The position numbers were made by a program, and so were the translations under genes. This document shows, in pieces, positions 1 through 64,000 of a stretch of 64,000 bases of DNA (the first letter of the stretch is position 1; the number at the start of each line of letters is the position of its first letter). Source of the DNA: Bacteroidetes bacterium GWE2_42_24 (lineage in GTDB: Bacteria; Bacteroidota; Bacteroidia; Bacteroidales; TTA-H9). The notes beneath the pieces are model-generated. The model worked only from the letters and a program-made list of their open reading frames with translations, ran no database searches and was not told the DNA's origin. Where the stretch lies: positions 1 through 64,000 of the forward strand of contig MEOA01000004.1 in NCBI GenBank assembly GCA_001768515.1, in the 5' to 3' direction.

Positions 1-12
1 CTTTCCCTTTTT

Positions 13-34
13 ATAGCCACCTCGCGGTGCCTAT
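13..34 (-). other. GNRA-capped hairpin in leftward leader
   Basis: Read leftward, an ATAG-CACC arm pairs with GGTG-CTAT around a GCGA tetraloop, with one G-G mismatch. No T-run follows, so it does not look like a terminator. It lies downstream of two tandem promoters, so it is probably part of the structured 5' leader or body of a transcript off the left edge. No RNA family was recognised. Confidence 0.35.
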
Positions 35-144
35 CGCCAGAATTGGACGGGGTTTCGCTTCAAGCTTACATTAATTCTCAATATCTTCAATGAACTCTTT
101 TATCTATTTGCTTCCTTCAATCCGGAAAATCCGTTTCAGGGGTG

Positions 145-175
145 CAAAGATACGAAGTTTTTTCAAACTACTAAA
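145..175 (-). promoter_or_regulatory. Bacteroidota-type promoter, leftward (proximal)
   Basis: On the minus strand a TATCTTTG -7 box (145-152) lies 19 bases downstream of TTTA (172-175), close to the TTTG/TAnnTTTG consensus of the Bacteroidota housekeeping sigma factor. It reads leftward out of the window. Confidence 0.6.
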
Positions 176-270
176 CTTTGTCAGAAAAAAAACCGGCGCC
201 ATTTTCATTTTGCCGTTCGATTCTTTTAAAACTCTTAACTGTGATAAGAACGTTTGTTTGTTTGAGGCTG

Positions 271-303
271 CAAAGATACGGGGTAAATTTTGGTTAAACC
301 AAA
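271..303 (-). promoter_or_regulatory. Bacteroidota-type promoter, leftward (distal)
   Basis: On the minus strand TTTG (300-303) is followed after 21 bases by TATCTTTG (271-278), a full consensus match. It lies about 126 bp upstream of a second promoter of the same design. Tandem strong promoters of this kind often drive stable-RNA operons, but the transcript itself is outside the window. Confidence 0.65.
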
Positions 304-429
304 TCTTTGTCCAACTTTTTTTGATTATTTCTTAAAACTCTGGTAACCTGCGTGGAATTTTGGCGTTTTTTCAACTGCCAGAATGGCCCAACCCAATACC
401 CTTTTATCCCCACATGAGTCAAACATTAG

Positions 430-491
430 TTAAATAATTTAATAACAATTATTTAATTAAAAGGGTGGTTTATTTACACAAACCACCCTTT
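430..491 (-). terminator. Hairpin terminator downstream of pepD
   Basis: An 11-12 bp GC-containing stem (460-470 with 481-491, loop 471-480) lies about 95 bases beyond the pepD stop. Read leftward it is followed by TTTTAATTAAAT. An AT-rich 10-bp inverted repeat (430-439 with 447-456) lies directly beyond it. Confidence 0.6.
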
Positions 492-584
492 GTTCAGATA
501 GCATCATTCCAGCTCTGAATCCTTTCAATTATCAGAAATAACACTTAATTAGAATATAACTGAATGAATTACAATATATCATGC

Positions 585-2045
585 CTATTTGGGAGGAATT
601 GTAGCTAAAACTTCTAAAAGCAAATCATAGAACCTGACAACCGTACCAATATGAATTTTCTCGTCAGGGCTATGAACACCACGCAGTGTAGGACCAAAAG
701 AAACCATATCCATGGTAGGATATTTCTCAAGAAACAGACCACACTCGAGTCCGGCATGAATGGATCTTACAATAGGTTTTATTCCGAATAATCGCTCGTA
801 TGTGTCAGCAGTATGTTTCGCGATGACGGAATCCGGATTGGGTTGCCATCCGGGGTAACCATCAGAATGCTTAACATCACAACCTGCCATCAAAAACACA
901 CTTTCAACCATATTGGCTATATCAAATCGAGAAGAATTGCGGTCACTACGCTGGCTACTCGTTATCAGAATCATATTGTCATCTATAAACTTAACTGAAG
1001 CCAGATTTGTACTTGTCTCTACCATTCCCGGCATCGAATAGCTCATACTAAAGACGCCATGAGGACAAGCATAAAGGGCATTCAATAACCGGGTCTGAGC
1101 TTTGCGGTTGATGACAAACTCAGGCGTGCCTACCTTTTCAACCGACAACATCACTCCTTCATCTGTCAAGCTGAGTTCATTCCTAATATCTGCGGCATAT
1201 TTCTCGAACCGGTCAAGAAATGCCTGCTCAAAATCCTGAGGTAAAACGACTACAGCATTCGCCTCACGGGGAATAGCATTCCTCAGGTTTCCACCATCAA
1301 ACCATGCCAGCCGAAGGTCGAGATCCTGACTGTTAGTCCAGAGAAACCGGTTTAGTATTTTATTCGAATTCCCATGGCCTTTATGGATATCGTCGCCTGA
1401 ATGCCCCCCTTTTAGTCCTTTAATACTGATCCGGTAAGTGTGTGAACGTTTGGGTACAGGTTTCCTCTCATAAGCCAGGGTTGCCACTGTATCTATACCC
1501 CCGGCGCAACCGATAAATAATTCACCCTCATCCTCAGAATCGAGATTAAGCAGCGTTTCCCCCTTAAGAAAACCAGGCTCGAGAGCATTGGCTCCAGTCA
1601 ATCCGGTCTCCTCGTCTACAGTGAACAAACACTCTATAGGACCATGCTTTAGATTGGTTGCAGCAAGAATAGCCATCTGAGCAGCAATTCCAATACCATC
1701 ATCAGCTCCCAGCGTCGTTCCATTGGCTTTAACCCACTCTCCATCTACTATAGGCTGAATTGGGTCGGTGTTAAAATCGAAAGTGAGATCACTGTTCTTT
1801 TCACAGACCATATCCATATGACTCTGCAGGATGACTACCGGCCTGTCATCATAGCCCGGCGTCGCTGGTTTACAAATGACAACATTCCCAATCGTGTCAC
1901 TCCGGGTATCAAGATTAAAATTCTTTCCAAAAGCCATCAAAAAATCACGAATCTTCTCTTCTCTTTTTGATGGACGCGGAACCCGGGTTATTTGCTCGAA
2001 ATATGTCCATACATCCTTGGGCTCCAAATCACTAAGTATACTCAT
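585..2045 (-). CDS. pepD: Aminoacyl-histidine dipeptidase (PepD/M20 family)
   Basis: A 486-residue metallopeptidase of the M20 family, PepD (cytosol non-specific dipeptidase) branch, which hydrolyses Xaa-His and other dipeptides in the cytoplasm. Visible zinc-site motifs are QSHMDMV (His76, Asp78), GADDGIG (Asp115) and DEETG (Glu145/Glu146). A HAGLECGLF segment near the C-terminus is also typical. The length matches the family. I prefer the ATG at 2045: the reading frame extends two codons further only through a TTG. There is no signal peptide. A -7 box at 2107-2114 and a hairpin at 460-491 suggest a single-gene transcript. Confidence 0.93.
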   Translation of the reverse strand: MSILSDLEPKDVWTYFEQITRVPRPSKREEKIRDFLMAFGKNFNLDTRSDTIGNVVICKPATPGYDDRPVVILQSHMDMVCEKNSDLTFDFNTDPIQPIVDGEWVKANGTTLGADDGIGIAAQMAILAATNLKHGPIECLFTVDEETGLTGANALEPGFLKGETLLNLDSEDEGELFIGCAGGIDTVATLAYERKPVPKRSHTYRISIKGLKGGHSGDDIHKGHGNSNKILNRFLWTNSQDLDLRLAWFDGGNLRNAIPREANAVVVLPQDFEQAFLDRFEKYAADIRNELSLTDEGVMLSVEKVGTPEFVINRKAQTRLLNALYACPHGVFSMSYSMPGMVETSTNLASVKFIDDNMILITSSQRSDRNSSRFDIANMVESVFLMAGCDVKHSDGYPGWQPNPDSVIAKHTADTYERLFGIKPIVRSIHAGLECGLFLEKYPTMDMVSFGPTLRGVHSPDEKIHIGTVVRFYDLLLEVLATIPPK

Positions 2046-2106
2046 AAACAAATTTTTATAGGGTTAAAATTGATACAATAGTCTCTCATCTTAAATCGGA
2101 ACGCTG

Positions 2107-2114
2107 CAAAGGTA
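2107..2114 (-). promoter_or_regulatory. -7 box of the pepD promoter
   Basis: TACCTTTG on the minus strand matches TAnnTTTG. It lies 62 bases upstream of the pepD start. No convincing -33 box was found at the usual spacing. Confidence 0.45.
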
Positions 2115-2473
2115 TAAATGTATAAGACAACTGACTATACCTGAATAAAAATATTACTTCGCCTAAAAATCTATCTCAAAATACTTCAACAACAAGCATT
2201 TTCAGCCTCTATTCGGCTGTTGGGACACTGTAACAAACTAATTCATTTACAAAAACGGTATTCATTTATGCGTCAATGATGTAAAGTTTTGTATTTTCGC
2301 AGCCGTAAGGTCAACGCTATTCTGAGATGTAACCATTAACCGCAAGCGGATTGAACTTTCAGACTAGTTGGAAGTTACTATTTTCGACGAATCTTTATTC
2401 CTTTTTTATTCATTTTTTCATTCATTTACAAGAAGGCTCCAACTAAGTTGATATACAATAACATATTCAATCT
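2115..2473. other. Intergenic region, pepD / secreted protein gene
   Basis: No gene was found. A TATTTTCG at 2292-2299 is a one-mismatch -7 box reading rightward. If used, it would give the downstream gene a leader of about 170 bases. An imperfect inverted repeat (TAGTTGGA near 2365 with TCCAACTA near 2436) lies inside that leader. Confidence 0.3.
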
Positions 2474-5092
2474 ATGAATAAATTATCTTTGATCATCGGG
2501 ATGATGTTGCTATCGTCCCTTAACCTGTTGTCACAGGATTTACAAGACCGTATCAAGCCTGAATTTTCGGCGAAGGCTATATACTCAGACGTTTCTATTC
2601 CGCTGAGAGATATGGTACCATTAACCCCAACGATGAACGGACGCCCATGGAAAGATGGCGTGGTAAAGAACATCTTCAGAGCACCAGAACCTGAATTAAA
2701 GAATATTCCCGATGCCGTTGTCCAGAAAAAAATGGGCTCTATCAAAGCCCTCAACTCAGTTGGCCCCAACTTCAACGGTCTGGGTAACTCAAGTAATGTA
2801 ATGCCTCCTGACACTGATGGTGATGTGGGGCCAAACCATTACTTCCAGATGATCAATATGTCGTTTCAAATCTGGGATAAATCAGGCAATTCTCTCTATG
2901 GTCCCGCCCTTAATAAAACCATCTGGCAGGGATTTCCCGGACCATGGGCAAACAGTAACGATGGAGACCCTATAGTTCTTTACGATGAATATGCAGATCG
3001 TTGGCTCGCCAGCCAGTTTGCGCTCCCCAACTACCCCAATGGCCCTTTCTACATCATGATTGCCATTAGCCAGACTTCAGACCCTACAGGATCATGGTAT
3101 CGGTATGGTTATCAGTTTACGGATATGCCTGACTATCCCAAATTCGGTGTTTGGAATGATGCTTATACGATGACTGCCAACCGCTTTACCTCCGGCTCAA
3201 CTAACTATACCGGAACAGCTGCCGTTGCTTTTGACCGCGTAAAAATGCTTGCTGGTGACCCAAATGCCGAGATGATTTATTTTCCAATGTCATCCAGTCA
3301 GGAACCTTATAGTATGCAGCCAGCCGATGCCGATGGAACTGCGCCTCCCGCTGGATCCCCTGCCTACTTTGGTTACATCAAGAGTCCTTCCAAATTTGTG
3401 GTTTACCATATGACTCTCGACTGGAATAACACAGCAAACTCAGTTTTTGAACTCGATACAAACATTCCAGTTACATCCTGGAGCACTTCTATTTCAGGTA
3501 TTCCACAGCCCGGAACAAGCAAAAAACTTGATGCTATTACCGACCGTCTGATGTTCAGACTTCAATATCGCAACTTCGGCTCTTACCAGACAATGGTTAC
3601 CAACCATACTGTCAGTGTTAGTGGTGTAGCAGGTGTCAGATGGTATGAATTCCGCAAAACAGGAAGTGGCCCCTGGGCTTTGTATCAGCAAGGAACATAT
3701 TCTCCCGATAATGTAAACCGTTGGATGGGCAGTGTCGCCATGGATGCCAACGGTAACATCGCGCTGGGTTATTCCGTTTCCAATTCTACCGTTTATCCCG
3801 GGGTACGTTTCACCGGAAGAATGAATGGCGACCCGCTGGGTGAAATGACCATCGCAGAAGAAGATATAATCGTCGGAACAGGAAGTCAGACTGGTGGTTT
3901 TATGGGCAATGGCCGTTGGGGAGACTACAGCGCCATGACAATCGATCCTTCAGCTCCCAATACATTCTGGTATACCACTGAGTATATGCAAAATACCAGC
4001 AGCCAGAACTGGAAAACCCGTATTGCTAAGTTTAACTTTGATCAGGTGTTCGGATTAACAATTACTGCTTCAAACGATTCAGTCTGTGCTGGCGACAGTG
4101 CACAATTAATCGTAGCTGGTGTTGGTGGTTCCGGCACATATTCCTACAACTGGTCTTCCACGCCTTCAGGCTTCTCTTCTACCGATGACACGCTTTGGGT
4201 CAAACCAGAAGCCAACACATACTATGTTTGCGAGATTAACGATGGCTCAAATACAGCCATTGACAGTGTACTGATTACTGTGGTTTCACCAGCTACCGCT
4301 GTAGCCGGAGCTGATCAGGTAACTTGCAGTAACCTTGCAGTTACACTGAATGGTATTGCAACAAATGCTGAATCGACCCTCTGGACCAGTGCCGGCAATG
4401 GCACCTTCAGCAATCCGTTGGCCTCCTCTTCAACCTATACTCCTGGCTCTGCCGACATCATCAATGGATCAGTAATTCTCACCTTTACAGCTTCAGGTTA
4501 CCTCGATTGTAATGATGCTACCGACCAACTTACACTTACTGTCCATTCACAACCTGTTGTGAATGCCGGAGCCGACAGTCTCGTTTGTACCAACTGGCTG
4601 CCTTTCATTTGTACACCCACGGTTTCAGACGGAAACAATATCATCTGGACATCCCTGGGCGACGGTATTTTTGCCGATCCTACCATTCTGGCCGCCGTTT
4701 ACACACCAGGTACCGAAGACCTTGCCACAGGCGAAGTTGAACTTGTTGTATCTGTCGACGCCATTGCACCATGTACCGGCACGGATGTTGACACTGTTAA
4801 ACTCACTTTTAGTCCCTGCACAGGCATCCAGAATCACCTTACCGGTGCTACCCTGTCTATCATGCCTAACCCGACTTCAGGCCTGTTCAACCTTGTTGCT
4901 ACCGGATTAAACCCGACGAAATCGACCATTACCATCAGTACTACAACCGGAAATATTGCATGGAGTGAAACCATCGACCACGATCAGTCCATCATTAAAA
5001 AGCTTGATCTGCGTCAACTGACCAAAGGGATATACTTCCTGAGACTTACCAATGAAAAAGGCAGTATCAGCAAGAAAATCATCCTTAACTAG
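2474..5092 (+). CDS. Secreted protein with T9SS type A sorting domain
   Basis: An 872-residue exported protein. Residues 1-21 form a Sec signal peptide (LIIGMMLLSSLNLLS core). Residues ~90-520 form one large domain with DTDGDVGPNHYFQ and NGRWGDYSAMTIDP motifs, a type common in secreted Bacteroidota proteins of unknown function. Residues ~530-790 hold Ig/PKD-like modules with paired cysteines. The last ~70 residues carry the LSIMPNPTSG start and GIYFLRL core of a type A T9SS sorting tail. It is therefore probably carried across the outer membrane and released or surface-attached. The substrate is unknown. It is a single gene with a strong terminator at 5112-5146. Confidence 0.85.
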   Translation: MNKLSLIIGMMLLSSLNLLSQDLQDRIKPEFSAKAIYSDVSIPLRDMVPLTPTMNGRPWKDGVVKNIFRAPEPELKNIPDAVVQKKMGSIKALNSVGPNFNGLGNSSNVMPPDTDGDVGPNHYFQMINMSFQIWDKSGNSLYGPALNKTIWQGFPGPWANSNDGDPIVLYDEYADRWLASQFALPNYPNGPFYIMIAISQTSDPTGSWYRYGYQFTDMPDYPKFGVWNDAYTMTANRFTSGSTNYTGTAAVAFDRVKMLAGDPNAEMIYFPMSSSQEPYSMQPADADGTAPPAGSPAYFGYIKSPSKFVVYHMTLDWNNTANSVFELDTNIPVTSWSTSISGIPQPGTSKKLDAITDRLMFRLQYRNFGSYQTMVTNHTVSVSGVAGVRWYEFRKTGSGPWALYQQGTYSPDNVNRWMGSVAMDANGNIALGYSVSNSTVYPGVRFTGRMNGDPLGEMTIAEEDIIVGTGSQTGGFMGNGRWGDYSAMTIDPSAPNTFWYTTEYMQNTSSQNWKTRIAKFNFDQVFGLTITASNDSVCAGDSAQLIVAGVGGSGTYSYNWSSTPSGFSSTDDTLWVKPEANTYYVCEINDGSNTAIDSVLITVVSPATAVAGADQVTCSNLAVTLNGIATNAESTLWTSAGNGTFSNPLASSSTYTPGSADIINGSVILTFTASGYLDCNDATDQLTLTVHSQPVVNAGADSLVCTNWLPFICTPTVSDGNNIIWTSLGDGIFADPTILAAVYTPGTEDLATGEVELVVSVDAIAPCTGTDVDTVKLTFSPCTGIQNHLTGATLSIMPNPTSGLFNLVATGLNPTKSTITISTTTGNIAWSETIDHDQSIIKKLDLRQLTKGIYFLRLTNEKGSISKKIILN

Positions 5093-5111
5093 ACGATTTT
5101 AAATAATCCAG

Positions 5112-5146
5112 ACGGGGTGCTGCAGCTAAGCAGCGCCCCGTTTTTT
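5112..5146 (+). terminator. Rho-independent terminator
   Basis: A 12-bp GC-rich stem (5112-5123 with 5130-5141, one internal mismatch) with a 6-base loop is followed by a run of six T. It ends the transcript of the T9SS protein gene. Confidence 0.85.
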
Positions 5147-5165
5147 CATCTATAAACTTCTCTCT

Positions 5166-5609
5166 ATGAACCAGGAAATTGAAATCAGTACACTGAAAGA
5201 GCGACTCGATGAGGTGCTAATCTTTCACTATCTATCCGAAAAAGCGTACTGGGCGAAAGGCAGGTCGCTTCAAACTATCCTTAAAACAATTGCCAATTCA
5301 TTTACTTTCGGGGTCTATAAACAAAGTAAGCAAATCGGCTTCGCCAGAGTCATTACTGATTATACAACCTTCTACTATCTTTGTGACGTGTTTATTATAC
5401 CATCAGAAGCTGGTAATGGCTATGGTAAAAAGCTTACCGAATACGTTGTAAATCACCCATTACTTGCCGGATGCCGGGGATCGCTCATGACCGGTGATGC
5501 GCATGGGCTGTATGAGCAATTTGGGTTTAGAATCGACCCGGATATTGGCTCAAAATACATGGTCCGCCAACCTGATGCCATCAACACCCCATCAGAATTG
5601 AATGACTAA
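5166..5609 (+). CDS. GNAT family N-acetyltransferase
   Basis: A 147-residue single-domain acetyltransferase of the GNAT fold, expected to move an acetyl group from acetyl-CoA to an unidentified amine. The acetyl-CoA loop is visible as EAGNGYGKKL (~residues 79-88), after the strand containing CDVFIIP. A GLYEQFGF segment close to the end is the usual late GNAT helix and strand. No signal peptide. It begins 20 bases after the preceding terminator and lies 34 bases before the flavin reductase-like gene, so the next genes may be co-transcribed with it. The substrate cannot be deduced. Confidence 0.8.
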   Translation: MNQEIEISTLKERLDEVLIFHYLSEKAYWAKGRSLQTILKTIANSFTFGVYKQSKQIGFARVITDYTTFYYLCDVFIIPSEAGNGYGKKLTEYVVNHPLLAGCRGSLMTGDAHGLYEQFGFRIDPDIGSKYMVRQPDAINTPSELND

Positions 5610-5643
5610 TTCGAACCCAACAGACCAGAAATAGTATAATGCC

Positions 5644-6285
5644 ATGCGCTATCAATGCACCGTTTTGAAGAATGAACTTCTGGCCCCGGGTGTCCATCTG
5701 ATTTCTTTTGAAAAATGCTTTCCTTTCAAGGCAGGACAAATGGTAACCATTGCCCTGTCAGTTAACGGACCAAAACGGCTCTATAGCATAGCCTCGGGGG
5801 AACCGGAGGCCGTAATGTCTGTCATCTTCGATATCAAACCAGAAGGGGCATTAACCCCGCCTTTCGCCCTGATAAAACCCGGCGACACCATTTTCTGTAG
5901 TCAACCTCAGGGTTCCTTCCTTGGATCAGAGGAACCGGCATTCTGGATTGCATCCGGAACAGGTATAGCCCCTTTCAGGTCGATGTTTCGTACCGGATTA
6001 TCAAGCAACAAAACACTGATACACGGTGGCCGGTTCCTGTATTCGTTTTACTTTCAGGATGAACTTATTGCAATGAAACATAACTATATCCGGTGTTGCA
6101 CACAAGAATCCGGTGCCGGAATATTCGAGGGAAGGCTCACCCGATACCTTCGTGAAACACCCCTGCCCGTCTTGGGCTTCAAGTATTATCTTTGTGGAAG
6201 TGCGGAAATGGTAGTCGATACCCGCGACTTGCTCATTAGCCGAAGTATCCCTTTTGAAAATATCATCTCTGAAATATATTTCTAA
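5644..6285 (+). CDS. FAD/NAD(P)-binding oxidoreductase, ferredoxin-NADP reductase type
   Basis: A 213-residue protein with the two-domain plan of ferredoxin-NADP+ reductases. The N-terminal flavin domain shows RLYSIAS (~residues 45-51), the RxYS motif that holds FAD. The second domain shows GTGIAPF (~residues 105-111), the nucleotide-pyrophosphate loop, and YYLCGSAEMV. It is short for the family (usually 240-260). Like many Bacteroidota versions it should move electrons between NAD(P)H and a flavodoxin, ferredoxin or similar carrier. It ends 3 bases before rlmN, a radical-SAM enzyme that needs low-potential electrons. Supplying RlmN is a possible but unproven role. Confidence 0.75.
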   Translation: MRYQCTVLKNELLAPGVHLISFEKCFPFKAGQMVTIALSVNGPKRLYSIASGEPEAVMSVIFDIKPEGALTPPFALIKPGDTIFCSQPQGSFLGSEEPAFWIASGTGIAPFRSMFRTGLSSNKTLIHGGRFLYSFYFQDELIAMKHNYIRCCTQESGAGIFEGRLTRYLRETPLPVLGFKYYLCGSAEMVVDTRDLLISRSIPFENIISEIYF

Positions 6286-6288
6286 CCC

Positions 6289-7323
6289 ATGGAAAGCCTC
6301 TTTGGAAAAACCCTTGCCCAACTTACACAGATAGCAATTAACAATGGCCTGCCCAAATTTACCGGCCGGCAAATGGCGGAATGGCTCTACAAAAAACAGA
6401 TTGCCAACATCAGCGACATGACCAACATTGCCAAACAGGGACGCGAACGATTAGAAGTGAAATATACCGTTGGCCTTACACCACCTATAAAAGTACAGAC
6501 GTCAACTGATGGCACAAAAAAATACCTCTATACTCATGGTTCAAGAGGGTTTATAGAGGCAGCCTACATTCCCGACGATGACCGTGCCACACTATGTGTT
6601 TCTTCCCAGGTAGGATGTAAAATGGGCTGTCTGTTTTGTATGACGGGAAAACAGGGCTTTCAGACCCACCTCACTGCAGGTGAAATTCTAAACCAAATCC
6701 GAAGCCTTCCCGAACGCGATCAATTAACCAATGTAGTTTACATGGGCATGGGCGAACCGCTCGATAATCCTGACGAAGTGCTGCAAAGCCTTGAGGTGCT
6801 CACTGCCGGATGGGGATATGCCTGGAGCCCAAAACGCATTACCGTCTCCACCATCGGCATCATTCCAGCCATGAAAAGATTTCTCAGCGAAAGCGATTGT
6901 CATCTGGCCATAAGCCTCCATACACCTTTTGAGGATGAGCGCCGTAAACTGATGCCCATCGAAAATGTGTACCACCTCCACGACGTAATTGATGCTGTAA
7001 AGGAATGGGATTGGACTCACCAAAGAAGAATATCGTTCGAATATATTGTGTTTGGGGGCCTCAACGACACCCCGCGTCATGTCAATGAATTGGTTCGCAT
7101 CCTTAATGGAATCAAATGCCGCATCAACCTCATCCGATTCCACCCGATTCCCGACACGCCTCTGCATGGAACAGATGAAGCAACACTTCAGTACTTCAAA
7201 ACCAGACTCAATGAAAAAGGTGTCCTATGCACAATCAGGGCATCCCGCGGTCAAGACATCTATGCCGCCTGTGGATTGTTATCCACGAAAGAATTAATGT
7301 CGCATGAACAGAAAGACTATTAA
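6289..7323 (+). CDS. rlmN: 23S rRNA (adenine-2503-C2)-methyltransferase RlmN
   Basis: A 344-residue radical-SAM enzyme that methylates C2 of A2503 in 23S rRNA and, in characterised members, A37 of some tRNAs. The CxxxCxxC cluster is at Cys110, Cys114 and Cys117 (GCKMGCLFCMTG). The GMGEPLDN SAM-binding motif follows. The C-terminal cysteine that forms the protein-RNA adduct is in the AACGLLS segment (Cys328). Length and order match the family. It starts 3 bases after the reductase gene, so the two are very probably co-transcribed. Confidence 0.95.
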   Translation: MESLFGKTLAQLTQIAINNGLPKFTGRQMAEWLYKKQIANISDMTNIAKQGRERLEVKYTVGLTPPIKVQTSTDGTKKYLYTHGSRGFIEAAYIPDDDRATLCVSSQVGCKMGCLFCMTGKQGFQTHLTAGEILNQIRSLPERDQLTNVVYMGMGEPLDNPDEVLQSLEVLTAGWGYAWSPKRITVSTIGIIPAMKRFLSESDCHLAISLHTPFEDERRKLMPIENVYHLHDVIDAVKEWDWTHQRRISFEYIVFGGLNDTPRHVNELVRILNGIKCRINLIRFHPIPDTPLHGTDEATLQYFKTRLNEKGVLCTIRASRGQDIYAACGLLSTKELMSHEQKDY

Positions 7324-7492
7324 GCCTGCCCATTTGAGTCAACTGACTTAACATAGCCATAGTAACGGAAAGACTCTTAGTCCTTCGGGAGGATTATTCT
7401 CTTTATTCGGATAAGTGCCAGCTAAAAAGTGAATTATACCGCCCATAAGCGGCATTTTTCACCTATATTTATAGTTCTTAAACAAATTGTAC

Positions 7493-9364
7493 ATGAGTAC
7501 CACCATCAATCGCTGGCCCATCAGGTTTTATTCCGATCCAAAACGGGTGATAGCCAGGTTTTTCTATCCTGGTTCTGAAATCCGAATACAGTCGATCATC
7601 CAAAAAGTTACAGAAATGCCTGAAGAGGCTGCCCGTTTAACACTTAATCAATCGTTACGTGACTTCTCTTCACGGCACCGGAACATTTCAAAAATCTATC
7701 AGCGTCATTTTGATCGCATTAGTGCAATCATGGACGGAAGGGCTGGTGATCTCTCCATCCTGACTGATTCCAAAAAACTCTTGATTGGGGCCTATTTTAC
7801 CTCGGAGTACTCGATCGAATCGGCTGCATTCTTCAACCCTTCGATGGTTGAAGATCCCGACCAAACTGGTTTGATGGAAGGTCAAAAACGGGTGATCATC
7901 AGTTTCAGGGCTACCGGTGAAGGGCACATATCATCCATTGTATTCAGGGGGGGCATCCTCGATGCCGATAATACCCTACACCTCATCCCCACCGGGCGAT
8001 TAGTTGATCAGGCAGAAGCTGTGAGAAACTACATATACTCCAAGGAGGCTTTCTGCTCTAAACTCTCTGAAATGCATGCCGATGATGAGATGGTTAAACA
8101 GGTGATGTCAAAACTAAAACCCGAATTCGACTACAAAGAACTCTACAGCGCGATCGATGAAGTAGATCATGAATTTCATCCAAACGAAGCACAACTAAAA
8201 ATCCTGCAGACAATCAGTTGGCTGGGCGATTCACACTACGAAATTTCTTTCTCTCTCGATACCGGGATCTCCGACAGGGTGATCTTCCCGATTGCAGCCG
8301 CCGAAAGCAATGGCATCGAAGATGCCCGCTTCGTAAAATTTACCGACGATGACGGACTTGTACGCTATTATGCCACCTACACCGCCTACAATGGGCTAAC
8401 CATCATGACTAAGCTCATTGAAACAAAAGATTTTTACAATTTTAAGGTGATGCCAATTCATGGCGAGAATGCGCAGAATAAAGGTATGGCATTGTTTCCC
8501 CGGAAAATTCATGGCAAATACGCTATGCTGTCGCGCATTGACGGTGTAAACAACTATATTATGTTCTCCGACAATATAAACCGGTGGCATGAAACAAACC
8601 TGTTACAGGAACCTAATTTCCCCTGGGAGTTTATTCAGGTGGGTAATTGCGGTTCACCTATCGAAACTGAATATGGATGGCTTGTCATCACACATGGCGT
8701 GGGGACTATGCGTAAATACGCCATCAGCGCTATACTTCTCGACCTTGACGACCCGACTCAGGTAATCGGACAACTTACCGAGCCGCTGATCACTCCAAAT
8801 GAAGAGGAACGTGAGGGTTACGTGCCTAATGTCGTCTATTCCTGCGGATCGATCATCAACAACAATGAACTGGTGCTGCCATATGCCATGTCTGATACCG
8901 CTTCTACCTACGCTACCATCTCTATGAAGGAATTACTTACCAACCTGATGCCTTCTGACCTTAAGCGTGGCCGTCCCGGAACAAAACTGTCGAAAGGCCG
9001 GGTTCTGGTGGTGGATGATGAGGTAATCAACCAAAAGGCGATTGCTTCAATCCTTAAAAGTGATGGATACGATGTGGAAATTGCCCCGGATGGAATTATT
9101 GCCCTCATGCAAATAGGGAAGGAAAAATTTGATGTAATCCTCTCCGACATTGCCATGCCTAACTTCGATGGCTACCAAATGCTGGAATTCATCAAGGAAA
9201 ACAACATCGACATACCTGTAATTTTCTTGTCGGGTCATACCAGCCCCGAAGACGAAACAAAAGGCTTACAGCTTGGCGCCATCGATTATATCAAAAAACC
9301 AATCGATAGGAATCTCTTACTCGCCCGCCTTGATAAATTATTCGCCAATCACATTAAAAAATAA
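7493..9364 (+). CDS. GH130-like glycoside phosphorylase fused to a receiver (REC) domain
   Basis: A 623-residue two-part protein. Residues ~1-495 resemble GH130 beta-mannoside phosphorylases and related hydrolases: the five-bladed propeller strands include GIEDARFVKF, LFPRKIHGKYAMLSRIDG and a late ITHGVG...YAISAILLDL stretch. Residues ~503-623 are a complete response-regulator receiver domain, with VVDDE (Asp508-Asp509), SDIAMPNFDGY (phospho-acceptor Asp552) and a KKP lysine. No output domain follows. I take the ATG at 7493; a TTG two codons earlier is also in frame. It overlaps the opposite-strand glycosyltransferase gene by 11 bases. The REC domain may gate the phosphorylase through phosphorylation or binding. 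No kinase is adjacent. Confidence 0.8.
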   Translation: MSTTINRWPIRFYSDPKRVIARFFYPGSEIRIQSIIQKVTEMPEEAARLTLNQSLRDFSSRHRNISKIYQRHFDRISAIMDGRAGDLSILTDSKKLLIGAYFTSEYSIESAAFFNPSMVEDPDQTGLMEGQKRVIISFRATGEGHISSIVFRGGILDADNTLHLIPTGRLVDQAEAVRNYIYSKEAFCSKLSEMHADDEMVKQVMSKLKPEFDYKELYSAIDEVDHEFHPNEAQLKILQTISWLGDSHYEISFSLDTGISDRVIFPIAAAESNGIEDARFVKFTDDDGLVRYYATYTAYNGLTIMTKLIETKDFYNFKVMPIHGENAQNKGMALFPRKIHGKYAMLSRIDGVNNYIMFSDNINRWHETNLLQEPNFPWEFIQVGNCGSPIETEYGWLVITHGVGTMRKYAISAILLDLDDPTQVIGQLTEPLITPNEEEREGYVPNVVYSCGSIINNNELVLPYAMSDTASTYATISMKELLTNLMPSDLKRGRPGTKLSKGRVLVVDDEVINQKAIASILKSDGYDVEIAPDGIIALMQIGKEKFDVILSDIAMPNFDGYQMLEFIKENNIDIPVIFLSGHTSPEDETKGLQLGAIDYIKKPIDRNLLLARLDKLFANHIKK

Positions 9365-11561
9365 GATAAGGCTCAACCGTCAACCGCGCCATCAACCAGG
9401 CCATAGTGCTCTCGGCGCCCTGATTCCGGTTGATGTTCTTCTCTTCAATCCCGTCGTTGCACCCTTTGGTTTCAAAATCATATACACTGATTCCAAGATC
9501 ATTCTCTCCAAGGAACCATCTGAACGACTGTAACATTTGTGAAATAAATGTCCTGTCACCTGTGGCTTTAAACGCACATTCGTACATCAACACCATAGCA
9601 AGTGCATCGATAGGTTGCTGGGCATACAACTCATAAGAAGAACTGAACCGCTGCCACCTTTTGTTTCCCACTAATGATAACCAGGAATTGATAAAACACT
9701 TTTCTTCAAGAAATTTTCGTGTAATACCGGCAACATACAGATACTCATCTTTGCACGTCAGTTCGTGGGCCATATAAAGGGCCGCCGGAATCAGCCCGTT
9801 GTCATACGTAAGTGAATCTTCAAACCAATGCCAGTCTTCCAGATGATGTTGATAATAACGTACACATAAATTATCGGCAAGTTGAATAATCAGACTGATA
9901 AAACGCTCCTGATCAGGAAAGCGCTTTACATAATGGAAAAGCCCCAGGATGCAGTTGGCATACCCACGTGCATATTTTAATCGCCCAATGTGTGGCATCA
10001 ACCTATTAAACATCTCATTCGCCGTCAGCATGAGCGAATCACCGGGCGCATACCTGATCAGATAACCCAACGCCCATGTAGCCCTCCCAAAGGCGTCATC
10101 CGGGAAATCGTCATCAAGCGGCACCCTGTCAAAGGTTAGATAGTTTTTAAAAGAACCATCCGGTTGCTGCATCAATTGTATGTATGTCAGATATCTGGTG
10201 ATCAACCCTGTAACATCTGATTTCAGTCCCAACTGGCAGGCTTTTAGTGCCACAAGCAGCGCTCTTGCATTATCATCCAGACAAAACCCATGCCGAAGAC
10301 TGGGTACTGCTCCTAATGAATGTTGAAGAATTCCTTCCGGAAAGGTCATTCGATGCATATGTCTGAAATCAATCGGGGGATAATCTATAGCCGGTTCTTC
10401 GTGCTTTTCATTCGTTTCTCTGCCGACCTGCTGTAATATAGTCAGGTAAGCATCGCCTGTTCTGGACCACGAAATCGACTGTCCATAGGCATAGGCTGCC
10501 TCCTGCATCTTCTTCATCACATCGGGCTGATCGATAAGGAGGATAATGTGCCGGGCAAGTTCGCTATCATCCTGAAATTCAAAAAGCAACCCACGTCCAT
10601 CCTGTAAAAGTTCCTCGGCGTGCCAGTAGGGGGTTGAAATCACGGCACAACCACCACCAATGGCATAACTCAGGGTGCCACTTGTAATCTGGGTTTTGCT
10701 GAGATATGGAGTAACATATAGATCGGCTGCCTTCAACAGCGACATCAATTCCAACTCATCAACGTAACGATCGATGAACATCACATAACGCCCGAGCCCC
10801 AGCTTCCCGATAATCTGTTGCAGATATTCCCTGTATTCTTCACCGGAGTACCTCACCACGTTGGGATGAGTCTTCCCAAGTACAACATAGAGAATTTCAG
10901 GATGCCTTTCCACCACTTTTGGTAAAGCCCTGATGACGGTCTCGAGTCCCTTGCTTCTGCCGATAAGGCCAAAAGTCAGGATAACCGTGCGCCCTTTCCA
11001 TTCAGGAGGTGCAGGCATCAGCCGGTGACGTGAGCTTTCAAAATCAGGAACCCCGTGCGGAATCCTGACTATCTTTTCTGCCGGGACTCCATAAATATCA
11101 GTAAGGAATCCGATGGCTAACCCATTCATGATAACAATGCGTGTAGCCAGTCCGGCGACCTTCTTTAGCACCTCCTTCTGATGAAAACCCGGCTGCTGAA
11201 ACACGGTATGAAAGGTCACCACAACAGGAATACTGACCCGCCTCAACAGATGGAGCAGCAAAACCCCACTCTCGCCACCAAAAATTCCATATTCATGCTG
11301 TAGTAAAAGGACATCGGCTCCTGAACGGTTAATATAACCAGCCATTTCAATATAGGCTCCAGGGTCACTATCACTGATCGTATGACTAACAATCGGGGGA
11401 TAACTGTAGGAATTACCATTATCATTCATCGCAATTACCTCTACTTCAACAGCACTACCATTCATCTCTGCCGCCGAGATGATTGAATGCACAAGGTTGA
11501 CGGTAAAAGTTGCGATACCACACTGGCGTGGCAGATAATTTCCCAGACAGATTACTTTCAT
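9354..11561 (-). CDS. GT4 glycosyltransferase with C-terminal alpha/alpha-toroid domain
   Basis: A 735-residue protein. Residues 1-~375 are a GT-B, family 4 glycosyltransferase: N-terminal GNYLPRQCGIATFT, QHEYGIFGG, and a C-terminal donor-binding half with TFGLIGRSKGLE, DLYVTPYLSKTQITSGTLSYAI and an HAEELL segment. Residues ~390-735 form a second, helical domain (RHGFCLDDNARALL, WALGYLIRY, a WHWFEDSLTYDNG segment) like (alpha/alpha)6 barrels of six-hairpin glycosidases or epimerases. The pairing of this enzyme type with a GH130 protein suggests joint metabolism of a mannose-containing glycan; this is inference. No signal peptide. The stop overlaps the phosphorylase gene on the other strand. 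Confidence 0.75.
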   Translation of the reverse strand: MKVICLGNYLPRQCGIATFTVNLVHSIISAAEMNGSAVEVEVIAMNDNGNSYSYPPIVSHTISDSDPGAYIEMAGYINRSGADVLLLQHEYGIFGGESGVLLLHLLRRVSIPVVVTFHTVFQQPGFHQKEVLKKVAGLATRIVIMNGLAIGFLTDIYGVPAEKIVRIPHGVPDFESSRHRLMPAPPEWKGRTVILTFGLIGRSKGLETVIRALPKVVERHPEILYVVLGKTHPNVVRYSGEEYREYLQQIIGKLGLGRYVMFIDRYVDELELMSLLKAADLYVTPYLSKTQITSGTLSYAIGGGCAVISTPYWHAEELLQDGRGLLFEFQDDSELARHIILLIDQPDVMKKMQEAAYAYGQSISWSRTGDAYLTILQQVGRETNEKHEEPAIDYPPIDFRHMHRMTFPEGILQHSLGAVPSLRHGFCLDDNARALLVALKACQLGLKSDVTGLITRYLTYIQLMQQPDGSFKNYLTFDRVPLDDDFPDDAFGRATWALGYLIRYAPGDSLMLTANEMFNRLMPHIGRLKYARGYANCILGLFHYVKRFPDQERFISLIIQLADNLCVRYYQHHLEDWHWFEDSLTYDNGLIPAALYMAHELTCKDEYLYVAGITRKFLEEKCFINSWLSLVGNKRWQRFSSSYELYAQQPIDALAMVLMYECAFKATGDRTFISQMLQSFRWFLGENDLGISVYDFETKGCNDGIEEKNINRNQGAESTMAWLMARLTVEPYLIF

Positions 11562-12297
11562 AACCGGCAGAATTAGATTGGCCTGTGATTATAGCCTCCT
11601 TTTGTGAAGGGACAAGATACAAAAAAAACCAACTATTTGCAAATCTTCTCTTAAGGATTCCTGATTCCCCTTCTTCATTCTCCATTCCCCATAAATATGT
11701 CGCTTTATGAAAAACCCGTTGATATCTTTCCATGATAAAATTATTATTGTGCCAGAACAGGTGAATTCTCCCGTCCATTGAAAAAATGAGCTATTTTTAT
11801 CTAAGTTGGGGAGCCATCAGAAAAAGGCAAAGCCTACCAATGGCGATCGGAAGCCAATGTAAAAAAAGATTTGTAGAGGAATTTCAAATGTTAAAGCCAA
11901 AGCTGATAGGATAGCCTCATTCTAGAAAGATCACTTAACAACAGTTTACACCAAACATAGCCATAACTTACTGTAAACCCGCTAAAAAGATATGTAAGAA
12001 AAGGCTTTCCTCCCTCATTGGCCTAACTTTGACCTAACTTTGGTCTCTCTTTTACTTGACTATCAGTTCACTATAAATGTACTGCATGGTTACTTAACTT
12101 CCATTGAACGAATATTGAACGAAAATTAATAAAAATTACAATTTCCACGATTTCATTGAACGAAGTCCGAACGGAAGTATAAGCAGGAACGATTAAAGAA
12201 AAAAAGCAAAAAACGACACTACAACAAGTAATATCCTGATTAATTGTTGTTTATTGTTTCAGATTCGTGAAGAGAGCCATTTTAGAAAAAATTGTCC
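11562..12297. other. Gene-free region with short repeats
   Basis: No credible coding region was found. It holds the 11-bp tandem repeat at 12020-12041 and three copies of ATTGAACGAA at 12103-12112, 12114-12123 and 12155-12164. The base composition is more AT-rich than in neighbouring genes. Confidence 0.4.
12020..12044 (+). repeat. 11-bp tandem repeat containing two -7-like boxes
   Basis: Two copies of GRCCTAACTTT (12020-12030, 12031-12041) followed by GG. Each copy plus the next base contains TAACTTTG, a match to the TAnnTTTG promoter box on the plus strand. A close relative occurs at 41882-41913. Confidence 0.5.
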
Positions 12298-12309
12298 CAT
12301 GATTAAAAT

Positions 12310-12569
12310 TCAGAAATCATTGAACAGCTTGAACAGTTTTTTGACTTTGGCATGGGAATTGTAAAAGGCCGCGACCTGAATTTCGAACCCGGAGATTGGT
12401 ATTTACCATTTGATTTTGGATTTAATGCTAAACTTAAAAACTGCCAGTTACTGACATGTTTTCAACGCACGATGGAACCAAATACTTCAGTAATTCTTAT
12501 AATAAAGCGGCGCAGAAAGCAACCTGCGGCATCATGACCTATGCAATTTCTAATAAGAAATGGTACTAA
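12310..12569 (+). pseudogene. Possible decayed gene of unknown function
   Basis: Two short open segments in different frames follow each other. The first (about 12310-12450) reads EIIEQLEQFFDFG and then FEPGDWYLPFDFGFNAKLKN. The second (12456-12569, another frame) reads MFSTHDGTKYFSNSYNKAAQ and ends with SNKKWY. The composition looks protein-like in both, and a single frameshift near 12450 would join them. No family was recognised. It could be chance open frames. Confidence 0.25.
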
Positions 12570-12616
12570 AAGGCTGGTTCCCTATAATGCCTCCAGAAAT
12601 TTCCATCGGCAAATCC

Positions 12617-13912
12617 TCAACCAAAACAGACCTTAAATTCTGTTACTCCGTTGATGGTTTCAAGCGAAAACTGAAAATTGTGGCGCGTAAGGATTTCACG
12701 AATCAGCATCAGACCTATTCCCTGCCCTGTGGGTTTGGTGCTGTAAAAAGGAGTAAAAAGTTTTTGCTGTATCTCAGGTGTAATTATTTGCCCTGTATTA
12801 CAAATAGTCAGCCGTACCGGGTCGGCGAAGGTTCTGATGGTCACAAGGCCCTCGTCATCCGAGGCCTCAATAGCATTTTTCAGCGCGTTGATAAAAGCCT
12901 GCTCGAGCATAGCGGTGTCAGCATTGACCCAAGGCAACGGGTTGGTAAATTGAGTCTCTATTCTAACCTGCCGGGGCGTGCTCCAGGTAGTCCCCATTAA
13001 AGCTGTCTTTTTCATCAGATCATTCAGGTTGCACGGGCTGAGGGCAGGTTGGGGAAGCTTCACCAGCCCGGCAAAATTGGCCATAAAGCGATTCATGTTT
13101 TCATTGCGGTTGATGGCCACCTCAAGGGCATCACGGTATGAAGGGGCATCAGCATGATGATCGCCGAGAAACTCGTTGACCGAACCCATGATTGAATTGA
13201 TGGCACCCACCGTGTTGTTTACTTCGTGCGACATCATCCGGATGATTCGTGTATACGACTCCTTTTCAGCACGGTTAATCTCATCAGTCATCTCTTCTAT
13301 CATGATGAAAGGATGCGGGAAACCACGGTCGGTAAACATCATTTTCAGGAGGCTGAACTGCCTGATGCCATCGGTTCGGACTGTCTCAATCTTACCTGGG
13401 ATAAGATTTGCCATAGCGTGTGCCAATGGGCCGTCCATTTCGGAAGGCACGAGGCCTGCGACATTCTGGTCATTCAATCCAAGGAACCGGCAGGCGGCAG
13501 GGTTGGCTTCGGTAATCCGATGGTCGAAGTCAAGGATAATGATACCCATAGGTGTTGCCTTAATCAGCAAATCGAGGAAATGGTGCTGGCTTCTGATTTG
13601 TGCACGCTCGCTACGCAGTTGATCCATCATCTGGTTGTAGAAAAGTACCAGCCGATCGGTAAGACTGTCGCCCGTCAACTGTAACCTTGCCGAGAAATCA
13701 TGCTCATTGAGGCGACTGATACTCTCCGCTATCTGACGCACGGGCCGGGTAATCCGGCGATAGGCAAACGACATGAATACCAGTGAACCCAATACTACCG
13801 CTTCGGTGATAAAGAAAATTACCGGATTGTAATCGAATAACACGTAAACTCCCGCCAGGACAATAAGGTGCAAGAGAAGTACCCAGATGAAAAGACTAAT
13901 TCTTGGATTCAT
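12617..13912 (-). CDS. Membrane sensor histidine kinase (PAS, HisKA-like, HATPase)
   Basis: A 431-residue kinase, partner of the NtrC-type regulator encoded just upstream. Two membrane segments (~5-26 and ~30-51) leave almost no periplasmic loop, so sensing is probably in the membrane or cytoplasm. A HAMP-like linker (~52-105) and a PAS domain (~110-210) follow. The phospho-acceptor is His229 in MMSHEVNN. The ATP-binding domain has NALKNAIEA (N box) and GQGIGLML (G box), and ends shortly after. Its start overlaps the regulator's stop by 17 bases, indicating translational coupling. It is the last gene of the exporter operon. The signal is unknown; exporter substrates or envelope stress are plausible. 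Confidence 0.9.
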   Translation of the reverse strand: MNPRISLFIWVLLLHLIVLAGVYVLFDYNPVIFFITEAVVLGSLVFMSFAYRRITRPVRQIAESISRLNEHDFSARLQLTGDSLTDRLVLFYNQMMDQLRSERAQIRSQHHFLDLLIKATPMGIIILDFDHRITEANPAACRFLGLNDQNVAGLVPSEMDGPLAHAMANLIPGKIETVRTDGIRQFSLLKMMFTDRGFPHPFIMIEEMTDEINRAEKESYTRIIRMMSHEVNNTVGAINSIMGSVNEFLGDHHADAPSYRDALEVAINRNENMNRFMANFAGLVKLPQPALSPCNLNDLMKKTALMGTTWSTPRQVRIETQFTNPLPWVNADTAMLEQAFINALKNAIEASDDEGLVTIRTFADPVRLTICNTGQIITPEIQQKLFTPFYSTKPTGQGIGLMLIREILTRHNFQFSLETINGVTEFKVCFG

Positions 13913-15266
13913 GTGGTATGTTGTATTTCTCTAACCTACGATATAAGGCTCCGCGGCTGATGCCAAGTGTGCGGGCTACACGGGCCAGATTGTTGGGGTA
14001 AGTCCCGATGACTTTCAAAATCATCCGCCTTTCAGCTTCATCGAGCGATTGAAGGGTGGCCGGGGTACCTGCATCAGGATTGCCGGCAACTTCTGCATTG
14101 GCTTCAAAATGGGCAGGCACGAGTGTAGAATCACCTGTCAGAATAGCTGTGCGCTCAACCAGATTCCTTAATTCACGTACATTGCCGTAAAGATTCTGCC
14201 GGCTAAGCCATTCAATGGCCTCACGACTGATAACTGTTGGTTTGACGGCGCCACTCTGAACAAGAGAATCAATAAAACCTGTCGCGAGCATACCAATATC
14301 AGTTCGTCGTTCACGCAACGGGGGGAGAAGAATGCCAATGAGGTTGATACGGTAGTACAGATCCTCACGAAACTGTCCTCTTTCAATCATTTCTTTCAGG
14401 TTCCGGTTTGTGGCACAAATCACACGCACATCAACAGTACGTGAACGGCTGTCCCCTAATGGTTCAAAGGTTTGATCCTGAAGAACCCTGAGCAGTTTCA
14501 CCTGAGAGGAAGGATCGAGGTCACCAATTTCATCGAGGAAGATGGTTCCCTTATCAGCCAGTTCAAATCGTCCTTTGCGGTCGGTAATGGCATCGGTAAA
14601 TGCACCCTTGCGATGGCCAAACATCTCACTCTCGAACAGTGATTGCGACATACCACCCAGATTAACCTTCACAAAGGGGTACATTGCCCTGCGGGAGTTG
14701 ACATGGATGGCATGAGCAATCAACTCCTTACCTGTCCCGCTTTCTCCGGTAATAAGCACCGAAGCGTTGGTAGGAGCAACACGGGCTACCATTTTGAGTA
14801 CATTAAGTATGGCAGGAGATGAACCTATGATCATACCAAATTGATTTGATTTATCGAGATCCTCCCTGTCACGGGCAGGCTCTGTAATATCGGTGCGGGG
14901 TATGAGTTGGAGGGTTGTAGTAATGACATCAATTAACTGACGATTGTTCCATGGTTTGGTAATGAAATTAACCGCACCACCCCGCATCCCCTCAACCGCA
15001 AGTTGTATTGAGCCCCAGGCTGTGATCAGAATGACGGGGACATCGGGATGAAAAATCTTAAGCCGGGACAATAGTTCAAGTCCCTCGCGCCCTGTAATAC
15101 CCAACGAAAAATTCATATCAAGCAGGATCAGGTCCGGACGTGTATGACGCACCCAGGTAAGTGCCTCATTGGGTCCGGGCAGGGCAGCAACTTCATATCC
15201 CGCCCTGGTTAACAACAGCGTAAGGGAAGTGCGAATAGCAACATCATCATCAATAATCAGAATCAT
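13896..15266 (-). CDS. NtrC-family sigma-54-dependent response regulator
   Basis: A 456-residue three-domain activator. The receiver domain (1-~120) has the acidic pocket DDD at 6-8 and phospho-acceptor Asp50 (LILLDMNFS). The AAA+ domain (~143-375) has Walker A GESGTGKE at 174-181, the sigma-54 contact loop as GAFTDA at 221-226 instead of the usual GAFTGA, and [12 protein letters not shown] Fis-type helix-turn-helix ends the protein ([20 protein letters not shown]). It should open sigma-54 promoters when phosphorylated by the adjacent kinase. Being the fifth gene of an exporter operon, its likely target is that operon. Confidence 0.93.
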
Positions 15267-15526
15267 GCGGCAGATTGGTTTGTCAGATACAAATGTAACA
15301 AACTGTTTTAAGTTTCAGGTTGTTGGTTAATAGTCCCCCGTAAGTCAGTAGTCAACACATAGCAGTACTGCGAAAAGACCATGTAAGTGCATATACCATA
15401 CTGCCAAAATTCAGCAAGAAAAAGGCTATTGGGTTTCCTTTGTCATTCACCAGGGCAGAATACCCGGTTGCCGTCTGACGGCATATCCTGAATTGCAGTT
15501 CAGCCGCCATAGGCCGGCAACACCCT
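15267..15526. other. Intergenic gap within the exporter operon
   Basis: The 260 bases between the second permease and the regulator gene hold no convincing gene. An internal promoter for the two-component genes could lie here, but no consensus box was seen. Confidence 0.3.
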
Positions 15527-16717
15527 TCACTCCGAGTGAAGTGCAATGGCAGGACTGATGCGGGAGGCCAATCGTCCGGGATACCAGGCTGCAAGTACCA
15601 GTAAGCAGGGCAGCACAACAAGACTAACGGCCAGAGAGAAGAAGAAAATGTTGGTTTCGAAAGGGTACACCCGCAAAAGGTACACCTGCAGTATCAGAAT
15701 GAGAGCCGGGACAATGCCAAAAAAACCGAGTACCAGCGATTCGTTAATCAACTGCTTGTTGATTGCCAGGCGTGAAGCTCCCACTGCCATTCTCAGGCCC
15801 GTTTCCTTTCGGCGCAGGTTGATGTTGTACCACAAGACCCCAATAAATCCAAGCAAGATATTTAAAATGACAATGGCGCTAATCAGCGTTCTGGTGTAAA
15901 ACCCGGTATGCATAGAAGCATTGGCAGTGGCTCGCATATCGGACAAAGTGTTAACCCAGAACAAAAACCACAGATCACGATCAGCCACTTTAAAAACTTC
16001 CGGTTCGATGTGCGAGAAAAATTCAGCCATCATCCCTTTTTTTACCTTGACAATTATTCGCGAGGCATTATTCTGTAAATCAGGGTTTCCAACTATGAAT
16101 AGACCAGGTTCTGGTGAACTATAGTCCGATTGTTTATAGAGAGGTAACACACCTGTGACAAGATACTCTTTTCTGGAATGGTTGTCGCGGCCTGATGTAA
16201 TGATCATTCCAATAGCTTCCTTTTTTCCGAAAAGGGTTTTAGAAGCATCAACTGTAATCACTACCGGCCTGGGCCAATTTTCTGCCTCCCCGGCTCTGGG
16301 CCAGCGTCCCTTGAGTAAAGGAATCTTTAGCAAAGGAGCGAAATCGGGATCAACATAACGTGTAAAGAACACCAGATCGACACCGTTAGCACTAAATGAT
16401 GAAGATGAGTAGGAGGCATCAAACGGAACGCTATTGCCGGCATAAGAAACAGCTTCAATGTATGGAAGGCTTTTCAGGTGGGCCTTCAGCGCAGTATAAA
16501 CCTTTGCAACCCGAAGACTGTTGGTATCATTGGTATAAAAGCCCACGGCAGCCACATTTTCATCATCTACGACGATGGGGATCATCAGCTTTGACAAATC
16601 GGCCGACAGAAAATAAACAGCAAAGAACAACACCAGAAAAACAATCATCAGTTCAATAATAATGAGTGCGTTACGTTTTTTCTGGTTCCACATAAGTTTT
16701 AAGGTATGCTTAATCAT
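15527..16717 (-). CDS. ABC transporter permease, MacB/FtsX type (second)
   Basis: A 396-residue inner-membrane permease. One transmembrane segment near the N-terminus (~18-40) is followed by a ~220-residue periplasmic domain and three C-terminal membrane segments (~280-300, ~330-350, ~360-380). The FtsX-type core is seen in RRKETGLRMAVGASRLAINKQLINESL. It ends with a short RISPAIALHSE tail instead of the longer usual end. Its start codon overlaps the stop of the first permease gene by 4 bases (ATGA). The two probably form a heterodimer, since they are clearly different in sequence. Confidence 0.85.
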   Translation of the reverse strand: MIKHTLKLMWNQKKRNALIIIELMIVFLVLFFAVYFLSADLSKLMIPIVVDDENVAAVGFYTNDTNSLRVAKVYTALKAHLKSLPYIEAVSYAGNSVPFDASYSSSSFSANGVDLVFFTRYVDPDFAPLLKIPLLKGRWPRAGEAENWPRPVVITVDASKTLFGKKEAIGMIITSGRDNHSRKEYLVTGVLPLYKQSDYSSPEPGLFIVGNPDLQNNASRIIVKVKKGMMAEFFSHIEPEVFKVADRDLWFLFWVNTLSDMRATANASMHTGFYTRTLISAIVILNILLGFIGVLWYNINLRRKETGLRMAVGASRLAINKQLINESLVLGFFGIVPALILILQVYLLRVYPFETNIFFFSLAVSLVVLPCLLVLAAWYPGRLASRISPAIALHSE

Positions 16718-17979
16718 TTTGAACCTCCTTTCAGCACCTCTGCAGGGTTTAGTTTCGACATCCGTAGGGCTGGCAGAACGCCTGACAAGAGACCAAACAC
16801 AAGACAGGTGATAAGTGCAAAACCAAAGACGTAATAATTAACCTGTATTCCCAGGACTACATTTCCCTGATCGGCTTCAACTCCCAACAACTGGTAACTA
16901 AAAACATGAATGACCACTATTGAAAGAATTAAACCGATGACACCACCCACCATTGTCAGAATAACATTTTCGGCGAGCAATTGCCCGAACAATCGCTTAC
17001 GGGAAGCTCCGAAAGCTTTTCGAACCGCCATCTCAGAGGCCCGTTCTCTGATACGGGTAATGTTTAAGCTCATAAGATTGATAGAAGGAAGCAACATGAA
17101 TAGCAGCAAGGCCCCAATCCATTTGACCAGATAGTCAGTTAATCCACCGAAACTGGTGTGGTCGGCATATCCACGGGCAAAAAGCTCCATGCTATTCTCC
17201 GGACCGGAAATAATTACCATTTTCCCTGATGATCGCAGTTCAGTATTAAGGCGTCTGATACTTTCAGCCATCGCCATCTTGATTGACTCACTGCTCTGAC
17301 CCTTAACCGGAAGTATATCTAAACTAAACCCACCGTCCAGATCACCGGAGTCCTGAAAATCAAATGCCCCAGCCGAATATGGAATCCAGGCATCAGCATA
17401 AGTATGGCTGCAATTAGCAGGTACATCATCAACAACGCCAATCACGCGGTATTCCTTAGCCCGTATCGTAATAGTCTGTCCAAGGGCAACGTTGTTCCCA
17501 AAAAAATGATCACGCAGCATCCGACTGATTACAACCACAGGCTCGTGCTGAGTAAATTCCGATACATTAAATGGTCGTCCTTCCTGAAAAGTAAAACGAT
17601 AAATACTCCAAAAAGAGGGTTCAGTATGGATCATCTTTTTCCGCTGAAGTTTTCCCGAGGCATACAATTCGAATACCTCAGAGGTTGAAGCACACATCAG
17701 CGGCCTAGGTTCTATTTTCTTCAGGTACTCGTCGATTAGCTTTATACCGACACCATTAAGTGTAATCCAATCGTCACCGTGAGTTGTCTTCACCCGTTCC
17801 ACGAAGAGCATCTTATCAAGGTAGACCTCGGGAACCCTGGGGGCCGTATGATTGTCGAAAACCAATGCCGCCACCATGATAATCATGACAGTAGTGCTGA
17901 TTCCAAACAAATTAAGTGCTGAGAAGAATTTCTTATGCAGCAGCGTTTTCAGGACAATTTTTAAATAATTGCGAAGCAT
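16714..17979 (-). CDS. ABC transporter permease, MacB/FtsX type (first)
   Basis: A 421-residue permease of the MacB fold. It has an N-terminal membrane segment (LNLFGISTTVMIIMVAALVF), a MacB-like periplasmic domain (~50-270), and three C-terminal segments around RERASEMAVRKAFGASRKRL and ending in LPALRMSKLNPAEVLKGG, the typical family end. I choose the ATG at 17979 (MLRNYLKIVLKTLL), since the frame upstream is a short run of isoleucine/valine codons with no family match. It lies 30 bases after the ATPase gene and overlaps the next permease by 4 bases. Confidence 0.88.
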   Translation of the reverse strand: MLRNYLKIVLKTLLHKKFFSALNLFGISTTVMIIMVAALVFDNHTAPRVPEVYLDKMLFVERVKTTHGDDWITLNGVGIKLIDEYLKKIEPRPLMCASTSEVFELYASGKLQRKKMIHTEPSFWSIYRFTFQEGRPFNVSEFTQHEPVVVISRMLRDHFFGNNVALGQTITIRAKEYRVIGVVDDVPANCSHTYADAWIPYSAGAFDFQDSGDLDGGFSLDILPVKGQSSESIKMAMAESIRRLNTELRSSGKMVIISGPENSMELFARGYADHTSFGGLTDYLVKWIGALLLFMLLPSINLMSLNITRIRERASEMAVRKAFGASRKRLFGQLLAENVILTMVGGVIGLILSIVVIHVFSYQLLGVEADQGNVVLGIQVNYYVFGFALITCLVFGLLSGVLPALRMSKLNPAEVLKGGSK

Positions 17980-18009
17980 AACTATTATTATTACCAATTG
18001 AATGTAAGA

Positions 18010-18675
18010 TCAAAGCACCTGACGTCCGTCGAAGAAGCGCATGATACGACCAGTTTGCCTTGCCAGTTTTTCATCATGAGTCACCATGACAATAGTCGTC
18101 CCTTCACGATTAAGGTCGAACAAGATCTGCATGACCTCCTCGCCATTGTGGCTGTCAAGGTTTCCGGTAGGTTCGTCAGCCAGGATGATAGAGGGATTTC
18201 CGGCAACAGCTCTGGCAATAGCAACCCGCTGACTTTGACCTCCCGACAATTCTGTAGGAAAGTGTTTCATCCTGTGAGAAAGGCCGACCCTCTCAAGCAC
18301 TTTCATAGCACGGGTTCGTCGCTCCGTTGGGGTTATCCCCTTTGAATACAGCATTGGCAATTCAACATTATCAAGCACGTTAAGCTCGTTGATAAGATGG
18401 AAATTCTGGAACACGAAACCGATATGTCGGTTCCTGAAGGCGGCCTTCCTTTTGTCAGAAAGGCCATTACCATCTTCTCCTGCGATAATAACAGACCCTT
18501 CAGTGGGATCGTCAAGCAACCCTGTAATGTTGAGCAATGTACTTTTGCCACAGCCCGAGGGACCCATTACTGATACAAACTCGCCCTTACTGATTTCAAG
18601 ATTGATCTGTTCAAGGGCTACGGTTTCGATAGTCGAGGTACGATATACCTTTTGAATATTATGTAGCTTAATCAT
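18010..18675 (-). CDS. ABC transporter ATP-binding protein, MacB/LolD type
   Basis: A 221-residue ATPase that powers the adjacent permeases. Walker A is GPSGCGKST (38-46), the signature is [14 protein letters not shown] and Walker B is IILADEPTG, followed by the D-loop NLDS and switch histidine in MVTHD. It is the short, stand-alone form (about 220-230 residues), as in LolD and split MacB systems. It starts 2 bases after the adaptor stop codon, so the two are co-translated. These transporters act as mechanotransmitters moving substrate from the periplasm outward, or as lipoprotein extractors. The cognate adaptor favours efflux. Confidence 0.92.
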   Translation of the reverse strand: MIKLHNIQKVYRTSTIETVALEQINLEISKGEFVSVMGPSGCGKSTLLNITGLLDDPTEGSVIIAGEDGNGLSDKRKAAFRNRHIGFVFQNFHLINELNVLDNVELPMLYSKGITPTERRTRAMKVLERVGLSHRMKHFPTELSGGQSQRVAIARAVAGNPSIILADEPTGNLDSHNGEEVMQILFDLNREGTTIVMVTHDEKLARQTGRIMRFFDGRQVL

Positions 18676-18677
18676 AA

Positions 18678-19925
18678 TTAATGGTTAATAATTATTTCAT
18701 CGAGTTTTTCAAATTGTTTCATGTCATTGATTATGACCTCATCGCCTGGTTTCAAGCCGCTGATGACTTCCACCGACTCATAGTTGCAGTCGCCCAAGGT
18801 GACCAATATTTTCACAGCCTTATTCCCATGTACTATAAAAAGGGGGAACTCACCGGGTTCATGATAGTAGGGGCCATTTTTCAGTAAGAGGCAATTCTGC
18901 CTGAAGGACGTTACCAGATAAATCTCCACCTTCTGATTCAACCGGAGTGAAGTTACATCCCCCGAATCTGGCAACACCGTAAAACGGATACCCGCATTTT
19001 CAACAGATGGGATTACTTTCTCCACCTTTCCAAAAGCCTTATGATCGCCTGATTTCACGATGACCCTGATGCCGGGCCGGATGTTGATACTGTTTCCATC
19101 GCCGATTGATGATTCTATCTTAAACCGTGAAATATCGGAGATTCTGACCAGTTGTTGACCTTTACCAATATTTCCTCCGATGTGGGTTTCAAGCCAGGTA
19201 ATCACGCCCCTGTTTTCGGCTGTAATGCATGCACGACTAATGGTATTCTCTTTTTCGGCAATGGAAGCATCGCTTAATTTAATTTCAAGTTCCATCTCCC
19301 TGATCTGAGATTGCTCCATTCTTAGCTTATGCTTGTTTTGTTCGTTGATCTGTTCGAGCTGAAGTTTCGCAATCTCATAAGCAGTTCGGGCCTTTTCTAC
19401 AGCCTCGGCAGGGCTTCCGCCAATTTTGTGAATATTCATCTCGTTCTCATAATCGGCCTTCAGGCCAATCATCTCGAGTTCCTTGATCTTGCGGGTCGTG
19501 TTGTACTGCACCTCATTCTCTTCAGTCTCAATCCTGAAGCGTGCCAGTCGTGTCGATTTCAGCTCCCTTTCATCGTGAAGCCTTTGGAGTCCGGCCAACT
19601 CTACAGAAACATCGAGTTGAAGAAGTGTATCACCAATATTTACAGCATCACCTGTATTACGAAACATGCGTTCAAGCCTGGAATCAATAGGTGAGATAAT
19701 ATTTTCCTCATAAGCTGGTACAACAATGCCCGAAGCACTTACAGTCGTTTCAAGATCTCCGGCTGTCACTTTTGCACAACTAAGATCAGTATAACTGAAA
19801 GAAGTTGAGAAGAGGCGCGGGACAAAGACCAGCATCAGAATACCAGCCAAAACCACTGCACCTGCCGTTAGAAGGCGTCGTAGCTTCTGCTTTTGAACAA
19901 ACTGTTTTTGTAAGGGACGATCCAT
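18678..19925 (-). CDS. HlyD/MacA-type periplasmic adaptor (membrane fusion protein)
   Basis: A 415-residue adaptor anchored by one N-terminal membrane segment (LLTAGAVVLAGILMLVFV, ~20-37). The lipoyl-like half (ENIISPIDSRLERM...GDAVNIGDTLLQLD) is followed by a long coiled-coil hairpin (~115-240). The second lipoyl half (GVITWLETHIGGNIGKGQQLVRI) and beta-barrel domains come next. I choose the ATG at 19925 (MDRPLQKQF). It is the first gene of the six-gene operon and presumably bridges the MacB-like permeases to an outer-membrane TolC-type channel. No TolC gene is present nearby, so the channel must be encoded elsewhere. Confidence 0.9.
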   Translation of the reverse strand: MDRPLQKQFVQKQKLRRLLTAGAVVLAGILMLVFVPRLFSTSFSYTDLSCAKVTAGDLETTVSASGIVVPAYEENIISPIDSRLERMFRNTGDAVNIGDTLLQLDVSVELAGLQRLHDERELKSTRLARFRIETEENEVQYNTTRKIKELEMIGLKADYENEMNIHKIGGSPAEAVEKARTAYEIAKLQLEQINEQNKHKLRMEQSQIREMELEIKLSDASIAEKENTISRACITAENRGVITWLETHIGGNIGKGQQLVRISDISRFKIESSIGDGNSINIRPGIRVIVKSGDHKAFGKVEKVIPSVENAGIRFTVLPDSGDVTSLRLNQKVEIYLVTSFRQNCLLLKNGPYYHEPGEFPLFIVHGNKAVKILVTLGDCNYESVEVISGLKPGDEVIINDMKQFEKLDEIIINH

Positions 19926-19947
19926 GGTATCAGGTTTTGACACCAAG

Positions 19948-19964
19948 AAGCAAACGCCATTCCT
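19948..19964 (-). promoter_or_regulatory. Candidate sigma-54 promoter of the exporter operon
   Basis: On the minus strand a GG is followed after 10 bases by GC inside TTGCT. The -12 half matches the TTGCW consensus exactly; the -24 half (AGGAATG) matches TGGCACG only partly. The predicted start lies about 13 bases before the adaptor ATG. The NtrC-type activator encoded in the same operon makes a sigma-54 promoter expected here. Confidence 0.35.
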
Positions 19965-20099
19965 AAATAACAACACAATTAATAAACAGCCACTTATACT
20001 TATAAATGGTCAGGTGATGCGTCCATGAATGGACACATCGCCCGGTTTTATCAATCAAATGTCGTGGAAGGGCTTTCTCAAATCACCCATTGATAATAT

Positions 20100-20597
20100 T
20101 TACAGTTGTGAATAATGCTGTACCAGTTTTTTGGTGATTAATGCCACTGCAGGGCATGTCCGTACATTCAGTAAAGTAATATCGAGCAATTGCACAAACC
20201 TCCGGCGGTCAGTATGAGGATAAGTGGCACAGGCCTGAGGACGATCGCTGTATACAGCGCAATAATTATCATCACCCAGAAAAGGACAAGGCATTGAGCG
20301 AAATACATAATCACCTTCTTCGTCAATTCTGAAGTGATTATCTGTAAGTTGGGATGGCCTCTGGCGTAACGCTATTGACAAACGGGCAATGTCGCGGTCG
20401 GTAATACGCGGACCAAGTGACCGGCAACAATTACCACAGAGCAGACAATCGATCTGTCGGAAAGCCTGGTCATGCAAATCAGCCATGATCATATCCAGAT
20501 CGGCGGGTTTGCGTTTTTTAAGTTGCATGAAAAGTTTTCTGATCTCCGGCAGACGCCGGATACCATCTTCGAGCAATTGATGAAGATCGGGATTCAT
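20100..20597 (-). CDS. YkgJ-type cysteine cluster protein
   Basis: A 165-residue soluble protein with the cysteine cluster of the YkgJ/CxxCxxCC family: CLLCGNCCRSLGPRIT (~56-71) and then CPFLGDDNYCAVYSDRPQAC. These residues are expected to bind zinc or an iron-sulphur cluster. No biochemical function is firmly known for the family. It stands alone, with 174 bases to the exporter operon and 185 bases to the DnaJ-like gene. Confidence 0.8.
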   Translation of the reverse strand: MNPDLHQLLEDGIRRLPEIRKLFMQLKKRKPADLDMIMADLHDQAFRQIDCLLCGNCCRSLGPRITDRDIARLSIALRQRPSQLTDNHFRIDEEGDYVFRSMPCPFLGDDNYCAVYSDRPQACATYPHTDRRRFVQLLDITLLNVRTCPAVALITKKLVQHYSQL

Positions 20598-20782
20598 TAT
20601 TATTCAATCATTTTTACAATTTCTGACTCACCAGTCCCTCCTGTTCCATAAAACTGTAAGTCAATCGAAAAAAGTCAGTTATTCCCCATTCAGAATCAGT
20701 AACAGACTAAAAGGAGTCAGGCGCAGGCATTAATGAGAAGCAATCTTACCCCAGATAATCATTGAATAAGGAATCGGTAGAG

Positions 20783-21622
20783 CTATTTAAGTCCCCGTTG
20801 TTTTTTAATATCATCATAAGCTGCCTGAACTTTCTGGAATTTCTCCTTGGCAGCATGTTGGATATCGTCCCCAAGATGGGCTACTTTATCGGGATGATGC
20901 GTTATGGCCATTTGCCGGTAAGCTTTCCTTACTTCTTCATCAGTAGCTTCAGGATTGATTCCAAGTATTTTATAAGCGCTGATCTGATCTTTCACAAACA
21001 TGGCCTTAATGCTATTGAAGTCAGCGAAACTGATCCCCATCCAACGGCTGATATTTTGGATAACTAAGATTTCAGCGTCATCATATAGACCATCGGCACC
21101 TGCAATTCCGAAGAGGTAATGAAGCAGTTGCAAACGGGAACTGTATTCCATAAATCCCCTGATTTGCTCAGCAACACCCTGAAGGTTCAATTCCTGTTTC
21201 AACACATCGCGCAGAAGCAACACGTAACGTTCAGCGGCTTCAGATCCGAACTGCCTATATAGAAATGACTTCACATAATCGAGCTCAGATTTAAGAACAT
21301 GGCCGTCGGCTTTCATCACGGCAGCGGAGAGCACAACAAGACTTACGCCAAAATCTCCCGGGCGCGTGGCATGGCTTTCAGGCCCAGCCTGTATTTGATT
21401 TTGATAAGCATACTCTCCACTTTGCATTCCATCGACCATGCTGCCAAAGATAAATCCGAGTATCCCCCCGATGGGGCCGCCAAACACTGCACCAAGCCCT
21501 GCACCTATCCATTTACCGTATTGCGATTTTTTCCTGCGTTTATCCATAATTTTCCTTATTAGCAACGAGCCAATGGCAGTCACCATCAACCCTAAGATGA
21601 CAAAATTGATTAACCCGATCAT
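20783..21622 (-). CDS. TerB-like and J-domain membrane protein (DjlA-like)
   Basis: A 279-residue protein with an N-terminal membrane segment (LINFVILGLMVTAIGSLLI), a glycine-rich second hydrophobic stretch (~40-65, GAVFGGPIGGILGFIFGSM), a TerB-type helical domain (~90-200) and a C-terminal J domain (~212-279) with the essential HPD in ITHHPDKV. The order matches DjlA, a membrane co-chaperone that stimulates DnaK ATPase at the inner membrane. It is probably monocistronic, with a -7 box 22 bases upstream of the start codon. Confidence 0.88.
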   Translation of the reverse strand: MIGLINFVILGLMVTAIGSLLIRKIMDKRRKKSQYGKWIGAGLGAVFGGPIGGILGFIFGSMVDGMQSGEYAYQNQIQAGPESHATRPGDFGVSLVVLSAAVMKADGHVLKSELDYVKSFLYRQFGSEAAERYVLLLRDVLKQELNLQGVAEQIRGFMEYSSRLQLLHYLFGIAGADGLYDDAEILVIQNISRWMGISFADFNSIKAMFVKDQISAYKILGINPEATDEEVRKAYRQMAITHHPDKVAHLGDDIQHAAKEKFQKVQAAYDDIKKQRGLK

Positions 21623-21643
21623 TCTTTATAATGAATGAACGCG

Positions 21644-21651
21644 CAAAGGTA
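21644..21651 (-). promoter_or_regulatory. -7 box of the DjlA-like gene promoter
   Basis: TACCTTTG on the minus strand matches TAnnTTTG and ends 21 bases before the start codon. A short untranslated leader is predicted. The -33 region is only a T-run. Confidence 0.5.
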
Positions 21652-21877
21652 AAAGGAATGGGTGGGTTTAAAAAAAAAGTTAGAAGAATATGTTCCACAA
21701 AACGCATCAGTTAACCATGCAATTAAAAGGATCATTCGATTGTCTGCATGTGGTAACACACCCTGAAGAAATTTTGCCAATCAATAAAAATCATCTGTTA
21801 ATCTGATAATTAATGTGATATATTTAATCCTAATGGTGGTAAATACAACTATAAAAAAGACAATCCGATAACTTCAA

Positions 21878-23200
21878 TTAAACAATGTTCTGGTAATCCT
21901 CTCTAAAAGCGATACCTAATGTAATAAGTTCATCCAATACAGGATTATACAACTCAGCACAAACAGGTCGATGTACTCCTGTCAGTGTGATTTTCCCTTC
22001 GAGTATCAGCCTCACGGCAATTGCCGCCGGTAATGCCACTGTACGCGCAATACTTGTATCACCATCAGGAATTCCAAAATCTAACAACCGGCTTGTAATG
22101 ATTTTGCGTTGTCCATCAGGATAAACAGCATCAAAGAGATGCTGCATTACAACCATATCGCGCTCATGTGGCAGCAACTCCATTCGTTCAAGCATAAGAT
22201 CAGAAACCACCTCAAACGGGCTGTCAATACCGCGTCCAACGGGTATCGAATCAAAAAGGCCAAGCCATCCAAACGCTTTAATAACTGAAGAATCTTCTGG
22301 TATACGAAGCTTTTCGGCCAGCATTCTATTATATTGTTCTTTTTCGGGGATTCCAGCCACCTGAGCCGTCATTTCAGCAAATGATAATCCCGAAAAGTCA
22401 ACTTGAAGATCAGAAAAAAGGTTGAGCCTCTTCATGGTATCAATTAATTCACACCATCCGGGATACCGGAAAGTTCCCCTCATCAAGGATTGTACATCCT
22501 TCAGTCCGTATACGTCAATATAAGATATGGAATCACGGTTGGGATAAACTTCCAGCCCGCCTACACCCGGAAAATCAACTTTCAGAGGATTCTTAAACAA
22601 GTCCTCCGCTGTGATGATCACCTCACGACCATTACTGAGAAATCGGGCATCGCTGTTGCCGGCAAGTAGCACTCCTTTAGGACTCCACGAAAACTTATAG
22701 CCAAAAGGATTATTGGCAGCTTCTGGTGCTGGAAGGGCACCACAAAACGAATTAAACACTGTGATGGTTCCACCTTCAGATTCTACCTGATGGATGATCC
22801 GCATTGCCGACATGTGATCAATACCCGGATCCAGTCCCATTTCATTCAGTAACAAGACACCTGCCCGCCGGGCCTCTGCATCAAGGTCTTCCATCTCAGA
22901 TTTTACATAAGATGTGGTCACAAGGCTTCTCCGGACCTGCAGACACGCTTTGGCTACCAAAGGGTGAAAAGCAAATGGCAGCAGACTCACAACCAGATCA
23001 TGACTTCCGACCAGACTGTTCAGCATAACCTCATCGGTTACGTCAAATCGGAAAGGATTCCCCAACGGATGGCCATCCAGCATCATCAGGGCGTGTTGAT
23101 AATCGGCATCAGCCAGTGTAACGGAAATGGAATGATTCAGTAGGTATTTTACAAGTGGGGCGGCAACACGGCCTGCACCCAGTACAAGTACTTTATGCAT
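21878..23200 (-). CDS. Saccharopine dehydrogenase, glutamate-forming (SDH half)
   Basis: A 440-residue Rossmann-fold dehydrogenase. VLVLGAGRVAAPLVKYLL at 4-21 is the dinucleotide-binding start. The rest matches saccharopine reductases that split saccharopine into glutamate and 2-aminoadipate-6-semialdehyde (LNEMGLDPGIDHMSAM, FNSFCGALPAPEAANNPFGY, KFSWSPKGVLLA). It starts 30 bases after the gene for the lysine-ketoglutarate reductase half, so together they form a two-gene version of the eukaryotic bifunctional enzyme AASS. The expected role is lysine catabolism. The reverse (biosynthetic) direction is possible but less likely without other alpha-aminoadipate genes. Confidence 0.88.
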   Translation of the reverse strand: MHKVLVLGAGRVAAPLVKYLLNHSISVTLADADYQHALMMLDGHPLGNPFRFDVTDEVMLNSLVGSHDLVVSLLPFAFHPLVAKACLQVRRSLVTTSYVKSEMEDLDAEARRAGVLLLNEMGLDPGIDHMSAMRIIHQVESEGGTITVFNSFCGALPAPEAANNPFGYKFSWSPKGVLLAGNSDARFLSNGREVIITAEDLFKNPLKVDFPGVGGLEVYPNRDSISYIDVYGLKDVQSLMRGTFRYPGWCELIDTMKRLNLFSDLQVDFSGLSFAEMTAQVAGIPEKEQYNRMLAEKLRIPEDSSVIKAFGWLGLFDSIPVGRGIDSPFEVVSDLMLERMELLPHERDMVVMQHLFDAVYPDGQRKIITSRLLDFGIPDGDTSIARTVALPAAIAVRLILEGKITLTGVHRPVCAELYNPVLDELITLGIAFREDYQNIV

Positions 23201-23230
23201 AATGAAGTGTTGGAATTTGTGTGCTTAGGC

Positions 23231-24541
23231 TTAGATATATTTTTCGAGGTATTTATAGGCTGGCGTAAACTCTCCTCTCAACAATATCAGCGCTTTTTTG
23301 ATTGCACGGGGCAGATCAATATCATCGTATGACTCACTGTAATCGGCCGTGGCAATCTGTCTGACATATGGGAGTAATGCATCTCCAAAGGCTTCACTCG
23401 CCTCACGGGGGAGTTCACTTGGCAGAATATCAACAGCCATGAGTTGTAGCCCCTGACCAGTATAACCATATTGAATCGTGTGATCGTCAGGGTTGTAGCT
23501 ATAGATTGGATTTTCAACAGTAGCTGCTTCAAGATTAGCTTCAACCGATCCATTAGGATCACAGGTGATGTCGCCGATTACTTTTAGCTTGGGCTGTTCT
23601 GCTGACGCATAGACAGCCTTAAGGTATTCCCTTGTGATGAGCCTCGGAAAGCGTTCATCCCAGTACATTCCATTAACCAATACTGATAAGTGTGGAATGT
23701 ATTTTTCAAAAGCATTACAGTACTTATCAGGATGGGCATAATAATGAGCCAGATCAAAGGCCTTCACCTGATCAGAAAGAACAGCCAGATGCTGCTGCTG
23801 AAAGACAACTTTATACAGAACATTGGCAGGATGAGAGTGATGCGACTGAAGTTCAAGCAATTTTTCAGGAGAAATCTCAAGCGTAGGCAAGTAATGAAGT
23901 AACTCCTGTGCACCTTTTGACACATTCCCATTTCCAGTAAACCCGATGACGAAAGGGATAAGCGATGGAGGAAGTCCATTCGCAGCGATTTCCGCCCCTA
24001 CCTGAGAAACAATATTGCGCGCATCGTCAAGTGAATTGTATGTATGAGCCTGTTTAATCTTCAGAAAAGGTGTTTCGTAACCATAATGTTTCAACCTCAA
24101 CCCGAGAGTCCAGAGCGTATTGATGGTTCCAGCCAATCCGGCAAAATGACCAAAGAAGATAATCCGCCGATTTTGCTCATCTACAATTTTCTCGTAATCT
24201 ATAAGGTTGCATCCTAGATCCATCATTCGCCGAACCATTGGCATATTTCGGACTTGTCCTTTTATCACATGGGAAAAGAAAACATAAGTCTTTCCAGATT
24301 CAAAGTAATGTACGGGCATCTCCTTCACACCAAATATCACCTGACTTCGTTCAAGCGTATCGACCACTTTGGCCCCGGCGTCAATGTACTCCTGATCGGA
24401 AAAAAAACGACGGGTTGATTTCTCTACCTGAACATCAAGATTATACTGATCTACAAGACGGGTAATATGCCGGGGCGTAAGAGCCACACGACGTTCCATT
24501 GCATATCGGTCTTCATGGCGAATACCTATTGAAATACTCAT
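23231..24541 (-). CDS. Lysine-ketoglutarate reductase half (AlaDH/PNT-like)
   Basis: A 436-residue protein of the alanine dehydrogenase/transhydrogenase fold. The start IGIRHEDRYAMERRVALTP and the KSTRRFFSDQEYIDAGA segment are typical of the N-terminal half of bifunctional lysine-ketoglutarate reductase/saccharopine dehydrogenase. GFTGNGNVSKGAQELL (~219-234) is the nucleotide-binding loop. It should condense lysine with 2-oxoglutarate to form saccharopine. I choose the ATG at 24541: the 34 residues upstream do not fit the family. It is the first gene of a two-gene operon with the saccharopine dehydrogenase. Confidence 0.87.
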   Translation of the reverse strand: MSISIGIRHEDRYAMERRVALTPRHITRLVDQYNLDVQVEKSTRRFFSDQEYIDAGAKVVDTLERSQVIFGVKEMPVHYFESGKTYVFFSHVIKGQVRNMPMVRRMMDLGCNLIDYEKIVDEQNRRIIFFGHFAGLAGTINTLWTLGLRLKHYGYETPFLKIKQAHTYNSLDDARNIVSQVGAEIAANGLPPSLIPFVIGFTGNGNVSKGAQELLHYLPTLEISPEKLLELQSHHSHPANVLYKVVFQQQHLAVLSDQVKAFDLAHYYAHPDKYCNAFEKYIPHLSVLVNGMYWDERFPRLITREYLKAVYASAEQPKLKVIGDITCDPNGSVEANLEAATVENPIYSYNPDDHTIQYGYTGQGLQLMAVDILPSELPREASEAFGDALLPYVRQIATADYSESYDDIDLPRAIKKALILLRGEFTPAYKYLEKYI

Positions 24542-24962
24542 AGAACTGAAAGAGGTAAAATTAAATGAAAGACACCCATAGAATGGTTTTTCATAGTAAA
24601 CAACCAATTCCCGTTTTTGATTGATTTTTACATAAAATGGCAAATAGCCAATCCTGCGCCCATACTACAACGCGACAACACGCCGGGTAGCTTTGAATAT
24701 CGTCTTTCAATGGCAACAATGCCCAAAGGGTGAAAAGCTACCGTTATTTATTATCAATATTCATGCTCAATAGGCGCCGTGCTGCTGCATCAACCCCAAT
24801 CAGCTATATATTGGTTGTGCCAACAAAGTACTGCAAACCAATTCATACCATGACACACAATTACCGAATCATCAGAATAACAAATCATTAACAAGACAAA
24901 AAAAGCCAATCAAAAGAATTTTCTTAATATTGCATTATTATTAATATATAAAAATCAAGGAA
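24542..24962. other. Divergent intergenic region
   Basis: It separates the lysine-degradation operon from the lipoprotein gene and must hold both promoters, but no clear consensus was found. A 9-bp inverted repeat, GGTAGCTTT (24686-24694) and AAAGCTACC (24734-24742), could be an operator or a long hairpin. Confidence 0.3.
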
Positions 24963-25511
24963 ATGCTGAAGAAAATCATTATGATCAGCTGTGTTGCTGT
25001 ATTTGCGATAAGCTGTAACCAAAACGCACCGAAAGAAGAATCTCAGACTGTATTGACTATTGCACAATTAATAGAACAAGCTCCAGATCTGGTAGGAAAA
25101 GAAATTACCGTCACCGGCACAGTTGACCATGTATGCAAGCATGGAGGCAAACGAATGTTTTTGGTAGGAAACAACGATCAGGAACGTATGAAAGTAAATC
25201 TTGGCGAAGGTCAGCTTTCTTTCAACCCTGAGATGGAAGGAAATGATTTAGTAGTGAAAGGCGTTGTTGATGAATTGAAAATTGACAAGGCTTATCTCGA
25301 TCAATGGGAATCAGAAGTTATGGCAGACACTCAGGGAGAAGCAGCATCAAAGGTACACATGGGTGAAGCAGGTCATGAGAATAATGAAGGAAATAAAAAC
25401 GAAGATCTGGAGAAAATTGCCGAGTACAGAAAGCAAATCGAAGCCAGCGGCACCGATCATGTTTCCTTTTACTCAGTAAACTGCATTTCATTTGAAGATA
25501 AAAAACAATAA
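24963..25511 (+). CDS. OB-fold lipoprotein of unknown function
   Basis: A 182-residue lipoprotein. The signal peptide ends in a lipobox with the modified cysteine at ~18 (AVFAISCNQ). Residues ~30-110 look like a small OB-fold: EITVTGTVDHVCKHGGKRMF, then LVVKGVVDELKID. This pattern, a strand pair around a Cys-Lys-His-Gly-Gly loop, recurs in small Bacteroidota lipoproteins without known function. The C-terminal part is charged and helical. It is followed by a terminator and a PepSY-type membrane protein gene. Confidence 0.7.
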   Translation: MLKKIIMISCVAVFAISCNQNAPKEESQTVLTIAQLIEQAPDLVGKEITVTGTVDHVCKHGGKRMFLVGNNDQERMKVNLGEGQLSFNPEMEGNDLVVKGVVDELKIDKAYLDQWESEVMADTQGEAASKVHMGEAGHENNEGNKNEDLEKIAEYRKQIEASGTDHVSFYSVNCISFEDKKQ

Positions 25512-25530
25512 ATCTAAGATTTACAAATAT

Positions 25531-25564
25531 AAAGGAGCAAAACACAATGTTTGCTCCTTTGTTT
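25531..25564 (+). terminator. Rho-independent terminator
   Basis: An 11-bp perfect stem (25531-25541 with 25550-25560), 8-base loop and TTTT shortly after. It lies between the lipoprotein gene and the PepSY-type gene and overlaps the leader of the latter. Confidence 0.75.
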
Positions 25565-25574
25565 TAATATCCTT

Positions 25575-26135
25575 ATGAAAAAACTCAACTGGAGAAAATG
25601 GAACCGTGCAATCCATCGCGATCTCGGATACCTTTTCTTTGCAATAACGGTTATCTATGGGTTATCGGGGATTGCTGTCAATCATATCAGTGACTGGAAT
25701 CCAAATTATGTTATTACCCAGAAAGAGGTTACATTCCGGTTCCTGGCTGACATCAGGAAGGCAGACAAAGAAGCGGTCAAGTTGTTATTGAAACCTCTCA
25801 ATGAAGATGGAAATTACAAAAAACACTATTTCCCGGATGATTCAACCATCAAAATCTTTGTGAATGGTGGCAATATAGTTGCTGACCTTAACTCCGGGGA
25901 TGGATGGATGGAGACCTTGCGACGTCGTCCTGTTTTCAATCTGGTAAATTTTCTTCACTACAATCCTGGTAAGTGGTGGACATGGGTTGCTGACATTTTT
26001 GCCGGCTCCTTGATTGTGCTGGCTTTTTCAGGTATTTTTCTGATCAAAGGCAAAAATGGCATTACCGGGCGCGGAGCAATTCTCACTGCTATTGGCATTG
26101 CTATTCCGTTACTATTTATCCTGTTGTTTTATTAA
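25575..26135 (+). CDS. PepSY-associated membrane protein
   Basis: A 186-residue protein with three to four membrane segments: ~16-36 (LGYLFFAITVIYGLSGIAV), ~130-150 (WTWVADIFAGSLIVLAFSGIFL) and ~165-186. The WNRAIHRDLGYLFF start and the LHYNPGKWWTWVADIFAGSL stretch are hallmarks of PepSY-TM proteins, here a short form. Some relatives take part in iron or electron transfer across the membrane, but this one lacks a recognisable cofactor site beyond two conserved histidines (~12 and ~125). The start is the ATG at 25575 (MKKLNWRK). Confidence 0.75.
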   Translation: MKKLNWRKWNRAIHRDLGYLFFAITVIYGLSGIAVNHISDWNPNYVITQKEVTFRFLADIRKADKEAVKLLLKPLNEDGNYKKHYFPDDSTIKIFVNGGNIVADLNSGDGWMETLRRRPVFNLVNFLHYNPGKWWTWVADIFAGSLIVLAFSGIFLIKGKNGITGRGAILTAIGIAIPLLFILLFY

Positions 26136-26151
26136 CAGGGATTGGTATCAT

Positions 26152-26199
26152 ACCAATAAAAAAAGGAACCCCTTAACAGGAGTTCCTTTTTTTATTGGT
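26152..26199. terminator. Bidirectional terminator
   Basis: A perfect 18-bp stem (26152-26169 with 26182-26199) with seven A on one arm and seven T on the other and a 12-base loop. It sits between convergent genes and should stop transcription from both sides, including the end of the rpoBC transcript. Confidence 0.85.
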
Positions 26200-26209
26200 C
26201 AGAGATAAA

Positions 26210-26515
26210 CTATGCCATCCCTGTAGGGCCCATGATAGGGAACCCTTCGTTGATTTCATTGTCCTTAATATCCCCATGCGTTTGCTCAAACTTTTGAATA
26301 TTTTCCCGTAGAGCCCTCAAAAGTCGTTTAGCGTGAGCGGGAGTCAGGATGATCCTTGATTTCACTTTCGCTTTAGGAAGACCTGGCAGCATACTGAGAA
26401 AGTCAATTACAAATTCAGCGTTTGAGTGAGTAATGATCGCCAGATTGGAATAAATCCCATCAGCCACATTCTCAGGAAGGTCAATATTGATTTGATTTTT
26501 GTTCTTTTCGTCCAT
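26210..26515 (-). CDS. DUF3467 family protein
   Basis: A 101-residue cytoplasmic protein of family DUF3467, found widely in Bacteroidota directly after rpoC. The core is IDLPENVADGIYSNLAIITH, then AEFVIDFLSMLPGLPKAKVK and RIILTPAHAKRLLRALREN. The function is unknown. I choose the ATG at 26515, 20 bases after the rpoC stop, so it is probably the last gene of the ribosomal protein and RNA polymerase transcript. Confidence 0.87.
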   Translation of the reverse strand: MDEKNKNQINIDLPENVADGIYSNLAIITHSNAEFVIDFLSMLPGLPKAKVKSRIILTPAHAKRLLRALRENIQKFEQTHGDIKDNEINEGFPIMGPTGMA

Positions 26516-26534
26516 GATAATCAAACTTTCAAGA

Positions 26535-29500
26535 TTAGCGGTCAGCCTTTGAAGCCATGAGTGCTTCGTATTCTTCACGTGAACCAACAATCAGATTTTC
26601 ATAGTCACGTAATCCAGTTCCGGCAGGAATCAGATGACCGACGATAACATTTTCCTTCAATCCGGCAAGTGAATCCGACTTAGCTGCAATGGCAGCATTG
26701 GTAAGCACCTTTGTAGTTTCCTGGAAGGAAGCTGCAGATATCCAGCTCTTTGTCTGCAATGAAGCACGGGTAATCCCCTGAAGTACCTGACGAGCAGTTG
26801 CGGGATGAGCATCGCGGGCATCAACGGGCTTTTTATCACGCCGTTTCAGCAACGAATTCTCATCACGCAGTTTACGTGCACTGATAATCTGTCCGGCTTT
26901 CAACATTTGTGAATCGCCAGGTTCAACAACAACCTTCTTACCGAATATCCAGTCGTTTTCATCCTGAAAATCAGTCTTATTGACAAGATCACCTTCAAGG
27001 AACTTGGTATCACCGGGGTCATCAATCTCCACTTTACGCATCATCTGACGTACAATGGTTTCAAAATGTTTATCGTTGATCTTCACACCTTGCAGACGAT
27101 ACACTTCCTGAACTTCGTTCACAATGTATTCCTGAACCTTCATGGGACCCTTAATAGCAAGAATATCGGAAGGTGCGGTAGAGCCTTCTGAAAGTGGTGT
27201 ACCGGCACGAACGTAATCATTCTCTTGTGCCAAAATCTGCTTAGACGTAGGAATTAAATAAGATTTCTGTTCACCCGTCTTTGAGGTAATGATGACCTCA
27301 CGGTTACCACGTTTTAGCTTTTTACCAAACGAAACAACACCGTCAATTTCAGCGACCCTAGCAGGATCTGATGGATTACGTGCTTCAAACAATTCTGTTA
27401 CACGGGGCAAACCACCTGTGATGTCACCCGACTTGCCGATGGCACGGGGTATCTTTACAAGAATTTCACCAGCCTTGATGGCAGCTTTGTCATCTACCAC
27501 GATATGCGCACCAACAGGAATGTCATAAACTTTAATCTCTTCACCGTCGGGAGTTAAGATACGGATTGAAGGATTTTTGGCTTTTTGGCGGCTTTCGATA
27601 ATAACTTTGTCATGATATCCGGTCTGCTCATCTGATTCAACCCTAAAAGTTACATTTTCCTGAATGTTCTGATAAGAAATCGAACCAGTCACATCAGATA
27701 AGATAACAGCGTTATACGGATCCCAGTCGCTAATTTGATCGCCTTTATTAACCTTACTGCCATTTTTGAAGTAGAGGTTAGCACCGTAAGGAATATTGGC
27801 AGAAGTAAGGGCAATGCCAGTGTTCACATCAACAATACGCATTTCAGCAGAACGTCCAATCACGACATCGAAAGAACGACCTTCAGTATTGGTATATTCA
27901 ACTGACCGAAGTTCATCAATTTCAAGTACACCTTCATATTTAGCCTCAATACGAGATGTAATTGCTATGTTCGATGCAGTACCCCCAACGTGGAAGGTAC
28001 GAAGTGTAAGCTGAGTACCAGGCTCTCCGATAGATTGGGCAGCAATAACCCCAACAGCCTCTCCCTTTTGAACCATTCGGCCAGTAGCCAGATTACGACC
28101 ATAACACTTGGCGCAAACACCATTCTTTGATTCACAGGTAAGCACCGATCTGATTTCGACGGTTTCGATTGGTGAGGCCTCAATTACTGCACAAATCTCT
28201 TCGGTGAGTTCGTGTCCGGCTTCAACAATCATCTCACCAGTCTGAGGGTGGAAAATGTCGTGTAAAGCAACACGCCCCAGAATCCTATCATATAGAGTTT
28301 CGACAGTTTCTTCAGCTTTCTTCAGGGCGGTGGTTGTTAAACCACGCAATGTGCCACAGTCTTCTTCCCAAATTATGACATCCTGTGCCACGTCAACGAG
28401 TCGTCGGGTCAGATAACCAGCATCGGCAGTCTTCAGAGCAGTATCAGCTAAACCCTTACGAGCACCGTGGGTAGAGATAAAGTACTCAAGAACCGATAAA
28501 CCCTCTTTAAAGTTGGACAAGATGGGGTTTTCAATAATTTCACCACCTTCGGCACCTGACTTTTGCGGCTTGGCCATCAAACCACGCATACCGCTGAGCT
28601 GACGAATCTGCTCTTTTGAACCACGAGCACCAGAGTCAAGCATCATGTACACTGAATTGAAACCTTGTTTATCTTTTGATAAACGGTCCATCAAGACATG
28701 TGTAAGGTGAGAATTTGTATGCGTCCAGATATCAATGATCTGGTTATATCTTTCATTGTTAGTGATAAAACCCATATTATAGTTCATCACAACCTCTTCA
28801 ACTTCCTGATTGGCTTCCTTGATAAGCGTTTCCTTACTATCCGGGATAATAACATCGCTCAGGTTAAAGGACAAGCCACCACGGAAAGCCATCTGGTAAC
28901 CAAGGTTCTTAATATCATCAAGGAATTTAGCTGTAACAGCAGTTCCTGTCTTTTTCATTATTGAACCAATAATATCGCGTAAAGCTTTCTTGGTCAGCAA
29001 CTGATTAATATAACCAGCCTCTTCAGGAACAACCTGATTGAAAAGGATGCGACCAACAGTTGTTTCAATAATTTCGGTAACCTTGGCATCCTTAACACGG
29101 TGAGTAATCCGCACCTTAATTACAGCATGTAAATCAACCTTGCGCTCATTATAAGCAATAATCACTTCTTCAGGACCATAGAAATAATGGCCTTCCCCTA
29201 ATACGGGATGATCGGGATCGCTAATACGAGCTTTGGTGATGTAATAAAGACCCAGCACCATGTCTTGAGAAGGAACCATGATTGGCGCCCCATTGGCAGG
29301 GTTGAGAATATTATGTGAAGCCAGCATGAGAATTTGAGCTTCGAGGATGGCGGCATTACCTAACGGAACATGAACTGCCATCTGGTCACCGTCAAAGTCA
29401 GCGTTGAAGGCTGTACAAACCAAGGGATGTAACTGGATAGCTTTGCCTTCGATAAGTTTGGGCTGGAAAGCCTGAATACCTAAACGGTGAAGGGTTGGTG

Positions 29501-30821
29501 CACGGTTAAGCATAACAGGATGTCCTTTCAGGATACTCTCAAGAATATCCCAAACAACAGGATCCTTCCTGTCGACAATTTTCTTTGCCGACTTTACCGT
29601 CTTGACGATACCACGTTCAAGCAACTTACGAATGATAAACGGCTTAAACAACTCTGAAGCCATTTCCTTTGGCAAACCACACTCATTAAGTTTAAGTTCA
29701 GGACCAACCACAATAACCGAACGGCCAGAGTAGTCGACACGTTTACCAAGTAAATTCTGACGGAACCGTCCCTGTTTTCCTTTTAAGCTATCGCTCAATG
29801 ATTTTAAAGCACGATTCGATTCAGTTTTAACGCTGTTGGCCTTTCTGGAATTGTCGAACAAAGAGTCGACAGCTTCTTGTAACATACGCTTTTCATTGCG
29901 CAAAATAACATCCGGAGCTTTGATCTCAAGTAATCTTTTCAAACGGTTATTACGGATAATAACACGGCGATACAGATCATTAAGGTCAGACGTAGCAAAA
30001 CGTCCGCCGTCGAGTGGCACCAAAGGCCGTAATTCAGGAGGAATTACGGGAATCACTTTCATGATCATCCATTCAGGACGATTCTCGGCACGTTTGTTAG
30101 CCTCTCGGAAAGCTTCAAAAACTTGAAGTCTTTTAAGAGCTTCAGCTTTGCGCTGCTGAGAAGTTTCGGTACCAGCTTTGTGACGCAGGTCATAAGACTC
30201 ACGGTCAAGTTCTAAACGCCCCAGAAGGTCGTAAAGCGCATCACCACCCATTTTCGCTACAAACTTATTAGGATCCAGATCATCCAGATGCTGGTTATCG
30301 GCGGGTAATGACTCAAGAATATCAAAATATTCTTCTTCGGTCAGGAAGTCAAGGTATTTAACACCGTCGGCTGCCTTAATACCAGGATTAATGACAACGT
30401 AGCGTTCATAGTAGATGATGCCATCGAGCTTCTTGGATTGAAGACCTAATAGAGCACCAATCTTATTTGGAAGACTGCGAAAATACCAGATGTGGGCAAC
30501 TGGTACAACCAGTTGGATATGTCCCATCCGTTCTCGCCTGACTTTCTTCTCGGTAACTTCTACACCGCAACGGTCACATACAATTCCCTTATACCTTATA
30601 CGCTTGTATTTACCACAGTGACATTCCCAGTCTTTCACCGGACCAAATATCCGTTCACAAAATAAACCGTCGCGTTCGGGTTTATAGGTTCGGTAATTAA
30701 TGGTTTCAGGTTTCAGAACCTCTCCACTCGATTTCTCGAGGATCGATTCGGGCGAAGCCAGGCTAATGGTAATCTGACTGAAGCTACTATTAACGGTATT
30801 GCTATCTTTTCGGAAGGCCAT
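26535..30821 (-). CDS. rpoC: RNA polymerase beta' subunit
   Basis: The 1428-residue largest subunit of RNA polymerase. The N-terminal zinc site is [20 protein letters not shown]. The catalytic magnesium-binding NADFDGD lies at ~473-479. The second zinc site includes [19 protein letters not shown], and the bridge-helix and trigger-loop region holds [19 protein letters not shown]. The length is typical of Bacteroidota. It follows rpoB after a 114-base gap that holds a hairpin with a T-rich tail. Confidence 0.98.
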
Positions 30822-30865
30822 AATATATTGGACTAAATTCAGTAAACAGATTTAAAGAGCAACAA

Positions 30866-30923
30866 TATGTACAAAAATCCTGTAGGTAAGATTTAAAGCC
30901 ATGGTGCTTTTCTTACCTACAGG
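30866..30923 (-). promoter_or_regulatory. Hairpin with T-rich tail between rpoB and rpoC (possible attenuator)
   Basis: A perfect 12-bp stem (30912-30923 with 30879-30890) and 21-base loop. On the transcribed strand it is followed by ATTTTTG, like a weak intrinsic terminator. It lies 12 bases after the rpoB stop and 57 bases before the rpoC start. It could lower or couple rpoC expression, or be an RNA-processing site. Confidence 0.55.
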
Positions 30924-30935
30924 TTGGAAGTTCGT

Positions 30936-33900
30936 CTATTCAAAAGTTACATTCAGGCCTAAGCCACGTAACTCGTGAACCAAAACGTTGAATGACTCAG
31001 GGATGCCAGGAACGGGCATATTGTCACCTTTGACAATGGCTTCATAGGCCTTAGCACGGCCAACAACATCATCAGACTTAACAGTAAGCACTTCCTGAAG
31101 AATATGAGCAGCTCCGAAAGCTTCAAGTGCCCATACTTCCATTTCCCCGAAACGCTGACCTCCGAACTGGGCTTTACCTCCAAGAGGCTGCTGTGTAATC
31201 AGAGAGTAAGGGCCTATAGAACGAGCATGCATCTTGTCATCAACCATATGATGAAGTTTTAGCATATAGATGTAGCCTACCGTTGCCGGCTGATCGAAGG
31301 GTTCACCTGTACCACCATCACAAAGATAAGTAACACCGTTTCTGGGCAGGCCTGCCTCTTCCAATAAGCCATTTACCTCTTCATCAGAGGCACCATCGAA
31401 AATAGGAGTTGCAAAAGTTCTTCCCAAACGTTGACCAGCCCATCCAAGAATGGTTTCATAGATTTGCCCAAGATTCATACGTGAAGGTACACCAAGAGGA
31501 TTTAACACGATGTCGACAGGTGTTCCATCGGCAAGGAATGGCATATCTTCTTCGCGAACTATCTTGGCGACTATACCTTTATTTCCATGACGACCAGCCA
31601 TCTTATCACCAACTTTGAGCTTACGCTTCTTAGCTACATATACCTTGGCCATCTGTACTATACCATTGGGAAGTTCATCTCCAACGGTTGCGACAAACTT
31701 CTTCCTATTCACAACACCCAATAATTCACGGTACTTGATGTTGTAGTTATTAATCAGATCTTTGATCAGATCATTTTTATCTTTATCGCTAGTCCACTTG
31801 CTCGGGTTCACAGTCGTGTAATCGATATCCATCAGAACCTTGGGAGTAAACTTGGCCTTTTTGGGAACAAGCTCCTGTTTGAAATTGCTGAACACTCCCT
31901 GAGACACTTTGCTATCAACCAAAATCATAAGCTTCTCAATAAGATTGTTCTTTAGCTCGATAGCACTACGGTTAAATTCTTCGTCAAGTTCTTTAACTTG
32001 ATCCTTTTCTTTAACCTTTGTCTTTTTATCCTTAAATACACGGGAGAACAAACGCTTATCAATTACAACGCCTTTCATCGAAGGAGGTGCCTTTAATGAT
32101 GCGTCTTTAACATCGCCTGCTTTATCACCAAAGATAGCTCGTAGCAGTTTTTCTTCTGGTGTCGGATCACTTTCACCTTTTGGAGTAATTTTACCGATTA
32201 AAATATCGCCTTCATTCACTTCAGCGCCAATTCTAATCAGACCATTTTCATCAAGATCTTTAGTAGCGTCAGCGCTAACATTGGGGATATCATTAGTAAG
32301 TTCTTCAATACCACGTTTAGTATCCCGAACTTCAAGCGTAAATTCTTCTATATGGATTGAAGTGAAGATATCTTCCTTAACTACCTTCTCAGAAATTACA
32401 ATAGCGTCTTCAAAATTGTATCCTTTCCATGGCATGAAAGCAACCATCAAATTGCGTCCGAGAGCTAGCTCACCCTTCTGAGTAGCATAGCCTTCACACA
32501 GGACCTGACCCTTCGTTACTTTATCACCTTTTCGTACAATTGGGCGAAGATTAATAGAGGTATTCTGATTAGTACGCATAAACTTCGTCAACGTATATGA
32601 ACGAAGATCATCATCAAAACTGATAAGTTTTTCATTTTCATCTCGTTCATACCTGATTCTAATTTCACGTGCATCCACATAATCTACCACTCCGGTACCT
32701 TCAGCATTTATCAGTACACGCGAATCACGTGCTACCTGACCTTCTATACCAGTACCAACAAAAGGAGCCTCAGGATTTAAAAGTGGAACGGCCTGACGCA
32801 TCATATTTGATCCCATCAACGCGCGGTTAGCATCGTCGTGTTCCAGAAACGGTATCAATGAAGCAGCGATAGAGGCAATCTGGTTAGGAGCAGTATCAAT
32901 AAGATCAATCTTGGTGCCTTCAACAATAGGATAATCGGCGACATAACGTGCCTTTATCTTTTCATTTACAAAAGTACCATCTTGATTGAGAGGGGTTTTA
33001 GCCTGAGCAATGATCTTTGTTTCTTCTTCTTCAGCACTAAGGTAAAGAGGAGCCTCCTCAATCATAACACGGCCATTGACTACACGCTGGTAAGGTGTTT
33101 CAAGGAAACCCAATGTGTTAATCTTTGCATATACACAAAGAGAAGATATCAAACCGATATTAGGACCTTCAGGAGTTTCAATAGTACATAGACGACCATA
33201 GTGGGTATAATGTACGTCACGCACCTCAAAACCTGCTCGCTCGCGCGACAGACCACCAGGACCCAGTGCAGAGATCCTGCGCTTATGCGTAATCTCAGAC
33301 AACGGGTTTGTTTGATCCATGAACTGCGAAAGCTGATTCGTCCCGAAGAAAGAATTAATGACTGATGAAAGTGTTTTGGCGTTAATCAAATCCATCGGGG
33401 TGAAGACTTCGTTATCACGTACATTCATACGCTCGCGTATTGTACGAGCCATTCGAGCTAAACCAACCCCAAACTGGGCGTAAAGCTGCTCACCAACCGT
33501 TCTGACACGACGGTTGCTTAAATGGTCAATATCATCAACTTCCGTCTTATTGTTAGCCAATTCAACAAGATAGCGAATGATACTTATAATGTCTTCTTTG
33601 GTCAGCACCTTGGTTTCCATTGGAATATCAAGGCGAAGTTTTTTATTAATCCTGTAACGCCCTACATCACCAAGATCATAGCGTTTATCGGAAAAGAAAA
33701 GTTTGTCAATAATGCCGCGAGCCGTCTCTTCATCAGGGGGCTCAGCATTTCTAAGCTGGCGATAAATATACTCTACGGCTTCTTTTTCAGAGTTTGCAGT
33801 ATCTTTCTGTAGTGTATTAAAGATTATGCTATAATCTACACCATCAGTTTCCTCTTTATGTAGAAGAATAGTTTTTACATCAGCCTCAATAATGTCATCA

Positions 33901-34742
33901 ATATGGCTTGCTTCAAGAATAGTTTCACGATCAATCAATACTTCTGTACGCTCGATTGAAACTACCTCGCCGGTATCCTCATCGACAAAATCTTCAACCC
34001 AACTTCTTACAACTCTTGCAGCAAGCTTAGCCCCAATAAATTTCTTCAGATTGGCTTTAGTAACTTTAACTTCCTGGGCAAGGCTGAAAATTTCGAGAAT
34101 ATCTTTATCACTTTCATAACCAATGGCACGCAATAATGTGGTAACCGGCAATTTCTTCTTCCGGTCAATATAAGCGTACATAACATTATTGATGTCTGTG
34201 GTAAACTCCATCCACGACCCTTTAAACGGAATAATACGTGCTGAATAAAGAAGCGTTCCGTTGGCATGTCGATGCACACCAAAGAATACTCCTGGACTGC
34301 GGTGAAGCTGTGAAACAACAACCCGTTCTGCTCCATTCACAACGAAGGTTGCTTTAGGAGTCATATAAGGAATCATTCCAAGATAGACATCCTGAATAAT
34401 GGTTTCAAAATCTTCGTGTTCCGGATCTGTACAAAACAACTTAAGTTTGGCTTTCAGCGGGACACAGTATGTCAAACCGCGTTCAATGCACTCTTCTATA
34501 GAGTACCTGGGGGGATCGATATAATAATCTAGAAATTCGAGGACAAAATTGTTTCGGGCATCCGTAATCGGGAAGTTTTCGGCGAAAACTTTATACAGTC
34601 CTTCGTTTGAGCGATTTTCCGGATTGGTACTTATCTGGAAAAACTCCTGAAAAGATTGCAACTGAATATCAAGAAAATCAGGATAAGGAGCTTGCAGCTG
34701 TGTGGAAGCAAAACTGATGCGGGGGTTATGATTTGAAGCCAA
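30936..34742 (-). CDS. rpoB: RNA polymerase beta subunit
   Basis: The 1268-residue second-largest RNA polymerase subunit. It contains the rifampicin-binding region [20 protein letters not shown] with [20 protein letters not shown], the [14 protein letters not shown]-like segment (here [19 protein letters not shown]), and a C-terminal [18 protein letters not shown]. The start appears to be TTG at 34742: the resulting [13 protein letters not shown] start matches relatives, a stop codon lies five codons upstream, and no ATG lies near. It is followed by a hairpin and rpoC. Confidence 0.97.
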
Positions 34743-34804
34743 GTTGGTAGGGTTTTAAGTGGATGAGATAAACAAGTGTACAATTAATAGTGCAGAAATG
34801 ATAC

Positions 34805-34835
34805 GAACTACCGCGCAAAAAAATGGCGGTAGTTC
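34805..34835 (-). promoter_or_regulatory. Hairpin between rplL and rpoB
   Basis: A perfect 10-bp stem (34805-34814 with 34826-34835) around an 11-base loop, with further near-pairing outside. It has no strong T-run in the leftward direction. It lies in the same place as the attenuator and RNase III site known from enterobacterial rplL-rpoB, so a role in adjusting polymerase to ribosomal-protein ratios is plausible. Confidence 0.5.
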
Positions 34836-34864
34836 ATATCAGGATTAATTGTAATTCAATCCTC

Positions 34865-35236
34865 TTACTTAACTTCAACCTCTGCTCCAGCTTCTTCAAG
34901 TGCTTTTTTCAGTGCTTCGGCTTCGTCTTTAGAGGCGCCTTCTTTTACGGGCTTAGGTGCTGAATCAACCAGTTCTTTGGCTTCTTTCAGACCAAGGCTG
35001 GTGAGTTCTTTAACCAGTTTTACAACTTTCAGTTTTTCTTTACCGGCATCCTTCAGGATAACGTCAAAACTGGTTTTTTCTTCTACTTCAACAACTGCGG
35101 GACCAGCAGCAGCTACAGCAACTGCAGCAGCAGCAGGTTCGATACCGTATTCTTCTTTGAGAATTTTAGCAAGTTCGTTAACTTCTTTTACGGTCAGGTT
35201 AACTAACTGTTCAGCAAAAGCTTTCAGATCTGCCAT
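34865..35236 (-). CDS. rplL: Ribosomal protein bL12 (L7/L12)
   Basis: A 123-residue stalk protein that recruits and stimulates translation GTPases. An N-terminal dimerisation helix ([20 protein letters not shown]) is followed by an Ala-rich hinge (~34-48) and the conserved C-terminal domain ([20 protein letters not shown], then [19 protein letters not shown]). The length is typical. It lies 88 bases after rplJ, the usual partner, and upstream of rpoB. Confidence 0.97.
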
Positions 35237-35324
35237 GTTAATTTTATTTTAAAGTGTGGAATTTAATTCGGTTTGTTTTTCTAATTTCATTTTTGATACC
35301 AAATATGGACATCAAAAGAGTATA

Positions 35325-35852
35325 CTATTCAGGTCTTTCCGAAAGAGTTTTAACGATTCCGGCCAGTTTACCACCACTCGACTGAAGAGCCGATATCACA
35401 TTACGTGCAGGTGATTGCAACAGACCAATAAGATCGCCAATCAATTCGTTACGCGACTTGACATTAATAAGGAATTCTAATTGATTTTCACCCAAATAGC
35501 TTGTTTCTTCAACATAAGCCCCTTTCAGGACAGGCCTTTCAGATTTAAATTTTTCTTTGAATTCTTTGATAAGACGGGCAGGACCATTTCCAGCCTCAGA
35601 GAACATAATCGAAGTGGACCCTTTCAAGGCAGGATAAAGATCGCTGTAATTGCGACCAGTACGCTCCATAGCCTTATGAAGAAGGGTGTTTTTCACCACC
35701 TTTAATCGAATGTCCTGCTTGAAGCAGAGCCTACGAAGTTGACTCGTATTCTCTGAATTCATGGCGGAGGTGTCCGTCAGGTAGAAAGTAGAAGCCTGTA
35801 AGAGCTCCTCTGTCAGTACCTCGATAAGCTGATTCTTGTCTTCTTTTCTCAT
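35325..35852 (-). CDS. rplJ: Ribosomal protein uL10
   Basis: A 175-residue protein that forms the base of the ribosomal stalk and holds bL12 dimers through its C-terminal helix. The N-terminal rRNA-binding domain is seen in MRKEDKNQLIEVLTEELLQA and RLKVVKNTLLHKAMERTG. In other bacteria the L10-L12 complex represses its own mRNA by binding the leader; the 34-base gap to rplA is short, so any such site would reach into the rplA end. Confidence 0.96.
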   Translation of the reverse strand: MRKEDKNQLIEVLTEELLQASTFYLTDTSAMNSENTSQLRRLCFKQDIRLKVVKNTLLHKAMERTGRNYSDLYPALKGSTSIMFSEAGNGPARLIKEFKEKFKSERPVLKGAYVEETSYLGENQLEFLINVKSRNELIGDLIGLLQSPARNVISALQSSGGKLAGIVKTLSERPE

Positions 35853-35886
35853 GACTCACATAATTTTTATCAGGAACCTTTCAACA

Positions 35887-36582
35887 TTAGGCGGTTACCG
35901 ACCGTGGATCAATCTGAATTCCAGGGCTCATGGTACTCGACAGGTAGATGCTCTTCACATAAGTGCCTTTGGCAGCAGTGGGTTTCAACTTCAGGATTGT
36001 CTGAATAAGCTCTTTAGCATTTTCAACAATCGATTCTGACTCGAACGAAACCTTCCCAATACCGGCATGAATGATACCGAATTTATCTACTTTAAAGTCA
36101 ATTTTACCAGCTTTAACTTCCCTGACAGCGTTTCCAATCTCCATGGTGACAGTCCCTGATTTTGGGTTAGGCATCAGACCACGTGGGCCTAATATTTTCC
36201 CTAAAGCCCCAATCTTAGGCATCACACTTGGCATCGTGATAACTACATCTACATCGGTCCACCCTCCTTTGATCTTGGCAATAAAATCATCAAGACCTAC
36301 ATGGTCGGCTCCTGCAGCCCTGGCTTCATCCTCTTTATCGGGAGTACATAGCACAAGTACCCTGACGGTTTTGCCACTGCCATGAGGAAGAGTCACTATA
36401 CCGCGAACCATTTGATTGGCTTTACGCGGGTCCACACCGAGACGAACATCAATATCTACCGATGAATCGAACTTTGTGGTGGTAATCTTCTTCACGACCT
36501 CAGCTGCCTCCGACAAAGGATAAATCCTGGTGCCGTCGTATTTTGCCAAAGCTTCTTTGCGTTTCTTTGTAAGTTTAGCCAT
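35887..36582 (-). CDS. rplA: Ribosomal protein uL1
   Basis: A 231-residue large-subunit protein of the L1 stalk, which helps release deacylated tRNA and in many bacteria represses the L11 operon. The start [14 protein letters not shown], the [16 protein letters not shown]-like segment (here [18 protein letters not shown]) and [15 protein letters not shown] are family marks. Full length. It follows rplK after 49 bases, the standard order. Confidence 0.97.
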
Positions 36583-36631
36583 TTCAAAGCAGTGTTAATA
36601 ATTCAATAATTTTCGGATACTAAATATCCGA

Positions 36632-37078
36632 TTAGTTTTTGGCTAAGGGATTCTCACCCGAAACCGTAATTCCCATACTCCTTGCTGTACCTGCTACCAT
36701 GTTCATTGCGGATTCGATGGTAAAGCAATTCAGGTCAGGCATTTTGCTCTCAGCGATATCCTTAACCTGTGCCCAGGTTACGCTTGCTACCTTTTTACGG
36801 TTAGGTTCGGCTGAACCTCCCTTAACCTTAGCAGCATCAATCAACTGAACAGCAACCGGAGGGGTTTTGATTACAAAGTCAAACGACTTGTCCTTATACA
36901 CAGTTATGATCACCGGAAGAATTTTCCCGGCCATCTCCTGAGTACGGGCATTAAACTGCTTGCAAAACTCCATAATATTAACACCTTTCGATCCGAGTGC
37001 TGGACCGATAGGAGGCGATGGATTTGCAGCGGCACCTTTAACCTGTAATTTGATTAATCCGCTTACTTCTTTTGCCAT
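36632..37078 (-). CDS. rplK: Ribosomal protein uL11
   Basis: A 148-residue protein at the GTPase-associated centre of the large subunit. Its N-terminal proline-rich region ([19 protein letters not shown]) and C-terminal rRNA-binding domain ([10 protein letters not shown]) are both present. Full length. It lies 61 bases after nusG. Confidence 0.97.
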
Positions 37079-37139
37079 TGTTAAAATGTAATTAAAGATG
37101 TAGTGATTCGGCCCGGCGTAACACCCGGACCTTGTTGAA

Positions 37140-37682
37140 CTATTCTTTTGCCACCTGCATAAAGCCTAACTCCAGTGGGGTTTTCCGCCCGAAGATTTTG
37201 ACCATCACTTTCAACTTCTTCTTTTCTTCATTTATCTCTTCGATAATTCCGCTGAAGCTGTTAAAAGGACCATCAATCACGGTGACAGTTTCTCCGACAA
37301 TGAAAGGAACATTAAGCTCTTCTCCTTGTTCGGCAAGTTCATCAACCTTACCTAAAATACGACTAACCTCACCTTTTCTTAAAGGCACCGGCTCATCTTT
37401 TGTACCCAGAAAACCAAGTACTCCAGGTATATTTCGGATAATGTGAGGAACCTCACCTACAAGATTAGCTTCAATAAGAACATAGCCAGGAAAGTAATTC
37501 CTCTCCTTGCTCACTTTCTTACCGTTCCTGATCTGATAGACTTTCTCAGCAGGAATAAGTACCTGTGCCACGAAGTCTTGAAGATTCAGGCGCGCAATTT
37601 CTGATTCCAGATATTGCTTTACCTTTTTCTCGCCACCGCTCACAGCGCGTACCACATACCATTTTCTGTTCTGCTCGCTCAT
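37140..37682 (-). CDS. nusG: Transcription elongation/antitermination factor NusG
   Basis: A 180-residue factor that binds RNA polymerase and links it to Rho or the ribosome. The NGN domain has [20 protein letters not shown] and [20 protein letters not shown]; the C-terminal KOW domain has [22 protein letters not shown] choose the ATG at 37682; an upstream TTG at 37700 would add six residues. It lies 50 bases after secE, the usual partner. Confidence 0.96.
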
Positions 37683-37732
37683 ACTTAAACCTTTTGACAA
37701 AAAAATTGATCAAAAAAGCAAATCCCAAAGCC

Positions 37733-37930
37733 TTAAAACAAACTGTAAAAAAGCTTCAAGATGTTTTCAAAAGATATATCCATCAGAAACACCACCAAGG
37801 CGATGATCAGGGAAGCAATGGATACAATAACAGCACTACTCTGGAGTTCACTCCAAGTAGGCCAGGAAGTCTTATGTATGAGTTCATCATACGACTCCTG
37901 TACATATTCTATAACCTTATATTTTGCCAT
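37733..37930 (-). CDS. secE: Preprotein translocase subunit SecE
   Basis: A 65-residue single-span subunit that clamps SecY. The amphipathic helix with SYDELIHKTSWPTWSELQ is the family signature, followed by one membrane segment (AVIVSIASLIIALVVFLMDISF). The short one-span form is usual outside enterobacteria. It starts 18 bases after tRNA-Trp and is followed by nusG. Confidence 0.95.
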   Translation of the reverse strand: MAKYKVIEYVQESYDELIHKTSWPTWSELQSSAVIVSIASLIIALVVFLMDISFENILKLFYSLF

Positions 37931-37948
37931 TTTTGGTCAAAAAATTTT

Positions 37949-38023
37949 GCACGGGAGGAGAGACTCGAACTCCCAACCAATGGTTTTGGAGACCACTACT
38001 CTACCAATTGAGCTACACCCGTG
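37949..38023 (-). tRNA. tRNA-Trp (CCA anticodon)
   Basis: A 75-base cloverleaf with a CACGGGT acceptor arm, an anticodon loop reading CTCCAAA (anticodon CCA) and a TTCGAGT T-loop. CCA is not encoded at the 3' end. It lies between tuf and secE, the normal Bacteroidota order, and is probably cut out of the same transcript. Confidence 0.95.
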
Positions 38024-38049
38024 TATTTTGCCATCTTTCTTCTGCTTTA

Positions 38050-38090
38050 AAAGGAGTCCCTTGGAGAAAATTCCCTGCCGGGACACCTTT
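38050..38090 (-). promoter_or_regulatory. Hairpin between tuf and tRNA-Trp
   Basis: AAAGG-GTCCC pairs with GGGAC-CCTTT, with an internal A-A mismatch and a 19-base loop. No T-run follows in the leftward direction, so it is more likely a processing or stability element than a terminator. Confidence 0.35.
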
Positions 38091-38121
38091 CAAATTTTAA
38101 TATGCAAAAGAATTAGTCAAA

Positions 38122-39309
38122 CTAGTCAAGAATTTCGGTAACCTGTCCTGCTCCAACAGTACGTCCACCTTCACGGATAGCGAACCTGAGGTTGAGACTC
38201 ATAGCGATCTCATAAATCAAGGTTACTTCAACAGTGAGGTTATCGCCTGGCATAACCATTTCTACACCTTCAGGAAGGGTACACTCACCCGTAACGTCGG
38301 TTGTGCGGAAATAGAACTGAGGACGATACTTATTATGGAACGGGGTATGACGTCCACCTTCCTCTTTCTTCAGGATATAAACCTCAGCCTTAAAGTGGTT
38401 GTGAGGCTTAACTGAATTCGGAGCAGCGATTACCATACCTCTGCGAATGGAATCTTTATCAATACCACGCAGCAAAAGACCAGCATTATCACCTGCTTCA
38501 CCAGTGTCAAGAATCTTACGGAACATTTCAACACCAGTTACAACTGATTTAAGTTTTTCTGCGCCTAAGCCGATAATTTCAACAGGGTCACCTGTATGGA
38601 TAACACCAGTTTCAATTCTACCGGTAGCAACAGTACCACGACCTGTGATTGAGAATACATCCTCAACAGGCATCAGGAAGGGTTTATCAATATCACGGGG
38701 AGGCAGTGGAATCCATGTATCACATGCATCCATCAGTTCAAATACTTTTTCTGACCATGCTGGTTCCTGATTCAGAGCACCAAGTGCTGAACCACGAATA
38801 ACAGGAGTATTGTCACCGTCGAAACCATAGAAAGTCAGTAAATCACGAATTTCCATTTCAACAAGTTCCAATAATTCTTCATCATCAACAAGGTCAACCT
38901 TATTCATGAATACAACAAGACGGGGAACACCAACCTGACGAGCAAGAAGGATATGTTCACGTGTCTGTGGCATGGGACCGTCGGTAGCAGCTACAACGAT
39001 AATAGCGCCGTCCATCTGGGCAGCACCAGTAACCATGTTTTTAACATAGTCAGCGTGACCAGGGCAGTCAACGTGCGCGTAGTGACGGTTTGCAGTACTA
39101 TACTCAATGTGAGCGGTATTAATGGTAATACCTCTCTCCTTCTCTTCCGGTGCATTATCGATTGAATCGAAAGACCTGAATTCCGACAAACCTTTAGCAG
39201 CCAGATTCAGGGTAATAGCAGCAGTAAGAGTGGTTTTGCCATGGTCAACATGACCAATAGTTCCAATATTTACGTGCGGTTTGGAACGATCAAATTTTTC
39301 TTTTGCCAT
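38122..39309 (-). CDS. tuf: Elongation factor Tu
   Basis: The 395-residue GTPase that delivers aminoacyl-tRNA to the ribosome. GTP-binding motifs are [10 protein letters not shown] (19-28), [15 protein letters not shown] and GSAL. Domains 2 and 3 are complete, and the protein ends in [11 protein letters not shown]. It sits between tRNA-Thr and tRNA-Trp, and is probably transcribed with them. Confidence 0.98.
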
Positions 39310-39357
39310 ATTAAAACAATTTATGCATATTAAAATCTACCTTACAAAAAGGTTTTG

Positions 39358-39429
39358 AGCCGATGACGAGAATTGAACTCGTGACCCCTTCCTTACCAAG
39401 GAAGTGCTCTACCCCTGAGCTACATCGGC
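39358..39429 (-). tRNA. tRNA-Thr (GGT anticodon)
   Basis: A 72-base cloverleaf with a perfect GCCGATG/CATCGGC acceptor stem and an anticodon loop TTGGTAA (anticodon GGT). It lies 48 bases upstream of tuf. Confidence 0.95.
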
Positions 39430-39447
39430 TAAGAAAGTACGGAATGG

Positions 39448-39520
39448 AGCGGAAGACGGGGCTCGAACCCGCTACCTAAAGCTTGGAAGGCTTTCGCTCT
39501 GCCAAATGAGCTACTTCCGC
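39448..39520 (-). tRNA. tRNA-Gly (TCC anticodon)
   Basis: A 73-base cloverleaf with a GCGGAAG/CTTCCGC acceptor stem and an anticodon loop CTTCCAA (anticodon TCC). It is the second of three clustered tRNAs upstream of tuf. Confidence 0.95.
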
Positions 39521-39556
39521 ATATTCTGACTCTTTAATAAATATCAAGTCGGAGGG

Positions 39557-39638
39557 TGGGGAGAGGAGGATTCGAACCTCCGAAGGCTGTGCCAACAGAT
39601 TTACAGTCTGCCCCATTTGACCGCTCTGGTACCTCCCC
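39557..39638 (-). tRNA. tRNA-Tyr (GTA anticodon)
   Basis: An 82-base class II tRNA with a long variable arm, a GGGGAGG acceptor arm and anticodon GTA within CTGTAAA. It is the first gene of the tRNA-tuf transcript. Confidence 0.95.
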
Positions 39639-39701
39639 TTCGACAAGAAGGTTCAATGAACTTTTTGTCTTTCCTTTTCTACGTTACTACTGTAACCCCT
39701 C

Positions 39702-39731
39702 AAAAAAAGCAGTCCCGTTTTAAAGGACTGC
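39702..39731 (-). terminator. Rho-independent terminator after hpf
   Basis: GGACTGC and GCAGTCC form a 7-bp stem (39725-39731 with 39709-39715) with a 9-base loop. Seven T follow on the transcribed strand (39702-39708). It ends the xerC-hpf transcript 54 bases after the hpf stop. Confidence 0.8.
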
Positions 39732-39761
39732 AAAAGTAATAACTATTCTGAAACACGCAAA
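39731..39761 (-). promoter_or_regulatory. Promoter of the tRNA-Tyr/Gly/Thr-tuf transcript
   Basis: On the minus strand TTTG (39758-39761), 19 bases, then TACTTTTG (39731-39738): a full match to the Bacteroidota TTTG/TAnnTTTG promoter. The expected start (about 39725) falls inside the preceding terminator stem. Confidence 0.65.
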
Positions 39762-39784
39762 ACATTTGCGCATATTTTCTGAAA

Positions 39785-40084
39785 TTATTTTCCGCGCTGC
39801 TTCTCCTTATGTTTCTCAAGTTGTTTGCGAAGTGCCTCAACAGCCTGATCTGATGCCTCCTCAAATGTTTTACATTGCTTACGAGCATAAAGGTCATTGC
39901 CCCTTATTAAAAGTTTAACCTCAGCAATTTTATTCTCTGGAGAATCAATATTCTCTAGCTTCAGAATTACATCGGCACCAATAATACCATCAAAAAGACC
40001 AGAAAGCTTCTCAACTTTTGATTGAATAAATGCTTCCAACTTCTGATCAGCCTTAAAATGTACAGAATTAATCGTAATGTTCAT
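39785..40084 (-). CDS. hpf: Ribosome hibernation promoting factor (short HPF)
   Basis: A 99-residue protein of the HPF/RaiA family (MNITINSVHFKADQKLEAFI, VILKLENIDSPENKIAEVKL). It binds the 30S A and P sites and silences ribosomes in starvation. It lacks the C-terminal dimerisation domain of long HPF. I choose the ATG at 40084, 4 bases after the xerC stop, so the two are translationally linked. A terminator follows. Confidence 0.92.
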   Translation of the reverse strand: MNITINSVHFKADQKLEAFIQSKVEKLSGLFDGIIGADVILKLENIDSPENKIAEVKLLIRGNDLYARKQCKTFEEASDQAVEALRKQLEKHKEKQRGK

Positions 40085-40088
40085 GTAA

Positions 40089-40985
40089 TCACTCCTTTCG
40101 CTTAGTGGCTCTTGGATGAGCCTGTTTGTAAATACTAAGAATTTTTTCGATGGAAGTATGCGTATAGATTTGCGTAGCCGACAAATCCGAATGACCAAGC
40201 AACTCTTTTATGGCTGAGAGGCTTGCTCCTCCATCAAGTAAATGAGTAGCAAAGCTGTGCCGAATCGTATGGGGACCTTTTCGTTTTATGGTAGTCACAT
40301 TGCTAAGATAGTGCTTTACGACCTTATAAACAAGTTTAGGATAAACTTTCTTCCCTTGCCCTGTCACAAATAAATAACTATCAATCTCTTTTCCCAAAAA
40401 ATTTCTCTTCACCTCCTCTTCCCAATTCTTAATATGATTTAAAAATTCTCCAGAAAGAGGAATTAAACGCTGCTTTCGGCCTTTTCCCATTACTTTTAAA
40501 GTGCTCCCTCCATAATCTATATCAGTAAACCTGATCGAACACAACTCGGAAACCCGGACGCCTGTCGAATACAATAATTCTATCATTAAAAAACTCCTAT
40601 TCCCTGCAAAACTGTCCTCAAAATCTCCCTCCTCCAACACTTTTATCATCGCTTCTTCAGTAACAATCTCCGGAATTCGTGTTCCCGCTTTTGGTATCGA
40701 AACTTTTTGCATCGGATCGATCTGTACAACACCCTCACGCCTCAAAAACCTAAACAGCGTCCTTATTGAGCTAATCATTCGCCTAATTGAGACTGCGGTA
40801 TACCCATTGTGTGATAAATGAAGCATCCATTCTCTTACCATTTGATGACTTACTTTCTCATAAGTTGACAAGTCATATTTGCTTTTTATAAAATCCATGA
40901 AAGTAGATACATCTTTAATGTATGCTTTCACGGTGTGAGGCGAATAATGCCGTTCGGCAGTCAGATATGCAAGAAAATCATCCAT
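40089..40985 (-). CDS. xerC: Tyrosine recombinase XerC/XerD type
   Basis: A 298-residue site-specific recombinase. An N-terminal SAM-like DNA-binding domain (MDDFLAYLTAERHYSPHTVKAY) is followed by the catalytic domain. The active-site residues are visible: Arg in YSTGVRVSEL, Lys in KVMGKGRKQRLIPL, HxxR in HTIRHSFATHLL, His in LLGHSDL and the nucleophile Tyr in ATQIYTH. It is expected to resolve chromosome dimers at dif. Its location between rpsU and hpf is usual in Bacteroidota, so it is a housekeeping gene and not part of a mobile element. Confidence 0.93.
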   Translation of the reverse strand: MDDFLAYLTAERHYSPHTVKAYIKDVSTFMDFIKSKYDLSTYEKVSHQMVREWMLHLSHNGYTAVSIRRMISSIRTLFRFLRREGVVQIDPMQKVSIPKAGTRIPEIVTEEAMIKVLEEGDFEDSFAGNRSFLMIELLYSTGVRVSELCSIRFTDIDYGGSTLKVMGKGRKQRLIPLSGEFLNHIKNWEEEVKRNFLGKEIDSYLFVTGQGKKVYPKLVYKVVKHYLSNVTTIKRKGPHTIRHSFATHLLDGGASLSAIKELLGHSDLSATQIYTHTSIEKILSIYKQAHPRATKRKE

Positions 40986-41012
40986 GATATTCGTTTTCTG
41001 AAGCGAATGTAT

Positions 41013-41045
41013 AAAAAAAGAGGCTTACCTTACCAGGTAAACCTC
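41013..41045 (-). terminator. Terminator between rpsU and xerC
   Basis: A 10-bp stem (41036-41045 with 41020-41029, one mismatch), a 6-base loop and seven T on the transcribed strand (41013-41019). It should reduce read-through from rpsU into xerC. Confidence 0.75.
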
Positions 41046-41067
41046 ATCAATTGTTCCGCCTCAAGAC

Positions 41068-41262
41068 TTATGCTTCTTCAGCCTGCCTGAGTTGTTGTAC
41101 GTAGATGGCTTTTAGCCTCTGCTCGCGGTTTATAACCGATGGTTTGGTAAACTTTTGACGTGAACGTAATTCACGAACAACACCAGTTTTTTCGAATTTA
41201 CGCTTAAGTTTTTTTAACGCGCGATCGATGCTTTCGCCTTCTTTTACAGGAACAATAATCAT
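41068..41262 (-). CDS. rpsU: Ribosomal protein bS21
   Basis: A 64-residue small-subunit protein (MIIVPVKEGESIDRALKKL, then VVRELRSRQKFTKPSVIN), which in other bacteria helps the start of translation near the anti-Shine-Dalgarno region. In Bacteroidota bS21 is among the proteins that help hide the anti-SD sequence. It has its own -7 box upstream and a terminator downstream. Confidence 0.95.
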   Translation of the reverse strand: MIIVPVKEGESIDRALKKLKRKFEKTGVVRELRSRQKFTKPSVINREQRLKAIYVQQLRQAEEA

Positions 41263-41300
41263 AACAATACCTCTTCCTTGTTAAATTAATAAATGTGCGG

Positions 41301-41308
41301 CAAAGATA
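41301..41308 (-). promoter_or_regulatory. -7 box of the rpsU promoter
   Basis: TATCTTTG on the minus strand, 38 bases before the rpsU start. A TTTG lies 15 bases upstream (41324-41327), shorter than the usual 19-21 spacing. Confidence 0.5.
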
Positions 41309-41327
41309 TAAAATTCTTTCATTCAAA

Positions 41328-43153
41328 TGATAATTCACAGAGATCTATCGAAGTTTTGGTCAGATTTATAATCTTTTATCCCTTGATTCATCACCGCATT
41401 GCATCAAATTCCAAGAATGTAATTCGCTGATGCATAAATCGGACTCCATCGGAATCTGTTCAAAAAGTATAGCTTTAACCGGACTTACGACCATGATTTA
41501 TGAATGATTCTTTAAAATTCTACAGACTATTTCACTACGTGAAGCCAAAGTTATATCCGAATATTCTCTTTATGTTATGGCCATTATTGGAGCGTTAGTT
41601 GTTGACACTACAATTTCTTTTGCAGTTACCCTTCGATCACCCATTTGATCACCTAGAACAACTCCATGAACTACCTATGTATATAACTCTGTTTCCGTTA
41701 TTACACGTATGGAGTAGCACCAAATAATCAGTAACGGTTCTTCCATACTCACTGATAAGACAAAAATGGCAGAAAATTGCCCATCACTAAAATTGTGCCA
41801 AAAAAATCAAACAGTCACCATTTCTTCATATATAAGATACTCAAACGTTACTACAGCCATAGGCAATACATAAGAAAAAGATATCTTTGGCCTATCTTTG
41901 GCCTATCTTTGGGACGACTAAGAGACAAATCAGAGTTACAAACAATTAACATTCAACTGCTTAAAAAAATGCATTAAGTGACTTTATTCACGTAATAAAA
42001 AATTAAAAAAGTTGAAATATTTTTAAAAATGGGTAGAAAAGAAGGGTAAACACAATTCTAAATATTGGAATTTGGTTTTGTTCTTGGAAATCAGAAAAAA
42101 ATGCACATCTCCTGCAGGCCCCCGTGAAGGTGTGGGTATTGGTTCGGGCTGGATGGTCAATGCGATTAATTTGGACAGGTTTCTTTGCCACAAGGCACTT
42201 ATCGGTGGTAATAGATGGTTATGCAGCAGTCTATATTATACAGTTACTGCCGGCAGCGGCATGAAATGACATATTTTTATTTGCCTCATAAATAACACAC
42301 TATCTTCCGCACAGGATTAATCACGATCGCACTGCCTGCCGATTATACTTTAAGAATCATGACAATTCATATCCTGGCCATTTAAATTTCTTCATGCAAT
42401 TTCATGCAGACCATTTTTAACCAGCTCCCTCCAAACTGATGGTTAACGCCAATATCATCACTTCTTATCTAGATTACCAGCGATTAACAATAGTACGACA
42501 GGTGGTTAAAAGAAGAATTTGAGAAGAAAAGAGTTGTAAAAGACATAATACCCGTTTCCTTTTCTGGTTTTTCAGTCTTTAGCGATGATAATGATAAAAA
42601 CACTATATAATGATTCATCCTATATCTACGGTAGTTCCTGTTTAAATCTACCATGAAACTCACCAGAGGGTAACCTTTTTTACAACCCAGGTTTTAACCG
42701 GACAGTTTAGGCAGGGTTAAGAATAATCTATGGCATGACTACTGGATCTGATCTGGAACATTCCCAACGTATTAATGAATTTTCGAAGACAAGAAATCTA
42801 CATCAGATAAATCCCGGCAACAATATGATGAGCGCTATGAAATACAACCAACACTCGGGATATCAGGCAAACGTTACTAAGTAATGAAACTTCTTAAACC
42901 GAATATTAAAGCACCACTTTCATTCTATCCCCAATTATCTGAAATTATTTCACCAAAAATTGAAATATTGAGTATTAAAAATCAAAAAGCCAGAATATTT
43001 GTCCACAAAGTGCATGTAGTCACATATAATTTTAAAAAAAAGTAAAATTTCTTTATGGTAAAAAAAAATATAACATTTTATTTTCCACATGCTTACGTTT
43101 GATAATATCTTAGGAAATAAGTTTCATTGAAGAAAAAAGTAAAAAAACCATCT
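41328..43153. other. Gene-free region of about 1.8 kb
   Basis: No credible gene was found on either strand; all open frames are short and unlike known proteins. It holds the 11-bp repeat array at 41882-41913 and AT-rich stretches. A possible degenerate relative of the G-run regulatory element lies near 42667-42685. It borders the sigma/CHAT region and may be a graveyard of older insertions. Confidence 0.4.
41882..41913 (+). repeat. 11-bp tandem repeat containing three -7-like boxes
   Basis: Two full copies of GGCCTATCTTT (41889-41899, 41900-41910), a partial copy before them (41882-41888) and GGG after. TATCTTTG, a TAnnTTTG match, occurs three times at exact 11-base steps. It is related to the repeat at 12020-12044. 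Confidence 0.55.
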
Positions 43154-43191
43154 GGGGGGGGGTTACCTTTTGTAAAAAACTGACATTAATA
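43154..43191 (+). promoter_or_regulatory. G-run regulatory element, copy A (upstream of dockerin-like gene)
   Basis: Nine G, then TTACCTTTTG, TAAAAAAC and TGACATTAATATA. Apart from two single-base indels it is the same as the element directly upstream of the sigma factor gene (copy B, 49882-49920, opposite strand). It lies about 113 bases before the start of the dockerin-like gene. It is probably a promoter or operator recognised by the sigma factor or a shared regulator. Confidence 0.6.
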
Positions 43192-43304
43192 TATACTTGC
43201 TAACAAAAATCGGGCAGAGGTAACCATAACCTATCTTTTTCGTTAGTAGAGGTAATTATGTTAAAATTTGTCGAGATCGATACTAAACTTTAAACTTGTT
43301 CACT

Positions 43305-44489
43305 ATGAGATTTCTAAGTTACTCATTAATCACATTACTTTCAGCAGTACTTCTTTCTGCAACAGGGTTTTCCCAAAATACCATTGAGGGCTATCTGTTG
43401 TATCATAACGATCCGAATAAACCAATTCCTGGCTCAGAGGTTACTTTAACTTCATTAAATGGTGGATCGAATTATATAGCAAACACAGATAATATCGGGA
43501 AGTACGTCTTCACCAATGTTCCGGACGGAACTTATCAGCTTACAGCTTCAACAACCATTTCAGCAGGTGGCGTAACATTGGGCGATTCGTATCTTATTCT
43601 TTTACACTTATTAGGATTTAATACATTATCACCAATTCAACAAATAGCTGCAGATGTAACAGGAAATGGACAGATTGGATGGGATGACTACACAACCATT
43701 ATCTCAGGCTGGTTCCTCAATGGAAATCCATTCCCTGTTGGCGAATGGGCCTTTGATACCGAAATTATTACAACGGGCCTTAAGGATAACACAAACCTTG
43801 GCGGCACTTCAGCAGGAGATGTTAACGGAGGCTATATCCCCAACTTGACTAAAGGAAATGAGCTGTATGTTGCAGTTGAAAATGATATCGACAAAACAAG
43901 TACATCGATTCAAAGTCTATCCGTTATAGGAAATCTTACGACAACAGGCTTCGGCGTTGTTTTTGACCTATCACCCAAGACCCAAATCACAAATATCACT
44001 TCTGCATTGGATGGTTTTGATTATATAGTAGCCCACGATCAGTTAAGGGTTACATGGATTAATAAAACAGGAAAATTAGTCACATTGAATGAATCCGAAC
44101 CTTTATTCACTATTCAGGGCAAAAATCTAGAATTGGCTCCTTCCATCGAGAGTCATTTCATCGATTCAGAAGGTAACATTATTCCTAACATAACATTAAA
44201 AGCATCCTCACCAGTTACAACAGATAAAGACCTTTCGATAAGAAGGCTCTATCAGTCAGGATCAGAAATTATTATCGAGTGTTACACTTATAATGAGCAA
44301 AATATCAATGTAATCATAAGTGACATGAGTGGAAGAACAATTTCATCTGTCAGCACTAAAACAATCGCTGGACTTACTCAGATCAAGATGTCGACGCAAA
44401 CGATTCCATCTGGTATCTATACTTGTAATATCGCTTCAGACGTAGCGACGAAAAATACAGTATCAAAAAAATTCTTTATAAATAATTAA
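43305..44489 (+). CDS. Secreted dockerin-like protein with T9SS sorting tail
   Basis: A 394-residue exported protein. A signal peptide (1-24, ending GFSQ) is followed by a carboxypeptidase-regulatory/CNA-B-like beta module (~26-85). A dockerin-like pair follows: GGVTLGDSYLILLHLLG (~88-104) and DVTGNGQIGWDDY (~117-129), the latter with EF-hand calcium-loop spacing, plus GDVNGG at 171-176. A cohesin-like or adhesive domain (~180-300) and a type A T9SS tail (~310-394, SGIYTCNI core) complete it. The start is the ATG at 43305; an in-frame TTG lies three codons earlier. It carries the G-run element upstream and a terminator downstream, so it is an independent unit. It probably acts at the cell surface. 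No enzyme domain was seen. Confidence 0.8.
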   Translation: MRFLSYSLITLLSAVLLSATGFSQNTIEGYLLYHNDPNKPIPGSEVTLTSLNGGSNYIANTDNIGKYVFTNVPDGTYQLTASTTISAGGVTLGDSYLILLHLLGFNTLSPIQQIAADVTGNGQIGWDDYTTIISGWFLNGNPFPVGEWAFDTEIITTGLKDNTNLGGTSAGDVNGGYIPNLTKGNELYVAVENDIDKTSTSIQSLSVIGNLTTTGFGVVFDLSPKTQITNITSALDGFDYIVAHDQLRVTWINKTGKLVTLNESEPLFTIQGKNLELAPSIESHFIDSEGNIIPNITLKASSPVTTDKDLSIRRLYQSGSEIIIECYTYNEQNINVIISDMSGRTISSVSTKTIAGLTQIKMSTQTIPSGIYTCNIASDVATKNTVSKKFFINN

Positions 44490-44508
44490 TCGAAATCTAA
44501 GCAAGATT

Positions 44509-44540
44509 AGGCGGTTTCATAAATGAAACCGCCTTTTTTA
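44509..44540 (+). terminator. Rho-independent terminator
   Basis: A perfect 11-bp stem (44510-44520 with 44523-44533) with a 2-base loop and a T-run. It separates the dockerin-like gene from the CHAT gene. Confidence 0.85.
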
Positions 44541-44573
44541 ATTACAGTATGTTTTTTTAACAAGTTAAAAATC

Positions 44574-44581
44574 TAATTTTG
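44574..44581 (+). promoter_or_regulatory. -7 box of the CHAT gene promoter
   Basis: TAATTTTG matches TAnnTTTG and lies 61 bases before the CHAT gene start. The -33 region is only a T-run. This suggests the CHAT protein is made by the housekeeping polymerase. Confidence 0.4.
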
Positions 44582-44642
44582 CAATATTATCAGCACTTTT
44601 CGGTGCAGATAGCTATCATATAAAAATCATTACCTCGATTTA

Positions 44643-47600
44643 ATGAGAAGGCTTTTGCATAAAACGCATACGATTAGAATGGTTCTTGTTGTTTTTGGTT
44701 TAATGTTAGCCTCCACCTGCTTTATCTTTGCATCTCAAAAAATAAATTCAGCATTTGATTGGGAGAATCAAACTCAGAAATTTGAAAAATCTGGTGATAT
44801 TAAGTCAGCAAAAAAAATCTATGAAGATGCCTGTGAGTACTTTTTAAAAAACAAACTTTATAAAGAGTATGTCAGGTGCATTACGGGATTGGCAACATTT
44901 GAGAAGAATAATCGCGAATATGCGATCTCTCTTCAAATGATCAGAACAGCCGACAGCTTATATTTCAGGTACAAATTAGACGCTCCTCTGCTACTGGGTG
45001 AAATCAACCACCTTCATGGAACCCTGATGATTATTTTTGGAAATAATCTTTCAGCAGTTAAGCTATTGGAAAGTGCGATTCAGGAGAAAAGAAAATCGCT
45101 CAGTGAATTGGACACCATTTTGTCTGTTACATACAATAACCTGGGTATGGCCAACTCAAATCTCGAACAGTTTTCTAATGCTATTAAATACATAAATCTG
45201 GCGATAAATTCGCTTGAACATCAACAAAATAACAAACTTAATTTACTGGCAAAATTTCACGAGAATCTGGGAATCACATTTGCAAGGATGGGGGATTTTT
45301 CAAAAGCAAGGGATTATATGTTCCGATCGTTATCTGAGAAATTGAAACTTTCGACCAGCAAGAATGATTATGCAAATCTGGCCTCATCATATGTAAATTT
45401 AGGCCAAATTGAAACCACACTGGGAAATCTTGATTCAGCTTTCCATTATTTAAATTATGCTGAAAATTTGTTGACTAAAACCTCAAATCCTGAATCATCG
45501 GATCTTGATATCGTTTACAATCATAAAGGGAACATATATAGCTTGCAGGGTGATTATGAGAAAGCCCTTGTGTATTACAACAAATCCCTCATAATGCTAA
45601 GACGTAAATCACCAGGGCACAGCCGGATAAAGGAAATTGAAATGAACATAGGTCACATTTATTATGTCAAACAGGATTACGCTAAATCGGTTGAATATTT
45701 CCTGTCATCACTTGATCATACCACTATTTCTGCATCGCAGTTAAAAACTTACAGAAATCTGGGCAAAAGCATGGAAGCTCTTGGCAGATTAGATGAGGCC
45801 AAGGACTTTCTGACAATGGCAATTCGGCTTAGTGAACAGCGCTATGGTAAAGAAAATTTCGAGGTTGCGCTAAGTCATCTCCATTATGGGAATCTGTTAA
45901 AATCGATGAATCTTCTTGCTGAATCGCACAAACACTATAGCACTGCTCTTCAAATTAATAAAAAACTTTTCGGAACAAAAAACCGCGATGTAGCAGACTG
46001 TTATCTTAGATTAGCAGAATTGGAATTGCAGCGCAAAAACTATCATGCCTGTCTGCAGAATTATCAAAATGCACTCATTGCGCTGGTTGAGGACTTTAAC
46101 GATGCTAACCCCAGCACCAATCCGAATACCAATATTCAATCGCCAGATTATTACCTGATGAATGTATTCGCCGGCAAGGGCGAGGCTTTTTTCGAATTAT
46201 ACCGAAAAGATAAACAGTTAAAAGACCTCTATTTGAGCTTTAATAACTATAAACTTTACGCCTCGGTAGTAAATCAAATCAGAAGCAAGCTAAGTTCAGA
46301 CGAAAGCAATCTGGTCATTAGTAGCCGGCTACGTGAGTTGTTAGGCGGAGCTCTCAGAACTACAACAGAATTATATAAAGTAACCGATGATTCTTACTAT
46401 TTATCTGAAGCATTTATGTTCGCAGAAAAAGGTAAATCGGCCATTTTGCTTGCAGAGGTCAATGACCGCGAAGAGATGCTCGGAAACCCAATACCAGCTT
46501 CCATGGCCGCCGAATCAAAACAACTGAGGAATAATATCGCTGGTTATAATAAGCTTATCCATGAAGAATTAAAGTCAACTGCCCCAAATCTGAATAAAAT
46601 TGACCTATGGCGAGAGAAAGTGTTTGCCCTCGAAAAAGATCAGGAGGAATTAGCCAAACGAATCAAAACCATTAACCCGGATTACTTAAAATATCGCTTT
46701 GGAGATAAAATCCCCACACCCAAAGAACTTCAACAATTACTCCATAACGAAACAATTTTGGAATACACCCTCACCAATGAGGCAATATATACCTTTGTTG
46801 TCAATCCTGATACATTTGTCCTCAACATCACTCCGGTTGATAGTAAATTTAAAGAACTCGTGGCGAGTTATATTGATAATATCCGACATGGACTTCTTGC
46901 AGATGCCCAGTTAAGCTTCAATTCATTTATAGACCAATCGCATCAGCTATACAATATTCTGATCAAGCCGAACTACGAATACCTGATGTCTGAACGGTTG
47001 ATGATTGTACCCGATGGAATTCTTGGTTATATCCCTTTCGAAACCCTGATTAAGCAGTTGCCAGAATACTCTACGCCTGATTACCAGCACCTCAATTATT
47101 TAATTAAGGATCGATCTATCCGTTATAGTTACCTGGCCTCATTACCTTTTATTGAATGGCCGGCTCGAAAAAAGCCAGATAAAACTTTTGTAGGCTTCGC
47201 TCCTTTATACGTTCAAACTGAACCCAGGAATAATGATAATTTGGAATTCAGGCCTGTCTTAAATGATATACCAGGGATTAGAGTTGAAGTGCAGAAAATT
47301 GCTGAAGGAATTTCAGGCAGTGATCTCTTCCTTAATGAAAATGCCACTGAAGCTACCTTTAAAAAGATTTCAGGCGAGTACGAAATTCTCCATCTTGCTT
47401 TACACACTCTTGTCGATAATGATAACCCAATGTTCAGCAAGATGATCTTCTCTAATTCTCCAGATAGTACTGAAGATCAATTATTAAACACCTACGAAAT
47501 CTATAATCTCGACCTTTCAGCCCGGCTTGCTGTCCTTAGTAGCTGTAATACCGGTAGTGGCCGTTTAGTCAGTGGGGAAGGGGTTATGAGCCTTGCCAGA

Positions 47601-47942
47601 GGATTTCTATATGCCGGGGTACCTTCGGTTGTCATGACCTTATGGGAAGCAGAAGACGACGTGGCTACAGGGATGATGCCATCATTTTATGAAAATCTCA
47701 AACAAGGCCAGGAAATTGATCAGGCACTTCACAATGCTAAACTTGATTATCTGGCCTCCGCTGACCGACTACGTTCTCATCCATACTTCTGGTCCTCATA
47801 TGTCATGATTGGCGCCAACGAACCCATAACAAATCTAAAAGAGAAAGGAATTCCGGTATGGTTAATCACCATTGGGATTTTTACTCTATTATCCGTCATT
47901 GGATACTTGACTTCCAAGAAGATAACACAAAACAAGAAGTAA
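44643..47942 (+). CDS. Membrane-anchored TPR-CHAT protein (caspase-like peptidase)
   Basis: A 1099-residue protein. Residues ~10-32 form a signal peptide or anchor (MVLVVFGLMLASTCFIFAS). Residues ~35-500 hold about ten tetratricopeptide repeats (e.g. YNNLGMANSNLEQFSNAIKY, YANLASSYVNLGQIE). A helical linker (~560-690) precedes the CHAT domain (~750-1060). The His-Cys dyad of the caspase-like fold is intact: His921 in HLALHT and Cys968 in LSSCNTGSGRLVSGEG. A last membrane segment (~1071-1090, VWLITIGIFTLLSVIGYL) ends in a basic tail. The topology puts repeats and protease domain in the periplasm. CHAT proteins include separase-like and gasdermin-activating proteases. Here a neighbouring sigma/anti-sigma pair suggests a signalling role. 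Confidence 0.85.
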   Translation: MRRLLHKTHTIRMVLVVFGLMLASTCFIFASQKINSAFDWENQTQKFEKSGDIKSAKKIYEDACEYFLKNKLYKEYVRCITGLATFEKNNREYAISLQMIRTADSLYFRYKLDAPLLLGEINHLHGTLMIIFGNNLSAVKLLESAIQEKRKSLSELDTILSVTYNNLGMANSNLEQFSNAIKYINLAINSLEHQQNNKLNLLAKFHENLGITFARMGDFSKARDYMFRSLSEKLKLSTSKNDYANLASSYVNLGQIETTLGNLDSAFHYLNYAENLLTKTSNPESSDLDIVYNHKGNIYSLQGDYEKALVYYNKSLIMLRRKSPGHSRIKEIEMNIGHIYYVKQDYAKSVEYFLSSLDHTTISASQLKTYRNLGKSMEALGRLDEAKDFLTMAIRLSEQRYGKENFEVALSHLHYGNLLKSMNLLAESHKHYSTALQINKKLFGTKNRDVADCYLRLAELELQRKNYHACLQNYQNALIALVEDFNDANPSTNPNTNIQSPDYYLMNVFAGKGEAFFELYRKDKQLKDLYLSFNNYKLYASVVNQIRSKLSSDESNLVISSRLRELLGGALRTTTELYKVTDDSYYLSEAFMFAEKGKSAILLAEVNDREEMLGNPIPASMAAESKQLRNNIAGYNKLIHEELKSTAPNLNKIDLWREKVFALEKDQEELAKRIKTINPDYLKYRFGDKIPTPKELQQLLHNETILEYTLTNEAIYTFVVNPDTFVLNITPVDSKFKELVASYIDNIRHGLLADAQLSFNSFIDQSHQLYNILIKPNYEYLMSERLMIVPDGILGYIPFETLIKQLPEYSTPDYQHLNYLIKDRSIRYSYLASLPFIEWPARKKPDKTFVGFAPLYVQTEPRNNDNLEFRPVLNDIPGIRVEVQKIAEGISGSDLFLNENATEATFKKISGEYEILHLALHTLVDNDNPMFSKMIFSNSPDSTEDQLLNTYEIYNLDLSARLAVLSSCNTGSGRLVSGEGVMSLARGFLYAGVPSVVMTLWEAEDDVATGMMPSFYENLKQGQEIDQALHNAKLDYLASADRLRSHPYFWSSYVMIGANEPITNLKEKGIPVWLITIGIFTLLSVIGYLTSKKITQNKK

Positions 47943-48490
47943 CCTCTCTCACTTATTCTAGTTAGGGATATATTGATTAGACTTTATTAAGCGAAGCAAA
48001 ATGACTATGATTGATGCTCCAGTATTATATACTATCAACCGTGAGAAACATAAGGTGGCCCTGTCTTGTATCCTTTCATTATCAATCAGATATGCCTAAA
48101 AGCTTTGCTTCATTTATACTCAAAAGCTTAATACCTCGGTAAAAATATATCTGACGGACAGAGAATGCATCTTTCAGGAAAATCATTTCCATGAAAATTT
48201 CCCCCTACACAAGACAAAAATTTATGGAAGGATGGAGGGGCTTTACAACAAGGATTACATAATCTTAAACGCCTTCAAAAAACATCCGTAATTTACGGCA
48301 ATTCTTAAATAATACCTTTTTCAGAACAATTATTACGAAAAATCATGGGTTTAAAGCATCTTTGAATTAGCAACATAATCAACGTTTATAGAGATCCGTT
48401 TTGCAGCCAATTTACCCCAAAATTGTAATACAACACCTACCTTACTGATGCCATATATGCTTCATAATACTTCCCAAAGGACAAAATACT
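47943..48490. other. Intergenic region between convergent genes
   Basis: About 550 bases without a recognisable gene or terminator for the CHAT transcript. The sequence is AT-rich with scattered stops in all frames. Confidence 0.35.
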
Positions 48491-48527
48491 AGCCCCCCTC
48501 CAGAACATAATCATCTGAAGGGGGGCT
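48491..48527 (-). terminator. GC-rich hairpin after the anti-sigma gene
   Basis: A 14-bp stem with one mismatch (48514-48527 with 48491-48504), including six G-C pairs in a row, and a 9-base loop. Leftward it is followed by AGTATTTTG. It lies 33 bases after the stop of the anti-sigma-like gene and should end that transcript. Confidence 0.65.
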
Positions 48528-48559
48528 ATGTAATTGCAGGAAACAAAAACGTTTTATGG

Positions 48560-49300
48560 TTAATCTAATTGGTTCAGAAGGTCAACAGCTTTATCATTAA
48601 AGTAACTCTGAGAACCAGAGATAGTTTTAAGTGTACTCTTGGCCATTGGGAGATTGTCAGTTTTAATATAGCATAGAGCCAGATACCAGCCAGCCTGATC
48701 AGTGAAGAGATTAGATTGGTCCGCTGTAACTGCCTTTAAGTGTTCGATAGCTTTAGGGAAGTCATTAAGTTCCATCATTGAAATGGCAAGATAGAACCTT
48801 GCTGCCATATTATCAGTCTGAGAAGCTAACAGGCGGGCTGAGTTTACATAATCACGCTTGCCGTAATAGTGCATGGCTGTAACGAAATCCGAGGTACCGG
48901 CTGTTTCGGCAGAACGTTGCATTAAAAACGGTTCAGCTGGTTCATAATATTTCCCGTAGAGCTCCTTCCCCTGAGGGTGACCTCTAAAAAAAATCAATGA
49001 AAGGCCAATCAGAGTTATTACCAAGGCGGCAGCAACAGGTATTCTGGGCCATTTGGCAAAGGAAGAAAAGTGTTTACCAGTTGCCATACTGCTATCCCTT
49101 TCATGAATCTCTGAGAGTTTCCTGCGCAACTGTAGTGACTGCCAATCGTTCAACGGGGTATCAAGGGTGTCGGCCAGCATGACTTTTTGCTTCAAATCAG
49201 AATTCTCGATTATCCGCTCATTAAGTTTTTTCATATCATCCTGATTTAGTGCACCTTCTATATAGCCATTGAGCAAATGCTCATCTGTTTGATTAATCAT
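48560..49300 (-). CDS. Putative anti-sigma factor with periplasmic TPR domain
   Basis: A 246-residue membrane protein. The cytoplasmic part (1-~84) is helical, begins like Bacteroidota anti-sigma factors (INQTDEHLLNGYIEGALNQD, then LNERIIENSDLKQKV) and has no zinc motif. One membrane segment (~86-105, IPVAAALVITLIGLSLIFF) leads to a periplasmic TPR region (~135-246: AMHYYGKRDYVNSARLL, ARFYLAISMMELNDFPKAIE, GWYLALCYIKTDNLPMAKS). The ATG at 49300 overlaps the end of the sigma gene by 8 bases; an upstream start is less likely. Overlap with an ECF sigma gene is the usual sign of a sigma/anti-sigma pair. The assignment rests on context and topology, not on a recognised family. Confidence 0.7.
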   Translation of the reverse strand: MINQTDEHLLNGYIEGALNQDDMKKLNERIIENSDLKQKVMLADTLDTPLNDWQSLQLRRKLSEIHERDSSMATGKHFSSFAKWPRIPVAAALVITLIGLSLIFFRGHPQGKELYGKYYEPAEPFLMQRSAETAGTSDFVTAMHYYGKRDYVNSARLLASQTDNMAARFYLAISMMELNDFPKAIEHLKAVTADQSNLFTDQAGWYLALCYIKTDNLPMAKSTLKTISGSQSYFNDKAVDLLNQLD

Positions 49301-49874
49301 AGAATATATCTTTATATCCAGCATCAGCTATTACTCGTTTAATCAGTTTCTGTTTACATTCATATTTCTTTTTCTTTACAAAACTTTCAGTTACCCCCAT
49401 TATTTCTGCAATTTCTCTTACCGAAACATCTTCAATGTATAATCTCAGCAGTGTTTGGCAGCCTGCGCTCAAATGGATAAAATGACGCTGAATAAAATTC
49501 GACTTTTCGTTTTCATGATAAGAATCCAGAAACCCGGTATCCAGATCTGCAATATCTTCATATTCATGCATTTCACTTCCAATAATTGCATTCCGACGTT
49601 TATCTGCCAACCTTTGATGTACCCACAATACCTTTACGACCGATTGGAGATAAGTCCCAAATAAACAGTCTAATTCAAGCGGACTCTTTCTAACCCGCTG
49701 TAAAATAACCACTACAGCTTCCTGAAATATATCGAATGCATCCTCTTTGCCACCACCACGGGATTTTACAAACTTGAGAGCAACAGGAAAAAAAGAACTA
49801 TAAATAAAATCAAGCACACGTGTGTCGTTACTTACGATTCCTTCCAAAATCTGCTTTGTAGAAAACTTCGTCAC
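49293..49874 (-). CDS. ECF-type RNA polymerase sigma factor
   Basis: A 193-residue sigma-70 family protein with only regions 2 and 4. Region 2 contains KEDAFDIFQEAVVVILQRVR and GTYLQSVVKVLWVHQRL. Region 4 contains VSVREIAEIMGVTESFVKKKKYECKQKLIKR, a helix-turn-helix for the -35 element (segment spans ~150-180). The start codon is apparently GTG at 49874: the ATG two bases upstream is closed at once by TGA, and no early ATG is in frame. A G-run element lies 7 bases upstream of the start, the same as that before the dockerin-like gene. This suggests autoregulation. It is followed by, and overlaps, the anti-sigma-like gene. Confidence 0.88.
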   Translation of the reverse strand: MTKFSTKQILEGIVSNDTRVLDFIYSSFFPVALKFVKSRGGGKEDAFDIFQEAVVVILQRVRKSPLELDCLFGTYLQSVVKVLWVHQRLADKRRNAIIGSEMHEYEDIADLDTGFLDSYHENEKSNFIQRHFIHLSAGCQTLLRLYIEDVSVREIAEIMGVTESFVKKKKYECKQKLIKRVIADAGYKDIFYD

Positions 49875-49881
49875 ATCACAC

Positions 49882-49920
49882 TATATTAATGTCATTTTTT
49901 ACCAAAAGGTAACCCCCCCC
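49882..49920 (-). promoter_or_regulatory. G-run regulatory element, copy B (upstream of sigma factor gene)
   Basis: On the minus strand eight G are followed by TTACCTTTTG, GTAAAAAA and TGACATTAATATA, ending 7 bases before the GTG start. It matches copy A at 43154-43191 over about 38 bases. If it contains -35 and -10 elements the mRNA would be leaderless or nearly so. Confidence 0.6.
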
Positions 49921-50422
49921 GAAGCGATTTTTTTAAAAAAACTTTTCAACAACCTTGTTAACAACTCATGAAAGCTCCCCTTTGTTCTTATAATAGCAAT
50001 TATATCAAATAGTTATTCAATTATCTAAGGAATTACAAAGATATAAAAAAAAACAAACGATCAAAAAAAATAGGTGACATCACGCACCTTTAAAAGTAAG
50101 CTTTGCAAAGATTATTGTCAATGATTACGATTACAATTAATAATACGTGGGGACAACTAACGTATCACCCCCCCCTCCCTTACTCTTCCGACAGTTTAAA
50201 CCCATTGGCACAACCATTTAATCTTGAAATCGGTAGTTTTGGCTACACCCCTTTTCTATGGTAAGATTAATTTCCTTTCGTTATCTATGGTCTAGCCCTT
50301 CATAAATCTGGCGGTATCGTAGATGAGTACTTCTCACCAGAGACATTATACTAATTACATTTGTCATAGGCAATGAAATGCTTCAGAAAAAAGAACTCAT
50401 TAAAAATTTGTAGGTTTGTCGC
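49921..50422. other. Regulatory region between sigma gene and namZ
   Basis: About 500 AT-rich bases without a gene. It holds a leftward housekeeping-type promoter (50036-50065) and a second G-run on the minus strand (nine C at 50168-50176 on the plus strand). A TAGGTTTG at 50411-50418 matches the -7 box but ends only 4 bases before the namZ ATG. Confidence 0.4.
50036..50065 (-). promoter_or_regulatory. Housekeeping-type promoter upstream of the sigma gene
   Basis: On the minus strand TTTG (50062-50065), 18 bases, then TATCTTTG (50036-50043). It would give the sigma mRNA a leader of about 160 bases that includes G-run element B. The sigma gene may thus have a basal and a self-activated promoter. 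Confidence 0.45.
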
Positions 50423-51649
50423 ATGATAATAAAGTCGCTTTCGATAATCGTTCTTTGGATTCTGGGTTTAACATCATGTTCGTCGCAGAATCAAAATCAT
50501 CAGGTAAATGTTTTACCCAATGTATCAAAGACATCGGTCACTGCCCAGATCGTAACAGGGGCAGAACATACGGCAGATTACACTGGTCTTCTTGCAAACA
50601 AGAGGGTTGGGTTGGTTGTTAACCAAACATCAGTAATCGGCAAACAGCATCTGATCGATACACTTCTTAAGCTTGGCATTCGTATAGAAGCTATTTTCGC
50701 CCCCGAGCATGGTTTTAGAGGAAATAACCCGGATGGAGACATAATTAGAGATAACAGGGATTTAAAAACAGGTATAGAAGTCTGGTCACTATATGGGAAA
50801 ACGAAGAAGCCAACACCAGAGCAACTTGACAGAGTTGACATCATCGTATATGACATTCAGGATGTTGGCGTAAGGTTTTACACCTTTATATCAACATTAC
50901 ATTATGTAATGGAAGCCTGTGCTGAAGCAGGGAAACCCCTGATTGTTTTTGATCGGCCAAATCCAAATAGTGGTTATATCGACGGCCCGGTTCTCGACAC
51001 TTCCTTCCGTTCTTTTGTTGGAATGCATCCTATACCGGTTGTCTATGGGCTTACACCAGGTGAACTGGCTGAAATGATCAATGGGGAAGGCTGGCTGAGA
51101 AATTCAAGAAAATGCAACCTGAAAATAATTCCGCTTTCAGGATACAGTCATGGGGACAAGATATCCTTGCTAATACCACCGTCTCCAAATCTCCCTAATG
51201 ATTTAGCCATCAATCTTTATCCTTCACTTTGCTGGTTTGAAGCAACACCGGTAAGCATAGGCCGTGGCACGCCATGGCCGTTTCAGGTTATTGGGTTTCC
51301 GGATGAAACATGCGGACAGTTCTGCTTTGAGCCACAGCCGATTAAAAATGCCTCAATTAGCCCTCCTCAGAAAGGAAAAAAATGTTTTGGAGATGACTTG
51401 CGGAATACGTTCTATAGAAACCAGATCGATTTAGACATTTTCATACAATATTACCATCATTTGAAGAATAAAACCAAGTTCTTCGAGCGTCCTGATTTCT
51501 TCGACAAATTGGCCGGGACTGATCAATTACGATTTGATATTGAAAGCGAAAAGACAGAAGCTGAAATTCGCGACGGATGGCAAAAGCAGCTAACGGAATA
51601 TAAAACACTAAGGCAGCGATATCTTCTATATCCGGATCACTCCAAATAA
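50423..51649 (+). CDS. namZ: Exo-beta-N-acetylmuramidase NamZ (DUF1343, GH171) lipoprotein
   Basis: A 408-residue lipoprotein (lipobox LTSC, Cys19) of the DUF1343 family, in which NamZ enzymes cut N-acetylmuramic acid from the non-reducing end of peptidoglycan fragments. Family marks are GLVVNQTS (~63-70), IFAPEHGFRG (~91-100, conserved Glu95), VYDIQDVGVRFYTFISTL, and DRPNPNSGYIDGPVLD. The length fits. It lies 14 bases before a sodium:solute symporter gene, suggesting recovery of MurNAc or muropeptides released during cell-wall turnover or taken from other cells. Confidence 0.9.
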   Translation: MIIKSLSIIVLWILGLTSCSSQNQNHQVNVLPNVSKTSVTAQIVTGAEHTADYTGLLANKRVGLVVNQTSVIGKQHLIDTLLKLGIRIEAIFAPEHGFRGNNPDGDIIRDNRDLKTGIEVWSLYGKTKKPTPEQLDRVDIIVYDIQDVGVRFYTFISTLHYVMEACAEAGKPLIVFDRPNPNSGYIDGPVLDTSFRSFVGMHPIPVVYGLTPGELAEMINGEGWLRNSRKCNLKIIPLSGYSHGDKISLLIPPSPNLPNDLAINLYPSLCWFEATPVSIGRGTPWPFQVIGFPDETCGQFCFEPQPIKNASISPPQKGKKCFGDDLRNTFYRNQIDLDIFIQYYHHLKNKTKFFERPDFFDKLAGTDQLRFDIESEKTEAEIRDGWQKQLTEYKTLRQRYLLYPDHSK

Positions 51650-51663
51650 CCCAAACCTTACTC

Positions 51664-53154
51664 ATGAACCCTCTGATTGTGTTGATTTCGGCTGTCGGCT
51701 ATTTTGCCTTATTATTACTTATAGCACGTTTTACATCAAAAAATTCAAATAACTCAACCTTTTTTACTGGTAATCGTCAATCACCATGGTTTGTCGTGGC
51801 ATTCGGGATGATTGGTGCCAGCCTTTCAGGTGTAACACTTATTTCAATACCTGGAGAGGTTGGAAACAGTGGGTTTGAGTATTTCCAACTGGTGCTGGGT
51901 TATCTGTTAGGTTATGCAGTAATCGCTTTTATTCTGATGCCCTTATACTACAAATTAAACCTTGTTTCAATATACTCTTATCTCGGACAACGTTTTGGAA
52001 AACCAGCCTATAAAACAGGAGCAATCTTCTTCCTGATAAGCCAGACGATTGGGGCTTCCTTCAGGCTTTTCTTAGCCGCCATAGTTTTGCAAATTACTTT
52101 CTTTGCACATTATGGAATACCCTTCTCAATTACAGTTGCTGTTACAATAATTTTGATCTGGCTATACACCCACAAAGGAGGAATAAAGACAATAGTATGG
52201 ACCGACACACTTCAAACCTTCTTCATGTTACTCGCTGTCATACTCACGATTATAATCATCTTACGGGATCTCCATCCTGAATCAGGTTCTGTGCTCACCA
52301 CCCTTCAGGAAAGCCATCTGACCAGGATATTCAACTGGGATTGGCGTTCGCCCAATCATTTTGTAAAACAATTCCTCTCGGGAGCCTTTATTGCTATTGT
52401 AATGACAGGACTGGATCAGAATATGATGCAAAAAAATCTCACCTGTCGCAATCTTCGCGATGCTCAGAAAAACATGATGACCTTTTCACTTATACTACTC
52501 CCTGTAAATTTAATATTTCTGACCATGGGAGCCTTGATGTATCTCTATGTCCAGCAAGCCGGACTTACATTTACAGATACGCATGGTTTCATGTTCGATG
52601 TTATCAATCAAAATTATATTCATACTGATGCCCTTTACCCATTACTGTCAATGAATTATCTTGGGACAATCGCATCTGTAGTCTTTATTATCGGAGTTAT
52701 AGCAGCAGCATACTCGAGTGCTGATTCCGCAATGGCGGCATTGACAACCTCCTTCTGCATTGATATTCTGAACTTCCGCGATTTCGACAATATCAAGAAA
52801 CAACGCATTCGTTTTTGGGTGCATGTAGCGGTATCTGTTGTGGTTTTTTTAACCATATTGCTATTTAGGGCATTTAACAATACCAGCGTTATTAATGCTG
52901 TTTTTACGATGGCGGGATATACCTACGGCCCTTTATTGGGATTATACAGCTTTGGTCTTTTTACAAGGCTAAAGCCTGCGAAGAACATAATTCCGCTAAT
53001 TGCCCTCATCTCCCCTGCCCTGACATGGTACATTGGTAAAAATTCGGAGACCTGGTTTAATGGTTATAAATTTGGGTTCGAGTTGCTACTGGTAAATGGT
53101 GCATTGACTTTTATAGGATTATTACTGATTTCCAGACGGTCGAAAAAATCATAG
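51664..53154 (+). CDS. Sodium:solute symporter family protein
   Basis: A 496-residue inner-membrane transporter with about 13 membrane segments of the SSS (SLC5) family. The start (LIVLISAVGYFALLLLIARF), the FFTGNRQSPWFVVAFGMIGA segment, the IWLYTHKGGIKTIVWTDTLQ loop and VIAAAYSSADSAMAALTTSF (sodium site region) are typical. It is probably co-transcribed with namZ. A MurNAc or related sugar is therefore the best guess for the substrate, by analogy with MurNAc scavenging in Tannerella forsythia. The sequence alone does not fix it. Confidence 0.88.
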   Translation: MNPLIVLISAVGYFALLLLIARFTSKNSNNSTFFTGNRQSPWFVVAFGMIGASLSGVTLISIPGEVGNSGFEYFQLVLGYLLGYAVIAFILMPLYYKLNLVSIYSYLGQRFGKPAYKTGAIFFLISQTIGASFRLFLAAIVLQITFFAHYGIPFSITVAVTIILIWLYTHKGGIKTIVWTDTLQTFFMLLAVILTIIIILRDLHPESGSVLTTLQESHLTRIFNWDWRSPNHFVKQFLSGAFIAIVMTGLDQNMMQKNLTCRNLRDAQKNMMTFSLILLPVNLIFLTMGALMYLYVQQAGLTFTDTHGFMFDVINQNYIHTDALYPLLSMNYLGTIASVVFIIGVIAAAYSSADSAMAALTTSFCIDILNFRDFDNIKKQRIRFWVHVAVSVVVFLTILLFRAFNNTSVINAVFTMAGYTYGPLLGLYSFGLFTRLKPAKNIIPLIALISPALTWYIGKNSETWFNGYKFGFELLLVNGALTFIGLLLISRRSKKS

Positions 53155-53180
53155 AATCCCATACGGCAGATAGGTGGAAA

Positions 53181-53750
53181 TTACATATTCAGCCAGTTTT
53201 GCACTATCTGTGCACCATAAGGTGTCATAATTGATTCAGGATGAAACTGAACGCCATAAACAGGCAGATGTTGATGTTGAAGGGCCATTATAGTTCCATT
53301 TTTGGTTATCGCTGTAACCTGCATCCCAGAACCATAATCATTGGGATCAACTACCCATGAATGATAGCGACCGACATCAAACCTACCGGGAATCGACCTG
53401 AAAACTGGTGAAATAATGGATGTTAGTTTCACTTCTGAGACCTCCCCGTGACAAATTGTTTTGGCTTTTCGAAGTTTGCCTCCAAAATAGCATGCTATAG
53501 CCTGATGTCCAAGGCATACACCCAAAACTGAAAGATGACCTACTGCCTTTCCAATAGTTTGAAGAAGCAAAGGCGTCTCATGTGGTAATCCGGGCCCGGG
53601 AGAGATCATCAGCTTATCAAAATCTCTGATATCGTAATTGATCAATTGTTCGGCCTTTAAAACAGTACAACTACACTTTCCCCATTCCCTGATAATTTGC
53701 AAAAGGTTAAAGGTAAAAGAGTCGTGATTATCGAGTAGCAGCAATTTCAC
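53181..53750 (-). CDS. pabA: Aminodeoxychorismate synthase glutamine amidotransferase (PabA/TrpG type)
   Basis: A 189-residue class I glutamine amidotransferase that supplies ammonia for making 4-amino-4-deoxychorismate from chorismate. The start KLLLLDNHDSFTFNLLQIIR, the nucleophile Cys in GVCLGHQAI and the His-Glu pair in VQFHPES are all present. I choose the GTG at 53750: relatives begin there, and the longer frame runs into the divergent pabB. Its divergent partner is a PabB with a lysine in the catalytic motif, so folate synthesis and not tryptophan synthesis is the likely pathway. Confidence 0.85.
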   Translation of the reverse strand: MKLLLLDNHDSFTFNLLQIIREWGKCSCTVLKAEQLINYDIRDFDKLMISPGPGLPHETPLLLQTIGKAVGHLSVLGVCLGHQAIACYFGGKLRKAKTICHGEVSEVKLTSIISPVFRSIPGRFDVGRYHSWVVDPNDYGSGMQVTAITKNGTIMALQHQHLPVYGVQFHPESIMTPYGAQIVQNWLNM

Positions 53751-53851
53751 AGTCAGAAATTTCAGCAAATATACGATATCTATGGATCTTCTAATTTCCC
53801 TACCATCGATAAGGTAATGTAACAGGCCACCACAACAGTATAGATAATTCA

Positions 53852-53859
53852 TAGCTTTG
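53852..53859 (+). promoter_or_regulatory. -7 box directly before pabB
   Basis: TAGCTTTG matches TAnnTTTG and ends 4 bases before the pabB ATG. If active, it would produce a leaderless or nearly leaderless mRNA. No -33 box was seen at the right spacing. Confidence 0.35.
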
Positions 53860-53863
53860 CAAC

Positions 53864-54862
53864 ATGAACAAATGGCTGAATCGGGAACAAAGTCTCCTGG
53901 CACGAAATGCGATGAACAAATATGGGGCGGGAAGAACCCCATTTGTATTTCTGATAGATTTTTTATCTGAAAAACCCATAGTTATTCCTATAGCTGAATG
54001 TGCAGCCCACCGGCTGTTTTTCATTTTTCCGGAAAGTCAGGTCCTGCCCGGGAAGCAAGAGCCTTTGCCCGAGTTTGGAAAATTTCACTTCAAGCCAATT
54101 AGTGAGCGAACTTATAAACGCGCCTTTAAAGCTGTCAAAGCAGATATGGAATCAGGCAACACTTATCTGGCAAATCTCACCTTCTCTACCAGAGTATTAA
54201 CCAACTTATCACCAGAAGTTCTGCTTGGTCATGTAAGTTCCAGGTATCAGGTACAATTTGAAGATTTATTTTTCTGCTTTAGCCCAGAGACCTTTATTAC
54301 CATCAAGGATGGGCTGATTCGGTCCTGCCCGATGAAAGGGACCATCGATGCGGATATCCCGAATGCAGAAGCCCTGCTTAGATCTAATCCAAAAGAAAAA
54401 GCAGAACATAACACTATTACTGATTTGATCAGAAACGACCTAAATATTATCGCCAGTGGCGTTCATGTTAGCAGACCCAGATATATAGAGGAGGTTAATA
54501 CCAGTGGGAGGAAATTGCTTCAAATGAGTTCCGAAATTTCAGGTTATCTGCCGAAAGGCTGGCACTCCGAATTAGGAAACATCATCTACAAGATGCTGCC
54601 GGCTGGCTCAATCAGTGGTGCTCCTAAAGAGAAAACAGTTGAAATTATCCTTCAGACTGAACAGCATCGCCGGGGCTATTACACAGGCATTTTTGGAGTG
54701 TACGATGGAAATCAGGTTGACAGCTGTGTCTTAATCAGGTTTCTGGAACAAAATCCAAAAGGGTTCTTCCACTATAAAAGTGGTGGAGGTATAACCATAA
54801 ATAGTAAGATGGAGGATGAATACAATGAATTAATTCAGAAAATTTATGTCCCTTTGGTTTGA
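53864..54862 (+). CDS. pabB: Aminodeoxychorismate synthase component I
   Basis: A 332-residue chorismate-binding enzyme that aminates chorismate to 4-amino-4-deoxychorismate. SCPMKGTID carries Lys158, the residue that separates PabB (P-I/M-KGT) from anthranilate synthase (PIAGT). KAEHNTITDLIRNDL, AGSISGAPKEKTVEII and YYTGIFGVYDG are the other chorismate-site motifs. It is shorter than enterobacterial PabB (about 450), lacking most of the N-terminal domain, as is usual in Bacteroidota. It overlaps the next gene, pabC-like, by 17 bases. Confidence 0.9.
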   Translation: MNKWLNREQSLLARNAMNKYGAGRTPFVFLIDFLSEKPIVIPIAECAAHRLFFIFPESQVLPGKQEPLPEFGKFHFKPISERTYKRAFKAVKADMESGNTYLANLTFSTRVLTNLSPEVLLGHVSSRYQVQFEDLFFCFSPETFITIKDGLIRSCPMKGTIDADIPNAEALLRSNPKEKAEHNTITDLIRNDLNIIASGVHVSRPRYIEEVNTSGRKLLQMSSEISGYLPKGWHSELGNIIYKMLPAGSISGAPKEKTVEIILQTEQHRRGYYTGIFGVYDGNQVDSCVLIRFLEQNPKGFFHYKSGGGITINSKMEDEYNELIQKIYVPLV

Positions 54863-55445
54863 AACAATCAGAATTGATTCCGGAATGCCACAAAACATAA
54901 AATGGCACCAATCCAGAATGAATTCAACCTTATCCCGACATAACTTAATCGCTGAGTTTGATCTTAAGGAGTATCTGGAGTCCTTAGAATTTGACAGCGG
55001 GATAATCCAACGCTGCAGGATTGACTATAACCAGCGCATTGCCGGCGATTTGATTTTACCTTACGCACCCCTACCTCTCGGCTCGCTGCGAATCGTTGAA
55101 GCAGACGCCATAAACTATACTTACAAAAATGTCGACAGAAGAGCTCTGGATAACCTTCGTCATAAAAGGAAATCAAGCGACGATGTACTAATTGCCATTA
55201 ACAAAAGGATCGCTGATATAAGTTACGCCAACATAGTATTTCAGCGTGGTAATCATTTTATATCCCCAGCAACACCACTTTTGCGGGGAACTCAATTAAG
55301 CCTGTTGGTTGAAAGAGGACAGGTTCAATTGCAGGAGATTTTCATTCCTGATTTAAAATATTTTGATGGCTGGATACCCGTGAATGCGCTTCTGGGTTTC
55401 TGTCCCGAGAACTTGCGCCCTATAAATTCGATCAGTTTTACATAG
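54846..55445 (+). CDS. pabC: Aminodeoxychorismate lyase-like PLP enzyme (class IV aminotransferase)
   Basis: A 199-residue short member of the class IV PLP fold, expected to release pyruvate from 4-amino-4-deoxychorismate to give p-aminobenzoate. The likely PLP lysine lies in NYTYKNVDRRALDN, and IADISYANIVFQRGNHFISP followed by LLRGTQ matches the later cofactor-binding part. The usual Glu of that motif appears as Asp. It is about 70 residues shorter than PabC of Escherichia coli. The 17-base overlap with pabB is the main support for the role. It could be inactive or have another amino-acid substrate. Confidence 0.75.
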   Translation: MSLWFETIRIDSGMPQNIKWHQSRMNSTLSRHNLIAEFDLKEYLESLEFDSGIIQRCRIDYNQRIAGDLILPYAPLPLGSLRIVEADAINYTYKNVDRRALDNLRHKRKSSDDVLIAINKRIADISYANIVFQRGNHFISPATPLLRGTQLSLLVERGQVQLQEIFIPDLKYFDGWIPVNALLGFCPENLRPINSISFT

Positions 55446-55455
55446 CAAGAATTAT

Positions 55456-55463
55456 TAACTTTG
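55456..55463 (+). promoter_or_regulatory. -7 box of the ridA promoter
   Basis: TAACTTTG matches TAnnTTTG, 28 bases before the ridA start. A TTTA lies 15 bases upstream, closer than usual. Confidence 0.4.
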
Positions 55464-55491
55464 TAAAAGCAAAAAATCAAAGAACCACCTT

Positions 55492-55869
55492 ATGAAGAAG
55501 ATTATTCACACACCCAATGCTCCAAAGGCAGTCGGCCCCTATAGTCAGGCGGTTGAAGCTAACAGAATGTTATTTGTTTCCGGACAGATTCCAATTGATC
55601 CTGCAATTGGAAAGGTTATCGAAGGAGGAATCAGGGAACAGACCCTTCAGGTAATGAAAAACATAGACGCCATATTAGCAGAAGCAGGGCTTGAGTTTAA
55701 AAATGTTGTAAAATGCACATGCCTGCTCAGCGATATGGAAAATTTTGCAGCTATGAACGAAGTATATGGATCTTTCTTTCAGGAAAACCCACCCGCAAGG
55801 GCTGCATTTGGTGTTGTAAAGCTTCCTTTGGGCGCACTCGTTGAGATTGAGTGTATAGCAGCCCGTTAA
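55492..55869 (+). CDS. ridA: RidA family enamine/imine deaminase
   Basis: A 125-residue trimeric protein that hydrolyses reactive 2-aminoacrylate and related enamines made by PLP enzymes. The start NAPKAVGPYSQAVEANRMLF, IREQTLQVMKNI, the catalytic-site Arg in NPPARAAFGVVKLPLGALVE and the closing Glu-Ile-Glu-Cys are typical. Full length. It follows a PLP enzyme gene, which fits its role, but has its own promoter box. Confidence 0.93.
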   Translation: MKKIIHTPNAPKAVGPYSQAVEANRMLFVSGQIPIDPAIGKVIEGGIREQTLQVMKNIDAILAEAGLEFKNVVKCTCLLSDMENFAAMNEVYGSFFQENPPARAAFGVVKLPLGALVEIECIAAR

Positions 55870-55892
55870 CTACTCATTACAGCTTAAAATTG

Positions 55893-55922
55893 AAAGCGGC
55901 TGTCCTCCCGGGCAGCCGCTTT
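55893..55922. terminator. Bidirectional hairpin terminator
   Basis: A 10-bp stem with AAAGCGG and CCGCTTT ends (55893-55902 with 55913-55922) between ridA and the convergent outer-membrane protein gene. Flanking A and T tracts allow use in both directions. Confidence 0.7.
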
Positions 55923-55947
55923 ACTTCTTATAAAAGTTAAACCAAAA

Positions 55948-57399
55948 CTAAAATTTAAACCCGAATGTTAGTAAAAAGCTATTCGAGCTTATATCATTTA
56001 CTGACTTTGTAACAGCATAATCAGTTGTATTCGTGATTGTGTATGGATAATAATCTTGCGTTTGTTGACTATGAACCCATGCAAAGTCGATAAAGTAATA
56101 CATATCTCTGAACCCGACACCGGCTGAATAGGAAATCCGGGATCCATCATTAATATCATGATCATATGGGCTATCAGCATAACCAAAACCTCCACGGAAA
56201 CTAAAAACTCCATAGCGGTATTCACCACCAATTCTGATGATATTTTGCGATTTATATGAGTAGTTTATAGCCTCATTCACATCCATGTAATCAGCCGTAG
56301 GTCTGAAGCGGGCATTTCCGTAATCTACAAATTGATAGTCAGCGCTAATAGATCCTACATTTCCAAAAAGAAAAGCAACGCTTCCTATCAGCTTCGATGG
56401 GGTCGTAAGCTCATATTTATAATTTCCTATCCTTGAAGAAACGTGCTTATCGGAGATTTCCTTATCAAAGTAGGAGTCAATTGTACTGCTCCATGTATCA
56501 TTCATATTGGTATAGAAAGTAGGAGTATGGTAAGCCACACCTACACGAATCCAGTTAGCCGGCCTTGCAATCACACCTAATTTAACATTTATACCGGTTC
56601 CTGAAGTTTCAAGCTCTTCTTTCAACGTGAAGGATTTAAAATACTCATTTTGTTGTTCTACATCTGTTTCGGTAAAGGTTGAGCTTTCGTAATAATTAAA
56701 GTATGGGATACCCAATGTCAAGCCAACATAGATCTTGTCGTTATAATTTGCACCAGCCGACAGAACAATCTCGTTCATAAAGCCCTCAGTAGAAACGCTC
56801 TTCATCTGTTCAATTCCACCATGGGGCATATCATTATGGTACAGTCCATCCGTTGAATCATAATAAATCAGATCGGCGCGGTAAGCGAGATCTTCAGGGT
56901 AATCGGCATAGATACCATTTGTATTTGCATACTCCACATAGGATGTCAACAGCGATGAATTAGTATTTAACCCACTGAAAATCATTCTATTATTATAATT
57001 AGCAAGCCGATTGACGCCAAAACCAAACTGTACATTCCGCCAACCTGGTTGCTCAAGCCGGTTGGGGATATCACCTGTCAGTATGACACCTGCCGATGCT
57101 ATGTTAAAGTTATACTTCTCATCCTCACCCATCTTACCGAAAAAGGAGGATTGCGTTTTCCCCTGATACAGAGAAGGGGTGAACACGGCTTCTGAGGTTT
57201 TATATACGGCTATTCCGGCAGGGTTCACGCTAAGAGTTGAAAAATCTCCGCCAAGTGCACCAAAGGCACCTCCCATAGCAGCAAACCTGGCGGTTCCGGT
57301 ATAATCAACTGTTGAATAGCGTAGGGCGTCTGCAGCATTTTGTGCCAGACCTGCCATCGATATCAGGATGGCAATCATCAAAAGATTAATACGTTTCAT
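55948..57399 (-). CDS. Outer-membrane beta-barrel protein, FadL/OmpP1 type
   Basis: A 483-residue outer-membrane protein. It has a signal peptide (1-21, MIAILISMAGLAQN) and then ADALRYSTVDYTGTARFAAM with GGAFGALGGDFSTLSVNPAG, a start typical of FadL-like barrels of Bacteroidota. About 14 alternating strands follow, ending in a C-terminal FGFKF with the last Phe used by the BAM machinery. In other bacteria FadL relatives move hydrophobic compounds across the outer membrane; the substrate here is unknown. It lies 30 bases downstream of the low-complexity lipoprotein gene, on the same strand, so the two may be co-transcribed. Confidence 0.83.
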   Translation of the reverse strand: MKRINLLMIAILISMAGLAQNAADALRYSTVDYTGTARFAAMGGAFGALGGDFSTLSVNPAGIAVYKTSEAVFTPSLYQGKTQSSFFGKMGEDEKYNFNIASAGVILTGDIPNRLEQPGWRNVQFGFGVNRLANYNNRMIFSGLNTNSSLLTSYVEYANTNGIYADYPEDLAYRADLIYYDSTDGLYHNDMPHGGIEQMKSVSTEGFMNEIVLSAGANYNDKIYVGLTLGIPYFNYYESSTFTETDVEQQNEYFKSFTLKEELETSGTGINVKLGVIARPANWIRVGVAYHTPTFYTNMNDTWSSTIDSYFDKEISDKHVSSRIGNYKYELTTPSKLIGSVAFLFGNVGSISADYQFVDYGNARFRPTADYMDVNEAINYSYKSQNIIRIGGEYRYGVFSFRGGFGYADSPYDHDINDGSRISYSAGVGFRDMYYFIDFAWVHSQQTQDYYPYTITNTTDYAVTKSVNDISSNSFLLTFGFKF

Positions 57400-57429
57400 A
57401 GGTTAGAATATTAACTTTTATAAGGTAAA

Positions 57430-59046
57430 TTATTTACGGCGACCACCGCCACTTCCTCCACTATTTCCACCAGATGAGGCAGGTGAAGAAGAAGACCGCG
57501 AAGGAGAACTAAAACTACCTGACGACGAGGGGCTGGTCGACCTTGAAGGTGTGCTGTATGACCCGGTTCTTGTTGGAGCAGAATACTGTGGGGTACGTGC
57601 CGGAGAAGCACTGCTTCGCGAAGGGCTTACCCTTGATGGTGTAGATGATGTTGGCGGTGTATACCCACCCCTCTCTGTGCTGGTCGAAGTACTTCTCTGT
57701 GTCCGGTCATTTGACCTGCCTGTCGGAACAGAGTACTCATCAGATGAACGCGTTCTGCTTGTGGTTGGCTCAGTGTAAACGCGGGTTGTAGATGTAGAAG
57801 CAGCCTGACGATCTTTGCTCTGCGTACGGCTGTATCTGCTGTAATTATAATCCTGACCACCCCTCCCCTGCGGATTTGCATAGCGCTTTTGCGCATTATT
57901 CGTACGATTTACGTCGGCTGGACGATTGACGTCATTTGAACGCCTTGTACGGCTTAGATTTTCATCCACTTTTTCAGTCGAATTTGTTCTCGATCCTCCA
58001 ACGGCAGGGACTACCTGTTCCTTATTTACTGCATTTGTCTGCGAGGCTGAAGTTCTCCGCTGTTCAAGCGTTGAGGCTGTTGTCACAGGCGTAGTAGGTT
58101 CTGTATTGGGCTTAACAACATTCCCTTTAGATGCTTCAGTTCTTCTATGCGCAAGGTTACTTGTTGACGTTGTTGTGGAATTCGCTGTTGGATTGTCACC
58201 TGGTCTGATTCCAGTTCCTGCCTGTCCTCCTGATGCAGCAGTCCGGACTCCTGATAAGGAACCATCCTTAACACCGGGACGATTGCCGATTGAAGAGACA
58301 GCACCATCCGGACTTCCACGGTGCCCCCGGGGTTCACGGAAATGATTATCATTCCAATTTGATCCTCCCCAATTACCACCGTGACCACCATTCCAGTAGC
58401 CATCCCAGTATCCATTCTGATACCCCCACCAATAATTACTGCCACCCCAGCCGTAACCATAGCTATACCATGGTGAATACCATGGCGAATACCAGGATGA
58501 ATAGCCGGGATAATACCCGTTATACCATGAATTTCCCCAGCCCCAGTTAAGACTCATCCCAAATGAGGGGCCAAAAAAGATACTTGAGTACCACGGATCC
58601 CCTGTGTACCAATAATAATCAGTATAATAATCATCATAATAACCTACAGTCACGATGGGACGATGGAATCGTCGGATCCGGGAACTGTAGTCATACTCAT
58701 TTTCAACATACTCGTCTTCCGAATAGGTGTAATCCGAAACCATTGGACGATCGGCTGAATCATCAATGTACTCGGGGTTTTCCGTATTCAGATAATCTTT
58801 CTGTTGCCGGGCAAAGTCCCTGTTGTCAGGAATCTGATCTTCCGGAACAACTTCAGCAGACTCAACATTTCGTTGACGTCGGGTTTCAGATGCAATGGTT
58901 TTTGGCCTCTCATCACTTTCTGCTTTCACACCAGTCTGCCCGGGGACATAGTACACATCATCGTAAGGGTTTGACGCCATGTATGCCGAAGAACAGGAGG
59001 TAAGCACCAGCAAACCAAGAATCGGGATTAACAATTTTGTTTTCAT
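57430..59046 (-). CDS. Low-complexity lipoprotein rich in Ser, Arg, Tyr and Trp
   Basis: A 538-residue lipoprotein (lipobox LLVLTSC, Cys ~18). Residues ~85-150 are acidic and tyrosine-rich; ~150-225 are Trp/Tyr/Gly-rich with repeats such as [16 protein letters not shown]. The rest (~230-538) is a Ser/Thr/Arg-rich disordered tail ending in [15 protein letters not shown]. No enzyme domain was seen. Similar proteins are common near FadL-like genes in Bacteroidota and have no assigned role; a surface or periplasmic matrix role is a guess. The start is the ATG at 59046. Confidence 0.75.
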
Positions 59047-59171
59047 AATACAGTCCTCCAATTTAATTTTTACCTCTGGCGCCGATCACAAACTGTCCAA
59101 TTTTTGCAGAAAGAATTTGAAACCTCTTTCTCGTCAGGAAACCCAAGCCAACGGGTATCGTTCAATTTTGT

Positions 59172-59179
59172 TACCTTTG
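59172..59179 (+). promoter_or_regulatory. -7 box of the proS promoter
   Basis: TACCTTTG matches TAnnTTTG, 72 bases before the proS ATG. The -33 box is unclear. Confidence 0.45.
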
Positions 59180-59251
59180 CCAGTCATTTTGCGGTGGTTC
59201 AATGAACACCGCGACACCTTAAATACACCAAATTTCATACCACAAAGCGCT

Positions 59252-60724
59252 ATGGCCAAAAATTTTTCATCCCGCGAAGAAAATTATTCACAATGGTACA
59301 ATGACTTGGTTATCAAAGCTGATTTAGCAGAGAATTCAGCGGTCAGAGGTTGTATGGTTATTAAGCCCTATGGTTATGCCATCTGGGAGAAGATGCAACA
59401 GGCTCTTGATACTATGTTTAAGGATACCGGACATGTCAATGCATACTTCCCGTTGTTCATCCCGAAGTCGTTCTTCAGCAAAGAAGCCAGCCATGTTGAA
59501 GGGTTTGCCAAGGAATGCGCTGTGGTGACTCATTACCGCCTAAAAAACGACCCCAACGGGAAAGGGATCATTGTAGATCCTGACGCGAAACTTGAAGAAG
59601 AACTCATCGTTCGTCCTACTTCCGAAACAATTATCTGGGACACTTACCGTAACTGGATTCAATCATATCGCGATCTGCCTATTCTGGTGAACCAATGGGC
59701 AAATGTAGTTCGCTGGGAGATGCGTACACGACTGTTTCTCCGTACAGCAGAATTTCTCTGGCAGGAAGGACATACCGCCCATGCTACTTCTGAAGAGGCT
59801 TTAGCTGAAGCCAGGCAAATGCTTGATGTCTACACCAACTTTGCTGAGAACTGGATGGCAGTCCCTGTTTTGAAAGGCGTTAAATCACCAAATGAAAGAT
59901 TTGCAGGTGCCATAGAAACCTTTTGCATTGAAGCCATGATGCAAGACGGTAAAGCCTTGCAGGCCGGAACCTCTCACTTCCTTGGCCAAAATTTTGCGAA
60001 AGCTTTTGATGTCAAATTTCTGAGTAAAGAAAACCAGCTTGACTACGTTTGGGCAACCTCCTGGGGAGTATCAACCCGTTTAATGGGTGCACTTGTCATG
60101 TCACATTCCGACGATAACGGCCTGGTTCTCCCACCAAAACTCGCACCCATTCAGGTAGTCATCATCCCGATTTACAGAAAAGCAGAACAACTCGGGCCTA
60201 TCAGCGAAAAGGTGGATGTTTTAACTAAAGCGTTAAAGGCTAAAGGTATTAGTGTGAAATACGACTCGCGAGACTCCTACACTCCCGGCTGGAAATTTAA
60301 CGAGTATGAATTTAAAGGTGTCCCTGTCAGAGTTGCCATTGGGCCACGGGATATTGAAAACGGAACTGCTGAAGTGGCTCGTCGTGACAATCTGACCAAG
60401 GAAATCGTACCCATTGATAGCCTGGCTGATTATATCGCTAACCTGCTGGATGAAATTCAGGTTAACCTTTTTGAAAGAGCCAGATCTATGAGAAATTCCT
60501 TCACCAAGAAGGCTGATACCTGGGAAGAATTTGTCGCAAAACTCGATGAAGGAGGTTTTATCCAGGCACATTGGGATGGCACTTCTGAAACTGAGCAGAA
60601 GATCAAGGATATGACGAAGGCCACCATCAGATTGATACCTCTGGAACCCGAACCCGAAGAAGGCAGATGCATTCTGACCGGAAACCCTTCCCCACACCGC
60701 GTCCTGTTTGCCAGGGCATACTAG
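59252..60724 (+). CDS. proS: Prolyl-tRNA synthetase (eukaryote/archaeon-like short type)
   Basis: A 490-residue class II synthetase that charges tRNA-Pro. The start [20 protein letters not shown], motif 1 region ([18 protein letters not shown]), the motif 2 loop [20 protein letters not shown] and motif 3 near [16 protein letters not shown] are visible. It has the archaeal/eukaryotic architecture: no editing insertion between motifs 2 and 3 and an extra C-terminal domain ending in a tyrosine (FARAY). I start at the ATG at 59252; the longer frame overlaps the divergent lipoprotein gene. Confidence 0.94.
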
Positions 60725-60737
60725 AAATCATTGTGTG

Positions 60738-60771
60738 CGGCGCTGTACTTAATCGGGTACAGCGCCGTTTT
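60738..60771 (+). terminator. Rho-independent terminator after proS
   Basis: A perfect 11-bp GC-rich stem (60738-60748 with 60757-60767), an 8-base loop and TTTT. Confidence 0.85.
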
Positions 60772-60796
60772 ACTTTATCACAATCCAGAAATCCGA

Positions 60797-61912
60797 ATGA
60801 AACATGTATCAATAGCTGTAACCAATGACCTGATATCTGATCAACGGGTTGACAAAGTCTGTAATACACTCACGAAATTAGGTTTTTATGTTTCTCTCAC
60901 TGGCCGTAAGCTGACCTCGAGCCCCACTCTCGATTCACGTCCCTATCATTGCCATAGAATGTGGCTGGTTAACGTGAAAGGCCCCTTCTTTTATGCTGAG
61001 TTTAACATCAGATTGTTTATCAGACTACTATTCACCAAATATGATCTTCTGATAGCCAATGATCTCGACACATTACCTGCCTGTCGACTCGTAAGCATAT
61101 TGAAACGAATCCCGATCGTATACGACTCACATGAATTCTACACCGAAACCCCGGAGTTGATAAGCCGCCCCATGATCAGGGCCGTCTGGCTGCGGATTGA
61201 AAAAATGATTTTCCCCCATTTGAAATGGGTATTTACTGTTAACGAAAGCATTGCACTGGCCTATGAAAAAAGATACGGAGTTAAGGTCAGAATCGTAAAA
61301 AACATGCCTCGCTTCAGACCACCTGCCGACCCAATAACTCACCGTGAAATCGGACTTCCCTCAGAGCTTCCCATTGTGCTCTTGCAGGGGGCTGGAATTA
61401 ACATAGAGCGTGGTGCTGAGGAATTGGTCTCTGCCATGCAGTATATTGATTGCGCTCAACTTCTGATTATTGGTAATGGCGATGTCATCGAAAAGCTTAA
61501 AAGCATGAGAGAGGAAATGAGATTACAATCCAAGGTAACCATCTTTCCCAGAACTCCCTACGAGCGGCTTAGGCAAATAACGGCCACTGCAATCATAGGA
61601 ATCACGATTGATAAAGACACCAATCCAAATTATCGCTTCAGCCTGCCAAATAAACTGTTCGATTATATTCAGGCAGGGACTCCCGTTTTGGCAAGCAGGC
61701 TGCCGGAAGTCGAAAAAGTTGTCGCAGAATACAATGTAGGTGGGTTTATTGAATCCCATGACCCAAAGCATATTGCCGACCGTATTACAGCAATGATCAA
61801 CGACAAAGCACAACTGGCGATCTGGAAAAATAACTGCTTGATAGCTGCTGAAACGCTAAACTGGGAAGCTCAGGAACTGGAACTAATTAAAGTGTATGAA
61901 CAATTCATCTAA
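60797..61912 (+). CDS. Glycosyltransferase, GT4-like
   Basis: A 371-residue GT-B glycosyltransferase. The N-terminal half has VTNDLISDQRVDKVCNTL and the IANDLDTLPA and VYDSHEFYTETPEL motifs of a family often found in polysaccharide clusters. The C-terminal half holds the sugar-nucleotide site with NPNYRFSLPNKLFDYIQAGT and PVLASRLPEVEKVV. I choose the ATG at 60797 after the proS terminator. It overlaps the next glycosyltransferase gene by 17 bases. The donor and acceptor are unknown; surface glycan synthesis is likely. Confidence 0.83.
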   Translation: MKHVSIAVTNDLISDQRVDKVCNTLTKLGFYVSLTGRKLTSSPTLDSRPYHCHRMWLVNVKGPFFYAEFNIRLFIRLLFTKYDLLIANDLDTLPACRLVSILKRIPIVYDSHEFYTETPELISRPMIRAVWLRIEKMIFPHLKWVFTVNESIALAYEKRYGVKVRIVKNMPRFRPPADPITHREIGLPSELPIVLLQGAGINIERGAEELVSAMQYIDCAQLLIIGNGDVIEKLKSMREEMRLQSKVTIFPRTPYERLRQITATAIIGITIDKDTNPNYRFSLPNKLFDYIQAGTPVLASRLPEVEKVVAEYNVGGFIESHDPKHIADRITAMINDKAQLAIWKNNCLIAAETLNWEAQELELIKVYEQFI

Positions 61913-63041
61913 GATCAGACTTCACGTCATTTCATTCGATGTACCCTATCCCGCGAACTATGGCGGTGTGATTGATGTGTATCACAAAATCAGACTACTA
62001 CACCAACATGGCGTTCAGGTTATCCTTCATTGTTTTGAATATGGACGAGGACAACAACCGCATTTAGAACAGTTTTGCGAAAAAGTATTTTACTATCCAA
62101 GAAGGATTGGTGCTACTTCTAATTTCTCCCTTCTTCCTTATATTGTTACAAGCAGACGTCATGATGAGCTACTTAAAAACCTGTTGACCGATAATGCACC
62201 AATTCTCTTCGAAGGACTTCACACCTGTGGCCTGCTGGGAAACAAATTGTTAAAAAACAGAGTAAAGATTTATCGGGAAAGCAATATCGAGCACCAGTAT
62301 TACCAACACCTGGCCAAAGCAGAAAAAAAATTGATAAAGAAAGTATTCTTTCTGATTGAAGCAGCCAAATTACGTTTCTTTCAGAGAGTTTTGACCCATG
62401 CTGACCTCACCCTCGTTGTTGCTGAAGATGATCAACAATACTTACGCAAATATCTGCCCGATGAAAAGGTAATCTTCCTCCCCAGTTTTCATGGCAATGA
62501 TTCGGTTTCATGTCCGACCGGAATTGGAAATTACGCACTCTTCCAGGGAAAACTTTCTGTTCCTGAAAACAAACAAGCCGCTGAATACCTGATCAAGGAA
62601 GTATTTTCTGAATCAACAATCCCTTTTATCGTTGCAGGGATGGATCCGGATGATAGCCTGAACAAACTGATAGCCCGCCATCAAAATATTACACTACTTG
62701 CCAATCCGGATCAAAAAACTATGGAGACCATAACGGCCGGGGCTCAGGTAAACATCATGGTTACTTTTCAACCAACAGGACTTAAACTGAAACTGATCAA
62801 CACCCTATATACCGGACGCCACTGCCTTGTAAACAGCAAGATGCTTGCAGGAACAGGATTGGATTCATTATGTACTATTGCTAATACTACGACCTTGCTT
62901 AAGTCGGAACTTGAGAAATTAATGAAAACGCCTTTTACCGTTGAAGACCGGAAGAAAAGAGAGATAATTCTCCATCGCTTCAATAATGAGGAAAAAGCCC
63001 ATGAATTAATTGGATATTTAACCAACACTACAACCGGATAA
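61896..63041 (+). CDS. Glycosyltransferase-like protein, GT-B fold
   Basis: A 381-residue protein. The start HVISFDVPYPANYGGVIDVY is typical of a GT-B N-terminal domain, and YRESNIEHQYYQHLA and NYALFQGKLSVPENKQAAEY follow. The C-terminal part has VTFQPTGLKLKLINTLYTGR, where the usual EGFGLP-type acidic motif is replaced by PTGLKLKL. It is translationally coupled to the preceding glycosyltransferase and lies 12 bases before xpt. Its acceptor is unknown. The changed donor-site motif means activity should not be taken for granted. Confidence 0.75.
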   Translation: MNNSSKIRLHVISFDVPYPANYGGVIDVYHKIRLLHQHGVQVILHCFEYGRGQQPHLEQFCEKVFYYPRRIGATSNFSLLPYIVTSRRHDELLKNLLTDNAPILFEGLHTCGLLGNKLLKNRVKIYRESNIEHQYYQHLAKAEKKLIKKVFFLIEAAKLRFFQRVLTHADLTLVVAEDDQQYLRKYLPDEKVIFLPSFHGNDSVSCPTGIGNYALFQGKLSVPENKQAAEYLIKEVFSESTIPFIVAGMDPDDSLNKLIARHQNITLLANPDQKTMETITAGAQVNIMVTFQPTGLKLKLINTLYTGRHCLVNSKMLAGTGLDSLCTIANTTTLLKSELEKLMKTPFTVEDRKKREIILHRFNNEEKAHELIGYLTNTTTG

Positions 63042-63053
63042 CTGATACTTTAT

Positions 63054-63623
63054 ATGGATATACTAAGGCAAAGAATTTTAGAGGAGGGTAGATGCCTTGA
63101 TGGTGGAATTCTTAAAGTTGACAGCTTCGTCAATCATCAACTCGATCCTCAGTTGGTCATGCAAATCGGAGAAGAATTTGAGCGACGATTCGCGCATTTA
63201 AACATCAACAAGATCATTACCGTAGAGGCCAGTGGTATAGCACCCGCCCTCATGACCGGTTATCGAATGAAGCTGCCTGTAGTCTTTGCGAAAAAAAAAC
63301 AACCCTCTACCATGGTGGCCGGTTTTTACCAGACGGAAGTGACTTCGTTTACGAAACACCGGTCTTATCCGATGATTATCAGTAAAGAATACCTTAAATC
63401 CGAAGAAAACATACTCTTCATTGACGATTTTCTGGCTCACGGTAATGCAGCCAGAGGAATCATCGACATCTGCCGGCAAGCCGGTGCTACAATTGCCGGG
63501 ATGGGTTTTATGGTAGAGAAAAGCTTCCAGCAGGGCGGCTATTGGCTGCGCCAAAGGGGTTATCTGGTAGAATCGCTGGCCATCATTGACTCACTGGAAG
63601 GCAACCGGATTACCCTTCGCTAA
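63054..63623 (+). CDS. xpt: Xanthine phosphoribosyltransferase
   Basis: A 189-residue type I phosphoribosyltransferase that makes XMP from xanthine and PRPP (purine salvage). The start [47 protein letters not shown] and the PRPP loop [17 protein letters not shown] are diagnostic. Full length. It is the last gene of the glycosyltransferase run, 12 bases after the previous gene, and its end overlaps the convergent ftsE gene by 14 bases. No purine riboswitch was seen. Confidence 0.93.
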
Positions 63624-64000
63624 CCGGCCAGGCCGCCGACGATTCATCAGCACCACCTTCGTAAGACTCAATCGGATCGTCGTAAACAACCCCATCCTCA
63701 ATCCGGAATACACGGGAAGGAAACCGTTTGATCAGGTTATAGTTGTGAGTGGCCATGAGTACAGAACGCCCCGTCAGACTTATATCACGAAGCAGGTACA
63801 TGATGCCGGCAGAGGTTTCCGGATCAAGGTTTCCGGTCGGCTCATCAGCCAAAATAATTTCAGGGTTGTTAACCAAAGCCCTGGCAATGGCTACACGTTG
63901 TTGTTCTCCCCCTGAAAGTTGGTGCGGCATTTTATGCCCTTTGGTAGATAGCCCTACACTTTGAAGCACCTCATCACACCGTGCCTGCATCTTTACTTTA
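63610..64000 (-). CDS. ftsE: Cell division ATP-binding protein FtsE (partial, C-terminal part)
   Basis: The last ~130 residues of an ABC ATPase; the reading frame stays open to the right edge, so the N-terminal half with Walker A is outside. Visible are the signature [20 protein letters not shown], Walker [10 protein letters not shown], the D-loop NLDPETS and the switch His in [27 protein letters not shown] matches FtsE of Bacteroidota, which works with FtsX to activate peptidoglycan hydrolases at division. Another ABC ATPase is possible. Confidence 0.82.

Follow-up and report, generated by a model that had tools for sequence, protein, structure and literature searches.

A predicted envelope switch in Bacteroidota in which a periplasmic TPR-CHAT protein is the probable site-1 protease of a membrane-bound TPR anti-sigma factor

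Four genes in the window (the whole 64,000-nt stretch of Bacteroidetes bacterium GWE2_42_24 DNA that we analyzed) encode a dockerin-like cargo protein, a TPR-CHAT protein, a one-span TPR anti-sigma factor and an ECF sigma factor whose gene overlaps that of the anti-sigma factor, as the initial annotation had described. We consider it probable (roughly 0.77) that together they form an envelope switch, in which the anti-sigma factor would hold the sigma factor, CHAT would cut the anti-sigma linker, and the sigma factor would induce its own operon and the dockerin-like gene. We conclude that the module, which is not a CRISPR system, represents a variant of anti-sigma proteolysis that is both new and widespread.

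The sigma gene (49293-49874, minus strand; GTG start) matched TIGR02937 at 65.6 bits (E = 4e-18; cut-off 42.9) and Sigma70_r4_2 above its cut-off, with a weak match to Sigma70_r2, and from these matches its product is classed as an ECF-type sigma-70 factor containing regions 2 and 4 only. The overlapping anti-sigma gene (48560-49324, minus strand) encodes 254 aa, with the conserved start probably at 49300. In the AlphaFold model, the protein is laid out as a cytoplasmic helical N-terminus of four helices, a membrane span (aa 90-108; 49001-49057, minus strand, placed by hydropathy), a linker and a periplasmic TPR domain. A single span was found in 107 of 115 anti-sigma homologues, and mean net charge was +3.3 before the span and +0.2 after it; the N-terminus is predicted to be cytoplasmic and the body of CHAT to lie outside the cytoplasm. 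Class I anti-sigma factors typically show these traits: a gene that overlaps the sigma gene, N-in topology and a bundle of N-terminal helices ahead of the span. The anti-sigma gene lies directly 3′ of the sigma gene in most relatives, and a second layout places it on the far side of CHAT. At the N-terminus, weak zf-HC2 matches were obtained for 3/20 sequences (best E 0.0018), and when the anti-sigma model was run against Foldseek and VIA, the matches were all to TPR domains, as the TPR part filled the lists; the missing fold match for the N-terminus is no evidence against an anti-sigma fold. At one locus (L100), sigma and anti-sigma factors are fused into one 448-aa chain, for which proteolysis would be the obvious route of sigma release.

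The TPR-CHAT gene (44643-47942, plus strand) encodes a 1099-aa protein predicted to be membrane-anchored and periplasmic, which begins with a hydrophobic segment (aa 13-31) and continues with TPRs, a CHAT domain (PF12770, aa 766-1058; E = 1e-58, 199 bits against a cut-off of 24) and a C-terminal span (aa 1069-1087; 47847-47903, plus strand, placed by hydropathy). This span, with positive charge following it, was present in 97/99 full-length homologues. The catalytic dyad of His921 (codon 47403-47405, plus strand) and Cys968 (47544-47546, plus strand), which had been reported as intact in the window, is retained by every one of the 99 full-length homologues from Bacteroidales. Our collection scan with CHAT used a 7-row alignment, because the 27-row one was too diverse, and a PDB sequence search for CHAT relatives gave TPR proteins or chance matches only.

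A neighbourhood that is not conserved in relatives had been named as a refutation of the initial proposal of a four-gene system, and this outcome was not seen: the neighbourhood is kept across the family and the order, and sigma, anti-sigma and CHAT genes also occur together in other Bacteroidota families. Within the window's family, seven genomes carry these three genes and a dockerin-like gene (two of the dockerin-like genes being cut at contig ends), and a syntenic four-gene module was found in many other Bacteroidales. Order-wide, CHAT lay ≤10 kb from the anti-sigma gene for at least 37 of 73 anti-sigma matches, against about 0.7 expected. CHAT was present in 49/49 genomes with a strong anti-sigma match, compared with 31/100 others (p = 2e-18), and a cognate sigma factor in 76 of the 79 CHAT loci. 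At several loci CHAT stood some kb from the anti-sigma gene or was missing from the stretch examined, and at many loci with no detected dockerin-like gene it stayed beside the sigma/anti-sigma pair. We found no account of this module in the literature searched, which covered few subscription journals.

Covariation between the anti-sigma linker and the proposed CHAT pocket supports cleavage more directly than the initial annotation could. The juxtamembrane linker carries Arg137 in 98% and Ser138 in 89% of 115 homologues (codons 48911-48916, minus strand), within surroundings that are variable and of low model confidence, and we propose this Arg-Ser as the cleavage site. Among 134 neighbouring protease/anti-sigma pairs, 115 were of the Arg type and 19 were non-Arg (mostly Met). 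Every one of the 115 Arg-type anti-sigma factors was partnered with a CHAT bearing Glu882 (codon 47286-47288, plus strand) and Asp1005 (47655-47657, plus strand), the two proposed S1-pocket residues; in the non-Arg pairs, Glu882 occurred in 0/19 and Asp1005 in 2/19, with His921 and Cys968 kept in 19/19. Linker and pocket each changed three times, and of the 252 branches the three with a linker change are also those with a pocket change. With three switches a formal independent-pairs sign test is unable to reach significance, and one of them (L237) depends on a single long branch and on genes that lie 2.1 kb from each other. CHAT columns 973, 986 and 1016 were also partly altered in non-Arg clades, and one genome (G445) has both Arg- and Met-type pairs. 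The CHAT model has pLDDT <50 across residues 910-1000, and because the core is poorly modelled, the putative pocket role of Glu882 and Asp1005 is assigned by sequence position and by analogy. In MALT1, P1 Arg is recognized by Asp365 (alpha1), Asp462 (L4) and Glu500 (L5), whereas in a clan CD enzyme specific for Leu the alpha1 place is taken by Ala (PMC4357240). The covariation of Arg137 with the two CHAT residues is what would be expected if Arg137 were the P1 residue and they belonged to the S1 pocket; it strongly suggests that CHAT cleaves the anti-sigma factor, and thus that CHAT is most probably its site-1 protease. The initial annotation had CHAT and anti-sigma TPR domains meeting in the periplasm; the predicted topologies do place both the CHAT body and the anti-sigma TPRs there, but a meeting of the two TPR domains gained no specific support, the covariation being between the CHAT pocket and the juxtamembrane linker.

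Promoter-like elements stand 5′ of the dockerin-like gene (43154-43192, plus strand; a G-run, TTACCTTTTG, a spacer and TGACATTAATAT) and 5′ of the sigma gene (49883-49920, minus strand), where autoregulation is predicted, and their common pattern is GGGGGTTACCTTTTG..AAAAA.TGACATTAATAT. That these two genes share an upstream element, as had been noted earlier, was borne out: the window contains two copies of an exact 15-mer, where chance would give 0.11, and the pattern is found in the whole 4.3-Mb genome at these two sites only (reversed-pattern control, 0). Across 18 loci/genomes, sigma and dockerin-like elements matched at 26.2/32 within a locus and at 21.4/32 between loci (permutation p < 1e-5), and this within-locus likeness persisted among the 18 loci where the motif had diverged; that is, the sigma and dockerin-like promoters co-evolve. 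In silico, the elements have the form of an autoregulated promoter common to the sigma gene and its regulon genes. Other element sites in one genome (G002) stand before type IX cargo genes, including clusters, and the co-evolving promoters, together with the genome-wide specificity of the element, lead us to predict a regulon of this kind. The same 18-locus comparison revealed no within-locus match between CHAT upstream regions and the sigma element. A shared promoter for CHAT was rejected, given this lack of a match and the terminator that stands between the dockerin-like and CHAT genes of the window. No RNA elements were detected between the genes in Rfam at the gathering threshold.

The dockerin-like gene (43305-44489, plus strand; alternative start TTG 43296) encodes a predicted secreted surface protein with a signal peptide (judged by eye), a CarboxypepD_reg domain matched in Pfam, a dockerin-like EF-hand loop (DVTGNGQIGWDDY) and, at the C-terminus, a type IX sorting domain. 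Por_Secre_tail scored 23 bits in the window protein, under the Pfam cut-off of 27, and 46.1, 40.5 and 27.8 bits in the orthologues at L068, L149 and L079, respectively. The dockerin-like loop of the window protein had no Pfam match; PF00404 was matched in the L079 orthologue. By its signal peptide and C-terminal sorting domain the protein is classed as a putative type IX secretion cargo, orthologues occupy the equivalent position in four genomes (G001-G004) and in other families, and the gene is the predicted output of the sigma factor. Between the dockerin-like and CHAT genes lies a strong intrinsic terminator (44509-44541, also given as 44509-44534; plus strand) with an 11-pair stem and a T-tail. 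Neither this terminator nor the conserved Arg-Ser of the anti-sigma linker figured in the initial annotation. In G004 and L073, the dockerin-like and CHAT genes abut or overlap, and co-transcription is possible there.

We propose that at rest the ECF sigma factor would be held at the inner membrane by the one-span anti-sigma factor, a role we infer because of the overlapping genes, the topology and the one natural fusion. CHAT, anchored in the inner membrane and exposing its TPR array and caspase-like domain to the periplasm, would be activated by a signal. Acting as site-1 protease, it would cut the linker that joins the anti-sigma span to the TPR domain, and the most probable site of the cut is Arg137-Ser138, on the C-terminal side of Arg137. 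By analogy with known anti-sigma pathways, site-2 and cytoplasmic proteolysis would then free the sigma factor, which would recognize GGTTACCTTTT-n-TTAAT-type promoters and turn on its own operon and the dockerin-like type IX gene.

Cleavage of the anti-sigma factor by CHAT is a prediction, and CHAT might have a neighbourhood and an envelope function in common with the sigma/anti-sigma pair but another substrate, such as the dockerin-like cargo or a further periplasmic protein, with a different protease (DegS- or Prc-like) controlling the anti-sigma factor. The dockerin-like gene directly adjoins CHAT in many loci, and six loci (L089, L091, L095, L097, L099 and L103) have an anti-sigma gene with no CHAT in the stretch examined. 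We nevertheless consider this unlikely, even though it is the alternative that we take most seriously: the linker residue and Glu882 switch together completely on those three branches, a strong anti-sigma match always comes with CHAT in the genome, and CHAT persists beside sigma and anti-sigma genes where no dockerin-like gene was detected. About as unlikely is a pro-sigma arrangement, in which the TPR membrane protein would be a sensor or activator that the sigma factor needs. Both inhibitor and activator roles have been described for FecR-type regulators, and the N-terminus is only weakly like known anti-sigma domains, but the gene overlap, the N-in topology and the helical bundle are class I anti-sigma traits. 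Since cleavage could activate the sigma factor either way, an activator would alter the sign of the resting state and not the protease step. That CHAT binds the anti-sigma factor as a scaffold or TPR co-sensor, with no proteolysis, would fit the TPRs in both proteins, the activity of CHAT being a prediction; we find it improbable, as His921 and Cys968 are kept in 99/99 full-length homologues and also where pocket residues change, and the L100 fusion suggests proteolytic release.

A type III-E CRISPR or defence-like system seems to us very improbable indeed. A TPR-CHAT protein with intact His/Cys (PF12770, 99/99), an ECF sigma factor and a sigma-binding substrate do correspond to the roles of Csx29, CASP-sigma and Csx30 (PMC10028731). 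However, PADLOC, applied to the window's four genes and ten neighbouring or nearby proteins (neighbourhoods in other genomes being examined by ORF and HMM), gave a generic TPR match only, which for this set bears out the initial statement that CRISPR genes are absent. Cas7-11 (gRAMP), a crRNA array and Csx30/Csx31 were not found in this set, nor was any other Cas or specific defence match, and on this basis the CRISPR/defence reading was rejected. CHAT is also predicted to be exported and membrane-anchored, and type IX surface proteins are the predicted output.

CHAT proteases occur widely among bacteria, and to our knowledge few of their substrates are known, mostly from defence systems. For a whole family of exported Bacteroidota CHAT enzymes, including those of the cultured genera Marinifilum, Labilibaculum and Ancylomarina, the module yields predictions of the substrate, the residue at which it is cut and the regulon, along with a specificity code in which an acidic pocket would accept Arg and a non-acidic pocket Met. 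If true, the switch would add a new class of site-1 protease to anti-sigma proteolysis, would connect type IX surface proteins with ECF signalling, and would be a non-CRISPR parallel to the Csx29-Csx30-sigma pathway. More tentatively, and with somewhat more doubt than belief, we suggest a general Bacteroidota class of envelope signal transduction in which periplasmic, membrane-anchored TPR-CHAT proteins of caspase/separase-like type are dedicated site-1 proteases of ECF anti-sigma factors, with matched Arg- and Met-specific pairs able to coexist in one cell. On this view the type III-E module Csx29-Csx30-CASP-sigma would be related to an older envelope switch, while acting in the cytoplasm and being triggered by RNA.

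In the type III-E (Craspase) module, Csx30 is the substrate of the TPR-CHAT protease Csx29 and binds and inhibits the ECF factor CASP-sigma (PMC10028731). The two systems are alike in joining a TPR-CHAT protein to a sigma-inhibiting substrate, in having a sigma element in promoters of their own locus, and in the flexible loop or linker that is, or here is predicted to be, cut. Here, by contrast, Cas7-11 and crRNA were not found. CHAT bears a hydrophobic segment at its N-terminus and a membrane anchor at its C-terminus and is predicted to face the periplasm, a membrane protein with one span serves as the proposed inhibitor, its predicted cut lying beside the span after Arg, and the predicted output is type IX surface genes. 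Class I pathways (RseA/DegS/RseP; RsiW; RsiV; RsiP/signal peptidase, PMC8844934) likewise combine an ECF factor and a membrane anti-sigma factor in one operon, autoregulation and a cut on the outer face beside the span, which is predicted here; they differ in that here a CHAT enzyme of clan CD (caspase/separase-like), encoded beside the pair, is proposed as the site-1 protease and the anti-sigma sensor consists of TPRs. Actinobacterial ECF54 has CHAT in its neighbourhood, with proteolytic control proposed from context, and is listed without an anti-sigma factor (PMC8999054); judged by that description, the present module falls outside ECF54, as an anti-sigma-like gene overlaps the sigma gene and carries a predicted cleavage site. 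Like the L100 fusion, IutY of Pseudomonas putida, from a siderophore system, has sigma and anti-sigma factors in one natural chain, but it is processed by Prc and RseP with no CHAT involvement (PMC5411451, PMC8999054). Finally, SigP, a partner of the PorXY two-component pathway, governs the type IX secretion machinery (PMC7712824), and is similar in being a Bacteroidota ECF factor tied to type IX secretion with a cargo-type protein in its pathway, whereas the regulon predicted here comprises cargo genes, under the proposed control of an anti-sigma factor and CHAT.

The module lies at 43.1–49.9 kb of the window, where the gene for a secreted dockerin-like protein (43305–44489, + strand) is followed, beyond a strong terminator, by that for a 1099-residue TPR-CHAT protein (44643–47942, +). 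Convergent with both is an ECF sigma gene (49293–49874, −), which overlaps the gene for the candidate anti-sigma factor (48560–49324, −), a TPR-containing protein that crosses the membrane once; this second gene is likewise convergent with the CHAT gene. The initial annotation had named His921 and Cys968 as the catalytic residues of the CHAT protein, and we found both at those positions; hydropathy likewise bore out the hydrophobic segments assigned to the N- and C-terminal ends of this protein, as well as the one span of the anti-sigma. Genes for a NamZ-type exo-N-acetylmuramidase and a sodium:solute symporter adjoin the module (50423–53154), an adjacency kept at four other loci, and on the other side ~1.8 kb (41300–43150) contain neither an Rfam match nor an ORF reaching 80 aa. 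The same genome encodes a second CHAT protein (L002, contig C33: 38074–39165), with ~31% identity over the CHAT part.

The proposed four-gene neighbourhood proved to be conserved in relatives. All four genes are syntenic across seven genomes of the window's family (the dockerin-like gene being truncated by a contig end in two of the seven), and the quartet recurs in a number of other families within the order. Sigma/anti-sigma/CHAT trios also occur beyond the order, in other families of the class; one of these is f123, which we infer to be Flavobacteriaceae. An order-wide profile search for the anti-sigma returned matches in 70/149 genomes, and a CHAT domain lay within 10 kb of at least 37 of the 73 strong matches, compared with ~0.7 expected. 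All 49 genomes with an anti-sigma match at E ≤ 1e-20 encoded a CHAT protein, against 31/100 of the others (Fisher p = 2e-18), and among CHAT loci from named genomes (n = 79), 76 had a cognate sigma gene and 69 had both sigma and anti-sigma genes. Two layouts recur: dockerin-like and CHAT genes convergent with anti-sigma and sigma genes, and anti-sigma and CHAT genes convergent with a sigma gene. At seven loci a lone CHAT gene sits between two anti-sigma-like genes, an arrangement in which one protease may serve two inhibitors.

His921 and Cys968 were invariant in 99 unique full-length CHAT proteins. A C-terminal span was detected in 97 of these, with a mean net charge of −0.1 before it and +3.8 after it, a step that argues for a CHAT body outside the cytoplasm; an N-terminal hydrophobic segment was found in 68/99, the start sites being uncurated. 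The anti-sigmas carried a single span in 107/115 cases, with a mean net charge of +3.3 before and +0.2 after. The initial annotation had the anti-sigma TPRs in the periplasm and suggested that CHAT may meet them there, and the periplasmic location was upheld as a prediction: from the span counts and flanking charges, the catalytic domain of the protease and the TPR domain of the anti-sigma are both predicted to be periplasmic.

In the linker between the span and the TPR domain of the 115 anti-sigmas, most positions are variable, the exceptions being Arg137 (98%) followed by Ser138 (89%), and two tyrosines further upstream (89% and 83%). Residues 131–138 fell in the lowest confidence class (pLDDT under 50) of an AlphaFold model of a 249-residue construct, in line with a putatively flexible linker. 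Clan CD peptidases cleave mostly after Arg or Lys (PMC4357240).

To look for covariation, we gathered CHAT proteins and anti-sigmas encoded near one another from the whole phylum; 134 of these CHATs were unique and informative. The partner had the linker Arg in 115 cases, and every one of these CHATs carried Glu882 and Asp1005. The remaining 19 were paired with a non-Arg residue (Met in 13, and Leu, Lys, Thr or His in the rest, several with Met nearby); none of them had Glu882, which was mostly Leu, Ala or Ser instead, and 17 lacked Asp1005, mostly with Glu in its place, while His921, Cys968, Trp1001 and Trp1050 were retained. At the only apparent exception, locus L217, the CHAT is split over two convergent ORFs (7580–8332, + and 8329–10896, −), the second piece holding both acidic residues, and this split is probably an inversion or an assembly fault. 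When the two traits were mapped onto a maximum-likelihood CHAT-domain tree, made from an alignment in which the two covarying columns had been masked, Arg loss and Glu882 loss each required three changes, and these fell on the same three of 252 branches, a coincidence with a chance of ~2e-6 when weighted by branch length; with n = 3 independent pairs, one of them a single long branch, a formal sign test has too few for significance. Both types coexist in genome G445, with a single pair of either kind (L219 and L229), and the correspondence can therefore not be put down to species history alone.

Glu882 falls within a predicted helix (879–889) and precedes His921 by 39 residues. Asp1005 follows Cys968 at a distance of 37 residues, nearly the same spacing as between Cys464 and Glu500 of MALT1 (36). 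MALT1 recognises P1 Arg through Asp365 (alpha1), Asp462 (L4) and Glu500 (L5); the alpha1 position is occupied by Ala in a clan CD enzyme specific for Leu (PMC4357240). On the simplest reading, Arg137 would be the P1 residue, with Glu882 and Asp1005 lining S1.

The element that the initial annotation had described as common to the sigma and dockerin-like genes is real: GGGGGTTACCTTTTG occurs in two exact copies in the window (0.11 expected), one upstream of each gene. Across the whole 4.3-Mb genome, a longer pattern (up to 3 mismatches) and a gapped pattern each matched only the same two sites, and a reversed control pattern had no matches. In relatives the element again precedes the sigma and dockerin-like genes, both copies sharing the same lineage-specific changes, and where some lineages have altered the motif to GTGCACTTTTT, GTGCGTTTTGGC or GTGCGATTTT, both copies are altered together. 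In a comparison of 18 loci, the sigma-upstream region reached a best match over 32 bases of 26.2 on average with its own dockerin-like upstream region versus 21.4 with those of other loci, and 0/100,000 permutations were as good; the CHAT upstream region showed no within-locus preference for the sigma-upstream match (19.6 versus 19.6). Such paired change is to be expected of two promoters read by one sigma factor, and the predicted control by the sigma factor of its own gene and the dockerin-like gene is well supported by this apparent promoter co-evolution.

In G002, a relative in the same family, the element also recurs away from the module, in front of type IX cargo genes: of four extra copies (L029–L032, on contigs C58, C79, C87 and C2), three precede clusters of type IX-sorted proteins, the fourth being at a contig end. 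Two of the three clusters encode near-identical 295-aa proteins, and the whole looks like an expanded, duplicated regulon. Several families have a further copy near the module, upstream of a histidine kinase gene (266–315 aa, HisKA and HATPase_c; L069: 12388–13239, L113: 6051–6998, L141: 7391–8218, L150: 5372–6172) that is possibly an additional regulon member. Within the genus, runs of 8–10 G abut the −35-like box and differ in length between copies (43154–43162 and 49913–49920 in the window), a possible site of slippage (phase variation), and a C-run lies near the sigma-side run, at about 50169–50176.

From this evidence, all of it computational and with the CHAT core poorly modelled, we propose that the one-span membrane protein would keep the sigma factor bound, and that CHAT, predicted to be on the same membrane side as the anti-sigma linker, would cut the anti-sigma after Arg137, a step supported by the covariation. 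Further proteolysis, as in known pathways, might then release the sigma factor to act at its two promoters. As to the signal, one guess is the TPR array of CHAT and another a periplasmic build-up of type IX cargo. In a single genome, sigma and anti-sigma form one 448-aa ORF (L100: 3146–4492, +), with Sigma70_r2 N-terminal and TPRs C-terminal; if this fusion is real, proteolysis would be the evident means of releasing the sigma factor, as happens in IutY of Pseudomonas putida, likewise a sigma/anti-sigma fusion.

The module would work much as does Csx29-Csx30-CASP-sigma, the TPR-CHAT protease, substrate and ECF sigma of type III-E CRISPR (PMC10028731), but differs in that its protease is exported and no Cas protein was detected among the four genes or ten neighbouring or nearby proteins. 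On these differences the module is not a member of that system, in line with the non-CRISPR counterpart suggested by the first reading of the sequence. For ECF54, control by neighbouring proteases including CHAT has been proposed, without an anti-sigma factor (PMC8999054), whereas in the window an anti-sigma gene overlaps the sigma gene. The literature searched, with incomplete coverage, contained no earlier description of a CHAT-type protease for anti-sigma factors. The module would fall within the wide group of anti-sigma factors controlled by proteolysis; such control is already known, and what would be new here is the type of protease proposed to act on the anti-sigma.
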